NCBI RefSeq assembly: GCF_900188005.1
Contig: NZ_FZNR01000001.1
Span: 248,001 to 312,000, forward strand
DNA: 64,000 nt
Source: Actinoplanes regularis
GTDB taxonomy: Bacteria; Actinomycetota; Actinomycetes; Mycobacteriales; Micromonosporaceae
Direction of reading: 5' to 3'
Shown here: piece after piece, positions 1 through 64,000 of the stretch
How positions within the stretch are numbered: the first letter of the stretch is position 1
Layout: the number at the start of each line of letters is the position of its first letter
Made by a program: the position numbers and the translations under genes
Notes under the pieces: model-generated
What the model saw: only the letters and a program-made list of their open reading frames with translations
Told to the model about the DNA's origin: nothing
Database searches by the model: none

Positions 1-1
1 C

Positions 2-1045
2 TCACTGTCCGAACAGACGTCGCGACGTTCCTGGGACCTGCTCGCGCCCGACGACGAGGAGACGCCCGCCGACGCCGTCCTCTATCTGATGCGCCACCTG
101 CACAGCAACGACGTCGACTTCCTGCGCGCCTTCCACGATGTGGAGGTGTCCCGGCCGAACCCGGTGAACGCCATCGGGATCCTGTCCCGGGCGGACGAGA
201 TCGCCGTGGGCCGCCTCGACGCGATGGCCTCGGCCCGCCGGGTCGCCGCCCGGCTGAGCACCGACCCCAGCGTCCGGCAACTGGTGCAGTCCGTCGTTCC
301 GGTAGCGGGTCTGCTCGCCGAGACCGCGGCGACCCTCACCGAGACCGAGTTCGCACGGTTGCGCCGGATCTCGGAACTACCGGTGGCCCAGGCCGAACAG
401 TTGCTGCTCACCGTCGATCGGTTCGTGCAGGCCCAGCCGGAGCTGGGCCTGACCTCGATGGAACGGGAGGCGCTGCTGTTCCGGTTCGGCCTGTTCGGGC
501 TGCGGCTGTCGGCGGCACTGCTGCGTCACGGCACCTGTGCGACCGCAACGGAACTGTCCCGTGAGCTGACCGAGCGCAGCGGACTCGGGCAGCTCCGCGA
601 GGTCCTCGGCTCGCTCTTCCTCGACCGGCGAGAGGTGCTCAAGTCCAGGTCCGCGCTGCTCGCCCTCGCCGAGGTCACCCGCGGGAACCCCCGGCCGGAC
701 AGCGCGTACCTTGCCGGCGCGGTGGAGGAGATCATCGCCTCGGCGCACCCGTTCAACGAGCTCCGGGTGCTCTCCAGCCTGCGGGCCGGATGGGTGACCG
801 GCAAACCCGACGTGGTCGCCGAGCTGGAACGGCTGATCGGCGGCGCCGGCATCGCGGTCCACCAGCGGCTGCGACTGGCGCCGGACGCCTCCGACGCGGA
901 GCTGGACGCGGCGGCGCACGCCGCGCTGGCCCGCTGGCAGCGCCGCGCCGAGAATCCCCTGACCTCGGCGGAGCTGGTGGTGGCCGCGCGGGTGGCCGTC
1001 CGATCCTGCGAAGGCATGATCGCCCAACGCCCGCGACGGCGATGA
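2..1045 (+). CDS. Dynamin-like GTPase family protein, C-terminal part (5' end outside window)
   Basis: The frame is open from the first bases of the window to a TGA at 1043-1045, so the start lies upstream. About 347 residues are visible. Near visible residue 60 the stretch NAIGILSRADEI resembles the G4 (S/T-K/R-x-D) base-recognition motif of dynamin-type GTPases, and the rest is mostly alpha-helical, rich in Leu, Arg and Ala, as in a dynamin stalk. The P-loop is not in the window, so the family call rests on the G4-like motif, the helical tail and the neighbour. It ends 66 bp before an Hsp70-like gene on the same strand, and the two may be co-transcribed. Family call is an inference; a helical AAA-like or other GTPase is possible. 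Confidence 0.55.
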   Translation, partial: SLSEQTSRRSWDLLAPDDEETPADAVLYLMRHLHSNDVDFLRAFHDVEVSRPNPVNAIGILSRADEIAVGRLDAMASARRVAARLSTDPSVRQLVQSVVPVAGLLAETAATLTETEFARLRRISELPVAQAEQLLLTVDRFVQAQPELGLTSMEREALLFRFGLFGLRLSAALLRHGTCATATELSRELTERSGLGQLREVLGSLFLDRREVLKSRSALLALAEVTRGNPRPDSAYLAGAVEEIIASAHPFNELRVLSSLRAGWVTGKPDVVAELERLIGGAGIAVHQRLRLAPDASDAELDAAAHAALARWQRRAENPLTSAELVVAARVAVRSCEGMIAQRPRRR

Positions 1046-1111
1046 GCGCGACCCGGCCCTGTGCCACAACGACGAGCCATGTATTGATGATCAAAAACGG
1101 AGCATCCATCG

Positions 1112-3094
1112 ATGTACGCGCTTGGCATTGACCTCGGCACCACATTCACGGCGGCGGCGATCTGGCGCGACGGCCGGGCGGAGACCGTGTCGCTCGGCGA
1201 CCGGAACGCGGCCGTCCCGTCGGTGGTGCTGCTCCGCCAGGACGAGACGTTCCTGACCGGGGACGCGGCGCATCGCCGGGGACTCTCCGAACCGCAGCGG
1301 GTGGCCCGCGAGTTCAAGCGGCGGCTGGGCGACACCACGCCGTTCCTGCTCGGCGGTGTGCCGCAGTCGGCCGAGGCGCTGATGTCGCGGCTGCTCCGCT
1401 GGGTGGTCGACGAGGTGGCCCGCCGCGAGGGCGGCCTGCCCGACGCCCTCTGTGTCTCGCACCCCGCCAACTGGGGCCCGTACAAACTGGACCTGCTGCG
1501 CCAGGCCGTACGGATGGCCGACCTCGAAATGCCGGTGACCTACACGACCGAGCCCGAGGCCGCGGCGATCAACTACACCCAGCAACAGCGCGTCGAGCCG
1601 GGCACCGTGGTGGCCGTGTACGACCTGGGTGGCGGCACCTTCGACGCCGCGGTGCTGCGCAAGACCGCGACCGGGTTCGAGGTCATGGGGCAGCCGGAGG
1701 GCATCGAACGCCTCGGCGGCATCGATTTCGACGCCGCGGTCTTCAACCACGTGCGTACGGCGCTCGACGGCAAACTGGAGGAGCTCGACGAGGACGACCC
1801 CACGGCGATCAACACCGTGGCCCGGCTCCGGGACGAGTGTGTGCAGGCCAAGGAGGCGCTGTCCGCCGACACCGACACCGTCATCGGAGTCCTGCTGCCC
1901 AACGTGTCCACGGAGGTCCGGCTCACCCGCGCCGAGCTGGAAGCCATGGTCCGGCCGGCGCTGCAAGGAACCGTCGAGGCACTGCAGCGGGCCCTCCGAT
2001 CCGCCGACTGCACACCGGAACAGGTTCACTCGGTTCTGCTCGTGGGCGGCTCGTCGCGAATGCCGATCGTCGCCCAGCTGGTCGGCTCCGAGCTGGGCCG
2101 GCCGGTGGTGACCGACGCCCACCCCAAGCACTCGGTCGCGCTCGGCGCGGCCCGGCTGGCCGGCGAAGAGCTGGCGAAGCCCGCGGGCGTCGCCGCGACA
2201 CCGCCGAGCCCGGTCCCGCCCCGCCGGCAGGCAGCACCCACGACCCCGTCCGGTATGCCGGCGGCGGCCGCCCAGACCAGCATTCCGGCACCGGCGCTTC
2301 AGGCCGGCGCCCCGGCACCCGCAACCCCGCCCGGCACGTCGGCGGCCCCTGCATCCCCCGCCGGGCGGCCGGTTCCCGCGGCGTATCGCGGAACGTCCGG
2401 GACCCCGAATCCGGCGCCGGCGGCGCGGGTCAACCCGGCACCACTACCCCGCGCGACCGTGGTCGGCAACGCGGGAATCCCGGCCGCCCCGCCCGCGCGG
2501 AGCACCACATTCGTGTCGGCCTCGGCCGGCAACGCCGCGCCGGTGCAGGCTCCGCCGGCGTCCCGGCGCGGCTGGGCTCCCGGTGCCTTGCTGGCGGCGG
2601 GCGTCGTGCTGATCCTGCTGCTCGGCGGCGGCGCGGTGGCCTGGGCCATCACCAATAACAACCGCACCGCCGGGAACACGCCCTCCGTCCCCGCCGACGA
2701 GCAGTGCACGAAGGCGATCAAGAGCAACCCGCGCTGGATCTGCCTCACCTCGGCGAAGGTCGTTGACGGCACCTTCACCGTCGAATACGACGCGGACTTC
2801 CACGGCACCGCGCCGGACATCCACGGCGGGAAGCACTTCCACTTCTACGGCAGCGACGGCACGAACCCACCGGACGAGATCATGGGCATGCAGGCTCCGT
2901 CGTCCCGCCGGGGCGTCTGGTATGTCGAGGACCGGCAGCCGTCGGTGGTCGGGACGCAGGACGACGCCTACATCAAGGCCATCGGCGACGCGCCCAAGGT
3001 GTGCGCCCGGGTCGCGAACGCCGATCACACCCTCGTGCCCGACGGCGACGGCACCTACCACACGGGCAACTGCGTACCGATCCAGCGACAGTGA
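1112..3094 (+). CDS. Membrane-anchored Hsp70-like protein with extracytoplasmic C-terminal domain
   Basis: A 660-residue protein. Residues 1-350 form an actin-fold Hsp70 ATPase: phosphate-1 loop IDLGTTFTAAAIW near the N-terminus, phosphate-2 motif VYDLGGGTFDAAVL near residue 170, and adenosine motif VLLVGGSSRMP near residue 310. The usual substrate-binding domain is missing. It is replaced by a long Pro/Ala-rich linker (about 350-485), one membrane helix (about 490-513) and a roughly 140-residue outer domain with four Cys, likely two disulfides. DnaK proper is about 610-640 residues, soluble and lacks such a tail. The ATPase would face the cytoplasm and the tail the outside, so a signalling or envelope role is more likely than general folding. 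It follows the dynamin-like gene on the same strand. Confidence 0.85.
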   Translation: MYALGIDLGTTFTAAAIWRDGRAETVSLGDRNAAVPSVVLLRQDETFLTGDAAHRRGLSEPQRVAREFKRRLGDTTPFLLGGVPQSAEALMSRLLRWVVDEVARREGGLPDALCVSHPANWGPYKLDLLRQAVRMADLEMPVTYTTEPEAAAINYTQQQRVEPGTVVAVYDLGGGTFDAAVLRKTATGFEVMGQPEGIERLGGIDFDAAVFNHVRTALDGKLEELDEDDPTAINTVARLRDECVQAKEALSADTDTVIGVLLPNVSTEVRLTRAELEAMVRPALQGTVEALQRALRSADCTPEQVHSVLLVGGSSRMPIVAQLVGSELGRPVVTDAHPKHSVALGAARLAGEELAKPAGVAATPPSPVPPRRQAAPTTPSGMPAAAAQTSIPAPALQAGAPAPATPPGTSAAPASPAGRPVPAAYRGTSGTPNPAPAARVNPAPLPRATVVGNAGIPAAPPARSTTFVSASAGNAAPVQAPPASRRGWAPGALLAAGVVLILLLGGGAVAWAITNNNRTAGNTPSVPADEQCTKAIKSNPRWICLTSAKVVDGTFTVEYDADFHGTAPDIHGGKHFHFYGSDGTNPPDEIMGMQAPSSRRGVWYVEDRQPSVVGTQDDAYIKAIGDAPKVCARVANADHTLVPDGDGTYHTGNCVPIQRQ

Positions 3095-3129
3095 GTCCAG
3101 GCCGGCCGGCGGGATCGGGAGTTGGTCGA

Positions 3130-3585
3130 ATGGGCTCGGTGGACAATGGGCCGGTGAGCGAGCCGATCTCCCTGCGCCTGAACGACCAACTGTGTTTCGC
3201 GCTGTACAGCGCGTCGCGCGCGGTCACCTCGGCGTACCGTCCGCTGTTGGAGGAGCTGGGGCTCACCTACCCGCAGTACTTGGCGATGCTCGTGCTGTGG
3301 GAGCGCGATAGCCTGCCGGTCAAGGAGTTGGGTGCCGCCCTCCGCTTGGACTACGGCACGCTGTCGCCGCTGTTGAAGCGGCTTGAGACGTCCGAATTGG
3401 TGCGCCGCGAGCGGAGTCCGGAGGACGAGCGCTCGGTGCTGGTGAGCCTGACCCCGCGGGGGCGCGACCTCAGGGACAGGGCGGCCTGCGTGCCGGGCTC
3501 CATGGGGCGCACGTTGGGGATGACCGCGCAGGATGCCGACCACCTGCGCGGTCTGCTGCGCGAGCTGGCAGAGCGGTTCGCCTGA
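3130..3585 (+). CDS. ohrR: OhrR-type MarR family peroxide-sensing repressor
   Basis: 151 residues with a MarR winged helix. The N-terminal stretch LNDQLCFALYSASRA followed by TYPQYLAMLVLWE is the signature of OhrR, the organic-hydroperoxide sensor whose reactive Cys sits in that LCF motif. Cys22 here is that Cys; Cys120 could be the resolving Cys of a two-Cys OhrR, as in Xanthomonas OhrR. The DNA-binding wing has SPEDERSVLVSLT. ATG 3130 is chosen because a GGGAG sequence lies about 8 nt upstream; GTG 3154 in frame is the alternative. The usual target, an ohr peroxiredoxin-like gene, is not adjacent. Instead a catalase-like gene follows after 179 bp that contain a palindrome. Function is well supported by motif; the target is inference. 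Confidence 0.85.
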   Translation: MGSVDNGPVSEPISLRLNDQLCFALYSASRAVTSAYRPLLEELGLTYPQYLAMLVLWERDSLPVKELGAALRLDYGTLSPLLKRLETSELVRRERSPEDERSVLVSLTPRGRDLRDRAACVPGSMGRTLGMTAQDADHLRGLLRELAERFA

Positions 3586-3628
3586 GACTCGGTCGGGTAG
3601 TGGCGTTGGACTCATCGCAGACAAAAAC

Positions 3629-3640
3629 ATCGTGCACGAT
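3629..3640. promoter_or_regulatory. Palindrome in AT-richer gap between ohrR and the catalase-like gene, candidate operator
   Basis: A perfect 12-bp palindrome (ATCGTGCACGAT) flanked by CAAAAA on the left and TTAGTTTTG on the right. It lies in the locally AT-rich ohrR/catalase-like spacer, about 125 bp before the catalase-like start. A dimeric MarR protein such as OhrR binds palindromes of this kind, but the sequence does not match the textbook OhrR box, so ownership is inference. Confidence 0.35.
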
Positions 3641-3764
3641 TTAGTTTTGCACTACCTTTCTGATCGAGCAGGTGATCCACCTCGTCCAAGGGGTTCGGTC
3701 GCTCGCGCATCCGCACGTCTCCGGCCCCTGGATGGGACTCCGGCGTCAGGACAGGAGAGGCAGC

Positions 3765-4874
3765 ATGAGGTTCCTCAAGTACGACGAGTACCCCCAGCAC
3801 GTTTCGGCCGACTTCGCCGAGGACCTGGCCGAACTGGTCGGCATGGTGGCACAACGCACGCGGGACTCGGTGAAGCGGCAGCAGGTCGGACGGGCGGTGC
3901 GCACCGCTCACGGCAAGACGTACGGCCTGGCCCGAGCAGTCGTCACGATCCCCGAGATGGCGTCCGAGTACGCCCAGGGCATCTACGCCACGCCGGGCAC
4001 CTTCGAGGCCGTCGTGCGCTACTCCAACGGACTGGGTCACCTGCGCGCGGACCCGTTCCTCGGCCCCGCCTGCGGCATGGGAATCAAGATGTTCGGCGTG
4101 CCCGGCCGGTCGCTGCTGGCCGACGAGGCGGACGACACCACATTCGACTACAACCTGATCAACAACACCACGTTCTTCTGCAACACGGTGAAGGACTACC
4201 TGGTCATCGAACCATTGTTCGCGCAACTCCCCGACGCGCTGGTGTCCCCGGAAACCCGCCGACAGTGGCTGCACGACTTCGTGACCCGCGCCGGGGCACT
4301 GTCACCGGACGCATGGCTCTGGGACGAACTGCTGTCGATGCTTTCGTTCACCTCGATCCCCCGCAAGAACCTCATGCTGTACACGTACTGGAGCATGGGG
4401 GCGTTCCGGCACGGCGACTACATCGCCAAGGTCCGAGCGATCCCCACCTCGACCTCCGCGGCCAGCGTGACCCAGCCGACCGTGGACGTGACCAACGACC
4501 CTGAGGCCTACCGCAACACGCTCGTCGCGGAGCTCGGCGAACGCGACCACAGCTTCGAGCTGCAGGTCCAGCTCTGCACCGATCTCGACCTCATGCCGGT
4601 GGAGAACACGTCACGCGAGTGGCCCGAACGGCTCTCGCCGTTCGTGACCGTGGCCCGGATCGACATCCCGCGCCAGGACATCTCCTCCGACGACAACCTC
4701 GCCATCGCGGACACCACGTCCATCACCCCCTGGCGGACGCGCGAGGAACACCGCCCCCTCGGCGAGATCAACCGGGTACGCGAGGAGGTCTACCGGCGAT
4801 CGTCCATCATCCGCCACGAACTCAACAACCAGCACCGCCGCGAGCCGACCAGCAGCCGACAGCTGCTCGGCTAA
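3765..4874 (+). CDS. Catalase-superfamily heme protein
   Basis: 369 residues. ATG 3765 is preceded by GGAGAGG 4 nt upstream; an in-frame ATG at 3672 lacks such a site. The segment VVRYSNGLG, then GMGIKMFGVPG, then NNTTFF parallels the catalase core (VRFS..G, GFAVKFYT, GNNTPVFF), and an AHGKTYG histidine precedes it as the distal His does in catalases. The C-terminal part has WR..EEHRPLGEINRVREEVY, typical of the short catalase-related family of about 350-370 residues rather than of 480-700-residue true catalases. No signal peptide is seen. Placement beside the OhrR-like regulator suggests a role with organic or lipid hydroperoxides. Peroxidase activity is inferred, not shown. Confidence 0.7.
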   Translation: MRFLKYDEYPQHVSADFAEDLAELVGMVAQRTRDSVKRQQVGRAVRTAHGKTYGLARAVVTIPEMASEYAQGIYATPGTFEAVVRYSNGLGHLRADPFLGPACGMGIKMFGVPGRSLLADEADDTTFDYNLINNTTFFCNTVKDYLVIEPLFAQLPDALVSPETRRQWLHDFVTRAGALSPDAWLWDELLSMLSFTSIPRKNLMLYTYWSMGAFRHGDYIAKVRAIPTSTSAASVTQPTVDVTNDPEAYRNTLVAELGERDHSFELQVQLCTDLDLMPVENTSREWPERLSPFVTVARIDIPRQDISSDDNLAIADTTSITPWRTREEHRPLGEINRVREEVYRRSSIIRHELNNQHRREPTSSRQLLG

Positions 4875-4957
4875 ACAGTCGACGGGCCGGCGAGACCACA
4901 GCGGGGCGCGAACCGCCTTCACCCTGCGCATAATCGCAGTTCAGAAGCCTGAGACGA

Positions 4958-4994
4958 ATCGAACCGGACACCCAGAACGGGCATCCGGTTCGAT
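4958..4994 (-). terminator. Hairpin terminator downstream of the tRNA cluster
   Basis: An 11-bp perfect inverted repeat (4958-4968 with 4984-4994, ATCGAACCGGA/TCCGGTTCGAT) with a further CCC/GGG pair inside the loop. It lies about 10 bp beyond the 3' end of tRNA-Val on the minus strand. A short T/C-rich stretch follows on that strand, without a clear U-run. Confidence 0.7.
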
Positions 4995-5003
4995 AGCGAC
5001 TAC

Positions 5004-5078
5004 TGGTGGGCGATACTGGGATCGAACCAGTGACCTCTTCCGTGTCAAGGAAGCGCGCTCCCGCTGCGCCAATCGCCC
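5004..5078 (-). tRNA. tRNA-Val (GAC anticodon)
   Basis: Cloverleaf read on the minus strand: 7-bp acceptor GGGCGAT/ATCGCCC, anticodon stem CTTCC/GGAAG with loop TTGACAC (anticodon GAC), T-arm GGTTCGATCC. The 3' CCA is encoded (5004-5006). It is the last gene of the Gly-Cys-Val cluster. Confidence 0.95.
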
Positions 5079-5105
5079 TCACACCGCTCAAACGAACAGC
5101 AAGCG

Positions 5106-5176
5106 AGGTGGAGACGGGATTTGAACCCGTGTACACGGCTTTGCAGGCCGTTGCCTCGCCTCTCGGCCACTCCACC
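5106..5176 (-). tRNA. tRNA-Cys (GCA anticodon)
   Basis: Minus-strand cloverleaf with acceptor GGTGGAG/CTCCACC, anticodon loop centred on GCA, and T-arm GGGTTCAAATCCC. Discriminator base is U. No CCA is encoded, unlike the neighbouring tRNA-Val. Confidence 0.95.
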
Positions 5177-5214
5177 GAGTCGACCCCGCACGATTACCTG
5201 TGAAGGCCTCTCCG

Positions 5215-5287
5215 AGCGGACGACGGGATTCGAACCCGCGACCCTCACCTTGGCAAGGTGATGCGCTACCAGCTGCGCTACGTCCGC
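5215..5287 (-). tRNA. tRNA-Gly (GCC anticodon)
   Basis: Minus-strand cloverleaf with acceptor GCGGACG/CGTCCGC, anticodon stem CACCT/AGGTG with loop TGCCA context (anticodon GCC), T-arm GGGTTCGAATCCC. Discriminator is U, normal for tRNA-Gly. CCA is not encoded. It is the first gene of the cluster as transcribed. Confidence 0.95.
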
Positions 5288-5321
5288 GTTGCCGCCTGGT
5301 CTCCCTGGCGACGGGGGAAAC

Positions 5322-5349
5322 GATATCCGGTCACCTGCTAATTCTCCAA
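5322..5349 (-). promoter_or_regulatory. Possible promoter of the tRNA-Gly-Cys-Val cluster
   Basis: On the minus strand a TTGGAG (5344-5349) and GATATC (5322-5327) are 16 bp apart and lie about 35 bp upstream of the tRNA-Gly 5' end, in a locally AT-richer segment. The fit to the sigma-70 consensus is loose. Confidence 0.3.
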
Positions 5350-5484
5350 ACCGGGGTCCTTCGGCGTGTCATGACCAGTGCAAACGCCGGGGAGGGCGGT
5401 GGCCGGCCCGGAGTGCCGGCGAGTTGTCCACAGGCAGGCAATCTGGCGCGCGGGATCGGGACCGGGTTCGGTTGGATGAGGGGC

Positions 5485-6663
5485 ATGGAAATCCGGCAGA
5501 TCACCGCCGCCGAGCGGACCGCGAAGATGTTCCCGCTCCAGGCCTATGCGTTCCGTTCCTCCCCCTGGACGGAGGAGGACGAGACGAAACACCGCGAGCG
5601 GGCGGCGTTCTTCGAGACCACGACGATGCTGGTCGCCGAGGAGGAGGGTGAGGCGCTGGCGTGCGCGGCCGCCTACCCGATGCTGCAGAACGTGCGGGGG
5701 CTGGTGCGGGAGATGGCCGGGGTGGCGTCGATCGCCTCCCGTCCGGAGGCGCGACGGCAAGGGCTCGTCCGGCGGCTGCTGGAGCGACTGCTCCCACAGA
5801 TGCGCGCGCAGGGGTGTGCGGTGAGCGCGCTCTACCCGTTCCGGCCGAGCTTCTACGCCCGGTTCGGTTACGTCGGCATTCCCCGGGTCCGGGTGGCGAG
5901 GTTCGCTCCGGAGGGGCTTTCTGAGCTGCTGCGCAGCGAGCTTCCCGGGTCGGTTCAGCGTCTCCGGGGCAAGGACGCCTTCGAGGCGTACGACGGCCTG
6001 GCCCGTCGTCTGCTGCGGGAGCGGCACGGGTTCGCCGTCTTCGACGAGACCCGTGCCGGGATGCTGCGGGACGACCCGGTGTGGACCGCGGTCGCCCGGG
6101 TCGGCGACGAGGTGGTCGGCGCGGTGCGCTACCGGATCGACGAGCACGGTGGTGACCTGCTCGCTTCGGACCTGCTCAGCACCGGGCCGCTGGGGCGTGC
6201 GCTGTTGCTGCAGTTCTTCGCCCGGCATGTCGACCAGGTGGCCCGGATCGAGGTGCTGATGGAGGCCGACGAGCTGCCCGAGCTCTGGGGAACCGACCTC
6301 TCCGTCACCACCACGGGCACGGTCGACTATCCGCGGAAGAACGCGCCGATGGTCCGGGTGCTGGACGTGCCGGCGCTCGCCGGGAGCGAGGTCGGCAGCG
6401 GCGGGATCACCGTGGAGATCGCCGGCGACGACCTGATCGGCGGGGTCTGGCAGCTCGGCTCCGACGACGGCCGGCTGACGGTCAGCTCCGGTGGCGCTCC
6501 GGCGGCGACGCTGAGCGCGGCGGGGTTCAGTGCGCTCGCGTTCGGGGTCCTGGATCCGGTCGAGGTCGTCACCCGTGGCCTGGGCGACCTGGACGCGGCC
6601 GCGATGGACCGGTTGGGCACCCTGTTCCCGAAGCGGATCCCCTACCTGTTCGCCGATTTCTGA
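5485..6663 (+). CDS. Eis-like GNAT acetyltransferase with SCP2-like C-terminal domain
   Basis: 392 residues from ATG 5485 (ATG 5476 is an equally open choice; the longer frame runs back through the tRNA genes and is rejected). The N-terminal GNAT domain has an acetyl-CoA loop region (RPEARRQGLVRRLLE) and the FYARFGY motif. A second degenerate GNAT domain follows, then a sterol-carrier-like C-terminal domain. This tripartite plan and the length of about 400 match Eis (enhanced intracellular survival) proteins. In Eis the C-terminal carboxylate of a terminal Phe acts as catalytic base, and this protein also ends in Phe. Eis enzymes acetylate amines, including aminoglycosides at several positions; the natural substrate here is unknown. 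Confidence 0.85.
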   Translation: MEIRQITAAERTAKMFPLQAYAFRSSPWTEEDETKHRERAAFFETTTMLVAEEEGEALACAAAYPMLQNVRGLVREMAGVASIASRPEARRQGLVRRLLERLLPQMRAQGCAVSALYPFRPSFYARFGYVGIPRVRVARFAPEGLSELLRSELPGSVQRLRGKDAFEAYDGLARRLLRERHGFAVFDETRAGMLRDDPVWTAVARVGDEVVGAVRYRIDEHGGDLLASDLLSTGPLGRALLLQFFARHVDQVARIEVLMEADELPELWGTDLSVTTTGTVDYPRKNAPMVRVLDVPALAGSEVGSGGITVEIAGDDLIGGVWQLGSDDGRLTVSSGGAPAATLSAAGFSALAFGVLDPVEVVTRGLGDLDAAAMDRLGTLFPKRIPYLFADF

Positions 6664-6725
6664 CAGCCCGGCCGGCGTCACGCCCGGAGACGACGCCGGC
6701 ACCACGCCCGACGACGCGGCTCAGG

Positions 6726-6825
6726 CACGGCGCGCTGCAGGCGCGGCAGGCACGGCGCGCTGCAGGCGCGGCAGGCACGGCGCGCTGCAGGCGCGGCAGG
6801 CACGGCGCGCTGCAGGCGCGGCAGG
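6726..6825. repeat. 25-bp tandem repeat, four exact copies
   Basis: Unit starts CACGGCGCGCTGCAGG and is 25 bp long. Copies at 6726, 6751, 6776 and 6801 are identical, followed by 10 bp of a fifth. The unit length is not a multiple of three, so it is not a coding repeat. Confidence 0.95.
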
Positions 6826-7068
6826 CACGGCGCGCCGAGGGCGAGGGCGAGGGCGAGGCAAGCTTTGCGCGCTGAACTCGCGGCTGAAGACTGCCGAGAA
6901 CGCGGCAAGCGCTGAGCGCAGCGGGCGCAGGCGCGGCAGGTACGGCACGCTGAAGGCGCGGCTGAAGACAGCCCAGAACGCGGCAAGCACCGCCGGCTAA
7001 GGCCGGCAGGCACGGCACGCTGAGGCCGCGGCAAGCGCTGAGCGCAGCGGGCGCGGCAAGCGCTGCCT

Positions 7069-7158
7069 GTCGCGGTCTCGGGCGAAGTCGCGGTCCCGAG
7101 CGAAGTCGCGGTCCCGAGCGAAGTCGCGGTCCCGAGCGAAGTCGCGGTCCCGAGCGAG
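7069..7158. repeat. 18-bp tandem repeat, five copies
   Basis: Unit GTCGCGGTCCCGAGCGAA. Copies start at 7069, 7087, 7105, 7123 and 7141; the first has two changes and the last one. Three central copies are identical. Confidence 0.95.
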
Positions 7159-7241
7159 GGGATGCGGCAAGCACGGCGCGCGGAGGGCGCGGTTGAGGAC
7201 CGCTGAGAGAGTGGCTCGCGCCGCCCGGCCGGAGGGTCGGG

Positions 7242-7991
7242 TCAGGGGGCGACGGGCAGGCCCGGGGAGGTGAAGGCCCGGCCGTCCTCGGTGACCGCGG
7301 CGGACTCGTAGCCGTCGGCGACGCGCTTGGCCAGCCAGGTCAGTCCGAGTTCGCCCATGGCCAGGGCCGCGGTGGCATACGCGTCGGCCACGGCCAGGTC
7401 GGGGCCGACCACGGTGACCGAGCGCAGACCGGTCGCGGGACCGCCGGTGCGGGGATTCCAGACGTGGGCGCCGCGCTCGTAGGTGCCGGAGGTGGCGACC
7501 GCGCCGTCCCGCACGGTCAGCACCCAGGCCAGCTTGTCGGCTTCCCAGGGGTGCCGGATGCCGACCCGCCAGGGGCCGCCGTTCGGGGCGGCGCCGCGCA
7601 TGCGGATGTCGCCGCCGGCGTTGAGGTGGTGCCGGGTCGAGCCGGCGGCGGCCAGACGGGCCGAGGCGACCTCGACGGACCAGCCCTTGACGTAGCCGGA
7701 CGGGTCGAGCGGGCCTTTCGCGTACGCGTCGAAGTAGCCGTCGGTCTCCCGCCACAGGTCGGCGCAGCGGTCCAGGACCAGGCGCAGGTCCGCCGAGCAC
7801 TCCTCCGGGCGGATCTCGCGGCGCTGCAGGCGGGAGACCTCGCTGTCCTCCTTGTACGTGCTGAACCGCGCGTCGACCTCGTGCAGCCAGGCGCACGTCG
7901 ACTCGATCAGCTCGCGCAGCCGGGGCTCGGGCAGGTCGTCGGCGAGTTCGATGCTGACGACCGTACCCATGACCTGTTCGACGTGGCGCAC
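7242..7991 (-). CDS. apbE: ApbE family FAD:protein FMN transferase
   Basis: 249 residues from GTG 7991, 10 bp after the stop of the FMN-binding protein gene; ATG 7970 is the alternative. ApbE proteins use FAD as donor to attach FMN covalently to a Thr/Ser of target proteins. Family motifs are visible: MGTVVSIE at the start, DPSGYVKGW, NAGGDIRMRG, and the H-x-x-[DN]-P-x-TG box as HVWNPRTG. No lipoprotein signal is seen, although many ApbE proteins are exported; a short unrecognised N-terminal region may matter. The gene just upstream encodes an obvious substrate with an SGATFT site. It is the last gene of a three-gene minus-strand unit with a ferric-reductase-like protein. Confidence 0.88.
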   Translation of the reverse strand: MRHVEQVMGTVVSIELADDLPEPRLRELIESTCAWLHEVDARFSTYKEDSEVSRLQRREIRPEECSADLRLVLDRCADLWRETDGYFDAYAKGPLDPSGYVKGWSVEVASARLAAAGSTRHHLNAGGDIRMRGAAPNGGPWRVGIRHPWEADKLAWVLTVRDGAVATSGTYERGAHVWNPRTGGPATGLRSVTVVGPDLAVADAYATAALAMGELGLTWLAKRVADGYESAAVTEDGRAFTSPGLPVAP

Positions 7992-8001
7992 GAGCGGAAC
8001 C

Positions 8002-8511
8002 CTACGCCGCGGCGTCGAGCGCCGCCTGCAGTGAGGTCTTGTAGGACTGGCTGGTGAAGGTGGCACCGGACACCGTGTCGACGTCGGCGCTCTGGACCTT
8101 GAGGGTCTGCTGGCTGAGCTTGCTGATCGCGGCCGGGTTGATGGTGCCGCTGAAGCCCGTCTTCGGGTACGTGGCGTTCGCGCTGGAGATCTTGCCGTCG
8201 CTGACCTTGATGGTGACCTGGACGGTGCCGTACGGGTTCTGGACGGCTTTGCCCTTGTAGGTGCCGCTCTTGAGCCCCTTGTCCTCGGCGGCCGGCTTGG
8301 TGGTCTCCTTCTTCTTCGGCGCGGAGGACGAGTTGGCGGCCGGCTTCTTGGCCGGCGCGGAGGTTCCCTCGGGCGCGGGCTCCTCGGTCTCCTGCTGTGC
8401 GACCGGTGCGGCTTCCGTCGGCAGTGCCGCGGGCTGCACGCTCAGGCGGACGCCGAGGATCAGGGCCGCGCCGGTGAGGGTGCCGACGGCTGCTGCGGTA
8501 CTACGGCGCAT
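8002..8511 (-). CDS. Exported FMN-binding domain protein, flavinylation target
   Basis: 169 residues. ATG 8511 has CTGGAG 8 nt upstream. Residues 5-22 form a hydrophobic signal anchor, then a Pro/Ala/Lys/Glu-rich linker to about residue 80, then an FMN-binding domain. SGATFT (148-153) is the [ST]GA[ST]x[ST] site where ApbE attaches FMN, so Thr153 is the likely flavinylated residue. The domain would sit outside the membrane. Neighbours are ApbE downstream and a ferric-reductase-like membrane flavoprotein upstream, which would supply electrons. The terminal acceptor is unknown. Confidence 0.88.
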   Translation of the reverse strand: MRRSTAAAVGTLTGAALILGVRLSVQPAALPTEAAPVAQQETEEPAPEGTSAPAKKPAANSSSAPKKKETTKPAAEDKGLKSGTYKGKAVQNPYGTVQVTIKVSDGKISSANATYPKTGFSGTINPAAISKLSQQTLKVQSADVDTVSGATFTSQSYKTSLQAALDAAA

Positions 8512-8554
8512 GGCGAAACTCCAGGTCGTAGGGGTTGGAAAGATAGCTGGGGGG

Positions 8555-10372
8555 TCAGAACTCGAACGGGTCGAGGTGGATCTGGCTGTCCGGGACGGCG
8601 AGCTGCTTGAGCGTCCCGACCGCCGCGTTCACCAGCCCGGGCGGACCGCACAGGTAGACGTCGCGCCGGTTGACGTCGGGCACCAGGCCGCGCAGCCCGC
8701 TCTCGGTGAACAGCCGCTGCGGCCCCGGGTCGGTCCGGGATCCGACGATGTACCGCACCCAGGCGTCCCGCTCCTCGGCGAGTTCCTCCAGTTCGGCACG
8801 GAACACCAGTTCGTCCGGCCGGCTGGCCCGGTAGATCACGATGGTGTCCGCCGGCATGTCCTCGAGCAGGGCGCGAATCGGTGCGATCCCGCTGCCACCG
8901 GCGATCAGCAGCGCCCGGCGGCGGGTCCGGCGCTGGGCGGTGAACGTGCCGAACGGCCCTTCCGCCCAGATCGGCGTGCCCGGCCGCAGCTGGCCGAGCT
9001 TCGCGGTGTGCCGGCCGGCCACGGTCACAGTCAGGCGCAGCCACTCCTGGTTGGGGGCGGCGGAGAGCGAGAACGGGTGCGACTGCCACCAGCCGTTGGC
9101 GTTCAGGAACCGCCAGCGCATGAACTGGCCGGCCTGCGCGGGCAGTTTGTCCAGGTTCTTCGCGGCGATGTAGATCGAGAACGTGTTGGTGCCCTCGGCG
9201 ACCACCTCGGCGACGCTGAACCGGTGCCGGGCGTTCAGCCAGACCGGTTCGACGATCCGGCCCCAGACCAGCGCGGCGATCACCAGCGCGCCCAGGCCGG
9301 GCCAGAAGTACGAGGCGAACCGGCCGCTCAGGTCCGCGCCGGTCGCGATCTGGTGGCCGTACCCGAGGAGCAGGACCAGGTAGCCGGTGAGGTGGATCAG
9401 GTGCCAGAACTCGTACGGGAGGTGGGTGCGCAGCCACCGGATCGAGGTGAACGACAGCAGCACCAGCAGACCGGTGGCGACCGTGGCGCTGATCATCTCC
9501 GGGAACGTGGTGATCATGCTCCACGCCTGGTCGACGACGCCGGTCTGGGCGAGCAGGCCGTACCCGTAGACGATGGTGACGATGTGCGCGATCACCGCGA
9601 CCAGCAGCGAGGTGCCCAGCCAGCGGTGCCAGCGGAGCAGGTCCCGGGAGCCGACCCACTCCTCCAGCCAGGACACCCGGCTCATCATCAGCAGCTGGAT
9701 GAAGAGCAGGTAGCCGCCGATCAGGCCGCTGACCCGGCCGGCGGCGAGCATCAGGCTGGCGGTGTCGTTGACCGTGCCGGCCTGGGTGTCGAAGAGCCAG
9801 AGCGCGATGCTGGTGGCCAGCCCGGAGAAGAACAGCATGACGGTGAAGAGCCGGTTGCCCGAGGTGGCCTCGGCGGGCGGGCGGTCGTCCTCCGGCATCG
9901 GGACGCCGGTGCCGACCTTCCAGCCGGTCGGGGAGGTGCTCGACTCGACCACGATGTCGCCGCGCCGGTAGGGGTCGGCGGGCCGGGACTGCGGACCGGG
10001 CTCCTGCTCGGGCCAGTCGGGAAGCGCATCCCACGACGGCCGAGTGGCCTGCGACGGCGAGTCCCACGACGGCCGGGTCGCCTGCGACGGGGAGTCCCAC
10101 GACGGCCGGGTCGCCTGCGACGGCGAGTCCCACGAGGGCCGGGTCGCCTGCGCGGACCGGGTCGCCTGCGAAGGGGAATCCTGCGACGGGCGGGTGGCCT
10201 GCGACGGCGAGTCCCAGGAGGGCCGGCGGGATTCCGGGTACTGGGCAGCGGAACGAGACGGCGAGTCCCAGCTCTCACGGGCCTCGCGCGGTTCCGCACG
10301 CAGGCCGGCGAAGTAGCCGTCGTCGTCGTCCGGTAACTCGCGCTGGTCCTGGAAGGCCGGTATGGCCATCAT
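8555..10372 (-). CDS. Ferric-reductase-like transmembrane flavocytochrome (FAD/NAD(P)H)
   Basis: 605 residues from ATG 10372 (ATG 10369 also possible; upstream frame rejected). The N-terminal 170 residues are hydrophilic and carry an 11-residue tandem repeat. About six membrane helices follow, with paired His residues in RWHRWLGTS/AHIVTI and HLIHLTGY/GYGHQI that fit two hemes. The C-terminal part is a ferredoxin-reductase module: HPFSLSAAP for FAD, LLIAGGSGIAPIRALLEDM for NAD(P)H, YLCGPPG near the end. It should carry electrons from cytosolic NAD(P)H across the membrane. Gene order reductase, FMN-binding protein, ApbE matches extracytosolic flavinyl electron-transfer loci. It is divergent from cobL, with 164 bp between them. 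Confidence 0.87.
   Translation of the reverse strand: MMAIPAFQDQRELPDDDDGYFAGLRAEPREARESWDSPSRSAAQYPESRRPSWDSPSQATRPSQDSPSQATRSAQATRPSWDSPSQATRPSWDSPSQATRPSWDSPSQATRPSWDALPDWPEQEPGPQSRPADPYRRGDIVVESSTSPTGWKVGTGVPMPEDDRPPAEATSGNRLFTVMLFFSGLATSIALWLFDTQAGTVNDTASLMLAAGRVSGLIGGYLLFIQLLMMSRVSWLEEWVGSRDLLRWHRWLGTSLLVAVIAHIVTIVYGYGLLAQTGVVDQAWSMITTFPEMISATVATGLLVLLSFTSIRWLRTHLPYEFWHLIHLTGYLVLLLGYGHQIATGADLSGRFASYFWPGLGALVIAALVWGRIVEPVWLNARHRFSVAEVVAEGTNTFSIYIAAKNLDKLPAQAGQFMRWRFLNANGWWQSHPFSLSAAPNQEWLRLTVTVAGRHTAKLGQLRPGTPIWAEGPFGTFTAQRRTRRRALLIAGGSGIAPIRALLEDMPADTIVIYRASRPDELVFRAELEELAEERDAWVRYIVGSRTDPGPQRLFTESGLRGLVPDVNRRDVYLCGPPGLVNAAVGTLKQLAVPDSQIHLDPFEF
10039..10230 (-). repeat. 33-bp coding tandem repeat in the reductase N-terminus
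   Basis: On the minus strand the unit encodes PSWDSPSQATR. Three clean copies, one with Q for W, and partial copies occur between about residues 47 and 111 of the ferric-reductase-like protein. The text is Ser/Pro/Asp-rich and likely disordered and cytoplasmic. Confidence 0.9.
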
Positions 10373-10536
10373 CCTCACCTGCTCACCAGTCGTCTCGCGG
10401 CGCCCGCCACCCCTGCGGCCGACGTGACGGCCCGGTCTCGGTCGGAAGCCGTCAAGAATGCGTACGCACGTCGCCGCCGGATGGCTCAACCACGGACCGG
10501 AAAATTCCGGATTCCTGGACCGGATAGGTTCTGTGG

Positions 10537-11748
10537 GTGCGTTCCGAAACCCCTCCGCTGGTCACCGTTGTCGGGATCGGCGCAGGCGGCTTGCCGGACC
10601 TTTCCGGTACGGCGCGTTCCATACTCGACACGGCCGAACTGATCTTCGGGAGTCCCCGGCAGCTGGACCTGCTCCCCGCGTCGGTCGAAGGGGTGAGGCG
10701 TCCCTGGCCCACCCCGCTGCTCCCCGCCCTGCCCGGCCTCTTCCAGAGCGAACCGGACCGCCGGATCTGCGTCCTGGCCAGCGGCGACCCGATGTTCCAC
10801 GGCATCGGCGCGACCCTGGCCCGGGTTCTCGGCCCGGACCGGCTGCGGGTCCTCCCCCACCCGTCCTCGGTCTCGCTCGCCGCCGCCCACCTCGGCTGGG
10901 ACCTGGCCCGCACCGATGTGGTGAGCCTGGTGACGGCCCCGGTCCCGACGATCGGCCGGGTCCTGAATCCCGGCTGTCGCTTCCTTATCCTCTCCGCCGG
11001 CGCGGAGACCCCGGCCGCCGTCGCGGCCCACCTGACCGCCCGCGGCTTTCCGGAGGCGCGGCTCACGGTGCTGGAGCAGCTCGGCGGGCCGGGGCAGTGC
11101 GTGCGGACCGGTACGGCCGGCGACTGGGCGATGCCGCCCGGCGACCCGCTCAACGTGATCGCCGTCGAGTGCGCGGACGGCCCGCCGTCGGCGCTGGTCC
11201 CGGGGCTGCCGGACGACGCGTACGAGACGGACGGCCAGCTCACCAAGCGCGAGGTCCGCGCCGTGACCCTGGCCACTCTCGCACCCGTCCCGGGCGCGCT
11301 GCTCTGGGACGTCGGCGCGGGTTCCGGCAGCATCGGCATCGAATGGCTGCGCAGCCACCCGGCCTGCCGGGCGGTGGCCGTCGAGCCGGATGCCGGACGG
11401 GTCGCCACGATCACCGCGAACGCCGCCGCTCTCGGCGTGCCCGGCCTGCGGGTCGTGCACGGCCGCGCCCCGGAGGCCCTGGACGGCCTGCCCGACCCGG
11501 ACACGATCTTCATCGGCGGCGGCCTGACCCGCGACGGCGTGCTGGACCGCTGCCTCGCCGCGCTGCGCCCGGGCGGCCGGCTGGTCGCGAACGCCGTGAC
11601 CGTGGAGTCGGAGGCGGTGCTGGCCGGGGCATACGCGAGGCTGGGCGGCGAGCTGACCCGCCTCACCGTGCAGCGCGGCTCGCCGGTGGGCGGCTTCACC
11701 GGCTGGCGTTCCTTCATGCCCGTGACGATCTGGACGGTGACTCGATGA
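10537..11748 (+). CDS. cobL: Precorrin-6Y C5,15-methyltransferase (decarboxylating)
   Basis: 403 residues from GTG 10537. The N-terminal half is a CbiE-type tetrapyrrole methylase ([15 protein letters not shown], then [13 protein letters not shown]). The C-terminal half is a CbiT-type SAM methyltransferase ([21 protein letters not shown]). The fused form is CobL, which methylates C5 and C15 and decarboxylates the acetate side chain in aerobic cobalamin synthesis. It is first of three coupled genes: its stop overlaps the cobM start (ATGA at 11745-11748). No cobalamin riboswitch is recognisable upstream. Confidence 0.95.
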
Positions 11749-12488
11749 CCGTGCACTTCATCGGCGCCGGTCCCGGCGCCGCCGACCTCATCACGCTGCG
11801 CGGCCACCGCCTGATCGGGGAGTCCCCGGTCTGTCTCTACGCCGGCAGCCTGGTCCCCGTCGAGCTGCTCGACGCCTGCCCGCCCGGCGCCCGCCTGGTC
11901 GACACCGCGAACCTCACCCTCGACGAGATCATCGGCGAGATGACCGCGGCGCACGCGAACGGTCAGGACGTGGCCCGGCTGCACTCCGGTGACCCGTCGG
12001 TGTTCAGCGCGGTCGCCGAGCAGATGCGCCGCCTCGACGCGGCCGGTGTCCCCTACGACGTGACGCCCGGCGTGCCGGCCTTCGCCGCGGCCGCCGCCAC
12101 GCTCGGCCGGGAGTTCACCGTTCCGGAGGTGGCGCAGACAGTGATCCTGACCCGGACCGCGGAGCGGGCCACCGCGATGCCGCCCGGTGAGGACCTGGCC
12201 ACGCTCGGTGCGAGCCGGGCCACGATGGTGCTGCACCTGGCCGTGCAGCGGATCGACGCGGTGGTCGCGGACCTGGTCGGCAACTACGGCGCGGACTGCC
12301 CGGTGGCCGTGGTCGCCCGGGCCAGCCGGCCGGACGAGCTCGTCGTCCGGGGCACGCTCGCCGACATCGCCGTCAAGGTCAAGGAGGCCGGGATCAGACG
12401 GACCGCGGTGATCGTGGTCGGTGCGGCCCTGACCGCCGGCCAGTTCCCGGACAGCCACCTCTACTCGGCGGACCGCTGCCGGCCATGA
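11745..12488 (+). CDS. cobM: Precorrin-4 C11-methyltransferase
   Basis: 247 residues. The start overlaps the cobL stop, indicating translational coupling; a longer open frame upstream is a shadow of cobL. The tetrapyrrole methylase motifs [18 protein letters not shown] and [18 protein letters not shown] are present, with [13 protein letters not shown], as expected for CobM/CbiF. It transfers a methyl group from SAM to C11 of precorrin-4. Its stop overlaps the cobK start in another ATGA. Confidence 0.95.
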
Positions 12489-13222
12489 GGGTCCTCGTTC
12501 TCGGCGGCACCACCGAGGCCCGCGAGCTGGCGGGACTGATCGCCGCGGAGCATCAGGTGATCACCTCGCTGGCCGGCCGGACCAGCGCACCCCGGCTGCC
12601 CGCCGGGGAGACCCGGATCGGCGGCTTCGGCGGGGTGGCGGGGCTCGCCGGCTACCTGACCCGGGAGCGCGTCGACGTGCTGGTGGACGCGACGCACCCG
12701 TTCGCGGCGACGATGAGCCGGCACGCGGTGGCGGCGGCAAGGGCGGTGGACGTACCGCTGCTGGTTCTGCGAAGGCCGGGCTGGACCGCGGCGCCGGGCG
12801 ACGAGTGGCACCATGTCGCGTCCGTGGACGACGCGGCCGAGTTCCTGCGGGCCTCCTCCGCGGCGCGGGTCTTCCTGACCACCGGGCGGCAGACCGTCCA
12901 GGCCTTCGCGGGCCTGGACCACTGCTGGTTCCTGGCCCGGTCGGTGGAGCCACCCGCCCCGCCGGTGCCGCGGCGGTTCGAGGTGCTGCTGGATCGCGGC
13001 CCGTTCACCGTCGACGGCGAGAGGGCGCTGCTCGCCGGGCACCGGATCGACGTTCTGGTGACCAAGGACAGTGGCGGCTCGGACGCGAAGCTGGTGGCGG
13101 CGCGGGAGTTGGGCGTACCGGTGCTCATGATCGATCGGCCGGCCGGGGCGGCCGTGCCGACGGTGCCCACCGCGGACGCCGCCGCGGCCTGGATCGGACG
13201 GTTACCGCCCGTGAGCCATTGA
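12485..13222 (+). CDS. cobK: Precorrin-6A reductase
   Basis: 245 residues, start overlapping the cobM stop by 4 nt. N-terminal [13 protein letters not shown] is the nucleotide-binding motif of CobK/Cbi[12 protein letters not shown] in the first half and [12 protein letters not shown] in the second are also family signatures. It reduces precorrin-6A with NADPH, the step before CobL, which agrees with the gene order. Confidence 0.95.
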
Positions 13223-13287
13223 GCTGAGCGATCCGGCGTGCGGAAACCCGACAGTTCACATTCGCCACATCGTGCGACGCTGCAAGT

Positions 13288-13893
13288 ATGTCGCCGGTCC
13301 GCGCGCCGTACACCGACCTGGGTGCCGTGCGCGCGCTGATCGCGGACGGGTTCGACGAGATCGTCCGGACCGCCGACGACCTGGACCAGTTCTGGATCCG
13401 CTCGGCGTGCGGCCGGCTGGCCGCCGCGGACGCGGTGCTGGCCACGGTGCCCGGGCGCCGGTCCGGGCCGGTGAACGTGCTGATCACGACGGTGGTCACG
13501 GCGGGGGTGGCGGCGGGGTCCGCCGCGCTCGCCCGGGCGGCCGGTGGCGGTCTGGTCGTGGCGCTCGTCCTCGCCGCCCTGCTGCTGGCCGTGGCGTTCC
13601 AGGTGACCGGGCTGCTACGCCGCCGGGAGGTCGCCCCGGTCCGGCCGGCGGCGCCGAAGGTACCCGGCCCCGGGCTGGTCGAGGTGCCCCTCGCGCTGGA
13701 GCGGGCCCGGGTCCGGCTGGTCTCGATGGGGCTGCGGCGGGCCGGCCGGGCGAACTGGCGGGTGCCCGCGCTGCGACGGGCGCTGAGCGGGGATCCGGCG
13801 CTGGCCCGGATCGCCGAGGCGGACCTGCTGCTCTGCCAGGCGATCGACTGCCTGGAACGGTATCTGGACGATCTGTCGAAGGACTGGTCTTGA
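13288..13893 (+). CDS. Unrecognised protein with two membrane helices
   Basis: 201 residues. An acidic helical N-terminus (1-60) precedes two adjacent hydrophobic segments (about 63-82 and 87-108), then a basic Arg-rich helical tail. I do not recognise a family. The next gene starts within its stop (TTGA at 13890-13893) and encodes a protein with the same plan, so the two probably act together. The N-terminus and tail would lie on the same side of the membrane, likely the cytoplasm. Confidence 0.7.
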   Translation: MSPVRAPYTDLGAVRALIADGFDEIVRTADDLDQFWIRSACGRLAAADAVLATVPGRRSGPVNVLITTVVTAGVAAGSAALARAAGGGLVVALVLAALLLAVAFQVTGLLRRREVAPVRPAAPKVPGPGLVEVPLALERARVRLVSMGLRRAGRANWRVPALRRALSGDPALARIAEADLLLCQAIDCLERYLDDLSKDWS

Positions 13894-14459
13894 GCCGGGA
13901 CGATCCGTTCGCCGGGGGTGTCGCGCCCCGGCTCCGCCGCCTCGACCGGGGGCTGGCCGAAGCGATCCGCGACGCACAGTGCCGGGACTGGACCGCCGAC
14001 CGCCCTGACCGGGTGGGCTTCGCCCGGCTCGGCCAGGTTCGCCGCGAGGTGCTCACCGCCGCCGCCCGCTACCGGGTGGCCCCGCGGGTCACGGACGGTC
14101 CGACGGTGCTGGCGGTCGCGGCCGCCGGCCTGCTGGTGGCGCTGCCGCTGCTGCTCCTGGTGCCGGACCCGGCGCGGCCGCTGCCGCTGGCCGGGATCGC
14201 GGTCGCGGCCGTCTGGGCGGCGTACGCGATCCGTGCCGGGCTGCGCCGGTTGCGGATCCGCCGGGCCCGGCACGCGGCCGACACGCCCGCTCCGATCGAC
14301 GACCCTTTCCTGTACGCCGTCACGCGCCGCACCATCGAGTCCTGCGCCGCGTCCGCCCGGGCCGACCGGTCGTACCGCCGGCGTGGCGCCGCGGCCGACC
14401 TGGAATACGCTCTGGACTGGCTCTCCGCCGCACAGGACGAGCTTCCCCGCCTCCGCTGA
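13890..14459 (+). CDS. Unrecognised protein with two membrane helices, partner of the preceding gene
   Basis: 189 residues from TTG 13890, which overlaps the previous stop and has AAGGA 6 nt upstream; ATG-started versions in this frame begin far inside the neighbour and are rejected. A basic helical N-terminus precedes two hydrophobic segments (about 72-92 and 97-112) and an Arg-rich helical C-terminus. No known domain is seen. Coupling and matching architecture suggest a heteromeric membrane protein. Confidence 0.65.
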   Translation: MSRDDPFAGGVAPRLRRLDRGLAEAIRDAQCRDWTADRPDRVGFARLGQVRREVLTAAARYRVAPRVTDGPTVLAVAAAGLLVALPLLLLVPDPARPLPLAGIAVAAVWAAYAIRAGLRRLRIRRARHAADTPAPIDDPFLYAVTRRTIESCAASARADRSYRRRGAAADLEYALDWLSAAQDELPRLR

Positions 14460-14526
14460 GCCCCGTCGAGAGTCTCCCGGACCCCGTGGGTGACAGCGAC
14501 CCGACGACATTTGGCACAGTGGACTG

Positions 14527-15702
14527 ATGCTGACCGACGTGGACCTACCCGCGCCCGGACTGCTCTGGACCCGCTGGGCGGCGCTGACTGCCGCGATGAC
14601 CGGCATTCACCGAGGCGAGCTGTGGTCCGTCGACGAGCGCGGCGCCCGGCGGGACGACCCGGACACCGGCTGGACCCGCTTCGCCCTGCTCGACGGCCGC
14701 CGGGCGGTGCTGTACGGCACCCATCTCGAACACCACGCGGCGACCTCCGCCGATCCGGCCACCGACCCGCTGACCGGCGCGCCGGACTGGCTGCCCTGGG
14801 CCGACCTGACCGCGCTGGCCGAGGGTGACCGGCTGGGCTTCGTGATCTGGCACGAGAACGGCCGCTGGTCGCGGGTGCGTTACCAGCACCGTTCCGGGGA
14901 CGGCTCGGCCGAGCTGCTCACGCCGCTGCTCACCGAGGAGCAGACGACGGCCGCGCTGCGCGCCCTCGGCACCCCGGCCGACCGGCCGGGCCTCCGGGAG
15001 ATCGCCGCCGGCCTGCTGCACGCCGCCGTCCGTGGCGAGGTCGACGCGAACCGTCTCGCCGCGCTGCTCGGCGACACCGCGGACATCGTCGCCGCGCTCG
15101 CCGCCGCGGACCGGGGCGGGATCACCCCGGGCACCCGGCCGCCGCGGATCCAGCCGGGGCAGCGCCCGCCGATGCGCCGGATCCGCCGGCTCAGCCAGGG
15201 CGAGCACGACCGGCTGGTCTGGGCCGCCATGCACGAGTCGGCCGAGCTGGGCCGCCCCGCTCCACCGGACACCGATGAGCTCGCCACGCTGGTGCGCTGG
15301 CTCCAGGAGCGCGCGCCGGGCGGGGACGGACGGTGCTCGCTGCTGGTGTACGCGGACGCGACCAGTTTCAGCTCGCAGTCCGGCGCGCACCCGCCGGGTG
15401 ACCGGCCGGGCGAGGAACGGTACGCCGCCTTCCGCCGGCTCACCGAACTGGTCCGCGCCCTGCGCCGGGCCGAGTCCGATCCGCGGTACGGCCGCTGGCT
15501 CTTCCTGCGGGTGGAGACCACCGCCACGAATTACCAGGTCGAACGCTGCTACGACTCGTGGCCGGCCTGGTGGCACGACGACGGCGTCTCCGGCCCGTGG
15601 CGCACCAACCTCCAGGAGGAGGTGGAGGGTCGCCACACCCGGTGGCGTCCTTCCTGGGCTCCGCTGCTCGATCCCGAGGTGGCGTACCGCCCGGCCTCCT
15701 GA
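14527..15702 (+). CDS. Unrecognised 391-residue cytoplasmic protein
   Basis: No signal peptide or membrane segment. The N-terminal 120 residues are rich in Trp and Asp (TGWTRFALLDGRRAVLYG), followed by a helical middle and a C-terminal region with LLVYADATSFSS and TATNYQVERCYDSWPAWW. The Trp/Tyr-rich ending is reminiscent of small immunity-type domains found beside polymorphic toxins, but no toxin gene is near, so this is weak. It is followed by a strong hairpin before the siderophore operon. Confidence 0.7.
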   Translation: MLTDVDLPAPGLLWTRWAALTAAMTGIHRGELWSVDERGARRDDPDTGWTRFALLDGRRAVLYGTHLEHHAATSADPATDPLTGAPDWLPWADLTALAEGDRLGFVIWHENGRWSRVRYQHRSGDGSAELLTPLLTEEQTTAALRALGTPADRPGLREIAAGLLHAAVRGEVDANRLAALLGDTADIVAALAAADRGGITPGTRPPRIQPGQRPPMRRIRRLSQGEHDRLVWAAMHESAELGRPAPPDTDELATLVRWLQERAPGGDGRCSLLVYADATSFSSQSGAHPPGDRPGEERYAAFRRLTELVRALRRAESDPRYGRWLFLRVETTATNYQVERCYDSWPAWWHDDGVSGPWRTNLQEEVEGRHTRWRPSWAPLLDPEVAYRPAS

Positions 15703-15784
15703 GATCCGGTCCGAGTCGCTGGTCCACGACGGCGATCCGCGCACCGCCGGGATCACACTCACCGCGTTCTGACCGTTTCCCACC

Positions 15785-15818
15785 GCTGGAGCCCGTCGCA
15801 CGAGCGGCGGGCTCCAGC
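15785..15818 (+). terminator. Hairpin terminator after the 391-residue protein gene
   Basis: An 11-bp perfect inverted repeat (GCTGGAGCCCG at 15785-15795 with CGGGCTCCAGC at 15808-15818) followed by TTTGTG. It separates this gene from the iron-regulated operon. Confidence 0.8.
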
Positions 15819-15955
15819 TTTGTGTGCATCGTCACGCTTGCATTCCCGGCGACTCTTGATTGCGCAGGAAGCGGGTCATACCCCGTGCGAATCGGGCGCC
15901 GAGCGGCGGGGCCGAAGTTTCACATTTATGTCGAGCCGGTTAGCCTGCCCTCAAG

Positions 15956-15974
15956 TTAGGTTAGGTTTGCCTTA
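15956..15974 (+). promoter_or_regulatory. Iron box (DmdR/IdeR/DtxR operator) of the siderophore operon
   Basis: TTAGGTTAGGTTTGCCTTA matches the DtxR-family consensus TTAGGTTAGGCTAACCTAA at 14 of 19 positions, including the whole left half. It ends 11 bp before the desA start, so iron-loaded repressor would cover the promoter or the ribosome binding site. Confidence 0.88.
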
Positions 15975-15985
15975 TTAGGAGGCCC

Positions 15986-17452
15986 GTGTTGGACGGACCC
16001 GTGTCCCCGCATCTGTTCTCCCGGTCCACGCTGGACGGCTACACGTCCGGGGTGTGGCACGCGTCAGCGCTGCTGGCCGACCGGGTGAAGGCGGTGCGAC
16101 AGCCGTACTCCGGCGCCACCGTGGCCGACCTCCAGGAGCAGGTCGACGCCGTCGACCTGGACCTCCCGCTCGGTGACACCGGCGCGGCCCTGCACGAGGT
16201 CGCCCGGCTCTACCTGGACAACGCGGTCTGGTTCCACGAACCGACCTACGTCGCCCACCTGAACTGCCCGGTCGCCATCCCCGCGCTCAGCGCCGAGGTG
16301 CTGATCGCCGCGGTCAACTCGTCGGTCGACACCTGGGACCAGAGCGCCACCGCCACCCTGATCGAACGCCGGCTGATCGACTGGACCGCCGGCCGGATCG
16401 GCTTCGGCCCCGGGGCGGACGGCGTCTTCACCAGCGGCGGCACCCAGTCCAACCTGCAGGGGCTGCTGCTGGCCCGGGAGGAGGCGCTCGACGGTCGCGA
16501 CCGCGAGGCGGACCTCCCCAAGCTGCGGATCTTCGCCACCACCCAGAGCCACTTCAGCGTCAGCAAGTCGGCCGGCATCCTCGGCATGACCGCGGACGCG
16601 GTGGTCGGCGTCGCCACCGACAGCACCGGCCGGATGGACCCGGTCGCCCTGGCCGCGGCGATCGACGAGGTCCGCCGCGCCGGCGACCGCCCGATGGCCG
16701 TGGTCGCCACCGCCGGCACCACCGACCTGGGCCGCATCGACCCGGTCGAGGCGATCGCCGCGATCTGCGAGGACCAGGGGATCTGGTTCCACGTCGACGC
16801 CGCGTACGGCTGCGGCCTGCTCGTCTCCCCCCGCCGCCGGCACCTGCTGGACGGCATCGAACGGGCCGACTCGGTGACCGTCGACTTCCACAAGAGCTTC
16901 TTCCAGCCGGTCAGCTGCAGCGCGATCGTGGTCCGCCGCGGCGAGACGCTACGCCGGATCGCGGTGCACGCCGACTACCTGAACCCGCGCACCGCGACCG
17001 TCCCCAACCAGGTGGACAAGAGCCTGCAGACCACGCGGCGGTTCGACGCGCTCAAGCTCTGGATGACCCTGCGGACCATGGGCTCCGAGCAGATCGGCGA
17101 CATGTTCGACACGGTGGTGGACCGGGCGCGCGAGATCCACGGCGTGATCGTGGCGGACCCGGATTTCGAGGCGCTGGCCGAGCCGACGCTGAGCACCGTG
17201 CTCTTCCGGTTCCGGCCGGACGGGATGACCGTCGCCGAGTGCGACGACCTGATGCCCCGGCTGCGGCAGCGGCTCTTCTACGGCGGTCAGGCGATCGTCG
17301 CCGGCACCAAGATCGACGGCCACTACTGGCTGAAGTTCACCCTGCTCAACCCGAACACCACGATGGTGCACCTGAGCGAGGTGCTGGACCTGATCCGGAG
17401 CACCGGTCAGGACATGTCGAGTACGCGCACCGAGACGGCGGTGACGGTCTGA
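15986..17452 (+). CDS. desA: Lysine decarboxylase of desferrioxamine-type siderophore synthesis (DesA-like)
   Basis: 488 residues. AGGAGG at 15977-15982 serves GTG 15986 or TTG 15989. It is a PLP-dependent group II decarboxylase: FTSGGTQSNLQG, HVDAAYGCG and the PLP lysine in VDFHKSFFQP (Lys303). DesA makes cadaverine from lysine, the first step to hydroxamate siderophores. A 2,4-diaminobutyrate or ornithine decarboxylase is possible, but the next three functions fit the cadaverine route. It is the first gene after the iron box, so expression should rise when iron is scarce. The stop overlaps the next start by one base. Confidence 0.92.
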   Translation: MLDGPVSPHLFSRSTLDGYTSGVWHASALLADRVKAVRQPYSGATVADLQEQVDAVDLDLPLGDTGAALHEVARLYLDNAVWFHEPTYVAHLNCPVAIPALSAEVLIAAVNSSVDTWDQSATATLIERRLIDWTAGRIGFGPGADGVFTSGGTQSNLQGLLLAREEALDGRDREADLPKLRIFATTQSHFSVSKSAGILGMTADAVVGVATDSTGRMDPVALAAAIDEVRRAGDRPMAVVATAGTTDLGRIDPVEAIAAICEDQGIWFHVDAAYGCGLLVSPRRRHLLDGIERADSVTVDFHKSFFQPVSCSAIVVRRGETLRRIAVHADYLNPRTATVPNQVDKSLQTTRRFDALKLWMTLRTMGSEQIGDMFDTVVDRAREIHGVIVADPDFEALAEPTLSTVLFRFRPDGMTVAECDDLMPRLRQRLFYGGQAIVAGTKIDGHYWLKFTLLNPNTTMVHLSEVLDLIRSTGQDMSSTRTETAVTV

Positions 17453-18738
17453 TGAGAACGTACGACTTCGTAGCGATCGGCGTCGGCCCGTTCAACCTGG
17501 GCCTCGCCGCCCTCACCGAGGACCGGCCCGAGATCGACGGAATCTTCCTCGAGCAGCGGCCCGATTTCGACTGGCATCCCGGCCTGATGATCGACGGCGT
17601 CACCATCCAGGTGCCGTTCCTGGCCGACCTCGTCACCATGGCCGACCCGACCTCACGGTTCAGCTTCCTGAACTACCTCAAGCAGGTCGGCCGGCTGTAC
17701 CCGTTCTACATCCGGGAGAGCTTCTTCCCGCTGCGCGCCGAGTACAACGCGTACTGCAAGTGGGTCGCCGGGCAGCTGCGCTCGATCCGCTGGAACACCC
17801 GGGTCCAGACGGTCACCCACGACGGTGAGGCCTACCTGGTGCACACCGGTGGCGAGACGTTCCGGGCCCGCAAACTGGTGCTCGGCATCGGCACCACCCC
17901 GCGCGTCCCGGCCGTCGCCGACCAGGGGCCGTACGTGCACAGCGCCGACTACCTCCCCAACAAGGAGCGGCTGCAGTCCCTGGACTCGATCACGGTGGTC
18001 GGCAGCGGGCAGAGCGCGGCCGAGATCTACCACGACCTGCTCGCCGACATCGACACGTACGGCTACCACCTGAGCTGGATCACCCGGTCGCCGCGGTACT
18101 TCCCGATGGAGTACACCAAGCTGACCCTGGAGATGACCTCTCCGGAGTACATCCGCTACCACCACTCGCTGCCGATGGAGACCCGCGACCGGCTCGGCCG
18201 TGAGCAGCGCAACCTCTACAAGGGCATCAGCGGGGACCTGGTCGACGCCATCTACGAGACGCTCTACGCGAAGAGCCTCGACGGCCCGGTCCCGACCACC
18301 CTGTTCCCCGGCGTGGAGCTTGCGGGCGTGATCTGGGACGAGGCGGCCGGGCGGTACACACTCGCGCTCAACCACCTGGAGCAGGGCCGCTCGTTCACCG
18401 CGGGCACCCAGGGCCTGGTCCTCGCCACCGGGTACGCCGCCCGCGTGCCGTCGTTCCTGGACCCGGTCCGCGACCGGATCAACTGGGACGCGCGTGGCCG
18501 CTTCGATGTGGCCGTCGACTACTCGATCGACACGGCCGGCGACGAGATCTTCGTGCAGAACGCCGAGGAGCACACGCACAGCCTCACCGCGCCGGACCTG
18601 GGCATGGGGCCGTACCGGAACTCGGTGATCCTCAAGGGCCTGACCGGCCGGGAGATCTACCCGATCGAGGAACGGATCGCCTTCCAGCAGTTCGGCGCCC
18701 CCACCGCCGACCTCCCCCGACACCTGGTGACGTCATGA
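17452..18738 (+). CDS. desB: Cadaverine/lysine N-hydroxylase (DesB-like flavin monooxygenase)
   Basis: 428 residues from ATG 17452 (TGATG overlap with desA). FAD motif IGVGPFNLGLA near the N-terminus, NADPH motif VVGSGQSAAEIY mid-protein, and ATGYAARVPSF near the C-terminus identify the lysine/ornithine N-monooxygenase family. It hydroxylates a primary amine of cadaverine using NADPH and O2, giving N-hydroxycadaverine. The ATGA overlap with the next gene indicates coupling. Confidence 0.93.
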   Translation: MRTYDFVAIGVGPFNLGLAALTEDRPEIDGIFLEQRPDFDWHPGLMIDGVTIQVPFLADLVTMADPTSRFSFLNYLKQVGRLYPFYIRESFFPLRAEYNAYCKWVAGQLRSIRWNTRVQTVTHDGEAYLVHTGGETFRARKLVLGIGTTPRVPAVADQGPYVHSADYLPNKERLQSLDSITVVGSGQSAAEIYHDLLADIDTYGYHLSWITRSPRYFPMEYTKLTLEMTSPEYIRYHHSLPMETRDRLGREQRNLYKGISGDLVDAIYETLYAKSLDGPVPTTLFPGVELAGVIWDEAAGRYTLALNHLEQGRSFTAGTQGLVLATGYAARVPSFLDPVRDRINWDARGRFDVAVDYSIDTAGDEIFVQNAEEHTHSLTAPDLGMGPYRNSVILKGLTGREIYPIEERIAFQQFGAPTADLPRHLVTS

Positions 18739-20960
18739 ACCTCGTACCCCTCGATCTCGACCGCGACCTGGACCTGCTGCACCGGTGGGTGACCCACCCC
18801 CGCTCGCACTTCTGGGGCCTGCAGAGCGCCGACACGCAGCGAGTCCGCGACGAGTACCGGAAGATCGCCGACAACCCGCACCACCACGCGTGGCTGGGGC
18901 TCGACGACGACGGCACCCCGCTGTTCCTGGCCGAGACCTACGAGCCCGCGCACAGCGAACTCGCCGAGCACTACCCGGTGCGGGCCGGTGACCTCGGCAT
19001 GCACGTGCTGGTCGCGCCGCCGGCCGGCGGGCAGCGCGCCGGGACCACTTCGGCGGTGATGCGCGCGGTGCTCGACTTCTGCTTCGCAGACCCGCGGATC
19101 GACCGCGTGGTCGTCGAGCCGGACGTGCGCAACGAGGCGATCGCGCGGAAGAACGCCGAGGCCGGCTTCGTCGAGGAGAAGCACGTCCAGCTGCGCGACA
19201 AGGTGGCGCGGCTGAGCTTCTGCACCCGGACCGCGTACGAGATGAGCGCGCCGCACCTGCGGCCCGCCGCGATCGCGTACGCCCACCGTCGCCTGATCGC
19301 GAAGGCGATCGCCGAATTCAGTCACGAGCGGCTCATCTCGCCCGTGCCCGAGAGCCCCGGCCGCTACCGGCTCGGCGAGCTGACCTTCACCGCGCAGCGG
19401 TTCGCGCTGGAGCACTGGGTGGTCGACGCGGACTCCCTGGAAGGGCCGCTCGACGCGCTGGAGTTCATCACCGGGCTGCGGGAGACGCTCGGCATCCCGG
19501 AGAAGCTGCTCGGGACGTACCTCGAGGAGATCTCGGCGACGCTGGCCGGCACCGCGTGGAAGGTCACCCATCGCCGGGAGACCGTGGAACAACTCGTGCA
19601 CGCCGCCGATCCCGTCAAGCAGTTTCAGACCATCGAGGCGGCGATGACCGAGGGGCACCCCGGCTTCGTCGCCAACAACGGGCGGATCGGTTTCGGTCTC
19701 AAGGACCATGAGGCGTACGCCCCGGAGGCCGGGCAGCCGGTCCGCCTGCGCTGGGTGGCGGTCCGCAAGGACGAGAGCCTGTTCGTCACCGCCGGCGACG
19801 AGCGCGAGCACTACCTCGCCGAATTCGGACCGGAGACCCTTTCCCGGTACGAAAGACAGCTGCGTGGGCACGGCCTGAACCCGGACGACTACCGCTACCT
19901 GCCCGTGCACCCGTGGCAGTGGGAGCACAAGGTCACCGTGACGTTCGCCGCGGACGTGGCCCGGCGGGCGATCGTGCCGCTCGACGAGGGCGACGACCAG
20001 TACCGCGCGCAGCAGTCGATCCGCACGTTCTTCAACGTCGACCGGCCCGAGCGGCACTACGTGAAGACCGCGATCGCGGTGCAGAACATGGGCTTCCTGC
20101 GCGGGCTCTCGCCGAAGTACATGCAGGCCACGCCGCCGATCAACGAGTGGGTCAAGGCGCTGGTCGACGGCGACGAGGAGCTGCGCGCCAACGGCTTCGG
20201 GGTGCTTCGGGAGATCGCCTCCGTCGGCTACACCGGCGACGCCTACCACCGGACGGGCACGCCCAGCGCGTACACGAAGATGCTCGCCGCGCTCTGGCGC
20301 GAGTCGCCCGTGCCGCAGCTCGCGCCGGGCGAGCGGCTCGCCACCATGGCCAGCCTCCTGCACCGCGACCGGGACGGAAACGCCCTGGTCACCGAGCTGA
20401 TCCGGGCGTCGGACGTCAGTGCGGACGAGTGGGTCGCCGGATACTTCCGGGCCTACCTGCGGCCGATCGTGCACTGCCTGCTCAAGCACGAGCTGGCCTT
20501 CATGCCGCACGGCGAGAACCTGATCCTGGTCCTGGAGAACCACGTACCGCGCCGGGTGTTCATGAAGGACATCGGCGAGGAGGTGGCGGTGATGAACGAC
20601 CAGCCGCTGCCGCCCGAGGTGGAGCGGATCCGGATCGACGTCAGCACCGAGATCAAGGAGCTCGCCCTCTTCACCGACGTCTTCGACGGGTTCCTCCGGC
20701 ACCTGGCCGGGATCCTGGCGGTCGACGGGGTGCTGCCGGAGCGCGAGTTCTGGACCCTCGCCGGGGACTGCGTGCGCGCGCACGCCAAGGACCACCCCGA
20801 CCTCGCCGGGCGGCTCGACCTGCTGCGGCCGACGTTCAAGCACTCCTGCCTGAACCGGCTCCAGCTGCGGAACACGCTGCAGATGGTGGACCTGACCGAC
20901 CAGGCCGGCTCGCTGATCTTCGCGGGTGAGCTGGAGAATCCGATCGCCGTCTTCGGATGA
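18735..20960 (+). CDS. Fused acyltransferase and NIS siderophore synthetase (DesC-DesD fusion)
   Basis: 741 residues where streptomycetes have two genes. Residues 1-168 are an IucB/DesC-type GNAT domain (FWGLQSADTQRVRDEY, then VVVEPDVRNEAIARKNAEAGF), which acylates N-hydroxycadaverine. From about residue 175 the sequence is an IucA/IucC-family NIS synthetase like DesD: GRIGFGLKDHEAYAPEAG, HPWQWEHKV, HGENLILVLENH, VFMKDIGEE. DesD joins and cyclises the hydroxamate units with ATP. The junction is in frame with no stop. ATG 19242 lies where a separate DesD would begin, but no ribosome binding site precedes it. The start overlaps the desB stop and the end overlaps the next start. Confidence 0.93.
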   Translation: MNLVPLDLDRDLDLLHRWVTHPRSHFWGLQSADTQRVRDEYRKIADNPHHHAWLGLDDDGTPLFLAETYEPAHSELAEHYPVRAGDLGMHVLVAPPAGGQRAGTTSAVMRAVLDFCFADPRIDRVVVEPDVRNEAIARKNAEAGFVEEKHVQLRDKVARLSFCTRTAYEMSAPHLRPAAIAYAHRRLIAKAIAEFSHERLISPVPESPGRYRLGELTFTAQRFALEHWVVDADSLEGPLDALEFITGLRETLGIPEKLLGTYLEEISATLAGTAWKVTHRRETVEQLVHAADPVKQFQTIEAAMTEGHPGFVANNGRIGFGLKDHEAYAPEAGQPVRLRWVAVRKDESLFVTAGDEREHYLAEFGPETLSRYERQLRGHGLNPDDYRYLPVHPWQWEHKVTVTFAADVARRAIVPLDEGDDQYRAQQSIRTFFNVDRPERHYVKTAIAVQNMGFLRGLSPKYMQATPPINEWVKALVDGDEELRANGFGVLREIASVGYTGDAYHRTGTPSAYTKMLAALWRESPVPQLAPGERLATMASLLHRDRDGNALVTELIRASDVSADEWVAGYFRAYLRPIVHCLLKHELAFMPHGENLILVLENHVPRRVFMKDIGEEVAVMNDQPLPPEVERIRIDVSTEIKELALFTDVFDGFLRHLAGILAVDGVLPEREFWTLAGDCVRAHAKDHPDLAGRLDLLRPTFKHSCLNRLQLRNTLQMVDLTDQAGSLIFAGELENPIAVFG

Positions 20961-23341
20961 GGCTTTACCGCGACGACTACGGGATCCCGCACCTGCGCGC
21001 CGCCTCGGTCGCCGAGCTGGCCTACCTGCAGGGGCGGGTGACCGCTTCCGATCGGGGGCGGCAGCTCGTCGTCGAGCGCCTGCGCTCGGAGGGGCGGCTG
21101 GCGTCGGTCGCCGGCCCGGCCGAGGTCCCGTGGGACCGGTTCGCCCGGCGGGTCCGGCTCGACAGCACCGCACGGCGCTGCTTCGCGCTGCTCTCCGAGG
21201 AGACCCGGAGCTTCCTGACGTCCTACGCGGACGGCGTGCGCTCCGCCGGGATCGAGTGGCATCCGTGGTCGTCGCTCGGCGTCTTCCAGGTGCAGCACAT
21301 CCTGTTCGGGACGTTCCCCAACAAGTTGTGGCGCGCGCACGTCGAACGGACGCTCGGCCCCGCCGCGGCCGACTGGTTCGCGATCGAGGGGCCGGGCGGC
21401 TCCGGCAGCAACGCCTGGGCGGTGCCCGGCGAGATCGCCGGCGACCCGCACCGGCTGCTCGAACTGCCCGGCGTCTACCAGCAGATCCGGCTTGCCTGCC
21501 CGGAGTTCGACGTGGCCGGGCTGACCTTCCCCGGCGTGCCCGGGGTGCAGCACTTCGGCCACGCAGGCTCGGTGGCCTGGGCGGTCACCAACGCCATGGC
21601 CGACTACCAGGACCTCTACTTCGAAGAGCTCCGGGAGACGCCGGAGGGGCTCCAGGCCCGGGGCCCGGCCGGCTGGGAGCCGGTCCACCGGCATCAGGAG
21701 ACGATCTCGGTACGGGACGGCGACCCGGTCGTCGTCGACGTCGTCGAGACCGCGCGGGGCCCGGTGATCGACGGCGACCTGAGCCTGCGCACCCCCGCCC
21801 GGGTCGCGTCCGACCTCGGCTTCGACGCCCTGCTCCCGCTGCTGCGGGCGACGACCGCCGACGAGGTGGCCGACGCGTTCGCCGGCTGGGTGGAGCCGGT
21901 CAACAGCGTCCTGGTCGCCGACAGCGGCGGGAGGCTGCTGCAGCTCACGGCCGGCCGGGTGCCGCTACGGGACGACCGCAACCGGCAGGTCCCGGTCCCC
22001 GCCTGGGAGCCACGGCACGAATGGAAGCCCGGCTGGGTCCCGCCCTTCCGGGCCGCGGCGGCCAGTGCGGTCAACGCCAACGATCGACGGCCGGACACCG
22101 AACCGTACGGTGTGGACTTCTCGCCGCCGGGCCGCGCCCGCCGGATCCGGGAACTCCTCGACGCCGGCTTCCCGCCCGAGAAGATCCACCTGGACACCTC
22201 GATGCCCGCCGGCTCGCTCGACGCGGGGCGACTCGCGGCCCGGCGATCCGCGGCGGCCCGCCGGCTGCACGAGCATCCGGCCCTCGCGCCGCTCTTCGCC
22301 GGCCACGGCCACGACCCGCTCTTCGCGCCCTGGACCGATCCGCGCGCCCGGATCGGTCACGCGCTGGACGGGGTGCTCGCCGGGCTCGGGCTGTCCATTT
22401 CCGATCTAGTCAATCCCGTCGATCTCGTCGATGAGGAGCCGGCGCAGGCCGGGACCTGGGGTTCGCGGCACCTGCTGTACCCGCTCGTCCTGCCCGGCCT
22501 GGAGTGCGAGCCACCCCGTGTCGAGCTCGGCGGCTCGGCCGACTGCGTGCTCAACACGTCCAGCGTCCCGGGCGTCAGCGACCTCTGCTGGCGCGGCCCG
22601 GTCGCCCGTTACGTGTGGGACCTCGCGGACCGGCAGCGCAGCCGGTGGGTCGTGCCGTTCGGCGCGGTCGACGCCCCGGACTCGCCGCACTTCCTGGACC
22701 AGCTCCCGCTCTGGGCGAACGGCGACCTGGTCCCCCTGATCACCGACTGGGACCGTCTGCATCTCACCTCAGGAGCCGTGATGACCGCCGTCTTTACCCA
22801 GAAACTCCCCGGCCTGGGCGAGTTCAGCCTGATCCCGCTCGACCCGGTAGCGCACGCCGAAGTGGTGCACTCGTGGGTGATCCAGCCGCGGAACCGTTTC
22901 TGGGGCATGCTCGACCACACCGTCGAGCAGGTGCGCGACATCTACGCGTTCGTCGACAGCCTGGACAGCCACCACGCGTACCTGATGCTGATCGACGAGC
23001 AGCCGGTCGGCGTCTTCCAGACCTACCAGCCGGAGCACGACCCGGTCAGCGAGTGCTACGAGGTCGAGCCGGGCGACTTCGGCGTACACCTGATGTTCTC
23101 CGCCGGCGATCTGGACCTGCCGCACCTGACCAGCGCCGCCATGCCGGCCCTGCTCGCCTTCTCGTTCCGCGACCCGGCCACCCGGCGCCTCATCGTCGAG
23201 CCGGACGTCCGCAACGAGAGGGCGGTCGCCCGGATGGAGCGTCAGGGCTTCGTACTGGGCCCGGAGATCGATCTCGGCCACAAGCGCGCCCGGCTGTCCT
23301 ACCTCGCCCGCTCCCGCTGGGAGTCCTACCAACCCTCCTGA
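20957..23341 (+). CDS. Fused cytoplasmic penicillin acylase-family hydrolase and GNAT acyltransferase (DesG-DesH-like)
   Basis: 794 residues, start overlapping the previous stop. Residues 1-600 form an Ntn-hydrolase of the penicillin acylase family. GSGSNAWAV places the nucleophile and self-cleavage site at Ser151, and a short alpha chain precedes it. There is no signal peptide, unlike exported penicillin acylases. Residues 609-794 form a second IucB-type GNAT domain (NRFWGMLDHTVEQVRDIY, LIVEPDVRNERAVARMERQGF), similar to the DesC part of the neighbour. From memory, separate genes named desG (penicillin amidase) and desH (acyltransferase) occur in variant desferrioxamine clusters. Likely role: removing or exchanging acyl groups on the siderophore or on acyl-amine precursors. 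The GNAT part may also be translated alone from an internal site. Confidence 0.85.
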   Translation: MRLYRDDYGIPHLRAASVAELAYLQGRVTASDRGRQLVVERLRSEGRLASVAGPAEVPWDRFARRVRLDSTARRCFALLSEETRSFLTSYADGVRSAGIEWHPWSSLGVFQVQHILFGTFPNKLWRAHVERTLGPAAADWFAIEGPGGSGSNAWAVPGEIAGDPHRLLELPGVYQQIRLACPEFDVAGLTFPGVPGVQHFGHAGSVAWAVTNAMADYQDLYFEELRETPEGLQARGPAGWEPVHRHQETISVRDGDPVVVDVVETARGPVIDGDLSLRTPARVASDLGFDALLPLLRATTADEVADAFAGWVEPVNSVLVADSGGRLLQLTAGRVPLRDDRNRQVPVPAWEPRHEWKPGWVPPFRAAAASAVNANDRRPDTEPYGVDFSPPGRARRIRELLDAGFPPEKIHLDTSMPAGSLDAGRLAARRSAAARRLHEHPALAPLFAGHGHDPLFAPWTDPRARIGHALDGVLAGLGLSISDLVNPVDLVDEEPAQAGTWGSRHLLYPLVLPGLECEPPRVELGGSADCVLNTSSVPGVSDLCWRGPVARYVWDLADRQRSRWVVPFGAVDAPDSPHFLDQLPLWANGDLVPLITDWDRLHLTSGAVMTAVFTQKLPGLGEFSLIPLDPVAHAEVVHSWVIQPRNRFWGMLDHTVEQVRDIYAFVDSLDSHHAYLMLIDEQPVGVFQTYQPEHDPVSECYEVEPGDFGVHLMFSAGDLDLPHLTSAAMPALLAFSFRDPATRRLIVEPDVRNERAVARMERQGFVLGPEIDLGHKRARLSYLARSRWESYQPS
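22771..22783 (+). promoter_or_regulatory. Internal ribosome binding site and ATG inside the acylase-GNAT fusion
   Basis: AGGAG at 22771-22775 is 5 nt before an in-frame ATG at 22781, exactly at the start of the GNAT domain (MTAVFTQKLPGL). Initiation here would give a free 186-residue acyltransferase besides the full-length fusion. Confidence 0.5.
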
Positions 23342-23369
23342 TCTCCGCCCCGGACAGCAGGAAGGAACG

Positions 23370-23405
23370 CCGGCCCGGACCACGGGCAGCCGCGGTCCGG
23401 GCCGG
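23370..23405. terminator. Hairpin between the convergent siderophore and arabinofuranosidase genes
   Basis: A 12-bp perfect inverted repeat (CCGGCCCGGACC with GGTCCGGGCCGG) in the 68-bp gap. It has no T-run but is stable enough to act for both directions. Confidence 0.6.
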
Positions 23406-23409
23406 GTGG

Positions 23410-24936
23410 TCAGGCGGGCGTGAGGCGCAGGGCGGTCCAGGAGACCCGGGGCAGAGCGATCGTGACCGAGCCGTCCCCGGTCGTGATCGCGCCGGTCGGG
23501 ATCTGGGTGGTCGGGCGGAGCGTGACGCGCTCCGGGTCGTCCTTGGTGTTGGTGGCTCGGACGTCGTCGTCGGTGAGGGTGACCGACTCGGCGACCGAAA
23601 GGTCCGCGCCGAAGGCGGAGAGGTCGACGGTCAGCTCGACCGGGTTCTCCTGGTCGCGGTTGACGACGAAGAGGGTGACGCCGCCGGTCACCGGATCGTG
23701 GGTGGCGACCGCGTCGATCAGGGCGGCCTCGCCGTACCGGGCGGTCTGGTAGGTCGGGCAGTCGACGCGGGTCTCCAGCACGTCGCCCTTGGCCAGCGCG
23801 GCGGTGCGGGCGAACGGGTGGAAGACGGTCTGCCGCCAGGCCGGGCCGCCGGGCTCGGTCATGATCGGGGCGATCACGTTGACCAGTTGGGCCTGGCAGG
23901 CCGCGGTGACCCGGTCGCTGTGCCGGAGCAGGGAGATCAGCAGGTTGCCGACCACGACGGCGTCGGCGACGTTGTACCGGTCCTCGATGACGCGCGGGGC
24001 CACCTCCCACTCCGACGGCGGCGGCGCGTTCTGGAAGCGGGACAGGTACCAGACGTTCCACTCGTCGAACGAGATGTTGATCTTCTTCTTGCTCTTCAGG
24101 CGCGCGCCGACCGCGTCCGCGGTGGCGACGATGCTGCTCACGAAGTGGTCCATGTCGGTCGCGCAGGCCAGGAAGGAGCCGAGGTCGCCGTCGTACTCCT
24201 CGTAGTACGCGTGGCAGGAGACGTAGTCGACCGCCTCGTACGCGTGCTCCAGCACCGTCGACTCCCAGGAGCCGAAGGTCGGCATCGACGAGCTGGAGCT
24301 GCCGCAGGCGACCAGCTCCAGATCCGGTTCGGCGGACTTGAGCGCCCGCGCGGTGGCCGCGGCGAGCAGGCCGTACTCCTCGGCGGTCTTGTGCCCGGTC
24401 TGCCAGGGGCCGTCCAACTCGTTGCCCAGACACCAGATCTTGATGCCGTACGGCTTCTCCGCCCCGTTCGCCCGCCGCCGCTCGGAGAGTTCGGTGCCCT
24501 CCGGGTGGTTGAGGTACTCGTGCACGTCGAGCGCCTCCTGGACACCGCGGGTGCCGAGGTTGACCGCGTACATGATCTCGACGCCGGCCTTCTCCGCCCA
24601 TTTGGCGAACTCGTCGATGCCGACCTGGTTCGTCTCGATGCTGCGCCAGGCCAGGTCACGGCGGCGCGGGCGCTTCTCGGCCGGCCCGATGCCGTCCTCC
24701 CAGCGGTACCCGGAGACGAAGTTGCCGCCCGGGTAGCGAACCATGGTCACCCCGAGCTCGCGGGCCAGCGCGAGCACGTCGGCGCGGAAGCCGTCCTCGT
24801 CGGCGCTCGGGTGACCCGGCTCGTAGATGCCGGTGTAGACACAGCGACCCATGTGCTCCACGAACGAGCCGAAGGTACGGCGGTTGACGGGCGCCACGAC
24901 GGCAGCCGGATTCAATGCGACACGCGCACGAAGCAT
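23410..24936 (-). CDS. Intracellular alpha-L-arabinofuranosidase, GH51
   Basis: 508 residues, no signal peptide. A (beta/alpha)8 barrel with acid/base Glu173 in WCLGNELDGPW and nucleophile Glu292 in ISFDEWNVWY, followed by a beta-sandwich end. GNF and YPGG motifs (MVRYPGGNF near 66-73) are typical of GH51. It removes terminal L-arabinofuranose from short arabino-oligosaccharides. It is last in the minus-strand sugar operon: importer, then this enzyme after a 31-bp gap that holds an AGCGCT palindrome. The pairing says the importer brings in arabinose-containing oligosaccharides that are cut inside the cell. Confidence 0.93.
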   Translation of the reverse strand: MLRARVALNPAAVVAPVNRRTFGSFVEHMGRCVYTGIYEPGHPSADEDGFRADVLALARELGVTMVRYPGGNFVSGYRWEDGIGPAEKRPRRRDLAWRSIETNQVGIDEFAKWAEKAGVEIMYAVNLGTRGVQEALDVHEYLNHPEGTELSERRRANGAEKPYGIKIWCLGNELDGPWQTGHKTAEEYGLLAAATARALKSAEPDLELVACGSSSSSMPTFGSWESTVLEHAYEAVDYVSCHAYYEEYDGDLGSFLACATDMDHFVSSIVATADAVGARLKSKKKINISFDEWNVWYLSRFQNAPPPSEWEVAPRVIEDRYNVADAVVVGNLLISLLRHSDRVTAACQAQLVNVIAPIMTEPGGPAWRQTVFHPFARTAALAKGDVLETRVDCPTYQTARYGEAALIDAVATHDPVTGGVTLFVVNRDQENPVELTVDLSAFGADLSVAESVTLTDDDVRATNTKDDPERVTLRPTTQIPTGAITTGDGSVTIALPRVSWTALRLTPA

Positions 24937-24948
24937 TTCTTTCCTTAC

Positions 24949-24960
24949 TGAAGCGCTTAG
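24949..24960. promoter_or_regulatory. Second candidate LacI-type operator, upstream of the arabinofuranosidase gene
   Basis: AAGCGCTT is a perfect 8-bp palindrome at 24951-24958, 15 bp before the arabinofuranosidase start. It shares the AGCGCT centre with the longer palindrome upstream of the operon. Flanks are only partly symmetrical. Confidence 0.4.
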
Positions 24961-24967
24961 ACAGACG

Positions 24968-25819
24968 TCACTTCACCGCGCCGATGGTCAGGCCACCGCG
25001 CCAGTAACGCTGAAGGAGGAGGAACGCGGCGATCAGCGGCACGATGGCCACCAGGGCGCCCGTCACGATGACGTTGAAGAGGGCCTCGCCGCCGTTGCCG
25101 AGAGTCGCGGACATGTACCAGGTACGCAGGCCGACCGTCAGCGGGAAGAGATGGTCGTCGCTGAGCATCACCAGGGGCAGGAAGAAGTTGTTCCACGACG
25201 CGACCATCGAGAAGAGCAGCACGGTGACCAGGGCCGGGCGCATCGCCGGCAGCGCGACGCTGGTGAACACCCGCAGCTCGCCGGCGCCGTCGATCCGGGC
25301 CGCCTCGAGCATCTCGTCCGGCAGCGACTCGTGGGTGTAGACCCGCAGCAGGTAGACACCGAACGGGTTGAGCAGCGACGGCAGGATCACCGCCCAGATC
25401 GAGTCGACCAGGCCGGCCTGCGACATCAGCAGATAGGTGGGCAGCACCAGAGCGGTCGCCGGCACCATGATCAGGCCGAGGAGCAGAGCGAACAGTTTGG
25501 TACGACCGGGGAAGCGCAGCTTCGCGAAGGCGTACCCGGCGAGCGCCGAGACTGCGGTCGCGCCGGCGCCGCTGACCAGCGCGTACAGCGCGGAGTTGCG
25601 CAGCCAGACCAGGTAGATCCCGTTCTCCTGGGAGAACACCGTCTTCAGGTTGCCGACCAGGTGGAACTCGGAGAACCACAGCGGCGCGGAGAGGAACAGC
25701 CCGTCGTTGTCCTTGGTCGCGGCGACCAGCAGCCACCAGAACGGCAGTAGGAAGTAGACCGCCATCAGCCCCATGACCAGGTGCGGTACGAACCCGGCGC
25801 GCTCGGACCTCGGATTCAC
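24968..25819 (-). CDS. ABC sugar transporter permease (MalG/LacG type)
   Basis: 283 residues from GTG 25819, which overlaps the stop of the partner permease (GTGA) and has GGAG 7 nt upstream. Six hydrophobic segments and the EAA loop (LEAARIDGAGELRVF), which docks onto the ATPase subunit, mark it as the second integral subunit of a carbohydrate-uptake (CUT1) importer. No ATPase gene is in the operon, so a shared MsiK-type ATPase encoded elsewhere is expected, as is common in actinobacteria. Confidence 0.93.
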   Translation of the reverse strand: MNPRSERAGFVPHLVMGLMAVYFLLPFWWLLVAATKDNDGLFLSAPLWFSEFHLVGNLKTVFSQENGIYLVWLRNSALYALVSGAGATAVSALAGYAFAKLRFPGRTKLFALLLGLIMVPATALVLPTYLLMSQAGLVDSIWAVILPSLLNPFGVYLLRVYTHESLPDEMLEAARIDGAGELRVFTSVALPAMRPALVTVLLFSMVASWNNFFLPLVMLSDDHLFPLTVGLRTWYMSATLGNGGEALFNVIVTGALVAIVPLIAAFLLLQRYWRGGLTIGAVK

Positions 25820-26736
25820 AGCGCACTCCGTTTCCTGGTCGCGAAGAGGAAGATGTACGACCCGACGAAGACCACCGCGCCGAGCAGGAACGAGATCGCG
25901 GCCGAGTAGTTGTACTGCTGGAACGAGAACGCCTGGTTGAAGGCGTAAACGTTGGGCGTGTAGTGCTGGGTGATCGAGCCCGGGTTGAGCGGCTGCAGGA
26001 TCAGCGGCTCGGTGAAGAACTGCAGGGTGCCCAGGATCGTGAAGAGCGTGGCCAGCACGATCGCCGAGGAGATCATCGGGGTCTTGATCCGCCACGCGAT
26101 CTGGGCCGGGCCGGCGCCGTCGATGCGCGCCGACTCGTACACCTCACGTGGCAGGCCCTGCAGCGCCGCGTACAGCACGATCATGTTGTAACCGGCCCAC
26201 TGCCAGGTCACCACGTTGCCGAGCGAGGCGAGGACGACGTCGCTGGAAAGAAAGTCGATGTGCAGGAGCGAGTTGAACGGCCCGACGTTCTCGCTGTAGA
26301 GGAAGCCCCACATCAGCGTGCCGATGACCACCGGCACCGCGTACGGAACGAAGGCGGCGAGCCGGAAGAATCGCGAGAACCGGGAGGTGGCGTGGTCGAT
26401 CAGCAGCGCCGCGAGCAGCGCGATACCGATCATCACCGGCGTCTGCACCAGCCCGAACACGATCACCCGGACCACACCCTCGCGGACCAGCGGATCCTTG
26501 AACGCCTGGGTGTAGTTCTCGAGGAACGCGAAGTGCTCGCCCTCGATCAGGGTGGACCGGTAGAGGCTCAGCTTGAACGCGTACGCCATCGGCAGCAGCA
26601 GGAACGCGACAAGCAGCACCACGAACGGGAGGACGAAGAGCCAGCCGGTCATGGCTTCACGCAGATGCCGCCGCTTCTTCGTGGGGGGACCCGCGACCGC
26701 AGTAGCGGCCGCGGACCTGGTTTCCACCTGGGTCAT
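25816..26736 (-). CDS. ABC sugar transporter permease (MalF/LacF type)
   Basis: 306 residues from ATG 26736, 2 bp after the binding-protein stop; an upstream ATG frame overlaps the binding protein and is rejected. An N-terminal cytoplasmic stretch (1-35) precedes six membrane segments. The EAA loop is YESARIDGAGPAQIAWRI. It pairs with the downstream permease to form the channel of the importer. Confidence 0.93.
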   Translation of the reverse strand: MTQVETRSAAATAVAGPPTKKRRHLREAMTGWLFVLPFVVLLVAFLLLPMAYAFKLSLYRSTLIEGEHFAFLENYTQAFKDPLVREGVVRVIVFGLVQTPVMIGIALLAALLIDHATSRFSRFFRLAAFVPYAVPVVIGTLMWGFLYSENVGPFNSLLHIDFLSSDVVLASLGNVVTWQWAGYNMIVLYAALQGLPREVYESARIDGAGPAQIAWRIKTPMISSAIVLATLFTILGTLQFFTEPLILQPLNPGSITQHYTPNVYAFNQAFSFQQYNYSAAISFLLGAVVFVGSYIFLFATRKRSAL

Positions 26737-26738
26737 TG

Positions 26739-28076
26739 CTACTGAACCTTGAAGCCCTGCTGGGTGGCGTACTGGGTGACGTTCGCCTGCGCGGTGTCGA
26801 GGGCGGCGGTCCACGAGGTCTTCTTCTCGATGGCCCCGTTGATCCCGGTCGTCAGCTGGTTGAAGTTGTAGCTGTTGAACGGGCTCCAGGAGAACGGCAG
26901 GATCGCCTTGTAGGCGGGGACGAAGACGTCGTTGACGGTCTGGCCGCCGAAGAAGTCGTACTTCTTCTTGAGGAACGCGTCCGATTCGAGCACCGGGGTC
27001 GCGGTCGGGAAGAGGTAGGCCTCGTCGATACCGATCTTCCAGGCGTCGGTGTTCTTCGCTCCGTAGATCTCCATCGCGACCTTGGTGGCCGCCTCCGGGT
27101 TCTTCGCCTGGTCGGTCACCGCGAACGACGAGCCACCCCAGTCACCCTGCGCGTTGCCGCCGGCGGTCCACTGCGGCAGCGGGGCCGCGCGCCACTTGCC
27201 GGCGGTCGTCTTGGCCACGCTGGCCAGGTAGCCCGGGCCCCAGCCGGCGGCCAGGTAGGTGACGTACTTGCCGGAGCCGAGACCGTTGTAGAAGTCGGTC
27301 GTGCCGTACGCCTTGGTGTCGGCGAGGCCGGAGTTGACCATGCCCTCCCAGTACGTCATGACCTGCTTGGCACCGGCGTCGTTGACCGAGATGCCGATGT
27401 TCGACGGGTTCGCGGTGTCGTAGGAGTACGGCTTGCTGCCCGCCTGCCACATCAGGCCGGTCATGAAGCCGCCGTCGTTGCCGCCGAAGTCGGTCATGAA
27501 GGCTTTGCCGGCGGACGCGGTCTTCAGCTTCTCGGCCTGGGCCTTGTACTCGTCCCAGGTCTTCGGGATGGTCAGGCCGTACTGCTTGAACAGGTCCTCG
27601 CGGTAGAGCATCGCCATCGGGCCGGCGTCGACCGGGATGGCGTAGACCTTGTCACCGGTGCTGACCTGCTTCCACGCCCAGTCGACGTACTGACCCTTCA
27701 GGTCGTTGGCGCCGTACTTACCCATATCGACCAGATGCTTGGTGAGCTGGTAGGTGGGCAGCTCCTGGAACTCGAGCATGACCACGTCGGGCGCGCCCTT
27801 GCCGGCTTTGAGCGCGGTCTGCAGCTTGGTGTACTCGTCCTGGCCCGCGCCGGCGTTCGTCCACTCGATCTTGATGTCGGTGTGCGTGGAGTTGTACAGG
27901 TCGACGATCTTCTGGAAGGAGGGGTACCACGCCCACACCTTCACGGTCACCGGGCCGGAGGGTTTGTCGGCGTCGGCGTCCGATCCACCGCCGCTGCACG
28001 CGGCGAGGGCCAGCGCGGTCACAGCCGCGACTGTCGCCACCACCGAGCGTCGTACACTAAAGTTTCTGACGTTCAC
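26739..28076 (-). CDS. ABC sugar-binding lipoprotein
   Basis: 445 residues. A signal peptide ends in the lipobox LALAAC, with the lipidated Cys at about 27, followed by a Gly/Ser/Asp linker. The rest is a family 1 extracellular solute-binding protein (VWAWYPSFQKIVDLYN, then APDVVMLEFQELPTY) with many aromatic residues for sugar stacking. It is the first gene of the importer/arabinofuranosidase operon and is divergent from the LacI regulator gene. The likely ligand is an arabino-oligosaccharide, inferred from the enzyme in the operon. Confidence 0.93.
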   Translation of the reverse strand: MNVRNFSVRRSVVATVAAVTALALAACSGGGSDADADKPSGPVTVKVWAWYPSFQKIVDLYNSTHTDIKIEWTNAGAGQDEYTKLQTALKAGKGAPDVVMLEFQELPTYQLTKHLVDMGKYGANDLKGQYVDWAWKQVSTGDKVYAIPVDAGPMAMLYREDLFKQYGLTIPKTWDEYKAQAEKLKTASAGKAFMTDFGGNDGGFMTGLMWQAGSKPYSYDTANPSNIGISVNDAGAKQVMTYWEGMVNSGLADTKAYGTTDFYNGLGSGKYVTYLAAGWGPGYLASVAKTTAGKWRAAPLPQWTAGGNAQGDWGGSSFAVTDQAKNPEAATKVAMEIYGAKNTDAWKIGIDEAYLFPTATPVLESDAFLKKKYDFFGGQTVNDVFVPAYKAILPFSWSPFNSYNFNQLTTGINGAIEKKTSWTAALDTAQANVTQYATQQGFKVQ

Positions 28077-28194
28077 TGGGTCCTCGCAGATTTTCGTATC
28101 CAGTTGTTCGGGTCAGAAGAGCCGGCCTCCGGTGCTGGCACACCGGGGGTCGGCCAATCAGTTCTTCACTGCTTCGCGGACGTTGTTGCTACGA

Positions 28195-28212
28195 TTTTGC
28201 AGCGCTGCAAAA
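28195..28212. promoter_or_regulatory. LacI-type operator in the divergent sugar-operon promoter
   Basis: TTTTGCAGCGCTGCAAAA is a perfect 18-bp palindrome between the binding-protein gene (119 bp away) and the LacI gene (72 bp away). The CG centre and symmetry are typical for LacI-family dimers. Confidence 0.75.
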
Positions 28213-28284
28213 CAGCATGCACGGACGTCCAATCGACGGCAAGGGGTAACCTGCCGGAAACTTGGCGCGGGCGGAGGGGGCACA

Positions 28285-29322
28285 TTGCGTCGAGAAGTCA
28301 CGCTACGTGACGTCGCGGAACTGGCCGGAGTTTCCAGCCGAACCGTCTCCAACGTGGTCAACGGGTACGCGAACGTCACCGAACGAACCCGGGTCCGGGT
28401 GCAGCGCGCGGTGGACGAACTCGGGTACCGGCCCAACGTGCTGGCCCGCAACCTGGCGCAGGGACGCTCCGGTCAGATCGCGCTGGTGGTGCCCTACCTG
28501 GACACGCCGTACTTCTCCGAGTTGCTGCAGAGCGTGATCCGGACGGCCCGGGCCCGCGGCTACAACGTTTTGATCGACCAGACCGACGGCGATCCCGAGC
28601 ACGAACGCGCGTTCATCGCGCACGGCTCCCGCCGGCTGCTCTTCGACGGCGTCATCTTCAGCCCCCTCGGCCTCGACCAGCAGGCCCTCGCCGACCACGA
28701 CCCGAACCTGCCGTTGGTCATCCTCGGCGAGCGGACCAGCGACGGCACCTTCGACCACATCGGCATAGACGACGTGGCCGCCTCGCGCGAGGCCACCGAA
28801 CACCTGCTGGACCTGGGCCGGCGGCGGGTCGCCGCGATCGGTGACCAGCCGTACGCCACCGGCGAGGCGGCCCAGCGCCGCACCCGCGGCTTCCGCGAGG
28901 CCTTCCAGGCACGTGGCCTGACCGTCCGGGAAGACCTGATCATCAGTACGCCCCGGTTCAACCGCAAGGACGGCGCGCAGGCCATGGCCCACCTGCTCGA
29001 CCTCGAGGATCCGCCGGACGCCGTCTTCTGCTACTCCGACCTGGTCGCGCTCGGCGCCATCCGCACCCTGGTCAGCCGGGGTCTGCGGGTGCCCGACGAC
29101 GTGGCGGTGATCGGCTACGACGACATCGAGGACGGGCGGTACTCGAACCCGAGCGTCACCACCATCTCCCCGGACAAGGAGATGATCGCGACCACCGCGG
29201 TCGAACGGCTGCTGCTGCGGATCGGCAGCTCCACCCCGCCGCCGGCGGTCGAGCTACGCGCCCCACACCGGCTGATCGTCCGCGAGAGCACCGCCGGCCG
29301 GGTCACTCCTCCGGCCCGCTGA
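28285..29322 (+). CDS. LacI family repressor of the arabino-oligosaccharide operon
   Basis: 345 residues from TTG 28285 with GGAGGGG about 5 nt upstream; the frame is open further upstream but the domain starts here. The helix-turn-helix and hinge are intact (VTLRDVAELAGVSSRTVSNV, then YRPNVLARNL), followed by a periplasmic-binding-protein-like sensor domain (FDGVIFSPLG, AVIGYDDIEDGRYSNP). It lies divergent from the importer operon with the 18-bp palindrome between them, so it most likely represses that operon and itself until an arabinose-containing inducer binds. The 3' end overlaps the convergent polymerase gene by 20 bp. Confidence 0.92.
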   Translation: MRREVTLRDVAELAGVSSRTVSNVVNGYANVTERTRVRVQRAVDELGYRPNVLARNLAQGRSGQIALVVPYLDTPYFSELLQSVIRTARARGYNVLIDQTDGDPEHERAFIAHGSRRLLFDGVIFSPLGLDQQALADHDPNLPLVILGERTSDGTFDHIGIDDVAASREATEHLLDLGRRRVAAIGDQPYATGEAAQRRTRGFREAFQARGLTVREDLIISTPRFNRKDGAQAMAHLLDLEDPPDAVFCYSDLVALGAIRTLVSRGLRVPDDVAVIGYDDIEDGRYSNPSVTTISPDKEMIATTAVERLLLRIGSSTPPPAVELRAPHRLIVRESTAGRVTPPAR

Positions 29323-30250
29323 GGCCGCCCTGCTCGTCAAGGTCGGCCCATTCCAGCAGCGTGTCCAGCGAGTGGTGCACGTCGTCGATGGCGGCGTGCA
29401 GGTCGCCCAGCTCGGCGAAGCGGGCCGGGACCGTGCGGATGGTGAAGGCCTGCGGGTCGACGTCCGGGATCTCGTCCCAGGTGATCGGGGTGGAGACGGT
29501 GGCCTGCGGGACGCCGCGGACCGAGTACGCGCTGGCGATCGTGTGGTCGCGCGCGTTCTGGTTGTAGTCGATGAACAGCGCTTTCGGGTCCCGGTCCTTG
29601 CGCCACCAGGTGGTCGTGACGTCCTGCGGGGCGCGGCGCTCGACCTCGCGGGCGAAGGCGAGCGCGGCACGGCGTACCTCCGAGAATCCCCACTCCGGCT
29701 GGATCCGGACGTAGATGTGCAGACCCCTGCCACCGGAGGTTTTCGGGAAGCCGGCGATGCCGAGCTCGTCAAGCACCTCGCGGACTATCGGGGCGACCCG
29801 GCGGACCGTGTCGAACGGGCAGTCCGGCATCGGATCCAGGTCGATCCGCCACTCGTCCGGTTTCTCGGTGTCCGCCCGCCGGGAGTTCCACGGATGGAAC
29901 TCCACGGTGGACATCTGGACCGCCCAGATCACGTCGGCCGGTTTGGTCACGCAGAGCTCGTCGGCGTGCCGGTTGTACCGCGGGAACCTCACCCGGACCG
30001 TCTCCAGCCAGGGCGGCGCGCCGTTCGGCACCCGCTTCTGGTGCACCTTCTCCCCGGCCAGGCCGTCCGGGAAGCGGTGCAGCATGCAGGGGCGCTCGCG
30101 CAGCGCGCGGACGATCCCGTCGCTCACCGCCAGGTAGTACTCGACCAGGTCGAGCTTGGTGGCGCCGAGCTCCGGGAAGTAGACCCGGTCCGGGTTGGAG
30201 ACCCGGACCTCGTGGTCGCCGACTTCGATGACGGTGGCTTTACCGGCCAT
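29303..30250 (-). CDS. LigD-type NHEJ polymerase/primase domain protein
   Basis: 315 residues matching the stand-alone polymerase domain of LigD, an archaeo-eukaryotic primase fold used in non-homologous end joining. Catalytic acids are Asp137 and Asp139 in WRIDLDPMP and Asp228 in LFIDYNQN; KTSGGRGLHIYV (about 170-181) binds nucleotide. No ligase or nuclease domain is attached, and no Ku or ligase gene is in the window. It fills gaps with NTPs or dNTPs at broken ends. It is 9 bp after the acyl-CoA dehydrogenase gene on the same strand and overlaps lacI at its 3' end. Confidence 0.92.
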   Translation of the reverse strand: MAGKATVIEVGDHEVRVSNPDRVYFPELGATKLDLVEYYLAVSDGIVRALRERPCMLHRFPDGLAGEKVHQKRVPNGAPPWLETVRVRFPRYNRHADELCVTKPADVIWAVQMSTVEFHPWNSRRADTEKPDEWRIDLDPMPDCPFDTVRRVAPIVREVLDELGIAGFPKTSGGRGLHIYVRIQPEWGFSEVRRAALAFAREVERRAPQDVTTTWWRKDRDPKALFIDYNQNARDHTIASAYSVRGVPQATVSTPITWDEIPDVDPQAFTIRTVPARFAELGDLHAAIDDVHHSLDTLLEWADLDEQGGLSGPEE

Positions 30251-30259
30251 GCGTCGAAA

Positions 30260-31969
30260 CTATCCCAACCAGGCGTCGTCAAGGTCGAGAAGCAGCGTGT
30301 CACCCGAGTCGAGCAGGTCCAGCATCGGGCCGATCCGGGGCAGCTCGTGGGTGACGAAGTACCTCGCGGCCAGCCGTTTGCCCTGGTAGAAGTCGCCTTC
30401 CCGGTCCGCGGCGGCGTTCAGCTGCTCCAGCCACATCCAGGCGATCACCAGGTGACCGGCGGCGTCGAGGTACGCCGTGGCGTTGACGAGCGCGGTCGAC
30501 GGATCGGCCCAGAGTTTGGCGGTGGTCGCGGCGAGCCGGTCGCAGGCCGCCAGCACCGGCACACCCAGCTCGGCGGGGGCCGAAGCGGCGGTGGCCCGGA
30601 TCCGGTCGAGGAGCAGGGCCAGGCCGGCGCCGCCCTGCTGGGTGACCTTGCGGCCGAGCAGGTCGAGCGCCTGGATGCCGTCGGTGCCCTCGTGGATCGA
30701 GTTGAGCCGGTTGTCCCGGTAGAACTGCTCGACCGGATACTCCCGGGTGTAGCCGTAGCCGCCGTGGATCTGGATGGCGTGGTCGTCGGCGAGCCGGCAC
30801 CACTGCGACGGCCAGGCCTTGACGATCGGGGTGAGCACGTCGAGGAGCAGGCTGTTCTCCGGCGAGGGCTGGTCCAGCAGCTTCGCGGCGTAAAGGACGA
30901 GAGCGAGACCGCCTTCGACGTACGACTTACTGGCCAGCAGCATCCGTCGTACATCCGGGTGATCGACGATCGGGACCGGAGGTGCCAGTGGGTCCTTGGC
31001 GGTGACCGGGCGGCCCTGCTGCCTCTCCCGAGCGTAAGCGAGGGCGTGCAGGTACCCGGTGTAACCGAGAGCGACCGCGCCGGACCCGACGCCGATCCGC
31101 GCCTCGTTCATCATGTGGAACATGTACTGAAGGCCGCGGCCCTCCTCGCCCACCAGCTCACCGACCGCGTCATCGAACGCCAGCACCGTGTTGGTGGTGC
31201 CGCGGTAGCCCATCTTGTGGTTGAGCCCGGCCAGCGTGACGCCGTTCCGCTCCCCCGTCGCCAGGTCCAGCTTAGGGACGATGAACAGCGACAGGCCCTT
31301 CACCCCCGCCGGCGCCCCGGCCACCCGGGCCAGGACCAGGTGGATGATGTTCTCGGTGAGCTCGTGGTCGCCGCCGGAGATCCACATCTTGCCGCCGGTG
31401 ACCCGGTAGGTGCCGTCCGCCTGCTTGACGGCCCTGGTGGTGACGTCGCTCAGCGACGAACCGGCCTGCGGCTCGGAGAGGCACATCGTGCCGGCGAACC
31501 GGCCCTCGATCATCGGGTGGACGAAGCGGCGGATCTGCTCCTCGGTGCCGTGGGCGAGCAGCAGGTGCGCGTTGCCGCCGGTGAGCATCGCGTACGCCGA
31601 GGAGGCGGTGTTCGCCGCCTGGAACCAGAGGAAGCAGGCGCGCTGCACCACGTGCGGCAGCTGCAGACCACCGTGCTCGGCGTCCATGGTCGCGCCGAGC
31701 AGCCCGGACTCGGCGAAGACCCGCAGCGCGTGCGAGACCTCCGGGATCATCTCCACCCGGTTGCCGTCGAACGTCGGTTCGTGCAGGTCGTTCTTGCGGT
31801 TGTGGGGCGCGAAGTCCCGCTCGGCGATCTGCTGCGACACGTCCAGGAACGCGTCGAACGTCTCGCGGGAGTGCTCGGCGAACCGTTCCCGACCGGTCAG
31901 CGCTTGGACGTCGAGCCATTCGTAGAGCAGGAAATCGAGGTCCCGACGGGACAGCACCTTGGAATTCAT
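30260..31969 (-). CDS. Acyl-CoA dehydrogenase with C-terminal extension
   Basis: 569 residues from ATG 31969 (GTG 31984 adds five). The FAD-binding middle has MCLSEPQAGSSLSDV and KMWISGGDHE. The catalytic Glu lies in SIHEGTDGIQALDLLGRKV, as in the long-chain and 3-methylmercaptopropionyl-CoA dehydrogenase branch, and about 130 residues of extra helices follow as in the acetyl-CoA-dehydrogenase-like C-terminal domain. It oxidises an acyl-CoA and passes electrons to ETF. Substrate cannot be told from sequence alone. Confidence 0.9.
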   Translation of the reverse strand: MNSKVLSRRDLDFLLYEWLDVQALTGRERFAEHSRETFDAFLDVSQQIAERDFAPHNRKNDLHEPTFDGNRVEMIPEVSHALRVFAESGLLGATMDAEHGGLQLPHVVQRACFLWFQAANTASSAYAMLTGGNAHLLLAHGTEEQIRRFVHPMIEGRFAGTMCLSEPQAGSSLSDVTTRAVKQADGTYRVTGGKMWISGGDHELTENIIHLVLARVAGAPAGVKGLSLFIVPKLDLATGERNGVTLAGLNHKMGYRGTTNTVLAFDDAVGELVGEEGRGLQYMFHMMNEARIGVGSGAVALGYTGYLHALAYARERQQGRPVTAKDPLAPPVPIVDHPDVRRMLLASKSYVEGGLALVLYAAKLLDQPSPENSLLLDVLTPIVKAWPSQWCRLADDHAIQIHGGYGYTREYPVEQFYRDNRLNSIHEGTDGIQALDLLGRKVTQQGGAGLALLLDRIRATAASAPAELGVPVLAACDRLAATTAKLWADPSTALVNATAYLDAAGHLVIAWMWLEQLNAAADREGDFYQGKRLAARYFVTHELPRIGPMLDLLDSGDTLLLDLDDAWLG

Positions 31970-32037
31970 GCACCCAGTGTGCACTAACTTTGCTGAACGT
32001 CATTCAGCCCGTCGACCGGTGCAGCGGACCCCGAGGC

Positions 32038-33831
32038 TCACTCGGGCGCGCGGTGCCGGCCGATCCGCTGCATCATCCGGGTCAGCGCGCGGCCGCCGCC
32101 GGAGCGCTTGATCTCGTACATCGCGTGGTCCGCGGCACGCAACGCGGCGTCCGGGTCCTCCGCCGGTGCGGCCAGGTGGACACCCACGCTGGCGCCGATG
32201 TCGACGTAGTGGCCGGCGATCGGGAACGGCATCTCCACCACCGTGCGCACCCGGTGCGACATCGCCGCGGCCTCGTCCGGGCCGAACGTGCCGGGCATCA
32301 GCACCACGAACTCGTCGCCGCCGACCCGGGCCAGCACGTCGCCACTCCGGATGCAGCCGCTCAGCCGCTCGGCAACCTGACGCAGCAGTTCATCGCCGGC
32401 CTCGTGCCCGAACCTGTCGTTGACCGGCTTGAACCCGTCCAGATCGACGAAGAGCACGGCCACCGGGTCCCGGCGCAGCGACGAGCTGAGCGCGTTCTGC
32501 ATCCGGCGCCGGTTCGGCAGACCGGTCAGCGCGTCGTGCTGGGCCTCGTGCGCCAGCCGCTCCTGGAACGCCCGGTTCTCCGAGACGTCCCGGGCGTTGA
32601 TCACCACGCCGTTCAGGGCCGGGTTCGCCAGCTGATTGGAGGCGGTGAAGTCGAACCAGCGGTAGTCCCCGCTCGCCGCGCGCACCCGGCACTGCAAGCG
32701 CAGCACTCCGGTCGAGTCGGCGAGCAGCGACTCCAGCCGCGCCCGCATCGTCGGCTGATCCTCCGGGTGCACCAGCTCGAAGACACTGTGCCCGTTGAGC
32801 AGGCTGTGTTCGAAGCCGAGGATCGCCGACGAGCCGGGGCTGGTGAAGATCATCCGGCCTTCCCGGTCGATGACCGTGACGATGTCCGGCGCGTGCTGGA
32901 ACAGCGCCTGGAACCGCTCGTCCGCCCGGCGCCGCTGCATCTGGGTGCGGTAACCGAGCACCGAGATGCCGACCACACCGATCAGCAACATGGCGATCAA
33001 CGTGTAGTTCACCGTCTGGCTGCGGCTGTGCACCGCGCCGTAGAACGAGGATTTCGTCTGCGTACGGACGTAGGAGTAGCCGCTCGGCAGCCCGGCCACG
33101 ATCGAGACCATGGTGACGTCGCCCGAGTCGTACTCCACGAGCCGGGTTCCGTCGCCACGGAGCTCGGCGACGAGCCCCGTGTCAGCCGGGGCACCGACCC
33201 GGGCGCGCACGCTGCTCGCGGCGATCCTGCCGGTGCTGTCGATCACGTCGGCGCGATGACTCGGGTTGGACAGTTGCTCGAGGTAGTGCTGCAACGAGGT
33301 GGCTACGACCTGGTTGAGACCGATCAGGAAACCGACCGGGGAGCCGCTGGTCAGAATCGGCACCCCCACGGCGGCGAGCGCGACGCCGTCCACCGTCATC
33401 ACCGACGAGAAGCCGTACTTCTGGCCGGCGGCGAACTGCTTGCGCATCGCTGCCCAGCCGGCGTTGTCGGTGGCCGGCAGCCCGGTGGCACGGCTCGCGT
33501 TGAGCACGTGCCCCTCCAGGTCGGTGAGGAGCATGCCGTACTGGAAGGTCGAACTCTTCGCGGCGGCCGCGACCAGCACGGCCCGGTCGGCGGCGGCGTT
33601 CTTGGCCAGGGTCAGCGGGCGCTCGGCGAGCACCTGCGCCAGCTCCTGGACGGAGAGCAACTGCAGTTGTCCGGTCAGGATCGCGTTGTTGGTGCCCAGC
33701 TCGGTGCTGTCGGCGCGGTGCACGGTGTCAGCCGCGTTCAGCGTCGAACGGTTCACCACGATGGCCACGCCGCCGGCGGCCGCCAGCAACAGCAAGCTGA
33801 CCACCACCGCGATCCAGTTCCGTACCCGCAT
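32038..33831 (-). CDS. Membrane diguanylate cyclase with extracellular sensor and PAS domain
   Basis: 597 residues from ATG 33831, which has GAGGGAGGG about 6-8 nt upstream; the longer frame is rejected. Membrane helix near 5-27, an outer Cache-like sensor region (about 35-275), a second helix (about 280-302), a PAS domain (about 315-430), then GGDEF (about 435-590). The active site is GGDEF, and RSGD five residues before it is an intact inhibitory site. It should make cyclic di-GMP in response to an external signal. The ligand is unknown. Confidence 0.92.
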   Translation of the reverse strand: MRVRNWIAVVVSLLLLAAAGGVAIVVNRSTLNAADTVHRADSTELGTNNAILTGQLQLLSVQELAQVLAERPLTLAKNAAADRAVLVAAAAKSSTFQYGMLLTDLEGHVLNASRATGLPATDNAGWAAMRKQFAAGQKYGFSSVMTVDGVALAAVGVPILTSGSPVGFLIGLNQVVATSLQHYLEQLSNPSHRADVIDSTGRIAASSVRARVGAPADTGLVAELRGDGTRLVEYDSGDVTMVSIVAGLPSGYSYVRTQTKSSFYGAVHSRSQTVNYTLIAMLLIGVVGISVLGYRTQMQRRRADERFQALFQHAPDIVTVIDREGRMIFTSPGSSAILGFEHSLLNGHSVFELVHPEDQPTMRARLESLLADSTGVLRLQCRVRAASGDYRWFDFTASNQLANPALNGVVINARDVSENRAFQERLAHEAQHDALTGLPNRRRMQNALSSSLRRDPVAVLFVDLDGFKPVNDRFGHEAGDELLRQVAERLSGCIRSGDVLARVGGDEFVVLMPGTFGPDEAAAMSHRVRTVVEMPFPIAGHYVDIGASVGVHLAAPAEDPDAALRAADHAMYEIKRSGGGRALTRMMQRIGRHRAPE

Positions 33832-34011
33832 CGGTTCCCTCCCTCGCCGCATGTCATCGGCAACCGGAGGCCCGACTGAATGAAGCCGTGGCATGAAACC
33901 GCCCGAAAGCGGGGCGGCGCGTGGAGGCATCGACCCCCGATGATGGAGGGGTAGCCGAATCCGTACGCCGAGCGATGTGACCCGACACCCCGTCGATGAT
34001 CGGAGCACCGC

Positions 34012-35715
34012 ATGCGAAAAGAGGTGGTCACACCTCCTCCGGACACGGTCGCGCCGGTCCGCGCCCGGATCCCCCGGCCCCGACGCTCCCTCGAGAACCT
34101 CCGCCCACGGATCATGCGAGCGCCGCTCAGCCTCACCGGCGCCGGCCTGGCGGCCTTCTTCTTCTGCCTCGCCTTCACCCCCTCCCTGCTCCCCCGCACC
34201 GGGATCCTGCAGGGCGTTGTGGCCGGAATCACCGCCGCGATGGGTTACGCCCTGGGCACCGCGATCGGCGCGCTGATCCGGATCCGGTTCCGGTTCTCAC
34301 CCCGGGCCGTGCGGATCTGGTGGCGGGTACTGGCCGTGCTGCTCCTTCCGATGATCGCCACTTGCCTGGTCCTCGGCGTCCGCTGGCAGCGTGAGCTACG
34401 TCTCCGGCTGGGCATGGCACCGGCCCAGGAGTACGACATCGTCCGGACCGTCGGGGCCAGCCTGCTCACCTTCGGGCTGATCCTGCTGATCGCACGGGCC
34501 CTGCGGCTGGCCACCCACGGCTGCGCCCAGGTCTTCCGGCTGATCGTGCCGGACCGGGCGGCGTATTGCGCGGGCACCGTGGTGGTGGCCGTGCTCAGCT
34601 ACAGCGCGTTCGACGGGCTGCTGGTCGCGCACCTGTTCGCGGTCGCCGACCGGTCGGCAGCCGTGATCAACAACGGGACCGGCAACGGGGTGCACGTGCC
34701 CGGGTCGGCGCTGCGCTCCGGCGGGCCGCAGTCGCTGGTGCAGTGGGACACCCTCGGCCGGCAGGGCCGCAGCTTCGTGGACGGCGCGCCCAGCCGTGCG
34801 GAGCTGACCACGTTCGCCGGCCGGCCGGCCCTCGAGCCGATCCGGCTCTACGCGGGGCTGGCCTCGGCGGAGACCCTGCAGGGCCGGGCCGAGCTGGTGG
34901 TCCGGGAGATGGACCGGACCGGCGCGTTCCAGCGGAAGGTGGTGGCGCTGTTCACTCCGACCGGCACCGGCTGGGTGGACAACAAGGTGCCGCAGTCGCT
35001 CGAATACATGTACGCCGGGGACACCGCGCTGGTCTCCATGCAGTACTCGTACCTGCCGAGCTCGATCGCCTTCATCGGGAACCGGTCCGAGGTGGTCGAC
35101 GCGGCGTCCGCGCTGATCACGGCGGTACAGGGCCGCTGGCGGGCGCTGCCCGCCGACCAGCGGCCCAAGCTGTTGCTGTTCGGCGAGAGCCTCGGGACGT
35201 ACGGGATCGAGGTGACCTTCGGCAGCGCCGAAGCCCTGGTCGCCGGGGCGGACGGGGTGCTGATGGAGGGGCCGACCTTCGCCAACCCGATCCACCAGCG
35301 GCTCACCCGCGAGCGGGCGGCCGGCACACCGGTCTGGGACCCGGTCTACCCCGGCCTGCCGGTGGAGTTCGCCGACACCGCGGCCGAACTACGGGACCGG
35401 CCCGGGCCCCGGCCCAAAGTCGTCTACCTGCAGAACTCGTCCGACCCGGTCGTCTGGTGGAGCTGGAGCATGCTGTGGAAACGGCCGGCCTGGCTGCGCG
35501 GCGATCGCGGGCCGGACGTCACGCCGTCCATGCACTGGTTTCCCTGGGTGACGTTCTGGCAGACGACGTGCGACCTGGTCTTCGCGAACACGACGCCGAC
35601 CGGGCACGGACACGTCTACAAGACGACGACGGTGGACGGGTGGGCGACCATCGCACCGCCCCCGGGCTGGACCGCCGCGGACACCGTCCGGTTGCGCGAC
35701 CGGCTGGGCGGTTAA
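34012..35715 (+). CDS. Membrane alpha/beta-hydrolase family protein (Abhydrolase_9 type)
   Basis: 567 residues; ATG 34012 has GGAG 8 nt upstream. The N-terminal half has four or five membrane helices (within about 35-215). The C-terminal half is an alpha/beta hydrolase with the nucleophile elbow LLLFGESLGTYG near residue 395 and DPVVWWSWSMLWKRP near 480. This two-part plan matches the actinobacterial Abhydrolase_9_N/Abhydrolase_9 family. Its substrate is unknown; an envelope lipid ester is a guess. It is alone between divergent and convergent neighbours. Confidence 0.85.
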   Translation: MRKEVVTPPPDTVAPVRARIPRPRRSLENLRPRIMRAPLSLTGAGLAAFFFCLAFTPSLLPRTGILQGVVAGITAAMGYALGTAIGALIRIRFRFSPRAVRIWWRVLAVLLLPMIATCLVLGVRWQRELRLRLGMAPAQEYDIVRTVGASLLTFGLILLIARALRLATHGCAQVFRLIVPDRAAYCAGTVVVAVLSYSAFDGLLVAHLFAVADRSAAVINNGTGNGVHVPGSALRSGGPQSLVQWDTLGRQGRSFVDGAPSRAELTTFAGRPALEPIRLYAGLASAETLQGRAELVVREMDRTGAFQRKVVALFTPTGTGWVDNKVPQSLEYMYAGDTALVSMQYSYLPSSIAFIGNRSEVVDAASALITAVQGRWRALPADQRPKLLLFGESLGTYGIEVTFGSAEALVAGADGVLMEGPTFANPIHQRLTRERAAGTPVWDPVYPGLPVEFADTAAELRDRPGPRPKVVYLQNSSDPVVWWSWSMLWKRPAWLRGDRGPDVTPSMHWFPWVTFWQTTCDLVFANTTPTGHGHVYKTTTVDGWATIAPPPGWTAADTVRLRDRLGG

Positions 35716-35757
35716 CGCTCGCCGGTCATCGCTCGCCGGTCATCGCTCGCCGGTCAT
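35716..35757. repeat. 14-bp tandem repeat, three exact copies, at the end of two convergent genes
   Basis: CGCTCGCCGGTCAT repeated at 35716, 35730 and 35744. The last copy overlaps the stop of the monooxygenase-like gene, whose terminal TCA (35754 region) falls inside the unit. Confidence 0.9.
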
Positions 35758-36311
35758 CGCTTCAGCCATGGCTGAAGGACGCGGGTCACCCGGGGCAGCA
35801 CCAGGTAGGTCATGATCGGGGTCAGCACGAGCGTGGTGATCAGGGTGCGCACGATCATGTGCAGGCCCTCCAGGTGCGGAGCCAGCAGCCAGGCGGCGAG
35901 CAGGCTGACCGGGAAGAAACCGAGCCAGATGGTGGTCGCCTGCTTCCAGCGGGCGGGAGCCTTCTCCTCCTGCTTGACGTGCGGCTCGCGCGACGGTTCG
36001 AACCAGCCCTCGATGCCGCTGCGCTTCTCCACCCGGGTGTGCTCGACGAACCCCTCGGCGGAGGTGAGCCACCAGCGCCGCTGCGGGGACTCCTCCCAGT
36101 CGTTGAGCGCGTTCGCGTCGGCGAAGCGGTAGAGCATGTGCCATTCGGCGGAGCCGGGCTCGGGCCGGACCCAGCCGGTGCCGAGGAAACCCGGGAAGTC
36201 CTCGGCGAGGGAGGCACCGGCGCGGACCCAGGCGTCCATCTCCGCGGTCCGCGAAGGGTCGGCCCGCCGGGTGATGGCGACGGTGACGGGGAGCTGGGTC
36301 GAAGACTTCAT
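35754..36311 (-). CDS. Antibiotic-biosynthesis-monooxygenase-like protein with two membrane helices
   Basis: 185 residues from ATG 36311 (ATG 36320 adds three). The N-terminal 100 residues look like an ABM-type ferredoxin-fold domain (VTVAITRRADPSRTAEMDAW, then FPGFLGTGWVRPEPGSAEWH). The C-terminal part has two hydrophobic segments (about 120-140 and 150-172). ABM domains occur in heme-degrading and quinone-forming oxygenases, but many members have no known activity. It is convergent with the hydrolase gene. Confidence 0.75.
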   Translation of the reverse strand: MKSSTQLPVTVAITRRADPSRTAEMDAWVRAGASLAEDFPGFLGTGWVRPEPGSAEWHMLYRFADANALNDWEESPQRRWWLTSAEGFVEHTRVEKRSGIEGWFEPSREPHVKQEEKAPARWKQATTIWLGFFPVSLLAAWLLAPHLEGLHMIVRTLITTLVLTPIMTYLVLPRVTRVLQPWLKR

Positions 36312-36404
36312 GTCCCACATTGTGGTAACTGCTTGTTTCGGGCGCGTGACACCCCACGGATCAGTGCCGTGCCACACACTCGCCGAGCCGGTAGGTTCTG
36401 CGGA

Positions 36405-37808
36405 ATGACGATCAAACGAAGGTTGTCGATAGGTCTGGCCGTGATCGCGGCGATCGCCGCTCCCTCGCCCGCCTCTGCCGCCTACTCCCCTTCCTCCCCG
36501 TCCTCCCCTTCATCACTCTTTCCCTCCTCCTCTTCACTCGCCTCCTCTTCCGTCTCTTCCTCTCCCATCTCTTCCTCTTTCCTCTCTTCCGTTGCCGCCT
36601 CGTCCTCCTCTTCCGTCTTCGCTTCTTCCACCTCCTCCTCCACCTCCTCCTCCGGCTTCGCCTCTTCCGGCTCTTCCCTCGACGCCGCGTCTCTCGCCTC
36701 TTCCGGCTCTTCCCTCGACGCCGCGTCTCTCGCCTCTTCCGGCTCTTCCCTCGACGCCGCTTCCCTCGCCTCTTCCGGCTCTTCCCTCGACGCCGCTTCC
36801 CTCGCCTCTTCCGGCTCTTCCCTCGAGGCCGCGTCCGTCGCCTCTTCGGCCAAGCTCGCCTGGCGGCTCAGTGACACCGGGTCCACCGCGCGTTTCCGCG
36901 GTCTTGCCCCGGTCAGTTCCTCGGTGGCCTGGGTGGCGGGCAGCGCCGGCACCATCCTGCGCACGATCGACGGCGGCCGCAGCTGGTCCTCGGTCGGCCC
37001 GGCAGACGCCGCCCAACTGCAGTTCCGCGACATCGAGGCGTTCGACGCCCGGCACGCGGTCGCGCTGACCATCGGCTCCGGCACCGACTCGCGGATCTAC
37101 ACCACCTCCGACGGCGGCCGCACCTGGAGCCGCACGTTCCAGAACGAGGACGCCGCCGCCTTCTACGACTGCCTGACCTTCCTCGACCACCGGCACGGCC
37201 TCGCCCTCTCCGACCCGGTCGACGGCCGATTCCGCATCCTCGCCACCCGCGACGGCGGCCGCACCTGGTCGGTCCTGCCCAGCGCCGGGATGCCGCCCGC
37301 CCTGGACGGCGAGTTCGCCTTCGCCGCGAGCGGAACCTGCCTGGTCTCCGCAGGCGGCAGGGCCTTCTTCGCCACCGGCGGCGGCGCGACAGCACGGGTG
37401 TTCAGCTCCGGTGACCTCGGCCGCACCTGGCGCGTCGCCACGACGCCGATCCCGAGCGGCCCGAGCGCCGGCATCTACGGCCTCGACTTCCGTGACCCGC
37501 ACCACGGCCTCGCCGTAGGCGGCGACTACACAATCCCGGCATCGGCCCCCTCCGGCGCGGCCGTCACCCGCGACGGCCGAAGCTGGACCGTCGCCACCTC
37601 CCCGCCGGGCGAATACCGCTCCGGCGTCGCATGGTTCGGCCGTCTCGCGTTCGCCGTCGGTCCGACCGGCAGCGACCTGTCCAGCGACGGCGGCCTGACC
37701 TGGCGCCGATTCGACACCGGCAGCTTCGACGCCGTCGCCTGCGTCCGCCACACCTGCTGGGCCTCGGGCGAACAGGGCCGCGTCGCCCGCCTCACCCATC
37801 CCCACTGA
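36405..37808 (+). CDS. Secreted Asp-box (YCF48/BNR-like) beta-propeller with Ser-rich repeat linker
   Basis: 467 residues from ATG 36405. A signal peptide ends at ASA near 25-27. Residues 27-147 are nearly all Ser, Ala, Leu, Gly and Asp, including five copies of a 12-residue repeat. From about 150 on the protein carries Asp-box motifs (DGGRSW, DGGRTW, DLGRTW, DGRSW, DGGLTW) that mark a beta-propeller like YCF48/HCF136 or sialidase-type folds. No catalytic sialidase residues can be assigned. Likely an exported or wall-associated protein held away from the membrane by the Ser linker. Confidence 0.85.
   Translation: MTIKRRLSIGLAVIAAIAAPSPASAAYSPSSPSSPSSLFPSSSSLASSSVSSSPISSSFLSSVAASSSSSVFASSTSSSTSSSGFASSGSSLDAASLASSGSSLDAASLASSGSSLDAASLASSGSSLDAASLASSGSSLEAASVASSAKLAWRLSDTGSTARFRGLAPVSSSVAWVAGSAGTILRTIDGGRSWSSVGPADAAQLQFRDIEAFDARHAVALTIGSGTDSRIYTTSDGGRTWSRTFQNEDAAAFYDCLTFLDHRHGLALSDPVDGRFRILATRDGGRTWSVLPSAGMPPALDGEFAFAASGTCLVSAGGRAFFATGGGATARVFSSGDLGRTWRVATTPIPSGPSAGIYGLDFRDPHHGLAVGGDYTIPASAPSGAAVTRDGRSWTVATSPPGEYRSGVAWFGRLAFAVGPTGSDLSSDGGLTWRRFDTGSFDAVACVRHTCWASGEQGRVARLTHPH
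36660..36839 (+). repeat. 36-bp coding tandem repeat, five copies
   Basis: Copies at 36660, 36696, 36732, 36768 and 36804, each encoding ASSGSSLDAASL or a close variant. The first four differ by one or two bases and the last is more diverged. It extends a pyrimidine-rich tract that begins near 36480. Confidence 0.95.
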
Positions 37809-37820
37809 CCTGACCGACCG

Positions 37821-37872
37821 ACCTGGCTGACCGACCTGGCTGACCGACTTGGCTGACCGACTTGGCTGACCG
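37821..37872. repeat. 13-bp tandem repeat, four copies
   Basis: ACCTGGCTGACCG at 37821 and 37834, then ACTTGGCTGACCG at 37847 and 37860, starting 12 bp after the Asp-box protein stop. A degenerate copy precedes them. Confidence 0.95.
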
Positions 37873-37909
37873 CTCCACTCGCCCCGACACGTCCCTCATC
37901 GCCGAAGCC

Positions 37910-38080
37910 AGCACGCCCTTTCGACCGGCCTCAGCGGCGTGTCGGACCACCAAGACCAGCCGAGCCAGCACGCCCTTTCGACCGGCCCCAGCGACGTATC
38001 AGACCACCAAGACCAGCCGAGCCAGCACGCCCTTTCGACCGGCCCCAGCGACGTATCAGACCACCAAGACCAGCCGAGCC
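37910..38080. repeat. 57-bp tandem repeat, three copies
   Basis: Unit begins AGCACGCCCTTTCGACCGG and ends CAGCCGAGCC. Copies start at 37910, 37967 and 38024; the last two are identical, the first has several changes. The unit length is a multiple of three, but the resulting frame has no recognisable protein. Confidence 0.95.
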
Positions 38081-38567
38081 AGCACTGCCGGCTCGGCTGG
38101 TAAGCCCCTGAAGGCGACGCAACCACCAGGACCAGCCAGAGCTGCCAGGCCCGAGAGCGGCGGGGCGCCTGACGCCGGGGCTGGCTCCCATTGCCCTATC
38201 CGCAGCGGCGATACGACCACGACGACCAGCCGAACCCTCCCGGCTGGGCTCCACAGCGGCCACAAGACCGACGACCCGACCACGACGACCAACCAAACCC
38301 ACCCGACTGGCGCCATGGTGGTTACCAGGCTGGTGATGCGAGCGGGAGGGCCGGCTGAGGTGGCGGGCCGGCTTCCGTTGTGGTGTTCCGGACAGGACGA
38401 TCAGGAGCAGCTGGGGCTCGGGTCGGTTGGTCGGCGCTGGACAACCTGCCGGAGAGGCACGAGAGCCTGCCAGCAATAGGGTGCGGGGAGGTGGCGTTGC
38501 TCCAGGACGCCGATCTCGATGAGTAGAACCGCCCGGGCAGGCGTTGAGACTGAGCACGACTGCCCGA

Positions 38568-38846
38568 TCAAGCGCGGAAGGCGAGCGGCGCCAGCCGGTC
38601 AGGCGCGGAGGGCGAGCGGCGCCAGCCAATCAGACGCGGAAGGCAAGCAAGACCAGCCAGCCAGACGCGGAAGGCAAACAGGGCCAGCCAATCAGACGCG
38701 GAAGGCAAGCAGGGCTGGGCGGTCAGGCGCGGAGGCCGAGCGGGGCCGGGCGGTCAGACGCGAAGGGCGAGCGGTGCCGGGCGGTCAGACGCGAAGGGCG
38801 AGCGGTGCCGGGCGGTCAGACGCGAAGGCCGAGCGGGGCCGGGCGG
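38568..38846. repeat. 31-bp tandem repeat, nine copies
   Basis: Units start at 38568, 38599, 38630, 38661, 38692, 38723, 38754, 38785 and 38816, typically TCAGACGCGAAGGGCGAGCG and 11 more bases. Neighbouring copies drift in sequence, but the period is exactly 31 bp throughout. A degraded tenth unit leads to the stop codon of the response regulator gene at 38877. Confidence 0.95.
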
Positions 38847-38876
38847 TCTGGGTTGGAGATGGGTTGGGCCGGGTGG

Positions 38877-39515
38877 TCAGGCGTTGAGGTAGGTGAGGAC
38901 GGCGAGGACTCGGCGGTTGTCGTCGTCGGACGGTGGCAGGTCGAGTTTGGTGAAGATGCTGTTGATGTGTTTGCTGACCGCCTTCTCGCCGATGAACAGT
39001 TTGGTGGCGATGGCGCCGTTCGAGCGGCCCTCGGCCATCTGGGCGAGGACCTCGCGTTCGCGGGTGGTGAGGGCGGAGAGCGGGGACTGGCGGCGGGCCA
39101 GGAGTTGGTAGACGACCTCGGGGTCCATGGCGGTGCCGCCGGAGGCGACGCGGCGGACGGCGTCGATGAACTGGGCGACGTGCGAGACGCGGTCTTTGAG
39201 CAGGTAGCCGACGCCGCCCGCACGGTCGGAGAGGAGTTCGCGGGCGTAGAGCGGCTCGACGTGCTGGCTGAGGACCAGGACCGGCATGCCGGGGATTTCG
39301 GCGCGTGCGGCGATCGCGGCTTGCAGGCCCTCGTCGGTGAAGGTCGGTGGCAGGCGGACGTCGACGACGGCCACGTCAGGGCGGTGTTCCATCAGGGCGG
39401 GCAGCAGCGCTGGTCCGTTGTCGACAGCCGTGATCACCTCGCAGGCGTGCGCGGCCAGCAGGCGAGTCAGCCCGTCCCGGAGGAGGGCGTGGTCTTCGGC
39501 GAGAACGACGCGCAA
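38877..39515 (-). CDS. NarL/LuxR-type response regulator
   Basis: 212 residues from TTG 39515, inside the last 49 bp of the kinase gene; no ATG is available in frame nearby. The receiver domain has DHALLRDGL acidic residues and the phospho-acceptor Asp in VAVVDVRLPP (near 51), with a conserved Lys in GYLLKDRV. The C-terminal LuxR helix-turn-helix contains LTTREREVLAQMAEG and GEKAVSKHINSIFTKL. It is the partner of the overlapping histidine kinase gene. Confidence 0.93.
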   Translation of the reverse strand: MRVVLAEDHALLRDGLTRLLAAHACEVITAVDNGPALLPALMEHRPDVAVVDVRLPPTFTDEGLQAAIAARAEIPGMPVLVLSQHVEPLYARELLSDRAGGVGYLLKDRVSHVAQFIDAVRRVASGGTAMDPEVVYQLLARRQSPLSALTTREREVLAQMAEGRSNGAIATKLFIGEKAVSKHINSIFTKLDLPPSDDDNRRVLAVLTYLNA

Positions 39516-40753
39516 GGTAGCTCCATGGTCACGACGGTCGGTCCGCCCGGTGGGCTGGACAGGCTCATCGTGCCATCAAAGGCGGCAAGACGGCGCTCGA
39601 TGCCTCGCAGGCCGGTGCCGCCGGCCGGGTCGGCGCCGCCCAGGCCGTCGTCGATGATCCGCATGACCAGGATCGATCCGGTGTGCCAGAGCTCCACCGA
39701 GACCGTGCGGGCGAAGCTGTGCCGGGTGACGTTGGCCAGCGCCTCGGCGACCACGAAGTAGGCCGCGGACTCGACCGGCGTGTCCAGCCGGCCGGGCAGC
39801 GCGGTCTCCACCGTGACCGGGATCGGCAGCGCCAGGGCCAGCGCGCGGACCGCGCCGTCCAGGCCGCGCTCGGCGAGCACCGGCGGATGGATGCCGCGAA
39901 CCACGTGCCGCAGGTCGGCCAGCGCGGCGGTGCTGGTCTCGCGGGCCTCGGCCAGCAGCTTGCGGGCGCCGACCGGGTCCGCCTCTACCATCTCCTCGGC
40001 CAGGCCGATGGTCATGCCGAGCGAGACCAGCCGGACCTGGGCGCCGTCGTGCAGGTCCCGCTCGATCCGGCGCAGCTCGGCCGCCTGCGCGTCGACCGCG
40101 TCGGCCCGGGTGACGGTGAGCTGGCTGACCCGCAGGCGCAGCTCGGCGTTGCGGGTCGGGGCGAGCAGCAGGCGGGTGAAGAGCGCGTCGAACCGTCGCA
40201 GGTGCGGCGCGGCGGCCAGGCCGATGGAGAGGATCAGAGCGCCCTGCGGCAGGGAGAGGAAGGCGTCGCCGACGGTGTCGAACGGCCAGATCGCGCCGTA
40301 GCCGTACCACCCGGTGCCGAGCCAGATCCACAATGGGATGAGCAGGATGCCCTCGAGGCCGTAGAGCGGGACGGCGATGGTGAGCGCGCCGAGCACGATG
40401 CCGATCACCGCGCCCGGCACCAGCCAGGCGAAGTCCCGCCAGGTGGCCGGGTCGGTCAGGATCCACTTGTAATAACGCCAGAGACCGAGGCGAGCACCGT
40501 CGGGCATCGGACGATACGGCCGGGAGATCGTCACGCCGGACTGCGCGCCGAGTCGGCGGGCCAGGTCGGCACGGGCTCGGACCAGCAGTGTGACGAGCGG
40601 GAACAGCAGCAGCCCGAGCCCCGGGACCACCCCCAGGATCAGGGTGGCCACCGAGAGCGCGAAGAGCGGCAGGTTCAGCGCCGCCAGCGGGATGACGATC
40701 AGCCCGGCGAGCACGGACCTGAGCCCGTCGCGTATCCAGTCACGCGAGTCCAT
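39467..40753 (-). CDS. NarL-family sensor histidine kinase with membrane sensor domain
   Basis: 428 residues from ATG 40753; the longer frame is rejected. About five membrane helices fill the first 190 residues, as in the putative-sensor (PF13796-like) region of actinobacterial kinases. The dimerisation/phospho-acceptor helix is RRIERDLHDGAQVRLVSLGM with the phosphorylated His, followed by a HATPase domain (EALANVTRHS, then GGTGLRGIERRLAAF). The sensor has almost no extracellular loop, which suggests sensing within the membrane. It is divergent from a fatty acid desaturase gene, with a 16-bp palindrome between. Confidence 0.93.
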   Translation of the reverse strand: MDSRDWIRDGLRSVLAGLIVIPLAALNLPLFALSVATLILGVVPGLGLLLFPLVTLLVRARADLARRLGAQSGVTISRPYRPMPDGARLGLWRYYKWILTDPATWRDFAWLVPGAVIGIVLGALTIAVPLYGLEGILLIPLWIWLGTGWYGYGAIWPFDTVGDAFLSLPQGALILSIGLAAAPHLRRFDALFTRLLLAPTRNAELRLRVSQLTVTRADAVDAQAAELRRIERDLHDGAQVRLVSLGMTIGLAEEMVEADPVGARKLLAEARETSTAALADLRHVVRGIHPPVLAERGLDGAVRALALALPIPVTVETALPGRLDTPVESAAYFVVAEALANVTRHSFARTVSVELWHTGSILVMRIIDDGLGGADPAGGTGLRGIERRLAAFDGTMSLSSPPGGPTVVTMELPCASFSPKTTPSSGTG

Positions 40754-40787
40754 GGCGCCATGGTGCCCGCTCGCCGCTCGATTGTCG

Positions 40788-40803
40788 GTAGTGCCAGCAC
40801 TAC
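40788..40803. promoter_or_regulatory. 16-bp palindrome in the kinase/desaturase divergent promoter
   Basis: GTAGTGCCAGCACTAC: two perfect 7-bp arms around CA, 34 bp from the kinase start and 81 bp from the desaturase start. Size and symmetry suit a NarL-type response regulator dimer. Confidence 0.5.
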
Positions 40804-40884
40804 TCCCGATACGGGGGTGGAGCGGACCCGGATTCGGGTGTTGGCACTCCTGACCCGGTACCGCTGAGCGACAAGTCTTGCGGC

Positions 40885-41895
40885 ATGACGACGACGACGG
40901 AGCGGCCACGCGCCGCGGGAAGTGACTTCGCCGAGCTCAACCGACGGATCAACGCGGCCGGCCTGTTGCGCCGCCGGCCGGGCTACTACGCCGTACGCCT
41001 GAGTCTGGTGGCTCTCGCCCTGATCGGCGGTTGGACGGCATTCTTCCTGGTCGGCGCGTCCTGGTGGACGCTGGCCGTGGCGGTCTTCCTGGCCGTGGTC
41101 AGCGCCCAGGTGGCGCTGGTCGCGCACGATCTGGCGCACCGGCAGGTGTTCCGCACCAACAAGCCCAGCGCGCGGGCCGGACTGATCGCCGGCAACCTGG
41201 CGATCGGGATGTCCTACGGCTACTGGATGGACAAGCACACCAAGCACCACGCCAACCCGAACCACGACGACCTCGACCCGGACGTCGGGCCGGGCGTGCT
41301 GATCTGGTCCCGGGAGGCGGCCCAGGGCAAGGGCTTCCTGACCCGGCACCAGGCCTGGTTCTTCTTTCCGCTGCTCACCCTGCTCGGGATCTCGCTGAAA
41401 CGAGACAGCGTCCGGGCGCTGCGCAACGGCACGGTCAAGCGACCCGGCGCGGAGTGGGCGCTGCTCGGCGCGCATCTCATCGGGTACGCCGCGGCGCTGC
41501 TGCTGGTGCTCACCCCGGGGCAGGCGCTCGCCTTCCTGGTGGTGCACCAGGCGCTGTTCGGGGTCTATCTGGGGATGACGTTCGCGCCCAATCACAAGGG
41601 CATGCCACATCCCGACGGGACCGGTGACTTCCTGCGCAAGCAGGTGCTGACCTCGCGGAACGTGCGCGGCGGGTGGCTCACCGACGTGGCACTGGGCGGT
41701 CTGAACTATCAGATCGAGCATCACCTGTTCCCGGCGATGCCGACGCCCAACCTGCGGAAGGCCCAGCCGATCGTGCGGGATTACTGCGCGGAGATCGGGA
41801 TTCCCTACGAGATGACCGGGCTGGTCGGGTCGTACCGGCAGGCGTTGCGCCATCTGCACGAGGTCGGCGCCGACCTGCGCGGGCAGAGAGGCTGA
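40885..41895 (+). CDS. Membrane fatty acid desaturase
   Basis: 336 residues. The three His boxes of membrane di-iron desaturases are present: HDLAH near 88, HTKHH near 118, and QIEHH near 279, with four hydrophobic segments between and around them. QIEHH with Q as first residue is typical of acyl-lipid or front-end-type and actinobacterial acyl desaturases. It introduces a double bond into membrane acyl chains using O2. The divergent two-component system may control it. Confidence 0.92.
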   Translation: MTTTTERPRAAGSDFAELNRRINAAGLLRRRPGYYAVRLSLVALALIGGWTAFFLVGASWWTLAVAVFLAVVSAQVALVAHDLAHRQVFRTNKPSARAGLIAGNLAIGMSYGYWMDKHTKHHANPNHDDLDPDVGPGVLIWSREAAQGKGFLTRHQAWFFFPLLTLLGISLKRDSVRALRNGTVKRPGAEWALLGAHLIGYAAALLLVLTPGQALAFLVVHQALFGVYLGMTFAPNHKGMPHPDGTGDFLRKQVLTSRNVRGGWLTDVALGGLNYQIEHHLFPAMPTPNLRKAQPIVRDYCAEIGIPYEMTGLVGSYRQALRHLHEVGADLRGQRG

Positions 41896-42083
41896 GGCCC
41901 CGGAGGCCGAAAGCGACCGGCCGAGACAGCCGAAGACCAAAAGGGACCGGCCGGGGCGGCCGGGAAACCAGAAGAGACCGGCCGGGGGCGGCCGAGGGCG
42001 CGTCACCGGTTGGTGCGCGCCCACGGCCGCGATCCCAAATCCTCCGGTACGCGGTCAGCCGCGCACCGGTGCCGAATTGCTCG
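41896..42083. other. 188-bp gap with imperfect GACCGGCCG repeats
   Basis: Between convergent genes. The word GACCGGCCG recurs three times within about 90 bp with A-rich spacers (near 41916, 41946 and 41978). No gene or clear hairpin terminator is assigned. Confidence 0.6.
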
Positions 42084-42503
42084 TCAGCCGAGACCGATGT
42101 TGTTGTGCGCGCTCACCGGGGCGAACCGCCGGTTGCCGAGCCAGACCGCGTCGTAGCCGTTGACCAGCAGGTTCGCCAGCGAGACGGGCGGCGGGACCGG
42201 GCCGTTCTTGCACTCCGCCCAGCCACCGAAGTCGGTGGTCGCCTCACACATCGGGAAGCGCTCACCGGTGGTGGTGAACTGGATCGGCAGGCCGGCCACC
42301 GGGTGGCCGTCCCAGGTCGTGAAGTGGGCCTTGAGCCCGAGCGTCTCACGGGCGATGACGTCGAGCGTGCCGTAGTACGCGGTCGCGTTCATGCGGATGG
42401 GGGGAAAAACGGGTTCCGACGGGGCCGCCTGAGCGGGGCTGGCAGTGGCAATACCGGCCAGCGCCATGGCCGCAGCAAGCCACCGCATAGTCGTGTGCTT
42501 CAT
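42084..42503 (-). CDS. Small secreted protein with an Ig-like fold
   Basis: 139 residues from ATG 42503; the longer frame is rejected. A signal peptide ends at AQA near residue 26. The mature part reads like a bacterial Ig-like repeat (LKAHFTTWDGHPVAGLPIQF, then two Cys about 12 residues apart in CEATTDFGGWAEC), so a single beta-sandwich closed by a disulfide is likely. No enzymatic motif. Function unknown; possibly binding at the cell surface. Confidence 0.75.
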   Translation of the reverse strand: MKHTTMRWLAAAMALAGIATASPAQAAPSEPVFPPIRMNATAYYGTLDVIARETLGLKAHFTTWDGHPVAGLPIQFTTTGERFPMCEATTDFGGWAECKNGPVPPPVSLANLLVNGYDAVWLGNRRFAPVSAHNNIGLG

Positions 42504-42859
42504 GGCGCACAAAACTAGGCGAAGCGGGCGTTTTTCCCAAATCGACACACTTTCGAGGGACGAACATCCCTCCGACCTGCACGGAACAACGGCCCGACCA
42601 CCCACCCGCGACACGCTAATGACGCGAAGGAGTGACTCGGAGTAAAAGATCACAGGAGGTGGCGCAAGGATGTTCTAGGTTTTGACAGAAGTAGCCACAG
42701 GTCTCGTGGAAACGCCGTGACACCTTGCGTGCAAATGCCTCGTCGTGCGTTAGCCTCTGCTCACGAAGCGCATCTGCCGACGATCATCCATCGGCTTTGC
42801 CCGCGCTTTCCCGGCCGCTTTCCGGCGGACCTTCAGGCTCGCAAGCATGGGGAACATCA
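42504..42859 (+). promoter_or_regulatory. 356-bp leader and promoter region of the PKS/oxoamine synthase operon
   Basis: This stretch is distinctly more AT-rich than the coding DNA around it. It contains TTGACA (near 42682) without a convincing -10 partner, and a strong AGGAGGTG (near 42653) followed at 42670 by ATG-TTC-TAG, a two-codon frame. The long open frame that reaches back to 42725 is not needed, since a good TTG start exists at 42860. No family riboswitch is recognised. Confidence 0.4.
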
Positions 42860-45800
42860 TTGGACATTGCCATCGTCGGCCTATCCTGCCGTTTTCCGGG
42901 GGCGCGCGACGTGGTCGAGTTCTGGGCGAACTCGCTGGCCGCCGCTCATCAATTCCGGCCCGTACCGTCGACTCGCTGGAATCACGAAACTTTCTATTCA
43001 AAAAATTTTCGTGACACCTATTCCACGTACACTGACCAGGTGGCCTTTCTCGACGAGGTCGAGAAATTCGCCGCTCTGCACCACCGCATCCCGCCGCGGC
43101 GCGCGAAAGCCATGGATCCGCAGCACCGGCTCCTCATCGACCTGGCCCGCGAGGCGGTTCAGGACGCGGGCTGGGAACGGCGCCCGTTCGACCGGGCGAC
43201 CACCGGCGTCTTCGTCGGGCTGGGCGGTGCCGACTACCGGGAGATGACCGGCGCCCGGATCACCGCCAGCCTGCTGGCCAACGGGTCACTGTCGCCGGAT
43301 GCCGTCGACCCCCAACTGTTGGACGCCATCGCGGAGGCGGCGGCCGTGTCGCTCGATCCGCCACAGTCGTTCTCGATGGCCGGGGCGCTGCTCAACATGG
43401 CGCCGTGCGCCGTCAGTGAGCTGCTCGACCTGGGCGGCCCGTCGTTCGCCGTGGACGCGGCCTGCTCGTCCGCGCTGGTGGCGATGCACGAGGCGGTCAA
43501 TCACCTGCGCACCGGCTCGTGCAGCGCGGCCCTGGTCGGTGGCGTGTTCCTGAACCTCACCCCGAACGCGCTGATCGGCTTCTCCCGGGTGGGCGCGCTG
43601 TCGCCGACCGGGCTCTGCCGGCCGTTCGACTCCCGGGCCGACGGTTTCGTGCTCGGCGAGGGCGGGTCGCTGGCCGTGCTCCGGCCGCTGGACGACGCCC
43701 TGGAGGCCGGTGACCGGATCTACGCGGTGCTCAACGGGATCGGCACCGCCAACGACGGCAAGGGCGCCGGGCCGATGACCCCACGCGCGGAGGGCCAGGA
43801 GGCGGCGATGCGGGCCGCGTACCGGGACGCACGGGTGGAACCGGGCGCGATCGACTTCCTGGAGGCGCACGGCACCGGCACCACGGTCGGCGACCGGGTT
43901 GAGCTCGAGGCGATCCGCCGGTTGCGCGCCAAGTCCGCGGATCGGCACTGCTACCTCTCGTCGGGCAAGGCGAGCATCGGGCACACCCTGCCCGCGGCCG
44001 GTGCCGCGGGAGTGCTGCGGACCGCGCTGGCCCTGCACCACCGGACCGTCCCGCCGCAGCCGGCCACGATGGACCCGCACACCGAGTTGCCGCTGGCCGA
44101 GGCGGGACTCGCGATCGCCACCGAGCCCACGCCGTGGGCACCGCCGGCCGACGACCGGCGGCGTGCCGGGGTGAGCTCGTTCGGCTTCGGCGGTACGAAC
44201 GTGCACGCGGTGCTCAGCGAGGCGCCGGCACCGGAGGCGGAGGACGAGGACGCCGGCGGGGAACGGCCGTGGGTGGTGCTGCTCTCGGCGGACGACGGGG
44301 AGCTGCTCACGTCGTACGCGGAACGGCTCTCCGGTCTGGTCGCCGACGACCCGACGCTGACCCCCGCCGCCGTGTCCCGCACGATGGCCAGCCGCACGCT
44401 GCTCCCCGCCCGTCTCGCGGTGATGTGCCGGACCCGGGCCGAGCTGGCCGACCGCCTCGCCGCCGCGGCGCGGTCGCTGGCCGCCGGCGCCACCGGCCGT
44501 CTGGCCGCGGGCCTGTACGCCGGCACCGCCCCGCTCGCGCCCGAGCACCGCTCGCTGGCCTTCCTCTACCCGGGCCAGGGTTCACTGCGGCCCGGTCTGC
44601 TGCGCGACCTGGTCGCCCGGTTCCCGGCGCTGGCCGGTCATGTCCGGCCGCTCGCCGACCGGGTCGACGAGCGCACCGGCGCACCGGTCACCAGCCTGCT
44701 CTGCGACACGCCCGGCGAGGACGACGACGAGAAGGTCAGCGCGACCGCGATCTGCCAGCCCGGCCTCGGTGTGGCCGGGATCGGGATGACCCAGCTGCTC
44801 ACCGACCTCGGGGTGACCCCGCAGGTGGCGCTCGGGCACAGCGTCGGCGAGCTGGCGGCGGCGGTCGCGGCCGGCGCGCTGACCCCGGACGACGGCATCG
44901 AGTTCCTGATCGAGCGCGGCGCGGCCGTCACCTCCGGTGGGGAGCCGGAGCCGGGCACGATGGCCGCGGTCCGGATCGACGCGGCCGGTTTCGAGCAGCT
45001 GCGCACCGGCATCGAGGGGGTCTGGGCGGGCTGCTACAACCACCCGACCCAGGTAGTCGCGAGCGGGCACGAGGACGCGGTCGGCCGGCTCGTCGAGCGG
45101 TGCCGGAACCGGGACGTGCCGGTCGTGCCGCTGCGCGTGTCCCACGCCTTCCATTCGCCGTTGATGTCCGACGTGGACTCCCGGATCGCCGAGCGTGTGG
45201 AACAACTGCCGGTCCGCGAGCCGGTGCACACGCTGGTCTCCAGTGTGGACCCGGCCGCGCCGACCGACCCGGAGACGCTGCGCGCGCTCTGGGCGCGGCA
45301 GGGCTCAGCCCCGGTGCAGTTCCGCGAAGCGGTGGACGTGGCGGTCGAAGCCGGCGCGAAGATCCTGGTCCAGGTTTCGGCCGGGGACGCGCTGCTCGGG
45401 ATGGCCGCGCAGACGCCGTCGGCGCACGGGCTGGAGTCGATCGCGCTGATGCCGTCCGAGCCGGACGGCGGGTACGCGCTGCTGGAGGGGTTGGGCCGGC
45501 TGGCCGTCGCGGGCGTTCCGGTGGATCTCACGCCGCTGTTCGAGGGCCTGGGAGTGCCGCTGGTCACGTTGCCGCCGTCGCCGCTGGCGACGCAGCGCTA
45601 CACGGTCCGGCGTCGGACGCCCGGCGCAGCCCCGGCCCGATTTGTACGTACAAATGAAGCTCGTTCCGCTTGTACCCCAGAAATTCCGGCACGCGAAGCG
45701 CTGCCGGCCCCTGTAACCAGGAACGGAGAGCAGCTTCCGGTGAACGACGTCATCTCTCTGCTTCGGGAGCAACTCGCAGTCCTGCGGGGCATCGGCGTTG

Positions 45801-47470
45801 AGCCGGCCGACACGGCGATCGAGTTCGCCGTCGCGGCACAGCCCGCCGCGGCCGCGAAACCCGAGCCCGCGCCGGCCGCCCCGGCCCGGATCTCCCTGCC
45901 CACCCAGCCCGCCCCGAAGAAGATCGAGGACAACCAGGTCTTCGCCGAGGTCGCGGCGATGGTCGGCAAGATCAGCGCCTACCCGGCCGACACGGTCCGG
46001 GCGGACCAGTCGTTCAGCACCGACCTGGGCTTCGACTCGATCATGACGGCCGAGCTGATCGCGGCGGCCAAGCGCCGCTGGCCGGACCTCGACCTCGCCC
46101 CCGAGCAGATGTTCGGGATCACCACGGTGGGCGAGCTGGCCCGGACGCTGGCGCAGGCCCTGGGCGGCGGAGCCGCGGTGCCCGAAGCGGCTCCGGTCCC
46201 CACACCGGCCCCGGCGCAGGCACAGGCACCGCGGGCGGACACCCGCCGGCCGGAGGTGGCCGACGTGACCAAGCTGCCCGAGGTCGTCCAGTTCGAGGCG
46301 CGCGGCAACATCCTCGAGCGGGTGGGGGTGGCCAACCCGTACTACATCGTGCACGACAGCGTGATCAACAGCCGGACCACGGTGCAGGGCCGCCAGCTGA
46401 TCTCCTTCTCCAGCTACAACTACCTGGGCCTGTCCGGGCACCCGATGGTCAACTACGCGGTGAAGGAGGCGGTGGAGCGGTACGGCTCCTCGGTCTCCGC
46501 CGCCCGGATCCTCTCCGGCAACCGGGGCCTGCACGACGAACTCGACCGCGCCCTGGCCGACCTGGTCGGCGCCGAGGACGCGATCTCGCTGCTCGGCGGG
46601 CACTCCACGAACGTCGGCATCATCGGGCACATGGTCGGCCCGGAGGACCTGATCGTCCACGACGCGCTCGCGCACGACAGCATCCTGCAGGGCTGCCGGC
46701 TCTCCGGGGCCAACCGCCAGCCGTTCCCGCACCAGGACCTGGCCGCACTGGACGCGCTGCTGACCCGGATCCGGGACCGCTACCGCCGGGTGCTGATCAT
46801 CGTCGAGGGCGTCTACAGCATGGACGGCGACATCTGCGACCTGCCGGCCCTGATCGCGCTGAAGAAGAAGCACGGCGCGCTGCTGATGGTCGACGAGGCG
46901 CACAGCATCGGCGTGCTCGGCCCGAACGGCGGCGGTGTCGGCGAGCACTTCGGTGTGGACCGCGGCGACGTCGACATCTGGATGGGCACCCTCTCCAAGT
47001 CCCTCGCGAGCTGCGGCGGGTACATCGCCGGGCGGCACGAGCTGATCGAGTACCTGCGGTACACGCTGCCGGGCTTCATCTTCAGCGCCGGCATGAGCCC
47101 GGCGAACGCGGCCGCGGCGCTGGCCGCGCTGAACATCATCCGTGAGGAGCCGCAGCGCCTGACCGCCCTGCACGACCGGGCGGCCACCTTCCTGCGGCTG
47201 TCCAAGCAGGCCGGGATCGACACCGGGCCCAGCTCGGGCACCCCGGTCATCCCGTGCATCACCGGCGACTCGATGCAGGCCCTCAAGCTGGCCGACGCGC
47301 TGCTCAAGAACGGGGTCAGCGCGAACCCGATCATGTACCCGGCGGTGAAGGAACGGCTGGCCCGGCTGCGGTTCTTCATCACCGCCGAGCACACCATCGA
47401 GGACATCGAGATGACCGTGGATCTGGTGGCCCGGCACCTCGACCCGGCCCGCGTGCCACAGCCGGCCTGA
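42860..47470 (+). CDS. Fused polyketide synthase and alpha-oxoamine synthase (KS-AT-ACP-AONS)
   Basis: 1536 residues from TTG 42860, which has GGGGA 7 nt upstream and starts exactly at the KS motif DIAIVGLSCRFPG. KS: nucleophile Cys202 in DAACSSA, His in EAHGTGT and GHTLPAAG, all intact. AT (about 565-870): Ser661 in GHSVGE and HAFHSP, the malonyl-type signature. ACP: Ser1060 in LGFDSIM. No KR, DH, ER or thioesterase. AONS (about 1150-1530): BioF/serine palmitoyltransferase fold with PLP lysine Lys1380 in GTLSKSLASCGG and MVDEAHSIGVLG. The module would extend an acyl chain with malonyl and release it by decarboxylative condensation with an amino acid, giving an amino ketone. It heads a seven-gene run; the exporter gene starts 15 bp later. 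Confidence 0.93.
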   Translation: MDIAIVGLSCRFPGARDVVEFWANSLAAAHQFRPVPSTRWNHETFYSKNFRDTYSTYTDQVAFLDEVEKFAALHHRIPPRRAKAMDPQHRLLIDLAREAVQDAGWERRPFDRATTGVFVGLGGADYREMTGARITASLLANGSLSPDAVDPQLLDAIAEAAAVSLDPPQSFSMAGALLNMAPCAVSELLDLGGPSFAVDAACSSALVAMHEAVNHLRTGSCSAALVGGVFLNLTPNALIGFSRVGALSPTGLCRPFDSRADGFVLGEGGSLAVLRPLDDALEAGDRIYAVLNGIGTANDGKGAGPMTPRAEGQEAAMRAAYRDARVEPGAIDFLEAHGTGTTVGDRVELEAIRRLRAKSADRHCYLSSGKASIGHTLPAAGAAGVLRTALALHHRTVPPQPATMDPHTELPLAEAGLAIATEPTPWAPPADDRRRAGVSSFGFGGTNVHAVLSEAPAPEAEDEDAGGERPWVVLLSADDGELLTSYAERLSGLVADDPTLTPAAVSRTMASRTLLPARLAVMCRTRAELADRLAAAARSLAAGATGRLAAGLYAGTAPLAPEHRSLAFLYPGQGSLRPGLLRDLVARFPALAGHVRPLADRVDERTGAPVTSLLCDTPGEDDDEKVSATAICQPGLGVAGIGMTQLLTDLGVTPQVALGHSVGELAAAVAAGALTPDDGIEFLIERGAAVTSGGEPEPGTMAAVRIDAAGFEQLRTGIEGVWAGCYNHPTQVVASGHEDAVGRLVERCRNRDVPVVPLRVSHAFHSPLMSDVDSRIAERVEQLPVREPVHTLVSSVDPAAPTDPETLRALWARQGSAPVQFREAVDVAVEAGAKILVQVSAGDALLGMAAQTPSAHGLESIALMPSEPDGGYALLEGLGRLAVAGVPVDLTPLFEGLGVPLVTLPPSPLATQRYTVRRRTPGAAPARFVRTNEARSACTPEIPAREALPAPVTRNGEQLPVNDVISLLREQLAVLRGIGVEPADTAIEFAVAAQPAAAAKPEPAPAAPARISLPTQPAPKKIEDNQVFAEVAAMVGKISAYPADTVRADQSFSTDLGFDSIMTAELIAAAKRRWPDLDLAPEQMFGITTVGELARTLAQALGGGAAVPEAAPVPTPAPAQAQAPRADTRRPEVADVTKLPEVVQFEARGNILERVGVANPYYIVHDSVINSRTTVQGRQLISFSSYNYLGLSGHPMVNYAVKEAVERYGSSVSAARILSGNRGLHDELDRALADLVGAEDAISLLGGHSTNVGIIGHMVGPEDLIVHDALAHDSILQGCRLSGANRQPFPHQDLAALDALLTRIRDRYRRVLIIVEGVYSMDGDICDLPALIALKKKHGALLMVDEAHSIGVLGPNGGGVGEHFGVDRGDVDIWMGTLSKSLASCGGYIAGRHELIEYLRYTLPGFIFSAGMSPANAAAALAALNIIREEPQRLTALHDRAATFLRLSKQAGIDTGPSSGTPVIPCITGDSMQALKLADALLKNGVSANPIMYPAVKERLARLRFFITAEHTIEDIEMTVDLVARHLDPARVPQPA

Positions 47471-47485
47471 GAGCAGCCGCCCGAT

Positions 47486-49708
47486 ATGACCTCTCTGACA
47501 CCGACCCGCCCCCGGACCGGGAGCGACGAACAGCACGTCGCTCCCGGTCCGGTGGTTCGGTTCGTCGCCCGCCGCCCCAAGTTCGTCCTGCTCGTCGCCC
47601 TGCTGCTGGCCGCGCTCGCCGCCGCCTTCAGCGGCGGCGTGGTGGGCGCGTTGAAAGCCGGAGGATTCGACGATCCGGACACCGATTCGGTACGCGCCCG
47701 GCAGGTGCTCACCGAGCACTTCCGCACCGCCGACCCGAACCTGGTGGTGCTGATCTCCAAACCCGGCGGCAGCGTCGACGACCCGGACACCCAGGCCGTG
47801 GCGCAGCAGGTCACCCAGCGGCTCGCCACCACGGCCGGGGTCACCGTGGCCGGTTCCTACTGGGTGAACCGCCTGCCCCAGCTGGCCAGCCGCACCCACG
47901 ACAAGGGCATGGTGCTGGTCCATGTGGACGGTGACGAGGATCAGAGTGCGGACCGGGTGGCCGACCTGCACCACTCGGTCGCGCGGGACGGCCCGATCAG
48001 CGTGTCGTTCGGCGGCATCACCCAGATCAACAACGACATCAACGACCAGGTCACCAAGGACCTGACCACCGCCGAGTCGATCGCCATCCCGATCACCCTG
48101 TTGCTGTTGCTGCTCGTCTTCGGGACGGTCGGCGCCGCCGGTGCGCCGCTGCTGATCGGGCTCTTCTCGATCGTCACCACGCTCGGCACGCTGCGGCTGC
48201 TGGCGGCGATCACCGACGTCTCGGTGTTCTCGGTCAACATGGCCACCGCCCTCGGGCTGGGCCTGGCGGTGGATTACAGCCTGCTGTTCGTCTCGCGGTA
48301 CCGCGAGGAGCGGGCGGTCTGCCCGGACCCGGTGACGGCGCTGGGCAACACCATGCGTACGGCCGGACGGACCATCGTGTTCAGCGCCGCGACCGTGGCC
48401 GTGGCGCTCTGCAGCCTGCTGGTGTTCCCGCAGTACTTCCTGCGCTCGTTCGCCTACGCCGGGATCGCCGTGGTGGTGACCACGGTCGGCGCCGCTCTGC
48501 TGGTGCTGCCCGCCCTGCTCCGGGTGCTCGGGAACCGGATCGACAGATGGGCGCTGTGGAAGCCCGGGACCGAGTCGACGTTCTGGGCCCGGCTGGCGGC
48601 GTTCGTGCTGCGCCGGCCGATCCTGACCGCGACCCCGGTGATCCTGATCCTGATCGGGCTCGCGATCCCTTTCGGGCACGTGCGCTTCGGTCTGGCCGAC
48701 GACCGGGTGCTGCCCAAGGCCGCGGAGAGCCGGGTCGTGGCGGACACCGTCCGCACCGAGTTCACCGACACCGGCAGCGGGGCCACCGTTATCGTCGCCA
48801 GGCACTGGGGCCACGGCACGGACGCGCGGATCCGGGCCGCCGACTACGCCGCCCGGCTCTCCGAGGTGCCCGGCGTGACCCGGGTGGACAGCATGGTCGG
48901 GACGTACCAGCGCGGGGTGATCGTGGTCGCCGCGGGGCACCCCGACGCCCGCTTCGTGAACGGCGACGCGACCTGGTTCTCGGTGGTCAACGAGGCCGAG
49001 CCGTACTCGGACGCCGGTGCCGACCTGGCCCGTGCGATCCGTGCCGTGCCGGTCCCGGCCGAGGTTCCGGTGCTGGTCACCGGGCCGGCGGCGCAACTGG
49101 TGGACACCATCGGCTCGATCGGCGCCCGGCTGCCGCTCGCTGGGATCCTGATCGTGGTCACCACGTTCCTGCTGCTCTTCCTGCTCACCGGCAGTGTGCT
49201 GCTACCGCTGAAGGCGCTGCTGCTGAACCTGCTGACGATGAGCGCGGTGTTCGGCGTGGCGGTCTGGGTCTTCCAGGACGGCAACCTCTCCGAGCTGCTC
49301 AGGCAGACCGGTACACCGCTCGCGGTGGGCATCCCGGTGCTGCTGTTCTGCGTGGCGTTCGGCCTCTCGATGGACTATGAGGTGTTCGTGCTGTCGCGGG
49401 TGATCGAGCGGTACGAGCAGGGCGCGGACCTGCACACCGCGGTCGTCGAGGGGATGTCGCGCAGCGTCCGGGTGATCAGCGCGGCGGCCGGCATCCTGTC
49501 GGTGTCCTTCCTGGCCATGCTCTCGTCCGGGGTGTCGCTGATCCAGTTCTTCGGCCTCTGCGCCAGCCTGGCCATCATCCTGGACACGCTGCTGGTCCGG
49601 CCGGTACTGGTGCCGGCCTTCATGCGGGTGGCCGGGCGGTGGAACTGGTGGGCGCCGCGCCCGCTGCGGGCACTGCACGCCCGGTTGGGGCTGCGGGAGC
49701 ATGGCTGA
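47486..49708 (+). CDS. MMPL/RND family lipid exporter
   Basis: 740 residues. Twelve membrane segments in two repeats, with large outer loops after the first and seventh. The proton-relay Asp-Tyr pairs are LGLAVDYSLLFVSRYREE in the first half and FGLSMDYEVFVLSRVIE in the second, as in mycobacterial MmpL3 and related Streptomyces transporters that move lipids or lipid-like polyketides. It sits directly after the PKS/oxoamine synthase gene and its 3' end overlaps the phosphatidyltransferase gene by 8 bp. The cargo is therefore likely the lipid made by this operon. Confidence 0.9.
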   Translation: MTSLTPTRPRTGSDEQHVAPGPVVRFVARRPKFVLLVALLLAALAAAFSGGVVGALKAGGFDDPDTDSVRARQVLTEHFRTADPNLVVLISKPGGSVDDPDTQAVAQQVTQRLATTAGVTVAGSYWVNRLPQLASRTHDKGMVLVHVDGDEDQSADRVADLHHSVARDGPISVSFGGITQINNDINDQVTKDLTTAESIAIPITLLLLLLVFGTVGAAGAPLLIGLFSIVTTLGTLRLLAAITDVSVFSVNMATALGLGLAVDYSLLFVSRYREERAVCPDPVTALGNTMRTAGRTIVFSAATVAVALCSLLVFPQYFLRSFAYAGIAVVVTTVGAALLVLPALLRVLGNRIDRWALWKPGTESTFWARLAAFVLRRPILTATPVILILIGLAIPFGHVRFGLADDRVLPKAAESRVVADTVRTEFTDTGSGATVIVARHWGHGTDARIRAADYAARLSEVPGVTRVDSMVGTYQRGVIVVAAGHPDARFVNGDATWFSVVNEAEPYSDAGADLARAIRAVPVPAEVPVLVTGPAAQLVDTIGSIGARLPLAGILIVVTTFLLLFLLTGSVLLPLKALLLNLLTMSAVFGVAVWVFQDGNLSELLRQTGTPLAVGIPVLLFCVAFGLSMDYEVFVLSRVIERYEQGADLHTAVVEGMSRSVRVISAAAGILSVSFLAMLSSGVSLIQFFGLCASLAIILDTLLVRPVLVPAFMRVAGRWNWWAPRPLRALHARLGLREHG

Positions 49709-50549
49709 CGGAGCCTGTACCAGCCGGCATCCGGCTTTGCGGGAGATCCGGGAACGTACGTACAAACCGGTCGACGCGTGGTGGACCGTCCTCCTCGTCG
49801 ATCCACTCGCGTCCCGGCTGGTACGCCTGGTAGCGCCGTACCGGTGGCTCACGCCGAACGTGCTGACCCTGATCGCGACGGTGATCGGGGCCGGCGCCAT
49901 GGCCGGTTTCGCCCGCGGCGACCAGCGGGGACTGATCGTCGGAGCGGTCCTGTTCCACCTCAGCTTCGTGGTCGACTGCATGGACGGCAAGATCGCCCGG
50001 CTGAACGGGACCGGCACCGTCTTCGGACAGTGGCTGGACTTCGTTCTCGACCGGGTCCGGGTCTTCTTCTGCGCGCTCACCCTCTTCGGTGGCCAGTACG
50101 CGCGGCACCACGACGTCGCCTACCTCTGGCTGATGTCCGTGGCGATCTTCCTGGACCTGATCCGCTACCTCAACGGCGGCCAGGTGGACAAGGTCCGCCG
50201 AGGGATGGCCGAGGAGCTCGACGCGCTGGGGTTCCCGGTCGAGTCCGGCGACGAGCCACGGTCCCTGACAGGCCGGGCCGGTGCCTGCCTGAGGCGCAAC
50301 CGGATCCGGACCCACCTGTTCAGCGGCATCGAGTACGAGATGTTCGTCTACATCATCGGCCCGCTGACCGGCCTGATCTTCGAGGTGACGATCTTCTCCG
50401 GGGCGGCGCTGCTGCTCTTCGAGTTCGTTCTGATCATCCGGCTGCACCAGGCGACGAAGGCGTTCCCGGCGCGGCTGGCGGCCGCCCGGGCGAGCGTGTC
50501 GCCGGCGGACTCCGAGCCGGTCCCGGTGGCGGCACCCGCCAGCCGGTAG
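49701..50549 (+). CDS. CDP-alcohol phosphatidyltransferase family protein
   Basis: 282 residues starting inside the end of the exporter gene. The catalytic signature DG-x2-AR-x8-G-x3-D-x3-D is complete in DCMDGKIARLNGTGTVFG and following WLDFVLD (about 92-118). Membrane helices surround it. These enzymes transfer a phosphatidyl or other phospho-alcohol group from a CDP-activated donor to an alcohol. The N-terminal 50 residues and a long hydrophilic loop (about 170-215) are unlike housekeeping PgsA or PssA. In this operon it may attach a phospho head group to the product of the PKS/oxoamine synthase. Confidence 0.88.
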   Translation: MADGACTSRHPALREIRERTYKPVDAWWTVLLVDPLASRLVRLVAPYRWLTPNVLTLIATVIGAGAMAGFARGDQRGLIVGAVLFHLSFVVDCMDGKIARLNGTGTVFGQWLDFVLDRVRVFFCALTLFGGQYARHHDVAYLWLMSVAIFLDLIRYLNGGQVDKVRRGMAEELDALGFPVESGDEPRSLTGRAGACLRRNRIRTHLFSGIEYEMFVYIIGPLTGLIFEVTIFSGAALLLFEFVLIIRLHQATKAFPARLAAARASVSPADSEPVPVAAPASR

Positions 50550-50577
50550 CAGACTGACGGGGCCGCTAGGAGGAGCC

Positions 50578-52257
50578 ATGCCCGACACCGAGGCGACCGC
50601 CGGGTTCCGGCGGGCGCGGGACTTCCTGCTCGCCCACCGCGAGAACTACCCCGTCGCGTACGAGGAGTTCGCCTGGCCCCGGCTCGACCGGTTCAACTGG
50701 GCGCTCGACTGGTTCGACGTGATCGCGGCGGGCAACGACGCCCCCGCGCTCTGGATCGTCGAGGAGGACGGCAGCGAGCAGCGCTTCTCGTTCGCCGAGA
50801 TGTCCGAACGCTCCAGTCGGGTCGCCAACTGGCTGCGCGAGCAGGGCGTGCGTCGCGGCGACCGGATCGTGGTGATGCTCGGCAACCAGGTCGAGCTCTG
50901 GGAGACCGTGCTCGCCGGGATCAAGCTGGGCGCGGTGCTGATCCCGGCGACTCCGCTGCTCGGCGCGGCCGACCTGGCGGCCCGGGTGACCCGTGGCGGC
51001 GCCCGGCACGTGATCGCGATAGGTTCTGCGGCCGGCAGGTTCGACCAGGTCGACCCGGCGGTGACCCGGATCGCGGTGGGCCCGGCGCAGGGCTGGCGCG
51101 ACTTCCGCTCGGCGTACCGGGCGAGCGCCGCCTTCAGCCCCGACGGCGTGACCCGGGCCGACGACACCCTGCTGCTCTACTTCACCTCCGGCACCACGGC
51201 ACTGCCGAAGCTGGTCGAGCACACCCACGTGTCGTACCCGGTCGGTCACCTCTCGACCATGTACTGGATCGGCCTGCGCCCCGGCGACGTGCACCTGAAC
51301 ATCTCGTCACCGGGCTGGGCGAAACACGCCTGGAGCAACGTCTTCGCCCCGTGGAACGCGGAGGCCTGCGTCTTCATCCACAACTACACCCGGTTCGACG
51401 CGTCCCGGCTAATGGCCGAGATGCAGCGGGCCGGGGTGACCAGCTTCTGCGCGCCGCCGACGGTCTGGCGGATGCTGATCCAGGCCGACCTGACCGAGCT
51501 GAAGACGCCCCCGCGGGTCGCCGTCGGCGCCGGCGAACCGCTGAACCCCGAGGTGATCGAGCAGGTCAGGGCGAAGTGGGGGGTGATCATCCGGGACGGG
51601 TTCGGGCAGACCGAGACGTCCGTGCAGATCGCCAACACGCCCGGTCAGCCGGTCCGGGCGGGGTCGATGGGGCGTCCGGTGCCGGGCTTCCGGATCGCCC
51701 TGCTCGACCCGGCGACCGGGCGGGAGTCGAGCGAGGGCGAGATCTGCGTCGCGATGGAGCCCCGGCCGGTCGGGCTGATGGTCGGCTACCACGGTGATCC
51801 CGGACTGACCGCCGAGCGGATGGCCGACGGGTACTACCACACCGGCGACGTGGCCTCGCGGGACTCCGACGGCTACATCACGTACGTGGGCCGGACCGAT
51901 GACGTGTTCAAGGCCTCCGACTACCGGATCTCGCCGTTCGAGCTGGAGAGTGTGCTGATCGAGCACGAGGCGGTGGTGGAGGCCGCGGTGGTGCCCTCCC
52001 CCGATCCGGTACGGCTGGCCGTGCCGAAGGCGTACGTGCTGCTCGCCGAGGGCTGGGCGGCGGACGAGGCGACGGCGGCGGCGATCTTCGCGCACGCCCG
52101 GGAGCACATGCCGCCGTACGCGCGGATCCGCCGGCTGGAGTTCACCGACCTGCCCAAGACCATCTCCGGCAAGATCCGCCGGGTCGAGTTGCGCGCCGCC
52201 GAGCGGGAGAAACACGCCGACCCGTCGGCCAGACCGGCCGGGGAGTTCACCGGCTGA
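50578..52257 (+). CDS. AMP-forming acyl-CoA synthetase (medium-chain/benzoate-CoA ligase-like)
   Basis: 559 residues with a strong GGAGGAG before ATG 50578. P-loop YFTSGTTALPKLVEH, A5 motif GFGQTET, A7 YHTGDVASRDSDG, and catalytic Lys in LPKTISGKIRR near the C-terminus. The overall sequence is closest to the ACSM/benzoate-CoA ligase group. It activates a carboxylic acid with ATP and CoA. Its place in the operon suggests it supplies the starter acyl-CoA for the KS or an acyl group for a later step. Confidence 0.9.
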   Translation: MPDTEATAGFRRARDFLLAHRENYPVAYEEFAWPRLDRFNWALDWFDVIAAGNDAPALWIVEEDGSEQRFSFAEMSERSSRVANWLREQGVRRGDRIVVMLGNQVELWETVLAGIKLGAVLIPATPLLGAADLAARVTRGGARHVIAIGSAAGRFDQVDPAVTRIAVGPAQGWRDFRSAYRASAAFSPDGVTRADDTLLLYFTSGTTALPKLVEHTHVSYPVGHLSTMYWIGLRPGDVHLNISSPGWAKHAWSNVFAPWNAEACVFIHNYTRFDASRLMAEMQRAGVTSFCAPPTVWRMLIQADLTELKTPPRVAVGAGEPLNPEVIEQVRAKWGVIIRDGFGQTETSVQIANTPGQPVRAGSMGRPVPGFRIALLDPATGRESSEGEICVAMEPRPVGLMVGYHGDPGLTAERMADGYYHTGDVASRDSDGYITYVGRTDDVFKASDYRISPFELESVLIEHEAVVEAAVVPSPDPVRLAVPKAYVLLAEGWAADEATAAAIFAHAREHMPPYARIRRLEFTDLPKTISGKIRRVELRAAEREKHADPSARPAGEFTG

Positions 52258-52290
52258 TCATGCACTCGGTGCACGGGCTATCTTTGCCCG

Positions 52291-54081
52291 ATGCTGCGAC
52301 GACGCTGGTTGTACCTGGTTGCAGTCGTTGCGATGTTGGGGCAGATGGCGTTCGCCATGGTGACCACAGCGGTGCAGCTGACGCCGACGATCGACGAGCC
52401 GGTGTACCTGGCGACCGCCGAGGTGTACACGCAACAGCACAGCCTGAGGTACAACCCGGAGCATCCACCGCTCGGCAAGCTGATCATGGCGGCGGGGCTG
52501 GCGTTCGAGGACGTGGGTGAGCTGGATCCGGCGTACCCGGGAAGTCAGTCCGCGCTCGGGCGGCATCTGCTCTACGAGAGCGGGAACAATCCGTTCCGAC
52601 TGCTGCTCGCGGCCCGGATGCCGATCATCCTGCTCACGCTGCTGTTCGGGCTGGTGGTCCTGGCGTTCGCGCGGGACGTGGCCGGGCCGGTGGGCGGGCT
52701 GATCGCGCTGGCGCTCTACTCGTTCTCGCCGGACGTGATCGCGCACGGATCGCTGGCCACGCTCGACGTTCCGGCGGCGGGGCTGCTGTTCACGGCGTTC
52801 TGGCTGGTGTGGCGGGGGCGGAACCGGCCGTACCGCTATCTTCCGCTGGCTGGGCTGGCCCTCGGCGCGGCGCTGGCGACCCGGGCGAGCGCGCTTCCCG
52901 CCGTACCGCTGCTGGTTCTGCTCGCCGCCCTCTCCATGTGGCACGCGCAGCGGGCCCGCGAACCTCAGCCACCCACCGCCTCCGAGCCCGCCGACAACCC
53001 CCCGCTGGAGAAGACGACGGAGGAGGGCACTGCCGGCGCCCCGCCGAAGGAGACGGCGGAAGGGGGCACGGCCGGCGCCCTGCCGAAGGAGATGACGGAG
53101 GAGGGTACGACCGACGCCCCGCCGAAGGAGACGACGGTGCGAAGCGCGACGACGAAGCGGCTGCTCAGCAGCGCGGCCGCCGCGGTCGGCACCGGACTCA
53201 TCGCGGTCGCCGTCGTCTGGATCGTCTACCTGGCCGTGGACCCGCACCTGCGCTGGACCACCCCGGTGGGTCTGCCGCACCCGGGCGGGCTGAAGGGCCT
53301 GGCCGTCGACTGGCTGCCGTTCCCCCAGGCCTACCGGGACGGGCTGCTGATGCAGTTCAAGCTGGAGCTGCGCACCTACAACGGCTTCCTGCTGGGGCAC
53401 GGCTACAAGGGCCACCTGTGGTTCTATCTGCCGGCCGCCCTGGTGATCAAGACTCCGCTGGGGATGCTGGCGCTCTGGGCGGCCGGGGCGCTCACCATGA
53501 TTTTCATTCCCCGGCTCCGGGTGGCCGCACTCTACGTGCTGCCGGTCTCCGCGGTGCTGCTGCTGGTCGCGATGACGGGCTCCCGTTCGTACGGCACCCG
53601 GTATGCGATCTTCCTGCCGCTCTTCCTCGCCGTCGCGGCCGGCACCGTCGCGCTGGTCCGGATCCGCTGGGCCCGGGTGACGACCGCGCTGCTCGTCCTC
53701 TTCGTCGCGGTCAGTTCGCTGCGGACGTTCCCGTACTACCTGCCGTACTCGAACGAGGCTTTCGGCGGCACCGCCGACACCCACCTCAACCTGCACGACT
53801 CCAACGTCGACTGGGGTCAGGACCTGGCCCGGCTCGCGCAGAAGCTGAAGACGGACTATCCGGGTGAGCAGACCTGGCTGATCTACAAGGGCAGCGGTGT
53901 GCCGGCGTACTACGGCATCGACGCGGCCGACCCATACACGGTCCCGGTGGACCAGGTCCACGGCATCCTCGTCATCTCCGACTCGCGGGTCGCGCTGGCC
54001 AGCGCCCGGCTGAAGCAGCTGCTCACCGGCGCTACCCCGATCGGCCAGGTTGGATATTCCATGACGATCTACCGTCGCTGA
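52291..54081 (+). CDS. GT-C glycosyltransferase (GT39/PMT-like) membrane protein
   Basis: 596 residues with about ten membrane helices. The first outer loop has the catalytic-type Asp-Glu in PTIDEPVYLATAEVY and HPPLGKL, as in PMT-like and ArnT-like enzymes that use polyprenyl-phosphate sugars. Between helices (residues about 225-290) lies a hydrophilic insertion with a 13-residue repeat. It would add a sugar on the outer face of the membrane. It follows the ligase gene by 33 bp, so a glycosylated product of the operon is possible, but a general protein or wall acceptor cannot be excluded. Confidence 0.82.
   Translation: MLRRRWLYLVAVVAMLGQMAFAMVTTAVQLTPTIDEPVYLATAEVYTQQHSLRYNPEHPPLGKLIMAAGLAFEDVGELDPAYPGSQSALGRHLLYESGNNPFRLLLAARMPIILLTLLFGLVVLAFARDVAGPVGGLIALALYSFSPDVIAHGSLATLDVPAAGLLFTAFWLVWRGRNRPYRYLPLAGLALGAALATRASALPAVPLLVLLAALSMWHAQRAREPQPPTASEPADNPPLEKTTEEGTAGAPPKETAEGGTAGALPKEMTEEGTTDAPPKETTVRSATTKRLLSSAAAAVGTGLIAVAVVWIVYLAVDPHLRWTTPVGLPHPGGLKGLAVDWLPFPQAYRDGLLMQFKLELRTYNGFLLGHGYKGHLWFYLPAALVIKTPLGMLALWAAGALTMIFIPRLRVAALYVLPVSAVLLLVAMTGSRSYGTRYAIFLPLFLAVAAGTVALVRIRWARVTTALLVLFVAVSSLRTFPYYLPYSNEAFGGTADTHLNLHDSNVDWGQDLARLAQKLKTDYPGEQTWLIYKGSGVPAYYGIDAADPYTVPVDQVHGILVISDSRVALASARLKQLLTGATPIGQVGYSMTIYRR
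53014..53130 (+). repeat. 39-bp coding repeat, three diverged copies, inside the glycosyltransferase
   Basis: Units at 53014, 53053 and 53092 encode TTEEGTAGAPPKE, TAEGGTAGALPKE and MTEEGTTDAPPKE, a charged insertion between membrane helices that typical GT-C proteins lack. Confidence 0.85.
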
Positions 54082-54125
54082 AACCGGGTCTAGCGGTTAC
54101 TGGCGGGTAATGCTTAGGTGATGCG

Positions 54126-55760
54126 ATGATGGACTACGACATCGTGATCGTGGGCAGCGGTTTCGGCGGCAGCGTCAGCGCACTGCGCCTGGCGGAGAAG
54201 GGTTACCGGGTCGGGGTGCTCGAGGCCGGCCGCCGCTTCACCCCCGAGACGCTGCCGAAGACGTCGTGGGACCTGCGGAACTTCCTCTGGGCGCCGAAGC
54301 TCGGCATGCGCGGCATCCAGCGGATCACCCTGCTCAAGGACATCATGGTGCTCTCCGCGGCGGGTGTCGGCGGCGGTTCGCTGGTCTACGCGAACACGCT
54401 CTACCAGCCGCCCGCCCCGTTCTTCGCCGATCCGCGCTGGGCCGGCATCACCGACTGGGCGCACGAGCTGGCACCGCACTACGACCAGGCGTCCCGGATG
54501 CTCGGCGTGACCGAGCAACCGACGATGACACCCTCCGATGTGGTGATCAAGCAGGTCGCCGAGGACATGGGGGTCGGGCACACGTTCCGGCGTACGCCGG
54601 TCGGGGTGTTCTTCGGCGAGCCGGGCAAGACCGTGCCCGATCCCTACTTCGGCGGCGCCGGACCGGAACGGACCGGCTGCGTCGAGTGCGGCAACTGCAT
54701 GATCGGCTGCACGCTCGGCGCGAAGAACCGGCTCGACGTCAACTACCTCTATCTCGCGGAGCGCAAAGGCGCCACCGTGCACCCGGACACCGAGGTCACC
54801 GCGGTCCGGCCGGACGGCGACGGCTGGCGGGTGGAGACCCGCAACGGCACGTTCACCGCCGGCCAGGTGATCCTCTCGGCCGGCGCGCTCGGCACCCAAC
54901 GGCTGCTGCACGCGATGCGGGACACCGGGGTGCTGCCCGGGCTCTCCGCTCGGCTCGGCTCGCTGACCAGGACGAACTCCGAGGCGTTGCTCGGCGCGGA
55001 GACCAAGCAGGTGCCCGCCGCGCCGTTCAGCCAGGGGGTGGCGATCACCTCGTCGTTCCACCCGGACCCGAACACCCACATCGAGCCGGTCCGTTACGGC
55101 CCCGGCAGCAACGCCATGGGCCTGCTCTCCACGCTGCTGGTGGACGGTGGTGGCCGGGTGCCGCGCCCGCTCAAGTTCCTCTGGCAGTGCCTGCGGCACC
55201 CGCTCGTGCTGGCTTATTCGCTCTCGGCCCGGCGGTGGAGCGACCGGACGATCATCGCCCTGGTCATGCAGACCCTGGACAACTCGCTGACGGTACGCCG
55301 CACCCGGCGCGGCCGGTTGACCACCAGCCCGGGGCACGGCGACCCGAACCCGACCTGGATCCCGGTCGGGCACGAGGCCGTCCGCCGGATCGCCGACCGG
55401 ATCGACGGATTCCCCGGTGGCACCGTCGGGGACATCTTCAACATCCCGATGACCGCGCACATCCTGGGCGGCGCCACGATCGGCGCGGACGCGAGCAGCG
55501 GCGTGGTGGACGCGTACCACCGGGTCTTCGGCCATCCGGGACTGCACGTGGTGGACGGCTCCGCGGTGCTGGCCAATCTCGGGGTGAACCCGTCGCTGAC
55601 CATCACCGCCCTCGCGGAGCGCGCCATCTCGCTCTGGCCGAACCGGGGCGAGACGGACCCCCGGCCGCCGCTCGGCGCGGAGTATCAGCGGGTCCAACCG
55701 GTCGCGCCGCACTCGCCGGCGGTGCCCGCGCACGCTCCGGCGGCCCTGCGCCAACGGTGA
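54126..55760 (+). CDS. GMC-type oxidoreductase (cholesterol-oxidase-like)
   Basis: 544 residues. N-terminal FAD motif VIVGSGFGGSVSALRLAEKG, then AAGVGGGSLVYANT, and a C-terminal HVVDGSAVLANLGVNPSLTI typical of GMC flavoenzymes. It resembles the mycobacterial ChoD branch, including a Cys-rich CVECGNCMIGC (about 178-188) that this branch shares and that could hold a metal. Family members oxidise alcohols to ketones. It is the last gene of the run, 44 bp after the glycosyltransferase gene, so it may oxidise a hydroxyl of the operon product. No signal peptide. Confidence 0.88.
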   Translation: MMDYDIVIVGSGFGGSVSALRLAEKGYRVGVLEAGRRFTPETLPKTSWDLRNFLWAPKLGMRGIQRITLLKDIMVLSAAGVGGGSLVYANTLYQPPAPFFADPRWAGITDWAHELAPHYDQASRMLGVTEQPTMTPSDVVIKQVAEDMGVGHTFRRTPVGVFFGEPGKTVPDPYFGGAGPERTGCVECGNCMIGCTLGAKNRLDVNYLYLAERKGATVHPDTEVTAVRPDGDGWRVETRNGTFTAGQVILSAGALGTQRLLHAMRDTGVLPGLSARLGSLTRTNSEALLGAETKQVPAAPFSQGVAITSSFHPDPNTHIEPVRYGPGSNAMGLLSTLLVDGGGRVPRPLKFLWQCLRHPLVLAYSLSARRWSDRTIIALVMQTLDNSLTVRRTRRGRLTTSPGHGDPNPTWIPVGHEAVRRIADRIDGFPGGTVGDIFNIPMTAHILGGATIGADASSGVVDAYHRVFGHPGLHVVDGSAVLANLGVNPSLTITALAERAISLWPNRGETDPRPPLGAEYQRVQPVAPHSPAVPAHAPAALRQR

Positions 55761-56154
55761 GCTGAGGTCCCCCAGCGGCCGCCCGGGTGTCAGAACCCGG
55801 ACAGCCGGCGGTTGGGGCGAGCCACCCCGGCACCGGAGAATCGGCGACGAGGCGGCTCGAGTCAGTGAGCACTGCTCAGCGGCGGCGCGAGGAGCTGGGA
55901 GCGCTCCCACCTGTGACGTTACCGCACATTCACAGGTTCGAAAAGAGGTAGCGGCAAGCCTTTCCCACCAGCGACCACCACCCTCCGCTGCCGGGCGGAT
56001 GCGCAGCGGAATTGCGACATGCCAAGGAGGCAATTTGCAATTAGTGCCATGTGCGCGACACAATGAATGAGACGACGACTATTCGCGGCACGCACCCCCC
56101 TTCGCTCGCGTACAGCCGTCACCCAAATGACATCGCTGTAGGAGCGAACACCAC
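55761..56154 (+). promoter_or_regulatory. 394-bp upstream region of lsr2
   Basis: No gene. The last 180 bp are AT-richer than the surroundings (CAATTTGCAATTAG near 56030), as expected for a promoter and for a gene product that binds AT-rich DNA and often controls itself. A weak CCGGGT/ACCCGG hairpin near 55786-55803 may end the upstream operon. Confidence 0.4.
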
Positions 56155-56502
56155 ATGGCCAAGCAGATAATTACCCTTCTGACCGACGACCTCGACGGCG
56201 GCGAGGCCGACCGCACCGTCGAATTCGGACTCGACGGCGTGAACTACACGATCGACCTGTCCGAGAAGAACGCCGGCAAGCTGCGCAAGGCTCTGGAACC
56301 GTTCCTCACCGCGGCCACCCGGCTGGGCCGTTCCGGCGCCACTCAGGCGGTTGCCCGGCGGGCCACGCCGGCCGCCACCAGCCGGTCCAGCCGTGACCAG
56401 AATCAGGCCATTCGGGAGTGGGCGAACAAGAACGGCTACCCCGTTTCCGAGCGCGGCCGGATCCCGAGCAACGTCGTCGAGGCGTACCACGCCAAGCGCT
56501 AG
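56155..56502 (+). CDS. lsr2: Lsr2 nucleoid-associated protein
   Basis: 115 residues, the normal length. The N-terminal dimerisation domain begins [20 protein letters not shown] and the C-terminal DNA-binding domain contains IREWANKNG and the AT-hook-like RGR in [14 protein letters not shown]. Lsr2 is the actinobacterial counterpart of H-NS: it coats AT-rich, often acquired DNA and silences it, including secondary-metabolite clusters. It lies just after the PKS/oxoamine operon. A textbook terminator follows. Many actinobacteria have two Lsr2 proteins, so this may be either paralogue. Confidence 0.95.
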
Positions 56503-56519
56503 TCGGACCGTCTGTTGTA

Positions 56520-56555
56520 AACGGCGCCACCGGGTCACCCGGTGGCGCCGTTTTT
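56520..56555 (+). terminator. Rho-independent terminator of lsr2
   Basis: A 15-bp perfect inverted repeat (56520-56534 with 56538-56552, AACGGCGCCACCGGG and its complement) with a TCA loop, followed by TTTTT. Confidence 0.95.
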
Positions 56556-57087
56556 CGTAAGAAAAGCCTGGTCACGCCGGTGCGGCGGCTGACGCCGTTC
56601 CAGCGATGACCAAAGTCAATCAGAGCCCGCCGACGGCCGATACCAGCGGATTTCCGCCGATCAGGCCGGGGAACGACCGAGCCGCCATGATCGGAGAACA
56701 TCGGCTCGGGGGACAATTCGCCGGACCGGAGTAGGGCGGTTCGACCGCCGACTCCGGCGCGCCCGGAATGCCCGGCGCGGCGCGGCGGGAACCTTCCGGG
56801 GACGCCGATCCGCCGGACCGGCTAATTCGTGGTCATGGTCGCGGAACGGGCGCGGGCACCGGTCGTACCGGAAAGGTCGTGCTGATCGCCGGGGAAAACG
56901 GCGCCGGGCCGTTCCGGAAACCATGACGCCGGGCCGGTACCGATACGGCCTGTCGTTCCTTCCCTGTGAAGCCCGGCGGAAACCGATGGTCCGCCGGGTA
57001 CCAATCCCATCGCCTGAGAAAACCGGGGACACGATGAATGGTCCCGGGAAACAGATTCGATCACGGCCGGTGGGGTACGCCTCCGAC
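56556..57087. other. 532-bp non-coding region between lsr2 and the epimerase gene
   Basis: Frames here are short or shadow-like. The DNA is rich in CCGG and CGGAA words (for example CCGGTACCGATACGG near 56934) without a clear repeat period. No RNA gene or riboswitch is recognised; promoter elements of the epimerase gene are presumably here. Confidence 0.5.
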
Positions 57088-58140
57088 ATGCGTGTCGTCA
57101 TCGTGGGCGCGACCGGTAACTCCGGCACCGCGCTGTTACGCCGCCTCCGCACCGAACCGGACGTCGAGGCGATCGGGATCGCCCGTCGCGCACCCGAGAA
57201 CAACGGTCCCTACGCCGGCCTGGAATGGCACTCTGTCGACGTCGGCCGGGACGACGCCCCGCGGCGGCTGGTCCGAATCTTCGACGGCGCCGACGCGGTG
57301 GTGAACCTGGCGTGGCAGATCCAGCCCAGCCACGACGCCCGGCGGCTGTACCGGACGAACGTGCTGGGCAGCCGCACGGTGTTCCAGGCGGCTCTGCGGG
57401 CCGGCGTCGCCACCCTGGTGCAAGCGTCCTCGGTCGGGGTCTACGCGCCGGGACCGAAATGGGCGTACGTCAAGGAGACGTGGCTGCGCACCGGCATCCC
57501 GGAGTCGTCCTACAGCCGGCACAAGGCGATGGTCGAGCGAATGCTCGACGAGATCGAGTCGGATCATCCGACGTTGCGGGTGGTACGGATCCGGCCCGGG
57601 CTGATCTTCCAGCGGGACGCCGGAACCGAGATCGGACGGTACTTCGCCGGGCCACTGGTACCCGTCCGGCTGCTGCGCCTCGGCTGGGTGCCGCTGCTGC
57701 CGGCGAACCCGGGACTGCGGCTGCAAGCGGTGCACGCGGACGACGTGGCCGACGCCTATCTGAGGGTGCTGCGGGCCGACGTACGCGGGGCGTTCAACAT
57801 CGCGGCCGAGCCGGTGCTCGATCCGGCGACGCTGGCCAGGGAGTTCCACGGGATCCCCGTACCGGTTCCGGGATTCGCCCTGCAGGGCGCCGCGGCGCTG
57901 AGCTGGTGGCTGCGCCTGCAACCGGTGGACCGGGGCTGGGTGAAGCTCGCCCTCAAGGCGCCACTGATGTGCTGCGACCGGGCGGCCGGGGAGCTCGGAT
58001 GGCGCCCGGAGACGGATGCGGTCAGTGCGTTGCGCGAGGTGGTGGCCGGGCTGGCGGAGCGGGCCGGGCGACCGGAGTCGCCGCCCCTGCGGCCCGGCAC
58101 GAGCCGATCGGGGCTGCTGCGCGGACGGCGCGACCCGTAG
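57088..58140 (+). CDS. NAD(P)-dependent epimerase/dehydratase (extended SDR)
   Basis: 350 residues from ATG 57088, where the Rossmann motif VVIVGATGNSGTALLRRL starts; the frame is open to 56923 but that part has no domain. The catalytic Ser-Tyr-Lys set is SSVGVY with SSYSRHKAMVE (YxxxK replaced by Y-S-R-H-K). Extended SDR proteins act on nucleotide sugars or on small ketones and alcohols. It is convergent with the GGDEF-EAL gene, 2 bp apart, and has no operon partner to fix its substrate. Confidence 0.88.
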   Translation: MRVVIVGATGNSGTALLRRLRTEPDVEAIGIARRAPENNGPYAGLEWHSVDVGRDDAPRRLVRIFDGADAVVNLAWQIQPSHDARRLYRTNVLGSRTVFQAALRAGVATLVQASSVGVYAPGPKWAYVKETWLRTGIPESSYSRHKAMVERMLDEIESDHPTLRVVRIRPGLIFQRDAGTEIGRYFAGPLVPVRLLRLGWVPLLPANPGLRLQAVHADDVADAYLRVLRADVRGAFNIAAEPVLDPATLAREFHGIPVPVPGFALQGAAALSWWLRLQPVDRGWVKLALKAPLMCCDRAAGELGWRPETDAVSALREVVAGLAERAGRPESPPLRPGTSRSGLLRGRRDP

Positions 58141-58142
58141 CC

Positions 58143-61100
58143 TCAGACGGCGGCGACGGCGCCGGTCATCCAGGCGAGCACTTCCGTGGAGCTCAACGGG
58201 CTGGAGAACAGGAAGCCCTGCCCCAGCGGGCAGCCCATCTGCACCAGCAGATCCCGGCGGGTCACATCCTCGATCCCCTCGGCCACGACGGTGAGCTGCA
58301 ACGACCGGGCCAGACTGACGATCCCGCCGACCAGCTGCGGGCTGCTCGGCATGTCGTCGATGAAGGACTTGTCGATCTTCACAACGTCGATCGGGTGCTG
58401 GCGCAGATAGCCGAGCGACGAGTACCCGGTGCCGAAGTCGTCGATGGCGATCCGGATACCCATCTCGCGCAGCGTGCTGAGATCCGCCCAGACCCGCTGC
58501 TCGTCGTCCTTCATCAGCAGGGTCTCGGTGATCTCCAGCATCAACGACTCCGGCGGCACCCCGGTACGGTGCAGCGCGTTGCGGACGTGCTCGACGAAGC
58601 CGGCCTCCCGGAACTGGCGGACCGAGACGTTCACGGCGACGTACGGCGACCGGCCGGACGGCAGGATCCGCCGCCAGTCGGCGACCGTGTGCAGCGCCTC
58701 CTCCAGCACCCAGCGACCCATCGGCACGATCAGGCCGCTCTCCTCGGCCACCTCGATGAACTGGTCCGGGGTGACCACGCCGCGGTTCGGGTGGGCCCAG
58801 CGGACCAGCGCCTCGAAACCGACCGCCGCGCCGTCGGTCAGATCCACGATCGGCTGGTAGTGCAGCAGGAAATGGCCCTCGTTGACCGCGTGGTCCAGCG
58901 CCGAGCGCAGCTCCAGCCGCTCCACCATCTCGTCGTGCAGGTGCCGCTGGTAGCGCCGCCACTGGTTCTTGCCGGCCCCTTTGGCCACGTAGAGCGCGAG
59001 ATCGGCCTGGCGCAGCAGCTCGTCCGAGTCGGACGCCTCGAGCGTCGTGGTGATGCCGATGCTGGCCACCGCGTGCAGCGTCTTCGCGTCCGTCGCGATC
59101 GGCGGCGCGAGCGCGGCCAGGATCCGCGTCGCGGTCTCCTCCACCGCACCCGGATCGTTCACGTTCTCCACCAGCGCGGCGAACTCGTCGCCGCCGAGCC
59201 GCGCCGCGGTGTCGTCGGCGCGCAGCGAGCCGGCGATCCGGTGCGCCACCTCGATCAGCAACTGGTCGCCGACCGCGTGCCCGAGCGTGTCGTTGACGAT
59301 CTTGAAGTCGTCCAGGTCGATGAAGAGCACGCCGACCACCGAGCCGTCCCGGGCACCGCGAGCCAGCGCGTGCTTGAGCCGGTCGGCGAAGAGCACCCGG
59401 TTGGCCAGGCCGGTCATCGCGTCGTGGAACGCCTGGTGGATCAGCTCCTGTTCGAGCTTCCGCTGCTCGGTGACGTCCCGCATGGTGACGACCAGGCCGG
59501 CAACGCTGCGGTCGGCGCGCAGGTCCCGGCAGTGCAGTTCGAGCAGCAGTTCAGTGCCCCGGGCGTTCACCGCCCGGAAGTCGACCTGCTGGGCCGGATC
59601 ACCGTCGCGGACCGCGGCGAGCACCTCGACCAGCCGGGCCCGATCCCCCTCGTGGATCACGTCGGGCAGGCGCACCCCGGTCGGATCCGCGCCGAAGACA
59701 CCCAGGGCGGACGGGCTGACGTACCGGATCCGGTCGTCCTCCTCGATGATGGTGATCACGTCGGCGGTGTTCAGGATCAGCGTCCGGAAGTACGCCTCGC
59801 TGTTGCGCTGGTTCACCTCGTAGCTGAGCGCGATCCGCTCCAGGGCCAGCGCCACCTGCCCGGCCAGCACCTCCACCGATCGCCGCAGCTCGCGCAGCGC
59901 CGCACCGGGCGCGCCCACGTGCAGCACCCCGACCAGCGGGTCTCCGGTCGGCCGGTCCTGCAACACCATCGGGCAGCGCAACGTCTCGGCGAACTGGGTG
60001 AGCCGGACCGCGACCGCCCAGTCGACGTCCCGGGTCTGCACCAGCCGGGCCGCGGTGCCGGTCGCCCGGTCCACCGCGGCCTGCGCGGCGGCCTCCGGGG
60101 ACAGCGGCTCGACCTGCGTGATGCTGATCGCGAGCACCACACCGTGCGGCACGTCGCCGGGCAGCAGCTGGGCCACCGCGGTCCGCACCGCCAGCCCGAC
60201 CGTCTCCGCGTCGGCCGCCGAGACCAGCGCCGCCGACGCCTCGCGCAGCGCCCGCTCCCGCGTCACCGCCTGCCGGTGGCTGGTCATGATCCCGGACATC
60301 CGGGCCAGTACGAGCATCAGCATCAGCAGGCTGAGCAGAGCCACCAGGAACAGGCCGGCCACCTGGCTGCCCTGGAACAGCTTGACCAGCAGCACGGTCG
60401 GTGCGACCAGGGCGGCCACCACGAGCAGCGCGAGCCGGCCATGGCTGGTGGACTCCACGACCGGGGCCGTCGACTCCCGGGTCAGCTCGGCCATCGACGG
60501 GATCAGCGCGGCCATCCCGGCGGTCGCGTAGAGCGCGAGCTGGCCGTACGCGGACGCCCCGGCCACGTCGGCGATCAGCATCACCCCGGTGCCCGCGCCC
60601 AGCCAGTAACCCGAGGCGACCAGCCGGCCGGGGAGCGTGGCGAGCCGGATCAGCAGGCCCAGGCAGAGCAGGTCGGCCAGCGGCAGGGCCAGATCCAGGC
60701 CGAACGTGGTCAAGCTGGACATTCGCGGGCCGACCACGAACGTCCAGATCAGCAACGCCACCCCGGAGGTGACGATGAGCGCGTCGAGCAGCCCGGGCAC
60801 GTCCCGCGACGCGCCGGTCCGGCGGCTGACGAAAACGGCCAGCGCGACCGCCAGCACCGGGTACGAGGCCAGCAACAGGATGGCGCCGAACGGTTCCAGC
60901 CAGAGCAGCCGGTCGGTCAGGAACGACGGGGCACCGGAGATCGAGGCGCCCAGCCCGGAGAGCGCTGTCGCGCCGGCCAGAAGCCACCAGGGCAGCCGAT
61001 CGTCCGGCTGACTGCGGTAGGTGCCGAACACCACTGCGGCGGCCGCGGAGAGGCCGGCGACCAGGATCAGCCCGCCGTGCAGCGCCGGCTCCAAGGCGTG

Positions 61101-61160
61101 GGCCACACCGAGGATCACGATCCAGCCGCCGAAGAGGGTGGCCGGCCACCGCGTCGGCAT
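58143..61160 (-). CDS. Membrane GGDEF-EAL protein (bifunctional cyclic di-GMP enzyme)
   Basis: 1005 residues from ATG 61160, which has GGGAGG 9 nt upstream; GTG 61169 is the alternative. About nine membrane helices (1-300), a GAF-like region (about 320-470), a PAS domain (about 480-590), GGDEF (about 600-760) and EAL (about 770-1000). RLGGDEF is intact with an RADD inhibitory site. EAL motifs are also intact: FEALVRW, NVSVRQF, EITETLL, DDFGTGYSS, VKIDKSF, VAEGIED. It could both make and degrade cyclic di-GMP. It is the second such enzyme in the window. Confidence 0.93.
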   Translation of the reverse strand: MPTRWPATLFGGWIVILGVAHALEPALHGGLILVAGLSAAAAVVFGTYRSQPDDRLPWWLLAGATALSGLGASISGAPSFLTDRLLWLEPFGAILLLASYPVLAVALAVFVSRRTGASRDVPGLLDALIVTSGVALLIWTFVVGPRMSSLTTFGLDLALPLADLLCLGLLIRLATLPGRLVASGYWLGAGTGVMLIADVAGASAYGQLALYATAGMAALIPSMAELTRESTAPVVESTSHGRLALLVVAALVAPTVLLVKLFQGSQVAGLFLVALLSLLMLMLVLARMSGIMTSHRQAVTRERALREASAALVSAADAETVGLAVRTAVAQLLPGDVPHGVVLAISITQVEPLSPEAAAQAAVDRATGTAARLVQTRDVDWAVAVRLTQFAETLRCPMVLQDRPTGDPLVGVLHVGAPGAALRELRRSVEVLAGQVALALERIALSYEVNQRNSEAYFRTLILNTADVITIIEEDDRIRYVSPSALGVFGADPTGVRLPDVIHEGDRARLVEVLAAVRDGDPAQQVDFRAVNARGTELLLELHCRDLRADRSVAGLVVTMRDVTEQRKLEQELIHQAFHDAMTGLANRVLFADRLKHALARGARDGSVVGVLFIDLDDFKIVNDTLGHAVGDQLLIEVAHRIAGSLRADDTAARLGGDEFAALVENVNDPGAVEETATRILAALAPPIATDAKTLHAVASIGITTTLEASDSDELLRQADLALYVAKGAGKNQWRRYQRHLHDEMVERLELRSALDHAVNEGHFLLHYQPIVDLTDGAAVGFEALVRWAHPNRGVVTPDQFIEVAEESGLIVPMGRWVLEEALHTVADWRRILPSGRSPYVAVNVSVRQFREAGFVEHVRNALHRTGVPPESLMLEITETLLMKDDEQRVWADLSTLREMGIRIAIDDFGTGYSSLGYLRQHPIDVVKIDKSFIDDMPSSPQLVGGIVSLARSLQLTVVAEGIEDVTRRDLLVQMGCPLGQGFLFSSPLSSTEVLAWMTGAVAAV

Positions 61161-61225
61161 CCCCGTCACCCTCCCGCGCTAGCTTTCTGCTGACGGACTG
61201 ATCGGCTCGTAGATCACGGATCTGA

Positions 61226-61873
61226 GTGAAAGGGCACAATCGTCGGGTGCTTCTCGATTTCGTACGCGCTCACACCGTCCCCGCGCCGGTCCCGTTCGTC
61301 CCGGAGATCGATCTCCGGCAGGCCCAGGAACCGATCGCGCTCTGGGAGGCCACCGAGTCCGGCGGCACCGAGCAGCCGCCGCCGTTCTGGGCGTTCGCCT
61401 GGGCCGGCGGGCAGGCGCTGGCCCGGCACATCCTGGACGACCCCGGACTGGTCGCCGGCCGCAGCGTGCTGGACCTGGCCACCGGCTCCGGCCTGGTGGC
61501 GGTCGCGGCGGCGCGAGCCGGGGCGCGGCCGGTCGTCGCCAACGACATCGACCCGCTGTCGCTGGCGGCGGCCGCGGCCAACGCCGAGGACAACGCGGTC
61601 ACGATCGAGACGCTCGAGGGCGACCTGCTGGACACCGACGACAAGTACGGCGTGGTGCTGGCCGGGGACGTCTTCTACAGCCGGGAGATGGCCGCGCGGG
61701 TGCTGCCGTACCTGCGGCGGGCGGCCGGCCGTGGCTCGCTGGTGCTGGTCGGTGACCCGGGGCGGGCCTACCTGCCGGAGGGCCTGGTCAAGCGGGCCAC
61801 CTACGACGTGCCGGTGATCGAGGCGCTGGAGAGCTGCACCGTCCGCCGGACCTCGGTCTGGCAGGTCGTCTGA
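61226..61873 (+). CDS. SAM-dependent methyltransferase (ETFB/protein-lysine type)
   Basis: 215 residues from GTG 61226 (GTG 61247 also possible). SAM motif I is VLDLATGSGLVAVAAARAGA, with the acidic residue in VVANDIDPLSL, and GVVLAGDVFYSREMA as motif IV. PPPFWAFAWAGGQALARHIL before motif I is typical of the METTL20/ETF-beta lysine methyltransferase and related nicotinamide-methylase-like group. The target protein is not known. It is convergent with the ROK kinase gene. Confidence 0.85.
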   Translation: MKGHNRRVLLDFVRAHTVPAPVPFVPEIDLRQAQEPIALWEATESGGTEQPPPFWAFAWAGGQALARHILDDPGLVAGRSVLDLATGSGLVAVAAARAGARPVVANDIDPLSLAAAAANAEDNAVTIETLEGDLLDTDDKYGVVLAGDVFYSREMAARVLPYLRRAAGRGSLVLVGDPGRAYLPEGLVKRATYDVPVIEALESCTVRRTSVWQVV

Positions 61874-61895
61874 TCGCCGGCGGCGGCCGCCGGGA

Positions 61896-62663
61896 TCACC
61901 ACTGGCCCAGGGTCCAGGCGCGCACGCCGCCGACGATGCCGGCCGTGTTCGGCACCACCACCACGTCGTCGCCCATCCGGGCGAGCTGAGCCGGGGTGAT
62001 CAGCCGGGAATTGCCGCCGCCCAGGTAGACCCGGTCCCAGAGGAAGACCGGCCGCAGCCCCTCGATCACGTTGCGGACCCGGCGGGACCAGAGCGCGTCG
62101 CCCAGCCGGCGACGCTCGTGCTCGCCGATGTAGGTGTCGTAGGACATCCCCCAGCGCACCGGGGCCTGCGACATCTCCAGGTGCGGGGCGAGTTCGCCGC
62201 CGTCGAAGAGGGCGCAGCCCAGCCCGGTCCCGAGGGTCAGCACCAGCTCGCAGCCGGTGCCCGCGACCACCCCGGCGCCGTGCACCTCGGCGTCGTTGAG
62301 CACCAGGGTCGGCAGCCCGAACGCCTCGGCCAGCGCGGTCCGGGCGTCGAACCCACGCCAGGCCTCGAGCAGCTCGGGATCCACCTTTGTGCGGGGCCCG
62401 CTCCTGGTCACGTAGTGCGGGGTGGCCACCACGACACCGTGCCGGATCATGCCGGGCATCCCGACCGTGACCCGGTCCGCGGTGGGTAGCTGGCCACCGA
62501 GGTCGACCAGGGTCTTGACGAACAGGTCGGGCGGCAACGGGTACGGAGTCGGCACCCGGATCGGATGAGCCCGCATGGTGCCCGCGTCGTCGAGGACCGA
62601 GCCCTTTATGCCGCCACCGCCACAGTCGATCGTCAGGGTGAAAGTCACGCCGCCAGTCTGCAT
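61896..62663 (-). CDS. ROK-type kinase, polyphosphate glucokinase-like
   Basis: 255 residues from ATG 62663, preceded by a strong AGGAGGTG. The phosphate loop is TLTIDCGGGGIKGSVLDD, VTVGMPGMI and the catalytic region LVLNDAEVHGAG follow, then LTLGTGLGCALFDGG. Length and order match the PPGK branch of the ROK family (about 250 residues), which phosphorylates glucose with polyphosphate or ATP. The N-terminal DCGGGG is a little unusual where DIGGSG is common. The gene starts 25 bp after bioD on the same strand. Confidence 0.82.
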   Translation of the reverse strand: MQTGGVTFTLTIDCGGGGIKGSVLDDAGTMRAHPIRVPTPYPLPPDLFVKTLVDLGGQLPTADRVTVGMPGMIRHGVVVATPHYVTRSGPRTKVDPELLEAWRGFDARTALAEAFGLPTLVLNDAEVHGAGVVAGTGCELVLTLGTGLGCALFDGGELAPHLEMSQAPVRWGMSYDTYIGEHERRRLGDALWSRRVRNVIEGLRPVFLWDRVYLGGGNSRLITPAQLARMGDDVVVVPNTAGIVGGVRAWTLGQW

Positions 62664-62688
62664 GCCGCCCACCTCCTGCGGAGGGTCG

Positions 62689-63741
62689 CTATCCCGCTTC
62701 TTCGGCCCAAACGCGCCAATTATCCAGCACGCCGTACAGCGCCGGGGTGAGCCAGCCCGGGGCGGAGCGGCGGAAGACGCCGGGATCCATCGATCCAGCA
62801 CCGGCCGGGAGGGCGCCGACCAGGTGCGGGAGCAGCTCGCTCAGGTTGGCCCAGTGCACCAGCTCCGGATCGGCGGGCCAGGCTCCGAGGATGACCTTGG
62901 CGGACACCCCGCGGCGCTCCAGCGCCTCCAGGGTGAGCGCCGTGTGGTTCAGCGTGCCGAGCCCGGCCCGCGCCACCACCAGCACGTTCGCGGCGAGCGT
63001 GGTGGCCAGGTCGGCGAAGGTCCAGGGCTCGCCGGACGGGCGCAGGCCCATCGGCACCAGCAGGCCGCCGGCGCCCTCGACCAGGACCAGGTCGTGCTTC
63101 TCGGCCTCGGCCCGGATGCCGTCGACGACGTCGAAGAGCTCCAGCGGCGGCAGCTCGGCAACCTTGGCCGCGGCCAGCGGGGCGAGCGGCTCGGGATATT
63201 CCGCCAGGGTACGGACGGTGTCGGGACCGGCCAGCCGGGTGACCACCTCGGCGTCGGTCGGGGCGCCGGTGATCGTGCCGGTCTGACCCGGCTTGATGAC
63301 CGCCACCCGCAGGCCGGCGGCCTGGGCGGCGGCGGCCACGGCGGCGGTGGTGATGGTCTTGCCGACCTCGGTGTCGGTGCCGGTGACCAGGACGATCCCG
63401 CGCCACTCGATCGGGTCGGGGGTCCGGCGCGGCGCGGCCGCCGGGGTCTCGGCGGTCTCCGCGGACTCCGGCTCACCCTGCCCGGCGGCTTCCGGCTCGG
63501 CAGCCTCCGGCTCCGCCGGTGGGACGATCAAGTCGGCGGCCTCCGGCTCCGTCGGCGGGTCGACCGGGTCGGCGGCCTGATTCGGCTGCCCGCCCCCGTG
63601 CGTGTGCAACGGGTCGGCCGGGTCGAGCACCCGCGTCGGCGGCGCGACGGGCAGCCCGTGCCCGCCGCTGCGCCAGCCACGCGGCAACGGGGTGACCGCG
63701 ACCCCCGGGTAGGAGGCGGTCCGGAGAGGATCGGCGTTCAT
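62689..63741 (-). CDS. bioD: Dethiobiotin synthetase with N-terminal extension
   Basis: 350 residues from ATG 63741, which overlaps the bioF stop (ATGA). The catalytic domain starts near residue 115: P-loop LVTGTDTEVGKTITTAA, VIKPGQTG and LVEGAGGLLVPMG are BioD signatures. It closes the ureido ring of biotin using ATP and CO2. BioD is normally about 220-240 residues; here some 110 extra N-terminal residues are Pro/Glu/Ala-rich with short acidic repeats (PPAEPEAAEPEAA), probably disordered. Confidence 0.93.
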   Translation of the reverse strand: MNADPLRTASYPGVAVTPLPRGWRSGGHGLPVAPPTRVLDPADPLHTHGGGQPNQAADPVDPPTEPEAADLIVPPAEPEAAEPEAAGQGEPESAETAETPAAAPRRTPDPIEWRGIVLVTGTDTEVGKTITTAAVAAAAQAAGLRVAVIKPGQTGTITGAPTDAEVVTRLAGPDTVRTLAEYPEPLAPLAAAKVAELPPLELFDVVDGIRAEAEKHDLVLVEGAGGLLVPMGLRPSGEPWTFADLATTLAANVLVVARAGLGTLNHTALTLEALERRGVSAKVILGAWPADPELVHWANLSELLPHLVGALPAGAGSMDPGVFRRSAPGWLTPALYGVLDNWRVWAEEAG

Positions 63742-64000
63742 GGTGCGCACTCCACGATCACGTCCAGGGCCCGGGCGAAGTCCGCTTCGGGCACGCCCGC
63801 GTTGACGGTCAGCCGCAGGCGCGAGCTGCCGTCCGGGGTCGAGGGTGGCCGGAAACAGCCGACCGCCACGCCACGATCCCGGCAGTCGGCGGCCCAGGCG
63901 ACCGCGGCCTCGGGGCCCGGGGCGGGCACCGAGAGCACTCCGGCGGCCGGATCGACGACCGGGTATCCCGCCGCGCGCAGCCGCGCGGCGATCCGGGCAC
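63738..64000 (-). CDS. bioF: 8-amino-7-oxononanoate synthase, C-terminal end (5' part beyond window)
   Basis: The visible 87 residues end a BioF-like PLP enzyme: AGVLSVPAPGPEAAVAWA, GVAVGCFRPPSTPDGSSRLR and LTVNAGVPEADFARALDVI match the small domain of BioF, including the FRPPSTP motif. The stop overlaps bioD, which confirms the biotin operon. The enzyme condenses pimeloyl thioester with alanine. The start is outside the window. Confidence 0.88.
   Translation of the reverse strand, partial: ARIAARLRAAGYPVVDPAAGVLSVPAPGPEAAVAWAADCRDRGVAVGCFRPPSTPDGSSRLRLTVNAGVPEADFARALDVIVECAP

Follow-up and report, generated by a model that had tools for sequence, protein, structure and literature searches.

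A non-reducing PKS-oxoamine synthase and its co-inherited MMPL transporter in Actinoplanes: a candidate cassette for an exported amino-lipid

Several systems pairing a polyketide synthase (PKS) with an alpha-oxoamine synthase (OAS) have been described, and are outlined here from the parts of the reports that were consulted. PfSgaAB of Pseudomonas fluorescens MYb115 makes PKS-derived sphingolipids (PMC12134224). RedL, from undecylprodiginine biosynthesis, combines an acyl group, a malonyl unit and glycine into 4-keto-2-undecylpyrroline without reduction (PMC11188435, PMC12654105), and in PigJ/PigH and RedX/RedN (HBM synthase) the OAS domain joins a beta-ketothioester to serine, with closure to a hydroxypyrrole (PMC6667630, PMC11188435, PMC3870968). 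A 2013 survey of PLP type I domains in PKS and NRPS proteins placed AOS-type domains after carrier proteins, including an A-CP-KS-AT-PLP2 protein of Streptomyces griseoviridis, and recorded that S. violaceusniger has an unusual ketoacyl synthase, 1136 residues long, that bears a PLP domain (PMC3870968). The MmpL7-PpsE pair provides a precedent for coupling a PKS to an MMPL protein (PMC1238737). An earlier note on the DNA studied here could match its gene combination to no characterised system, and our searches of the open-access literature (oxoamine synthase with Actinoplanes or MmpL; Actinoplanes sphingolipids, by title and start of abstract) likewise found no description of the unit.

The window, that is, the whole stretch of 64,000 nucleotides from Actinoplanes regularis that was analysed, contains the following features:

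40885 to 41895, + strand: fatty acid desaturase (Pfam), left edge of the insertion site according to the spacing in cassette-free strains
42084 to 42503, - strand: small secreted protein of 139 aa, third member of the cassette, divergent from the PKS
42725 to 47470, + strand: PKS-oxoamine synthase KS-AT-ACP-OAS (ORF, Pfam, catalytic residues)
42863 to 44371, + strand: KS domain (Pfam residues 47-549; Cys, His and His present)
44561 to 45466, + strand: AT domain (Pfam residues 613-914; GHSVG and HAFH motifs)
45947 to 46150, + strand: ACP domain (Pfam residues 1075-1142; LGFDS)
46394 to 47419, + strand: PLP-dependent alpha-oxoamine synthase domain of the SPT/AONS/KBL family (Pfam residues 1224-1565)
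47486 to 49708, + strand: MMPL transporter of the lineage linked to PKS-OAS (Pfam, MMPL tree)
49701 to 50549, + strand: CDP-alcohol phosphatidyltransferase, neighbour outside the cassette (matches in 66/67 genus genomes)
50578 to 52257, + strand: AMP-dependent acyl-CoA synthetase-like ligase, neighbour (52/67)
52291 to 54081, + strand: PMT_2-type membrane glycosyltransferase, neighbour (67/67, paralogues included)
54126 to 55760, + strand: cholesterol-oxidase-like GMC oxidoreductase, neighbour (67/67)
56923 to 58140: 3betaHSD-like SDR

ORF calling gave a run of six co-directional + strand genes with five junctions, not the seven genes counted earlier, and the reported spacing of -8 to 44 bp was confirmed (15, -8, 28, 33 and 44 bp). 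The gene families as originally named also agreed with Pfam for all six, in gene order KS-AT-ACP-Aminotran_1_2, MMPL, CDP-OH_P_transf, AMP-binding, PMT_2 and GMC_oxred. The oxidoreductase scored 546 bits against NF058674 (cut-off 850), and 64 of its 67 genus matches showed at least 77% identity. The synthase starts at 42725 or possibly near 42860 (TTG), as judged by inspection of start codons. Scans whose consensus may not suit this genome found no sigma-70-like promoter and 10 terminator-like sites (3.7 expected), of which the sole + strand one lay within the glycosyltransferase gene.

The distribution of these genes across 67 genus genomes was then compared, with E-value limits that let in paralogues. 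The synthase, the MMPL (at least 72% identity) and the secreted protein were found in an identical set of 16 genomes (Fisher p 9e-16 for secreted protein and synthase, relatedness ignored), whereas the four downstream genes occurred far more widely, at the frequencies listed above. Gene order was examined in loci from all 16 cassette genomes and in 14 cassette-free loci. In 11 of the 16, the window included, the cassette lies between the desaturase and CDP-alcohol genes and the six genes keep the same order (clade A), so this order is not due to chance. In the other five, the cassette is sited elsewhere, away from the four downstream genes. Seven of the 14 cassette-free loci carry the CDP-alcohol transferase, glycosyltransferase and GMC row, and in six of these strains the desaturase is separated from the CDP-alcohol gene by just 132-381 bp. 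Because the downstream genes are also present without synthase and MMPL, the run consists of two neighbouring units: the genus maintains CDP-alcohol transferase, glycosyltransferase and oxidase genes independently of the cassette, which would have landed beside them in this clade. A single pathway across the whole run, as the earlier note had proposed, is thus not borne out: the last four genes are not conserved with the first ones, an outcome that the note itself had named as counting against its proposal.

The secreted-protein gene was missing from the earlier gene list, and its distribution is exactly that of the cassette. Its product has an N-terminus resembling a signal peptide when judged by eye, belongs to no Pfam family, and was not seen outside Actinoplanes among the genus genomes and the PKS-OAS loci compared. 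AlphaFold modelling from 8 sequences yielded a mean pLDDT of 52.6, a model too weak for use.

Inspection of the synthase sequence revealed the catalytic residues of KS, AT, ACP and OAS, scored with motifs that we take to be diagnostic; the GHSVG and HAFH motifs of the AT presumably denote a malonyl-type domain. No KR or DH was detected in this protein by Pfam or tblastn. The same held for KR/DH in all 40 actinobacterial PKS-OAS rows searched by tblastn with one KR query, and for KR in the 9 actinobacterial synthases scanned with Pfam, whereas a KR was present in 48 non-actinobacterial rows, some other non-actinobacterial rows being without it. The top PDB matches of the OAS domain were AONS/KBL structures (8s1y, 7poa), followed by SPT (3a2b). 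For comparisons with relatives (80 of 419), SgaB-like, SgaA-like and RedL-like references were recognised from their domain layout and gene neighbours and not from their names; the OAS tree was built without seven duplicates and four short sequences (L010, L013, L016 and L054), and the first part of the L305 OAS is masked in its record. The window OAS was 49-51% identical to SgaB-like, 49% to RedL-like and 34-37% to RedN-like enzymes, and fixed-difference columns split 23/25/25, so these comparisons favour neither serine nor glycine as the amino acid. In the KS tree, RedL-like KS domains clustered with SgaA-like ones, assumed to match the published type (support 97/96), and the window KS stood apart, so that by descent, as far as this tree tells, it is neither SgaA- nor RedL-type. 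Given this separate descent, the analogy with RedL is one of chemistry and not of ancestry.

Together, the domains, residues and co-inherited MMPL uphold the original proposal of a PKS-oxoamine synthase that should condense acyl, malonyl and amino acid units and has an MMPL partner. We infer the starter, the amino acid and the product as follows. The KS would be loaded with a preformed fatty acyl group; the chain would be extended with malonyl-CoA and left as a beta-keto thioester; and the OAS would release it by condensing it, with loss of CO2, with either serine or glycine. It counts against this scheme that none of the cassette's three genes encodes a starter-activating enzyme. Since the synthase has no ketoreductase, acyl chain, malonyl unit and amino acid are expected, unless a ketoreductase from elsewhere acts, to yield an amino-dione, and such a 1-amino-2,4-dione could self-close to an alkyl pyrrolinone or 3-hydroxypyrrole, as in the chemistry of RedL and PigH/RedN. 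The MMPL would carry this amino-lipid across the membrane, with the secreted protein perhaps binding or handling it on the outer side. On balance we lean, if only slightly, towards this three-gene cassette making and exporting an amino-lipid, likely of the dione/pyrrolinone type; the product is probably a small lipid that contains nitrogen and is exported, and apparently one not described before.

A sphingoid-like lipid, the product suggested at first, is not the likeliest outcome of a PKS without ketoreductase, and we regard it as rather unlikely. It would require a ketoreductase from outside to turn a serine-derived OAS product into a sphingoid analogue, to which the CDP-alcohol transferase would add a phospho head group before export. 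The identity of about 50% to the SgaB-like enzymes of three Pseudomonas loci argues in its favour, as do SPT among the top PDB matches and OAS query positions 89 (R), 254 (S) and 258 (C), where the window agrees with SgaB-like and not RedL-like enzymes; PfSgaB has a virtually exclusive preference for L-serine, according to the part of the report consulted (PMC12134224). However, KR is absent from the whole cassette as well as from the synthase, and the CDP-alcohol transferase occurs independently of the PKS. The SDR at 56923-58140 was rejected as a RedK-like reductase, since its similarity to a RedK-like domain is weak (26% identity over 174 aa, E 0.002) and one genome that lacks the cassette (L268) also contains a match to it. 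A sphingoid route run by all six genes was likewise discarded as the leading interpretation, given that the PKS is not needed for the last four to occur.

Less probable still is that the cassette joined older genes in this clade by recruitment to give one six-gene pathway, with the ligase supplying the starter, the CDP-alcohol transferase the head group, and the glycosyltransferase and oxidase acting on the PKS product. The tandem order in 11 genomes would fit, as would the 8-bp overlap between the MMPL and CDP-alcohol genes and the ligase matches in 16/16 PKS genomes versus 36/51 others (Fisher p 0.014, relatedness ignored). Nevertheless, that overlap is not conserved in clade A, since CDP-alcohol homology begins 5 to 259 bp after the MMPL stop codon in the ten other loci; the ligase adjoins the glycosyltransferase without a PKS in 5/14 cassette-free loci (L265-L267, L270, L271); and the downstream genes persist in cassette-free genomes and lie apart from the cassette in five others. 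Read-through into, or recruitment of, these genes is possible in clade A, where the ligase may feed the PKS. Finally, an iterative non-reducing PKS whose longer poly-beta-ketone the OAS would free as an aromatic or pyranone-like amine, and not a lipid, is improbable: one KS-AT-ACP module lacking reductive domains would suit it, but the MmpL3-like partner suggests a lipid and no cyclase-like gene is found among the cassette's three.

The window MMPL, whose closest solved structure is MmpL3, retains the MMPL domains and both Asp-Tyr pairs, and scored 360 bits against the NCBIfam MmpL3 model, below the cut-off of 1400 for an MmpL3 orthologue. In a tree including 6 of the 11 clade A genomes (with the window), 14 chosen unlinked MMPLs and a 449-aa fragment for L325, 18 of 19 PKS-OAS-linked MMPLs from at least five genera fell into one clade (support 100/99), the L299 protein lying outside it, and a Streptomyces anthocyanicus plasmid carries a PKS-OAS with a divergent MMPL. 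Counting against the preferred reading, in the stretches examined a strong MMPL match was absent from 10 of 14 actinobacterial PKS-OAS loci (L297, L298, L300-L303, L306-L309; L298 ends early), that of L304 was weak (25%), and no MMPL was found at L127-L131 (L129 ends early). We tentatively suggest, with somewhat less than even confidence, that actinobacteria possess a two-gene unit not described before, in which a non-reducing PKS-oxoamine synthase is paired with an MMPL exporter inherited along with it. The unit would make a class of exported alkyl hydroxypyrrole/pyrrolinone or amino-dione lipids, would have come to chemistry like that of RedL separately from the prodiginine pathways, and would pass from one genus to another, in some cases by plasmid. 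The locus suggests that one branch of PKS-oxoamine synthases in actinobacteria is non-reducing and coupled to an exporter of its own, so that for this branch it may be a mistake to infer a sphingolipid whenever a PKS is accompanied by an SPT-like domain. The PKS and MMPL, found together on the Streptomyces plasmid, form a unit small enough for direct expression.

Compared with described systems, again as far as the consulted parts of the sources go, the locus shares with PfSgaAB a PKS plus an alpha-oxoamine synthase, the Pseudomonas loci compared being assumed to be of the same type. An OAS of the SPT/AOS family fused to a PKS is present, whereas a chain-building reducing PKS and a PKS of SgaA lineage are not; SgaA is a separate iterative PKS whose likely relatives among the compared rows carry KR, and the Sga system has a presumed KDS reductase, SgaC, with no MMPL mentioned in that part of the report (PMC12134224). 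With RedL it shares the KS-AT-ACP-OAS order devoid of reductive domains, but RedL-like proteins have an extra N-terminal AMP-binding domain and ACP, sit in prodiginine-like clusters with a KS of another clade, and belong to a unit with a RedK-like reductase that the cassette lacks. PigJ/PigH and RedX/RedN differ in placing KS and ACP-ACP-OAS on separate proteins, and the consulted part of the 2013 survey lists no KS-AT-CP-AOS protein free of an A domain and no MMPL partner (PMC3870968). The likeness of the window MMPL to mycobacterial MmpL3 lies in its two Asp-Tyr pairs.

Six open reading frames, all on the + strand and separated by gaps of 15, -8, 28, 33 and 44 bp, were found where the earlier note had described seven closely spaced co-directional genes, so its order and spacing held and its count did not. 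Their Pfam matches were, in order, KS-AT-ACP-Aminotran_1_2, MMPL, CDP-OH_P_transf, AMP-binding, PMT_2 and GMC_oxred; among the matches listed, none of the six passed an NCBIfam cut-off. The six-gene run is real and no chance arrangement. The genes considered here are as follows (window coordinates unless a contig is named):

38877-41895 and 49701-58140: response regulator, sensor kinase, desaturase, CDP-alcohol transferase, ligase, PMT_2 transferase, GMC oxidase, Lsr2 and SDR genes
42084-42503, divergent: 139-aa secreted protein
42725-47470, + strand: KS-AT-ACP synthase fused to a PLP-dependent alpha-oxoamine synthase domain (PKS-OAS)
47486-49708, + strand: MMPL protein
62689-63750: protein with an AAA_26 match
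G000:C39:311753-312787: stand-alone OAS-family gene crossing the window end, 34% identical to the window OAS

Several genes of the first line hold the same order in strains lacking the PKS-OAS/MMPL/secreted-protein cassette. The AAA_26 protein, which we take to be BioD-like, adjoins the stand-alone OAS-family gene, and the two perhaps form a biotin locus.

Among 67 genomes of the genus, the PKS-OAS had a match with an E-value of at most 1e-90 in 17, and 16 were left after setting aside G062, whose synthase (locus L127) is of another type, KS-ACP-OAS. The identical 16 genomes encoded the MMPL at 72% identity or more (next best anywhere, 48%), and exactly these 16 carried the secreted protein. 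Matches to the CDP-alcohol transferase, AMP ligase, glycosyltransferase and GMC oxidase were found in 66, 52, 67 and 67 genomes, respectively (GMC oxidase at 77% or more in 64); since the limits applied let paralogues in, gene order was compared as well. The cassette lay between the desaturase and CDP-alcohol genes in 11 genomes (clade A), with a spacing of 7.8-8.05 kb measured at the start of homology, and elsewhere in five, either at a distance of tens to hundreds of kb or on a different contig. The CDP-alcohol, glycosyltransferase and GMC genes still stood in a row in three of those five (G041, G057, G039) and not in the others (G060, G023). In seven of 14 cassette-free loci (L258-L264) the CDP-alcohol, glycosyltransferase and GMC genes formed a row; in six of these loci (L259-L264) the interval between the desaturase and the CDP-alcohol gene was 132-381 bp, and in L258 no desaturase was detected. 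In the remaining seven (L265-L271) the downstream genes were split or partly absent from the stretch. The AMP ligase was outside the row in L258-L264; in 5 of the 14 loci it stood next to the glycosyltransferase. These counts are uncorrected for relatedness, but the three cassette members stay together through at least one relocation. The run combines this cassette with genes that the genus also retains in its absence. A single pathway spanning the whole run, as had been proposed, is not supported: the downstream genes had matches in 52-67 of 67 genomes against 16 for the cassette, which lies elsewhere in five. In the refuting check which that proposal had itself put forward, the last four genes were not conserved together with the first ones.

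Beyond the genus, PKS-OAS matches occurred in 25 of 354 genomes (family search) and 21 of 394 (class-wide draw). A strong MMPL match adjoined the PKS-OAS in loci L123, L299 and L305, was nearby in L296, and lay some 7-9 kb away in L124-L126. Within the stretch examined it was absent from ten of 14 loci (L297, L298, L300-L303, L306-L309) and from L127-L131, and the MMPL matches of L304 were weak (25% identity). The Streptomyces anthocyanicus plasmid NZ_CP109229 encodes a 1612-aa PKS-OAS and, divergently, an MMPL; next comes a protein that matches a nitroreductase. A similar OAS occurs on a second plasmid. Eighteen of 19 linked MMPLs formed one clade (support 100/99) apart from 14 unlinked Actinoplanes MMPLs, the one outside being that of L299. 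The nearest solved structure was MmpL3, with both Asp-Tyr pairs conserved. No description of a PKS-oxoamine synthase with a co-inherited MMPL was found in the literature searched. In other genera (L126:10189-17202; L123:12353-18929; L124; L125; L301) the PKS-OAS stands beside an AMP-ligase/aldehyde-dehydrogenase-like fusion, a ThDP enzyme and a free KS, joined by a free ACP in L126 and by a YqcI/YcgG protein in L123-L126 (no match in L301); we read these neighbourhoods as a larger version of the pathway.

Alignment showed that the window synthase retains the KS Cys/His/His, AT Ser and HAFH, ACP Ser and PLP Lys residues. Across 15 aligned proteins the KS, ACP and PLP residues were conserved, the AT was absent from L127, L128 and L131, and HAFH varied in some. 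Neither Pfam nor tblastn, queried with the KR/DH of a deltaproteobacterial relative, detected KR or DH in the window synthase, and tblastn matched none of 40 actinobacterial PKS-OAS rows; Pfam agreed on the lack of KR in the nine actinobacterial synthases scanned. The same single KR query, which divergent domains could escape, found KR in 48 non-actinobacterial rows (24 fused, 24 with separate OAS) and not in others, e.g. Bacillota, Planctomycetota, cut contigs, L038, L080 and L083. KS-OAS synthases with no AT match by Pfam (L127, L128, L131) or tblastn (L129, L130, L306, L307) fall into two separate KS clades and may need an outside acyltransferase. In Butyrivibrio and Lachnospiraceae (L019, L021, L023, L041, L055, L075), long proteins combine KS and OAS in one ORF, the OAS being about 51-52% identical to that of the window.

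The window genome measures 10.0 Mb; its nearest named relatives, among the best 80 of 419, belong to Actinoplanes, their OAS identity reaching 94%. In the OAS tree (SH-aLRT support only) the window fell in the 11-row clade A (100), inside 17 Actinoplanes rows (100) nested in an all-actinobacterial set of 30 (88), outside which lay the actinobacterial rows L127-L131, L304 and L306-L309. The KS tree split the window type (97/96) from a group of SgaA-like, RedL-like and Butyrivibrio sequences plus L302 and L303, two rows from another family within the same order. KS identity to KR/DH-bearing deltaproteobacterial PKS-OAS was 42-52%, and the tree gave no resolved relation.

According to the published reports, PfSgaB condenses acyl-CoA with L-serine, for which its preference is virtually exclusive, and SgaC is a presumed ketoreductase (PMC12134224); RedL converts a beta-ketomyristoyl thioester and glycine to 4-keto-2-undecylpyrroline, the RedK substrate (PMC11188435, PMC12654105); and PigH forms a hydroxypyrrole from a pyrrolyl beta-ketothioester and serine (PMC6667630, PMC11188435). 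Because of this chemistry, a non-reducing KS-AT-ACP-OAS would most simply yield a 1-amino-2,4-dione, which could close to a pyrrolinone/3-hydroxypyrrole, the simplest product we infer by analogy. As the PKS lacks reducing ability, any long alkyl chain would need to enter preformed. No ligase gene belongs to the cassette. The neighbouring AMP ligase could serve the PKS in clade A; it matched in 16/16 PKS genomes vs 36/51 others (p 0.014, uncorrected for relatedness).

For comparison with known systems, Pseudomonas loci L049, L060 and L063 served as SgaB-like references, assumed equivalent to the published MYb115 genes, and L308 and L309 as RedL-like ones, recognised by their A-ACP-KS-AT-OAS layout and RedN-like neighbour; L309 also has a RedH-like ligase (1006 bits vs a cut-off of 1350). 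L308:3750-13262 is a single ORF with AMP-binding, ACP, KS, AT, OAS and a C-terminal epimerase/3betaHSD-like domain, which in our own reading resembles RedL fused to a RedK-like reductase. The window OAS was 49-51% identical to SgaB-like and 49% to RedL-like sequences, siding with the former at 23 fixed-difference columns, with the latter at 25 and with neither at 25. Three OAS positions agree with SgaB, a weak hint that the amino acid may be serine. The synthase type is a variant of already known PKS-oxoamine synthases.
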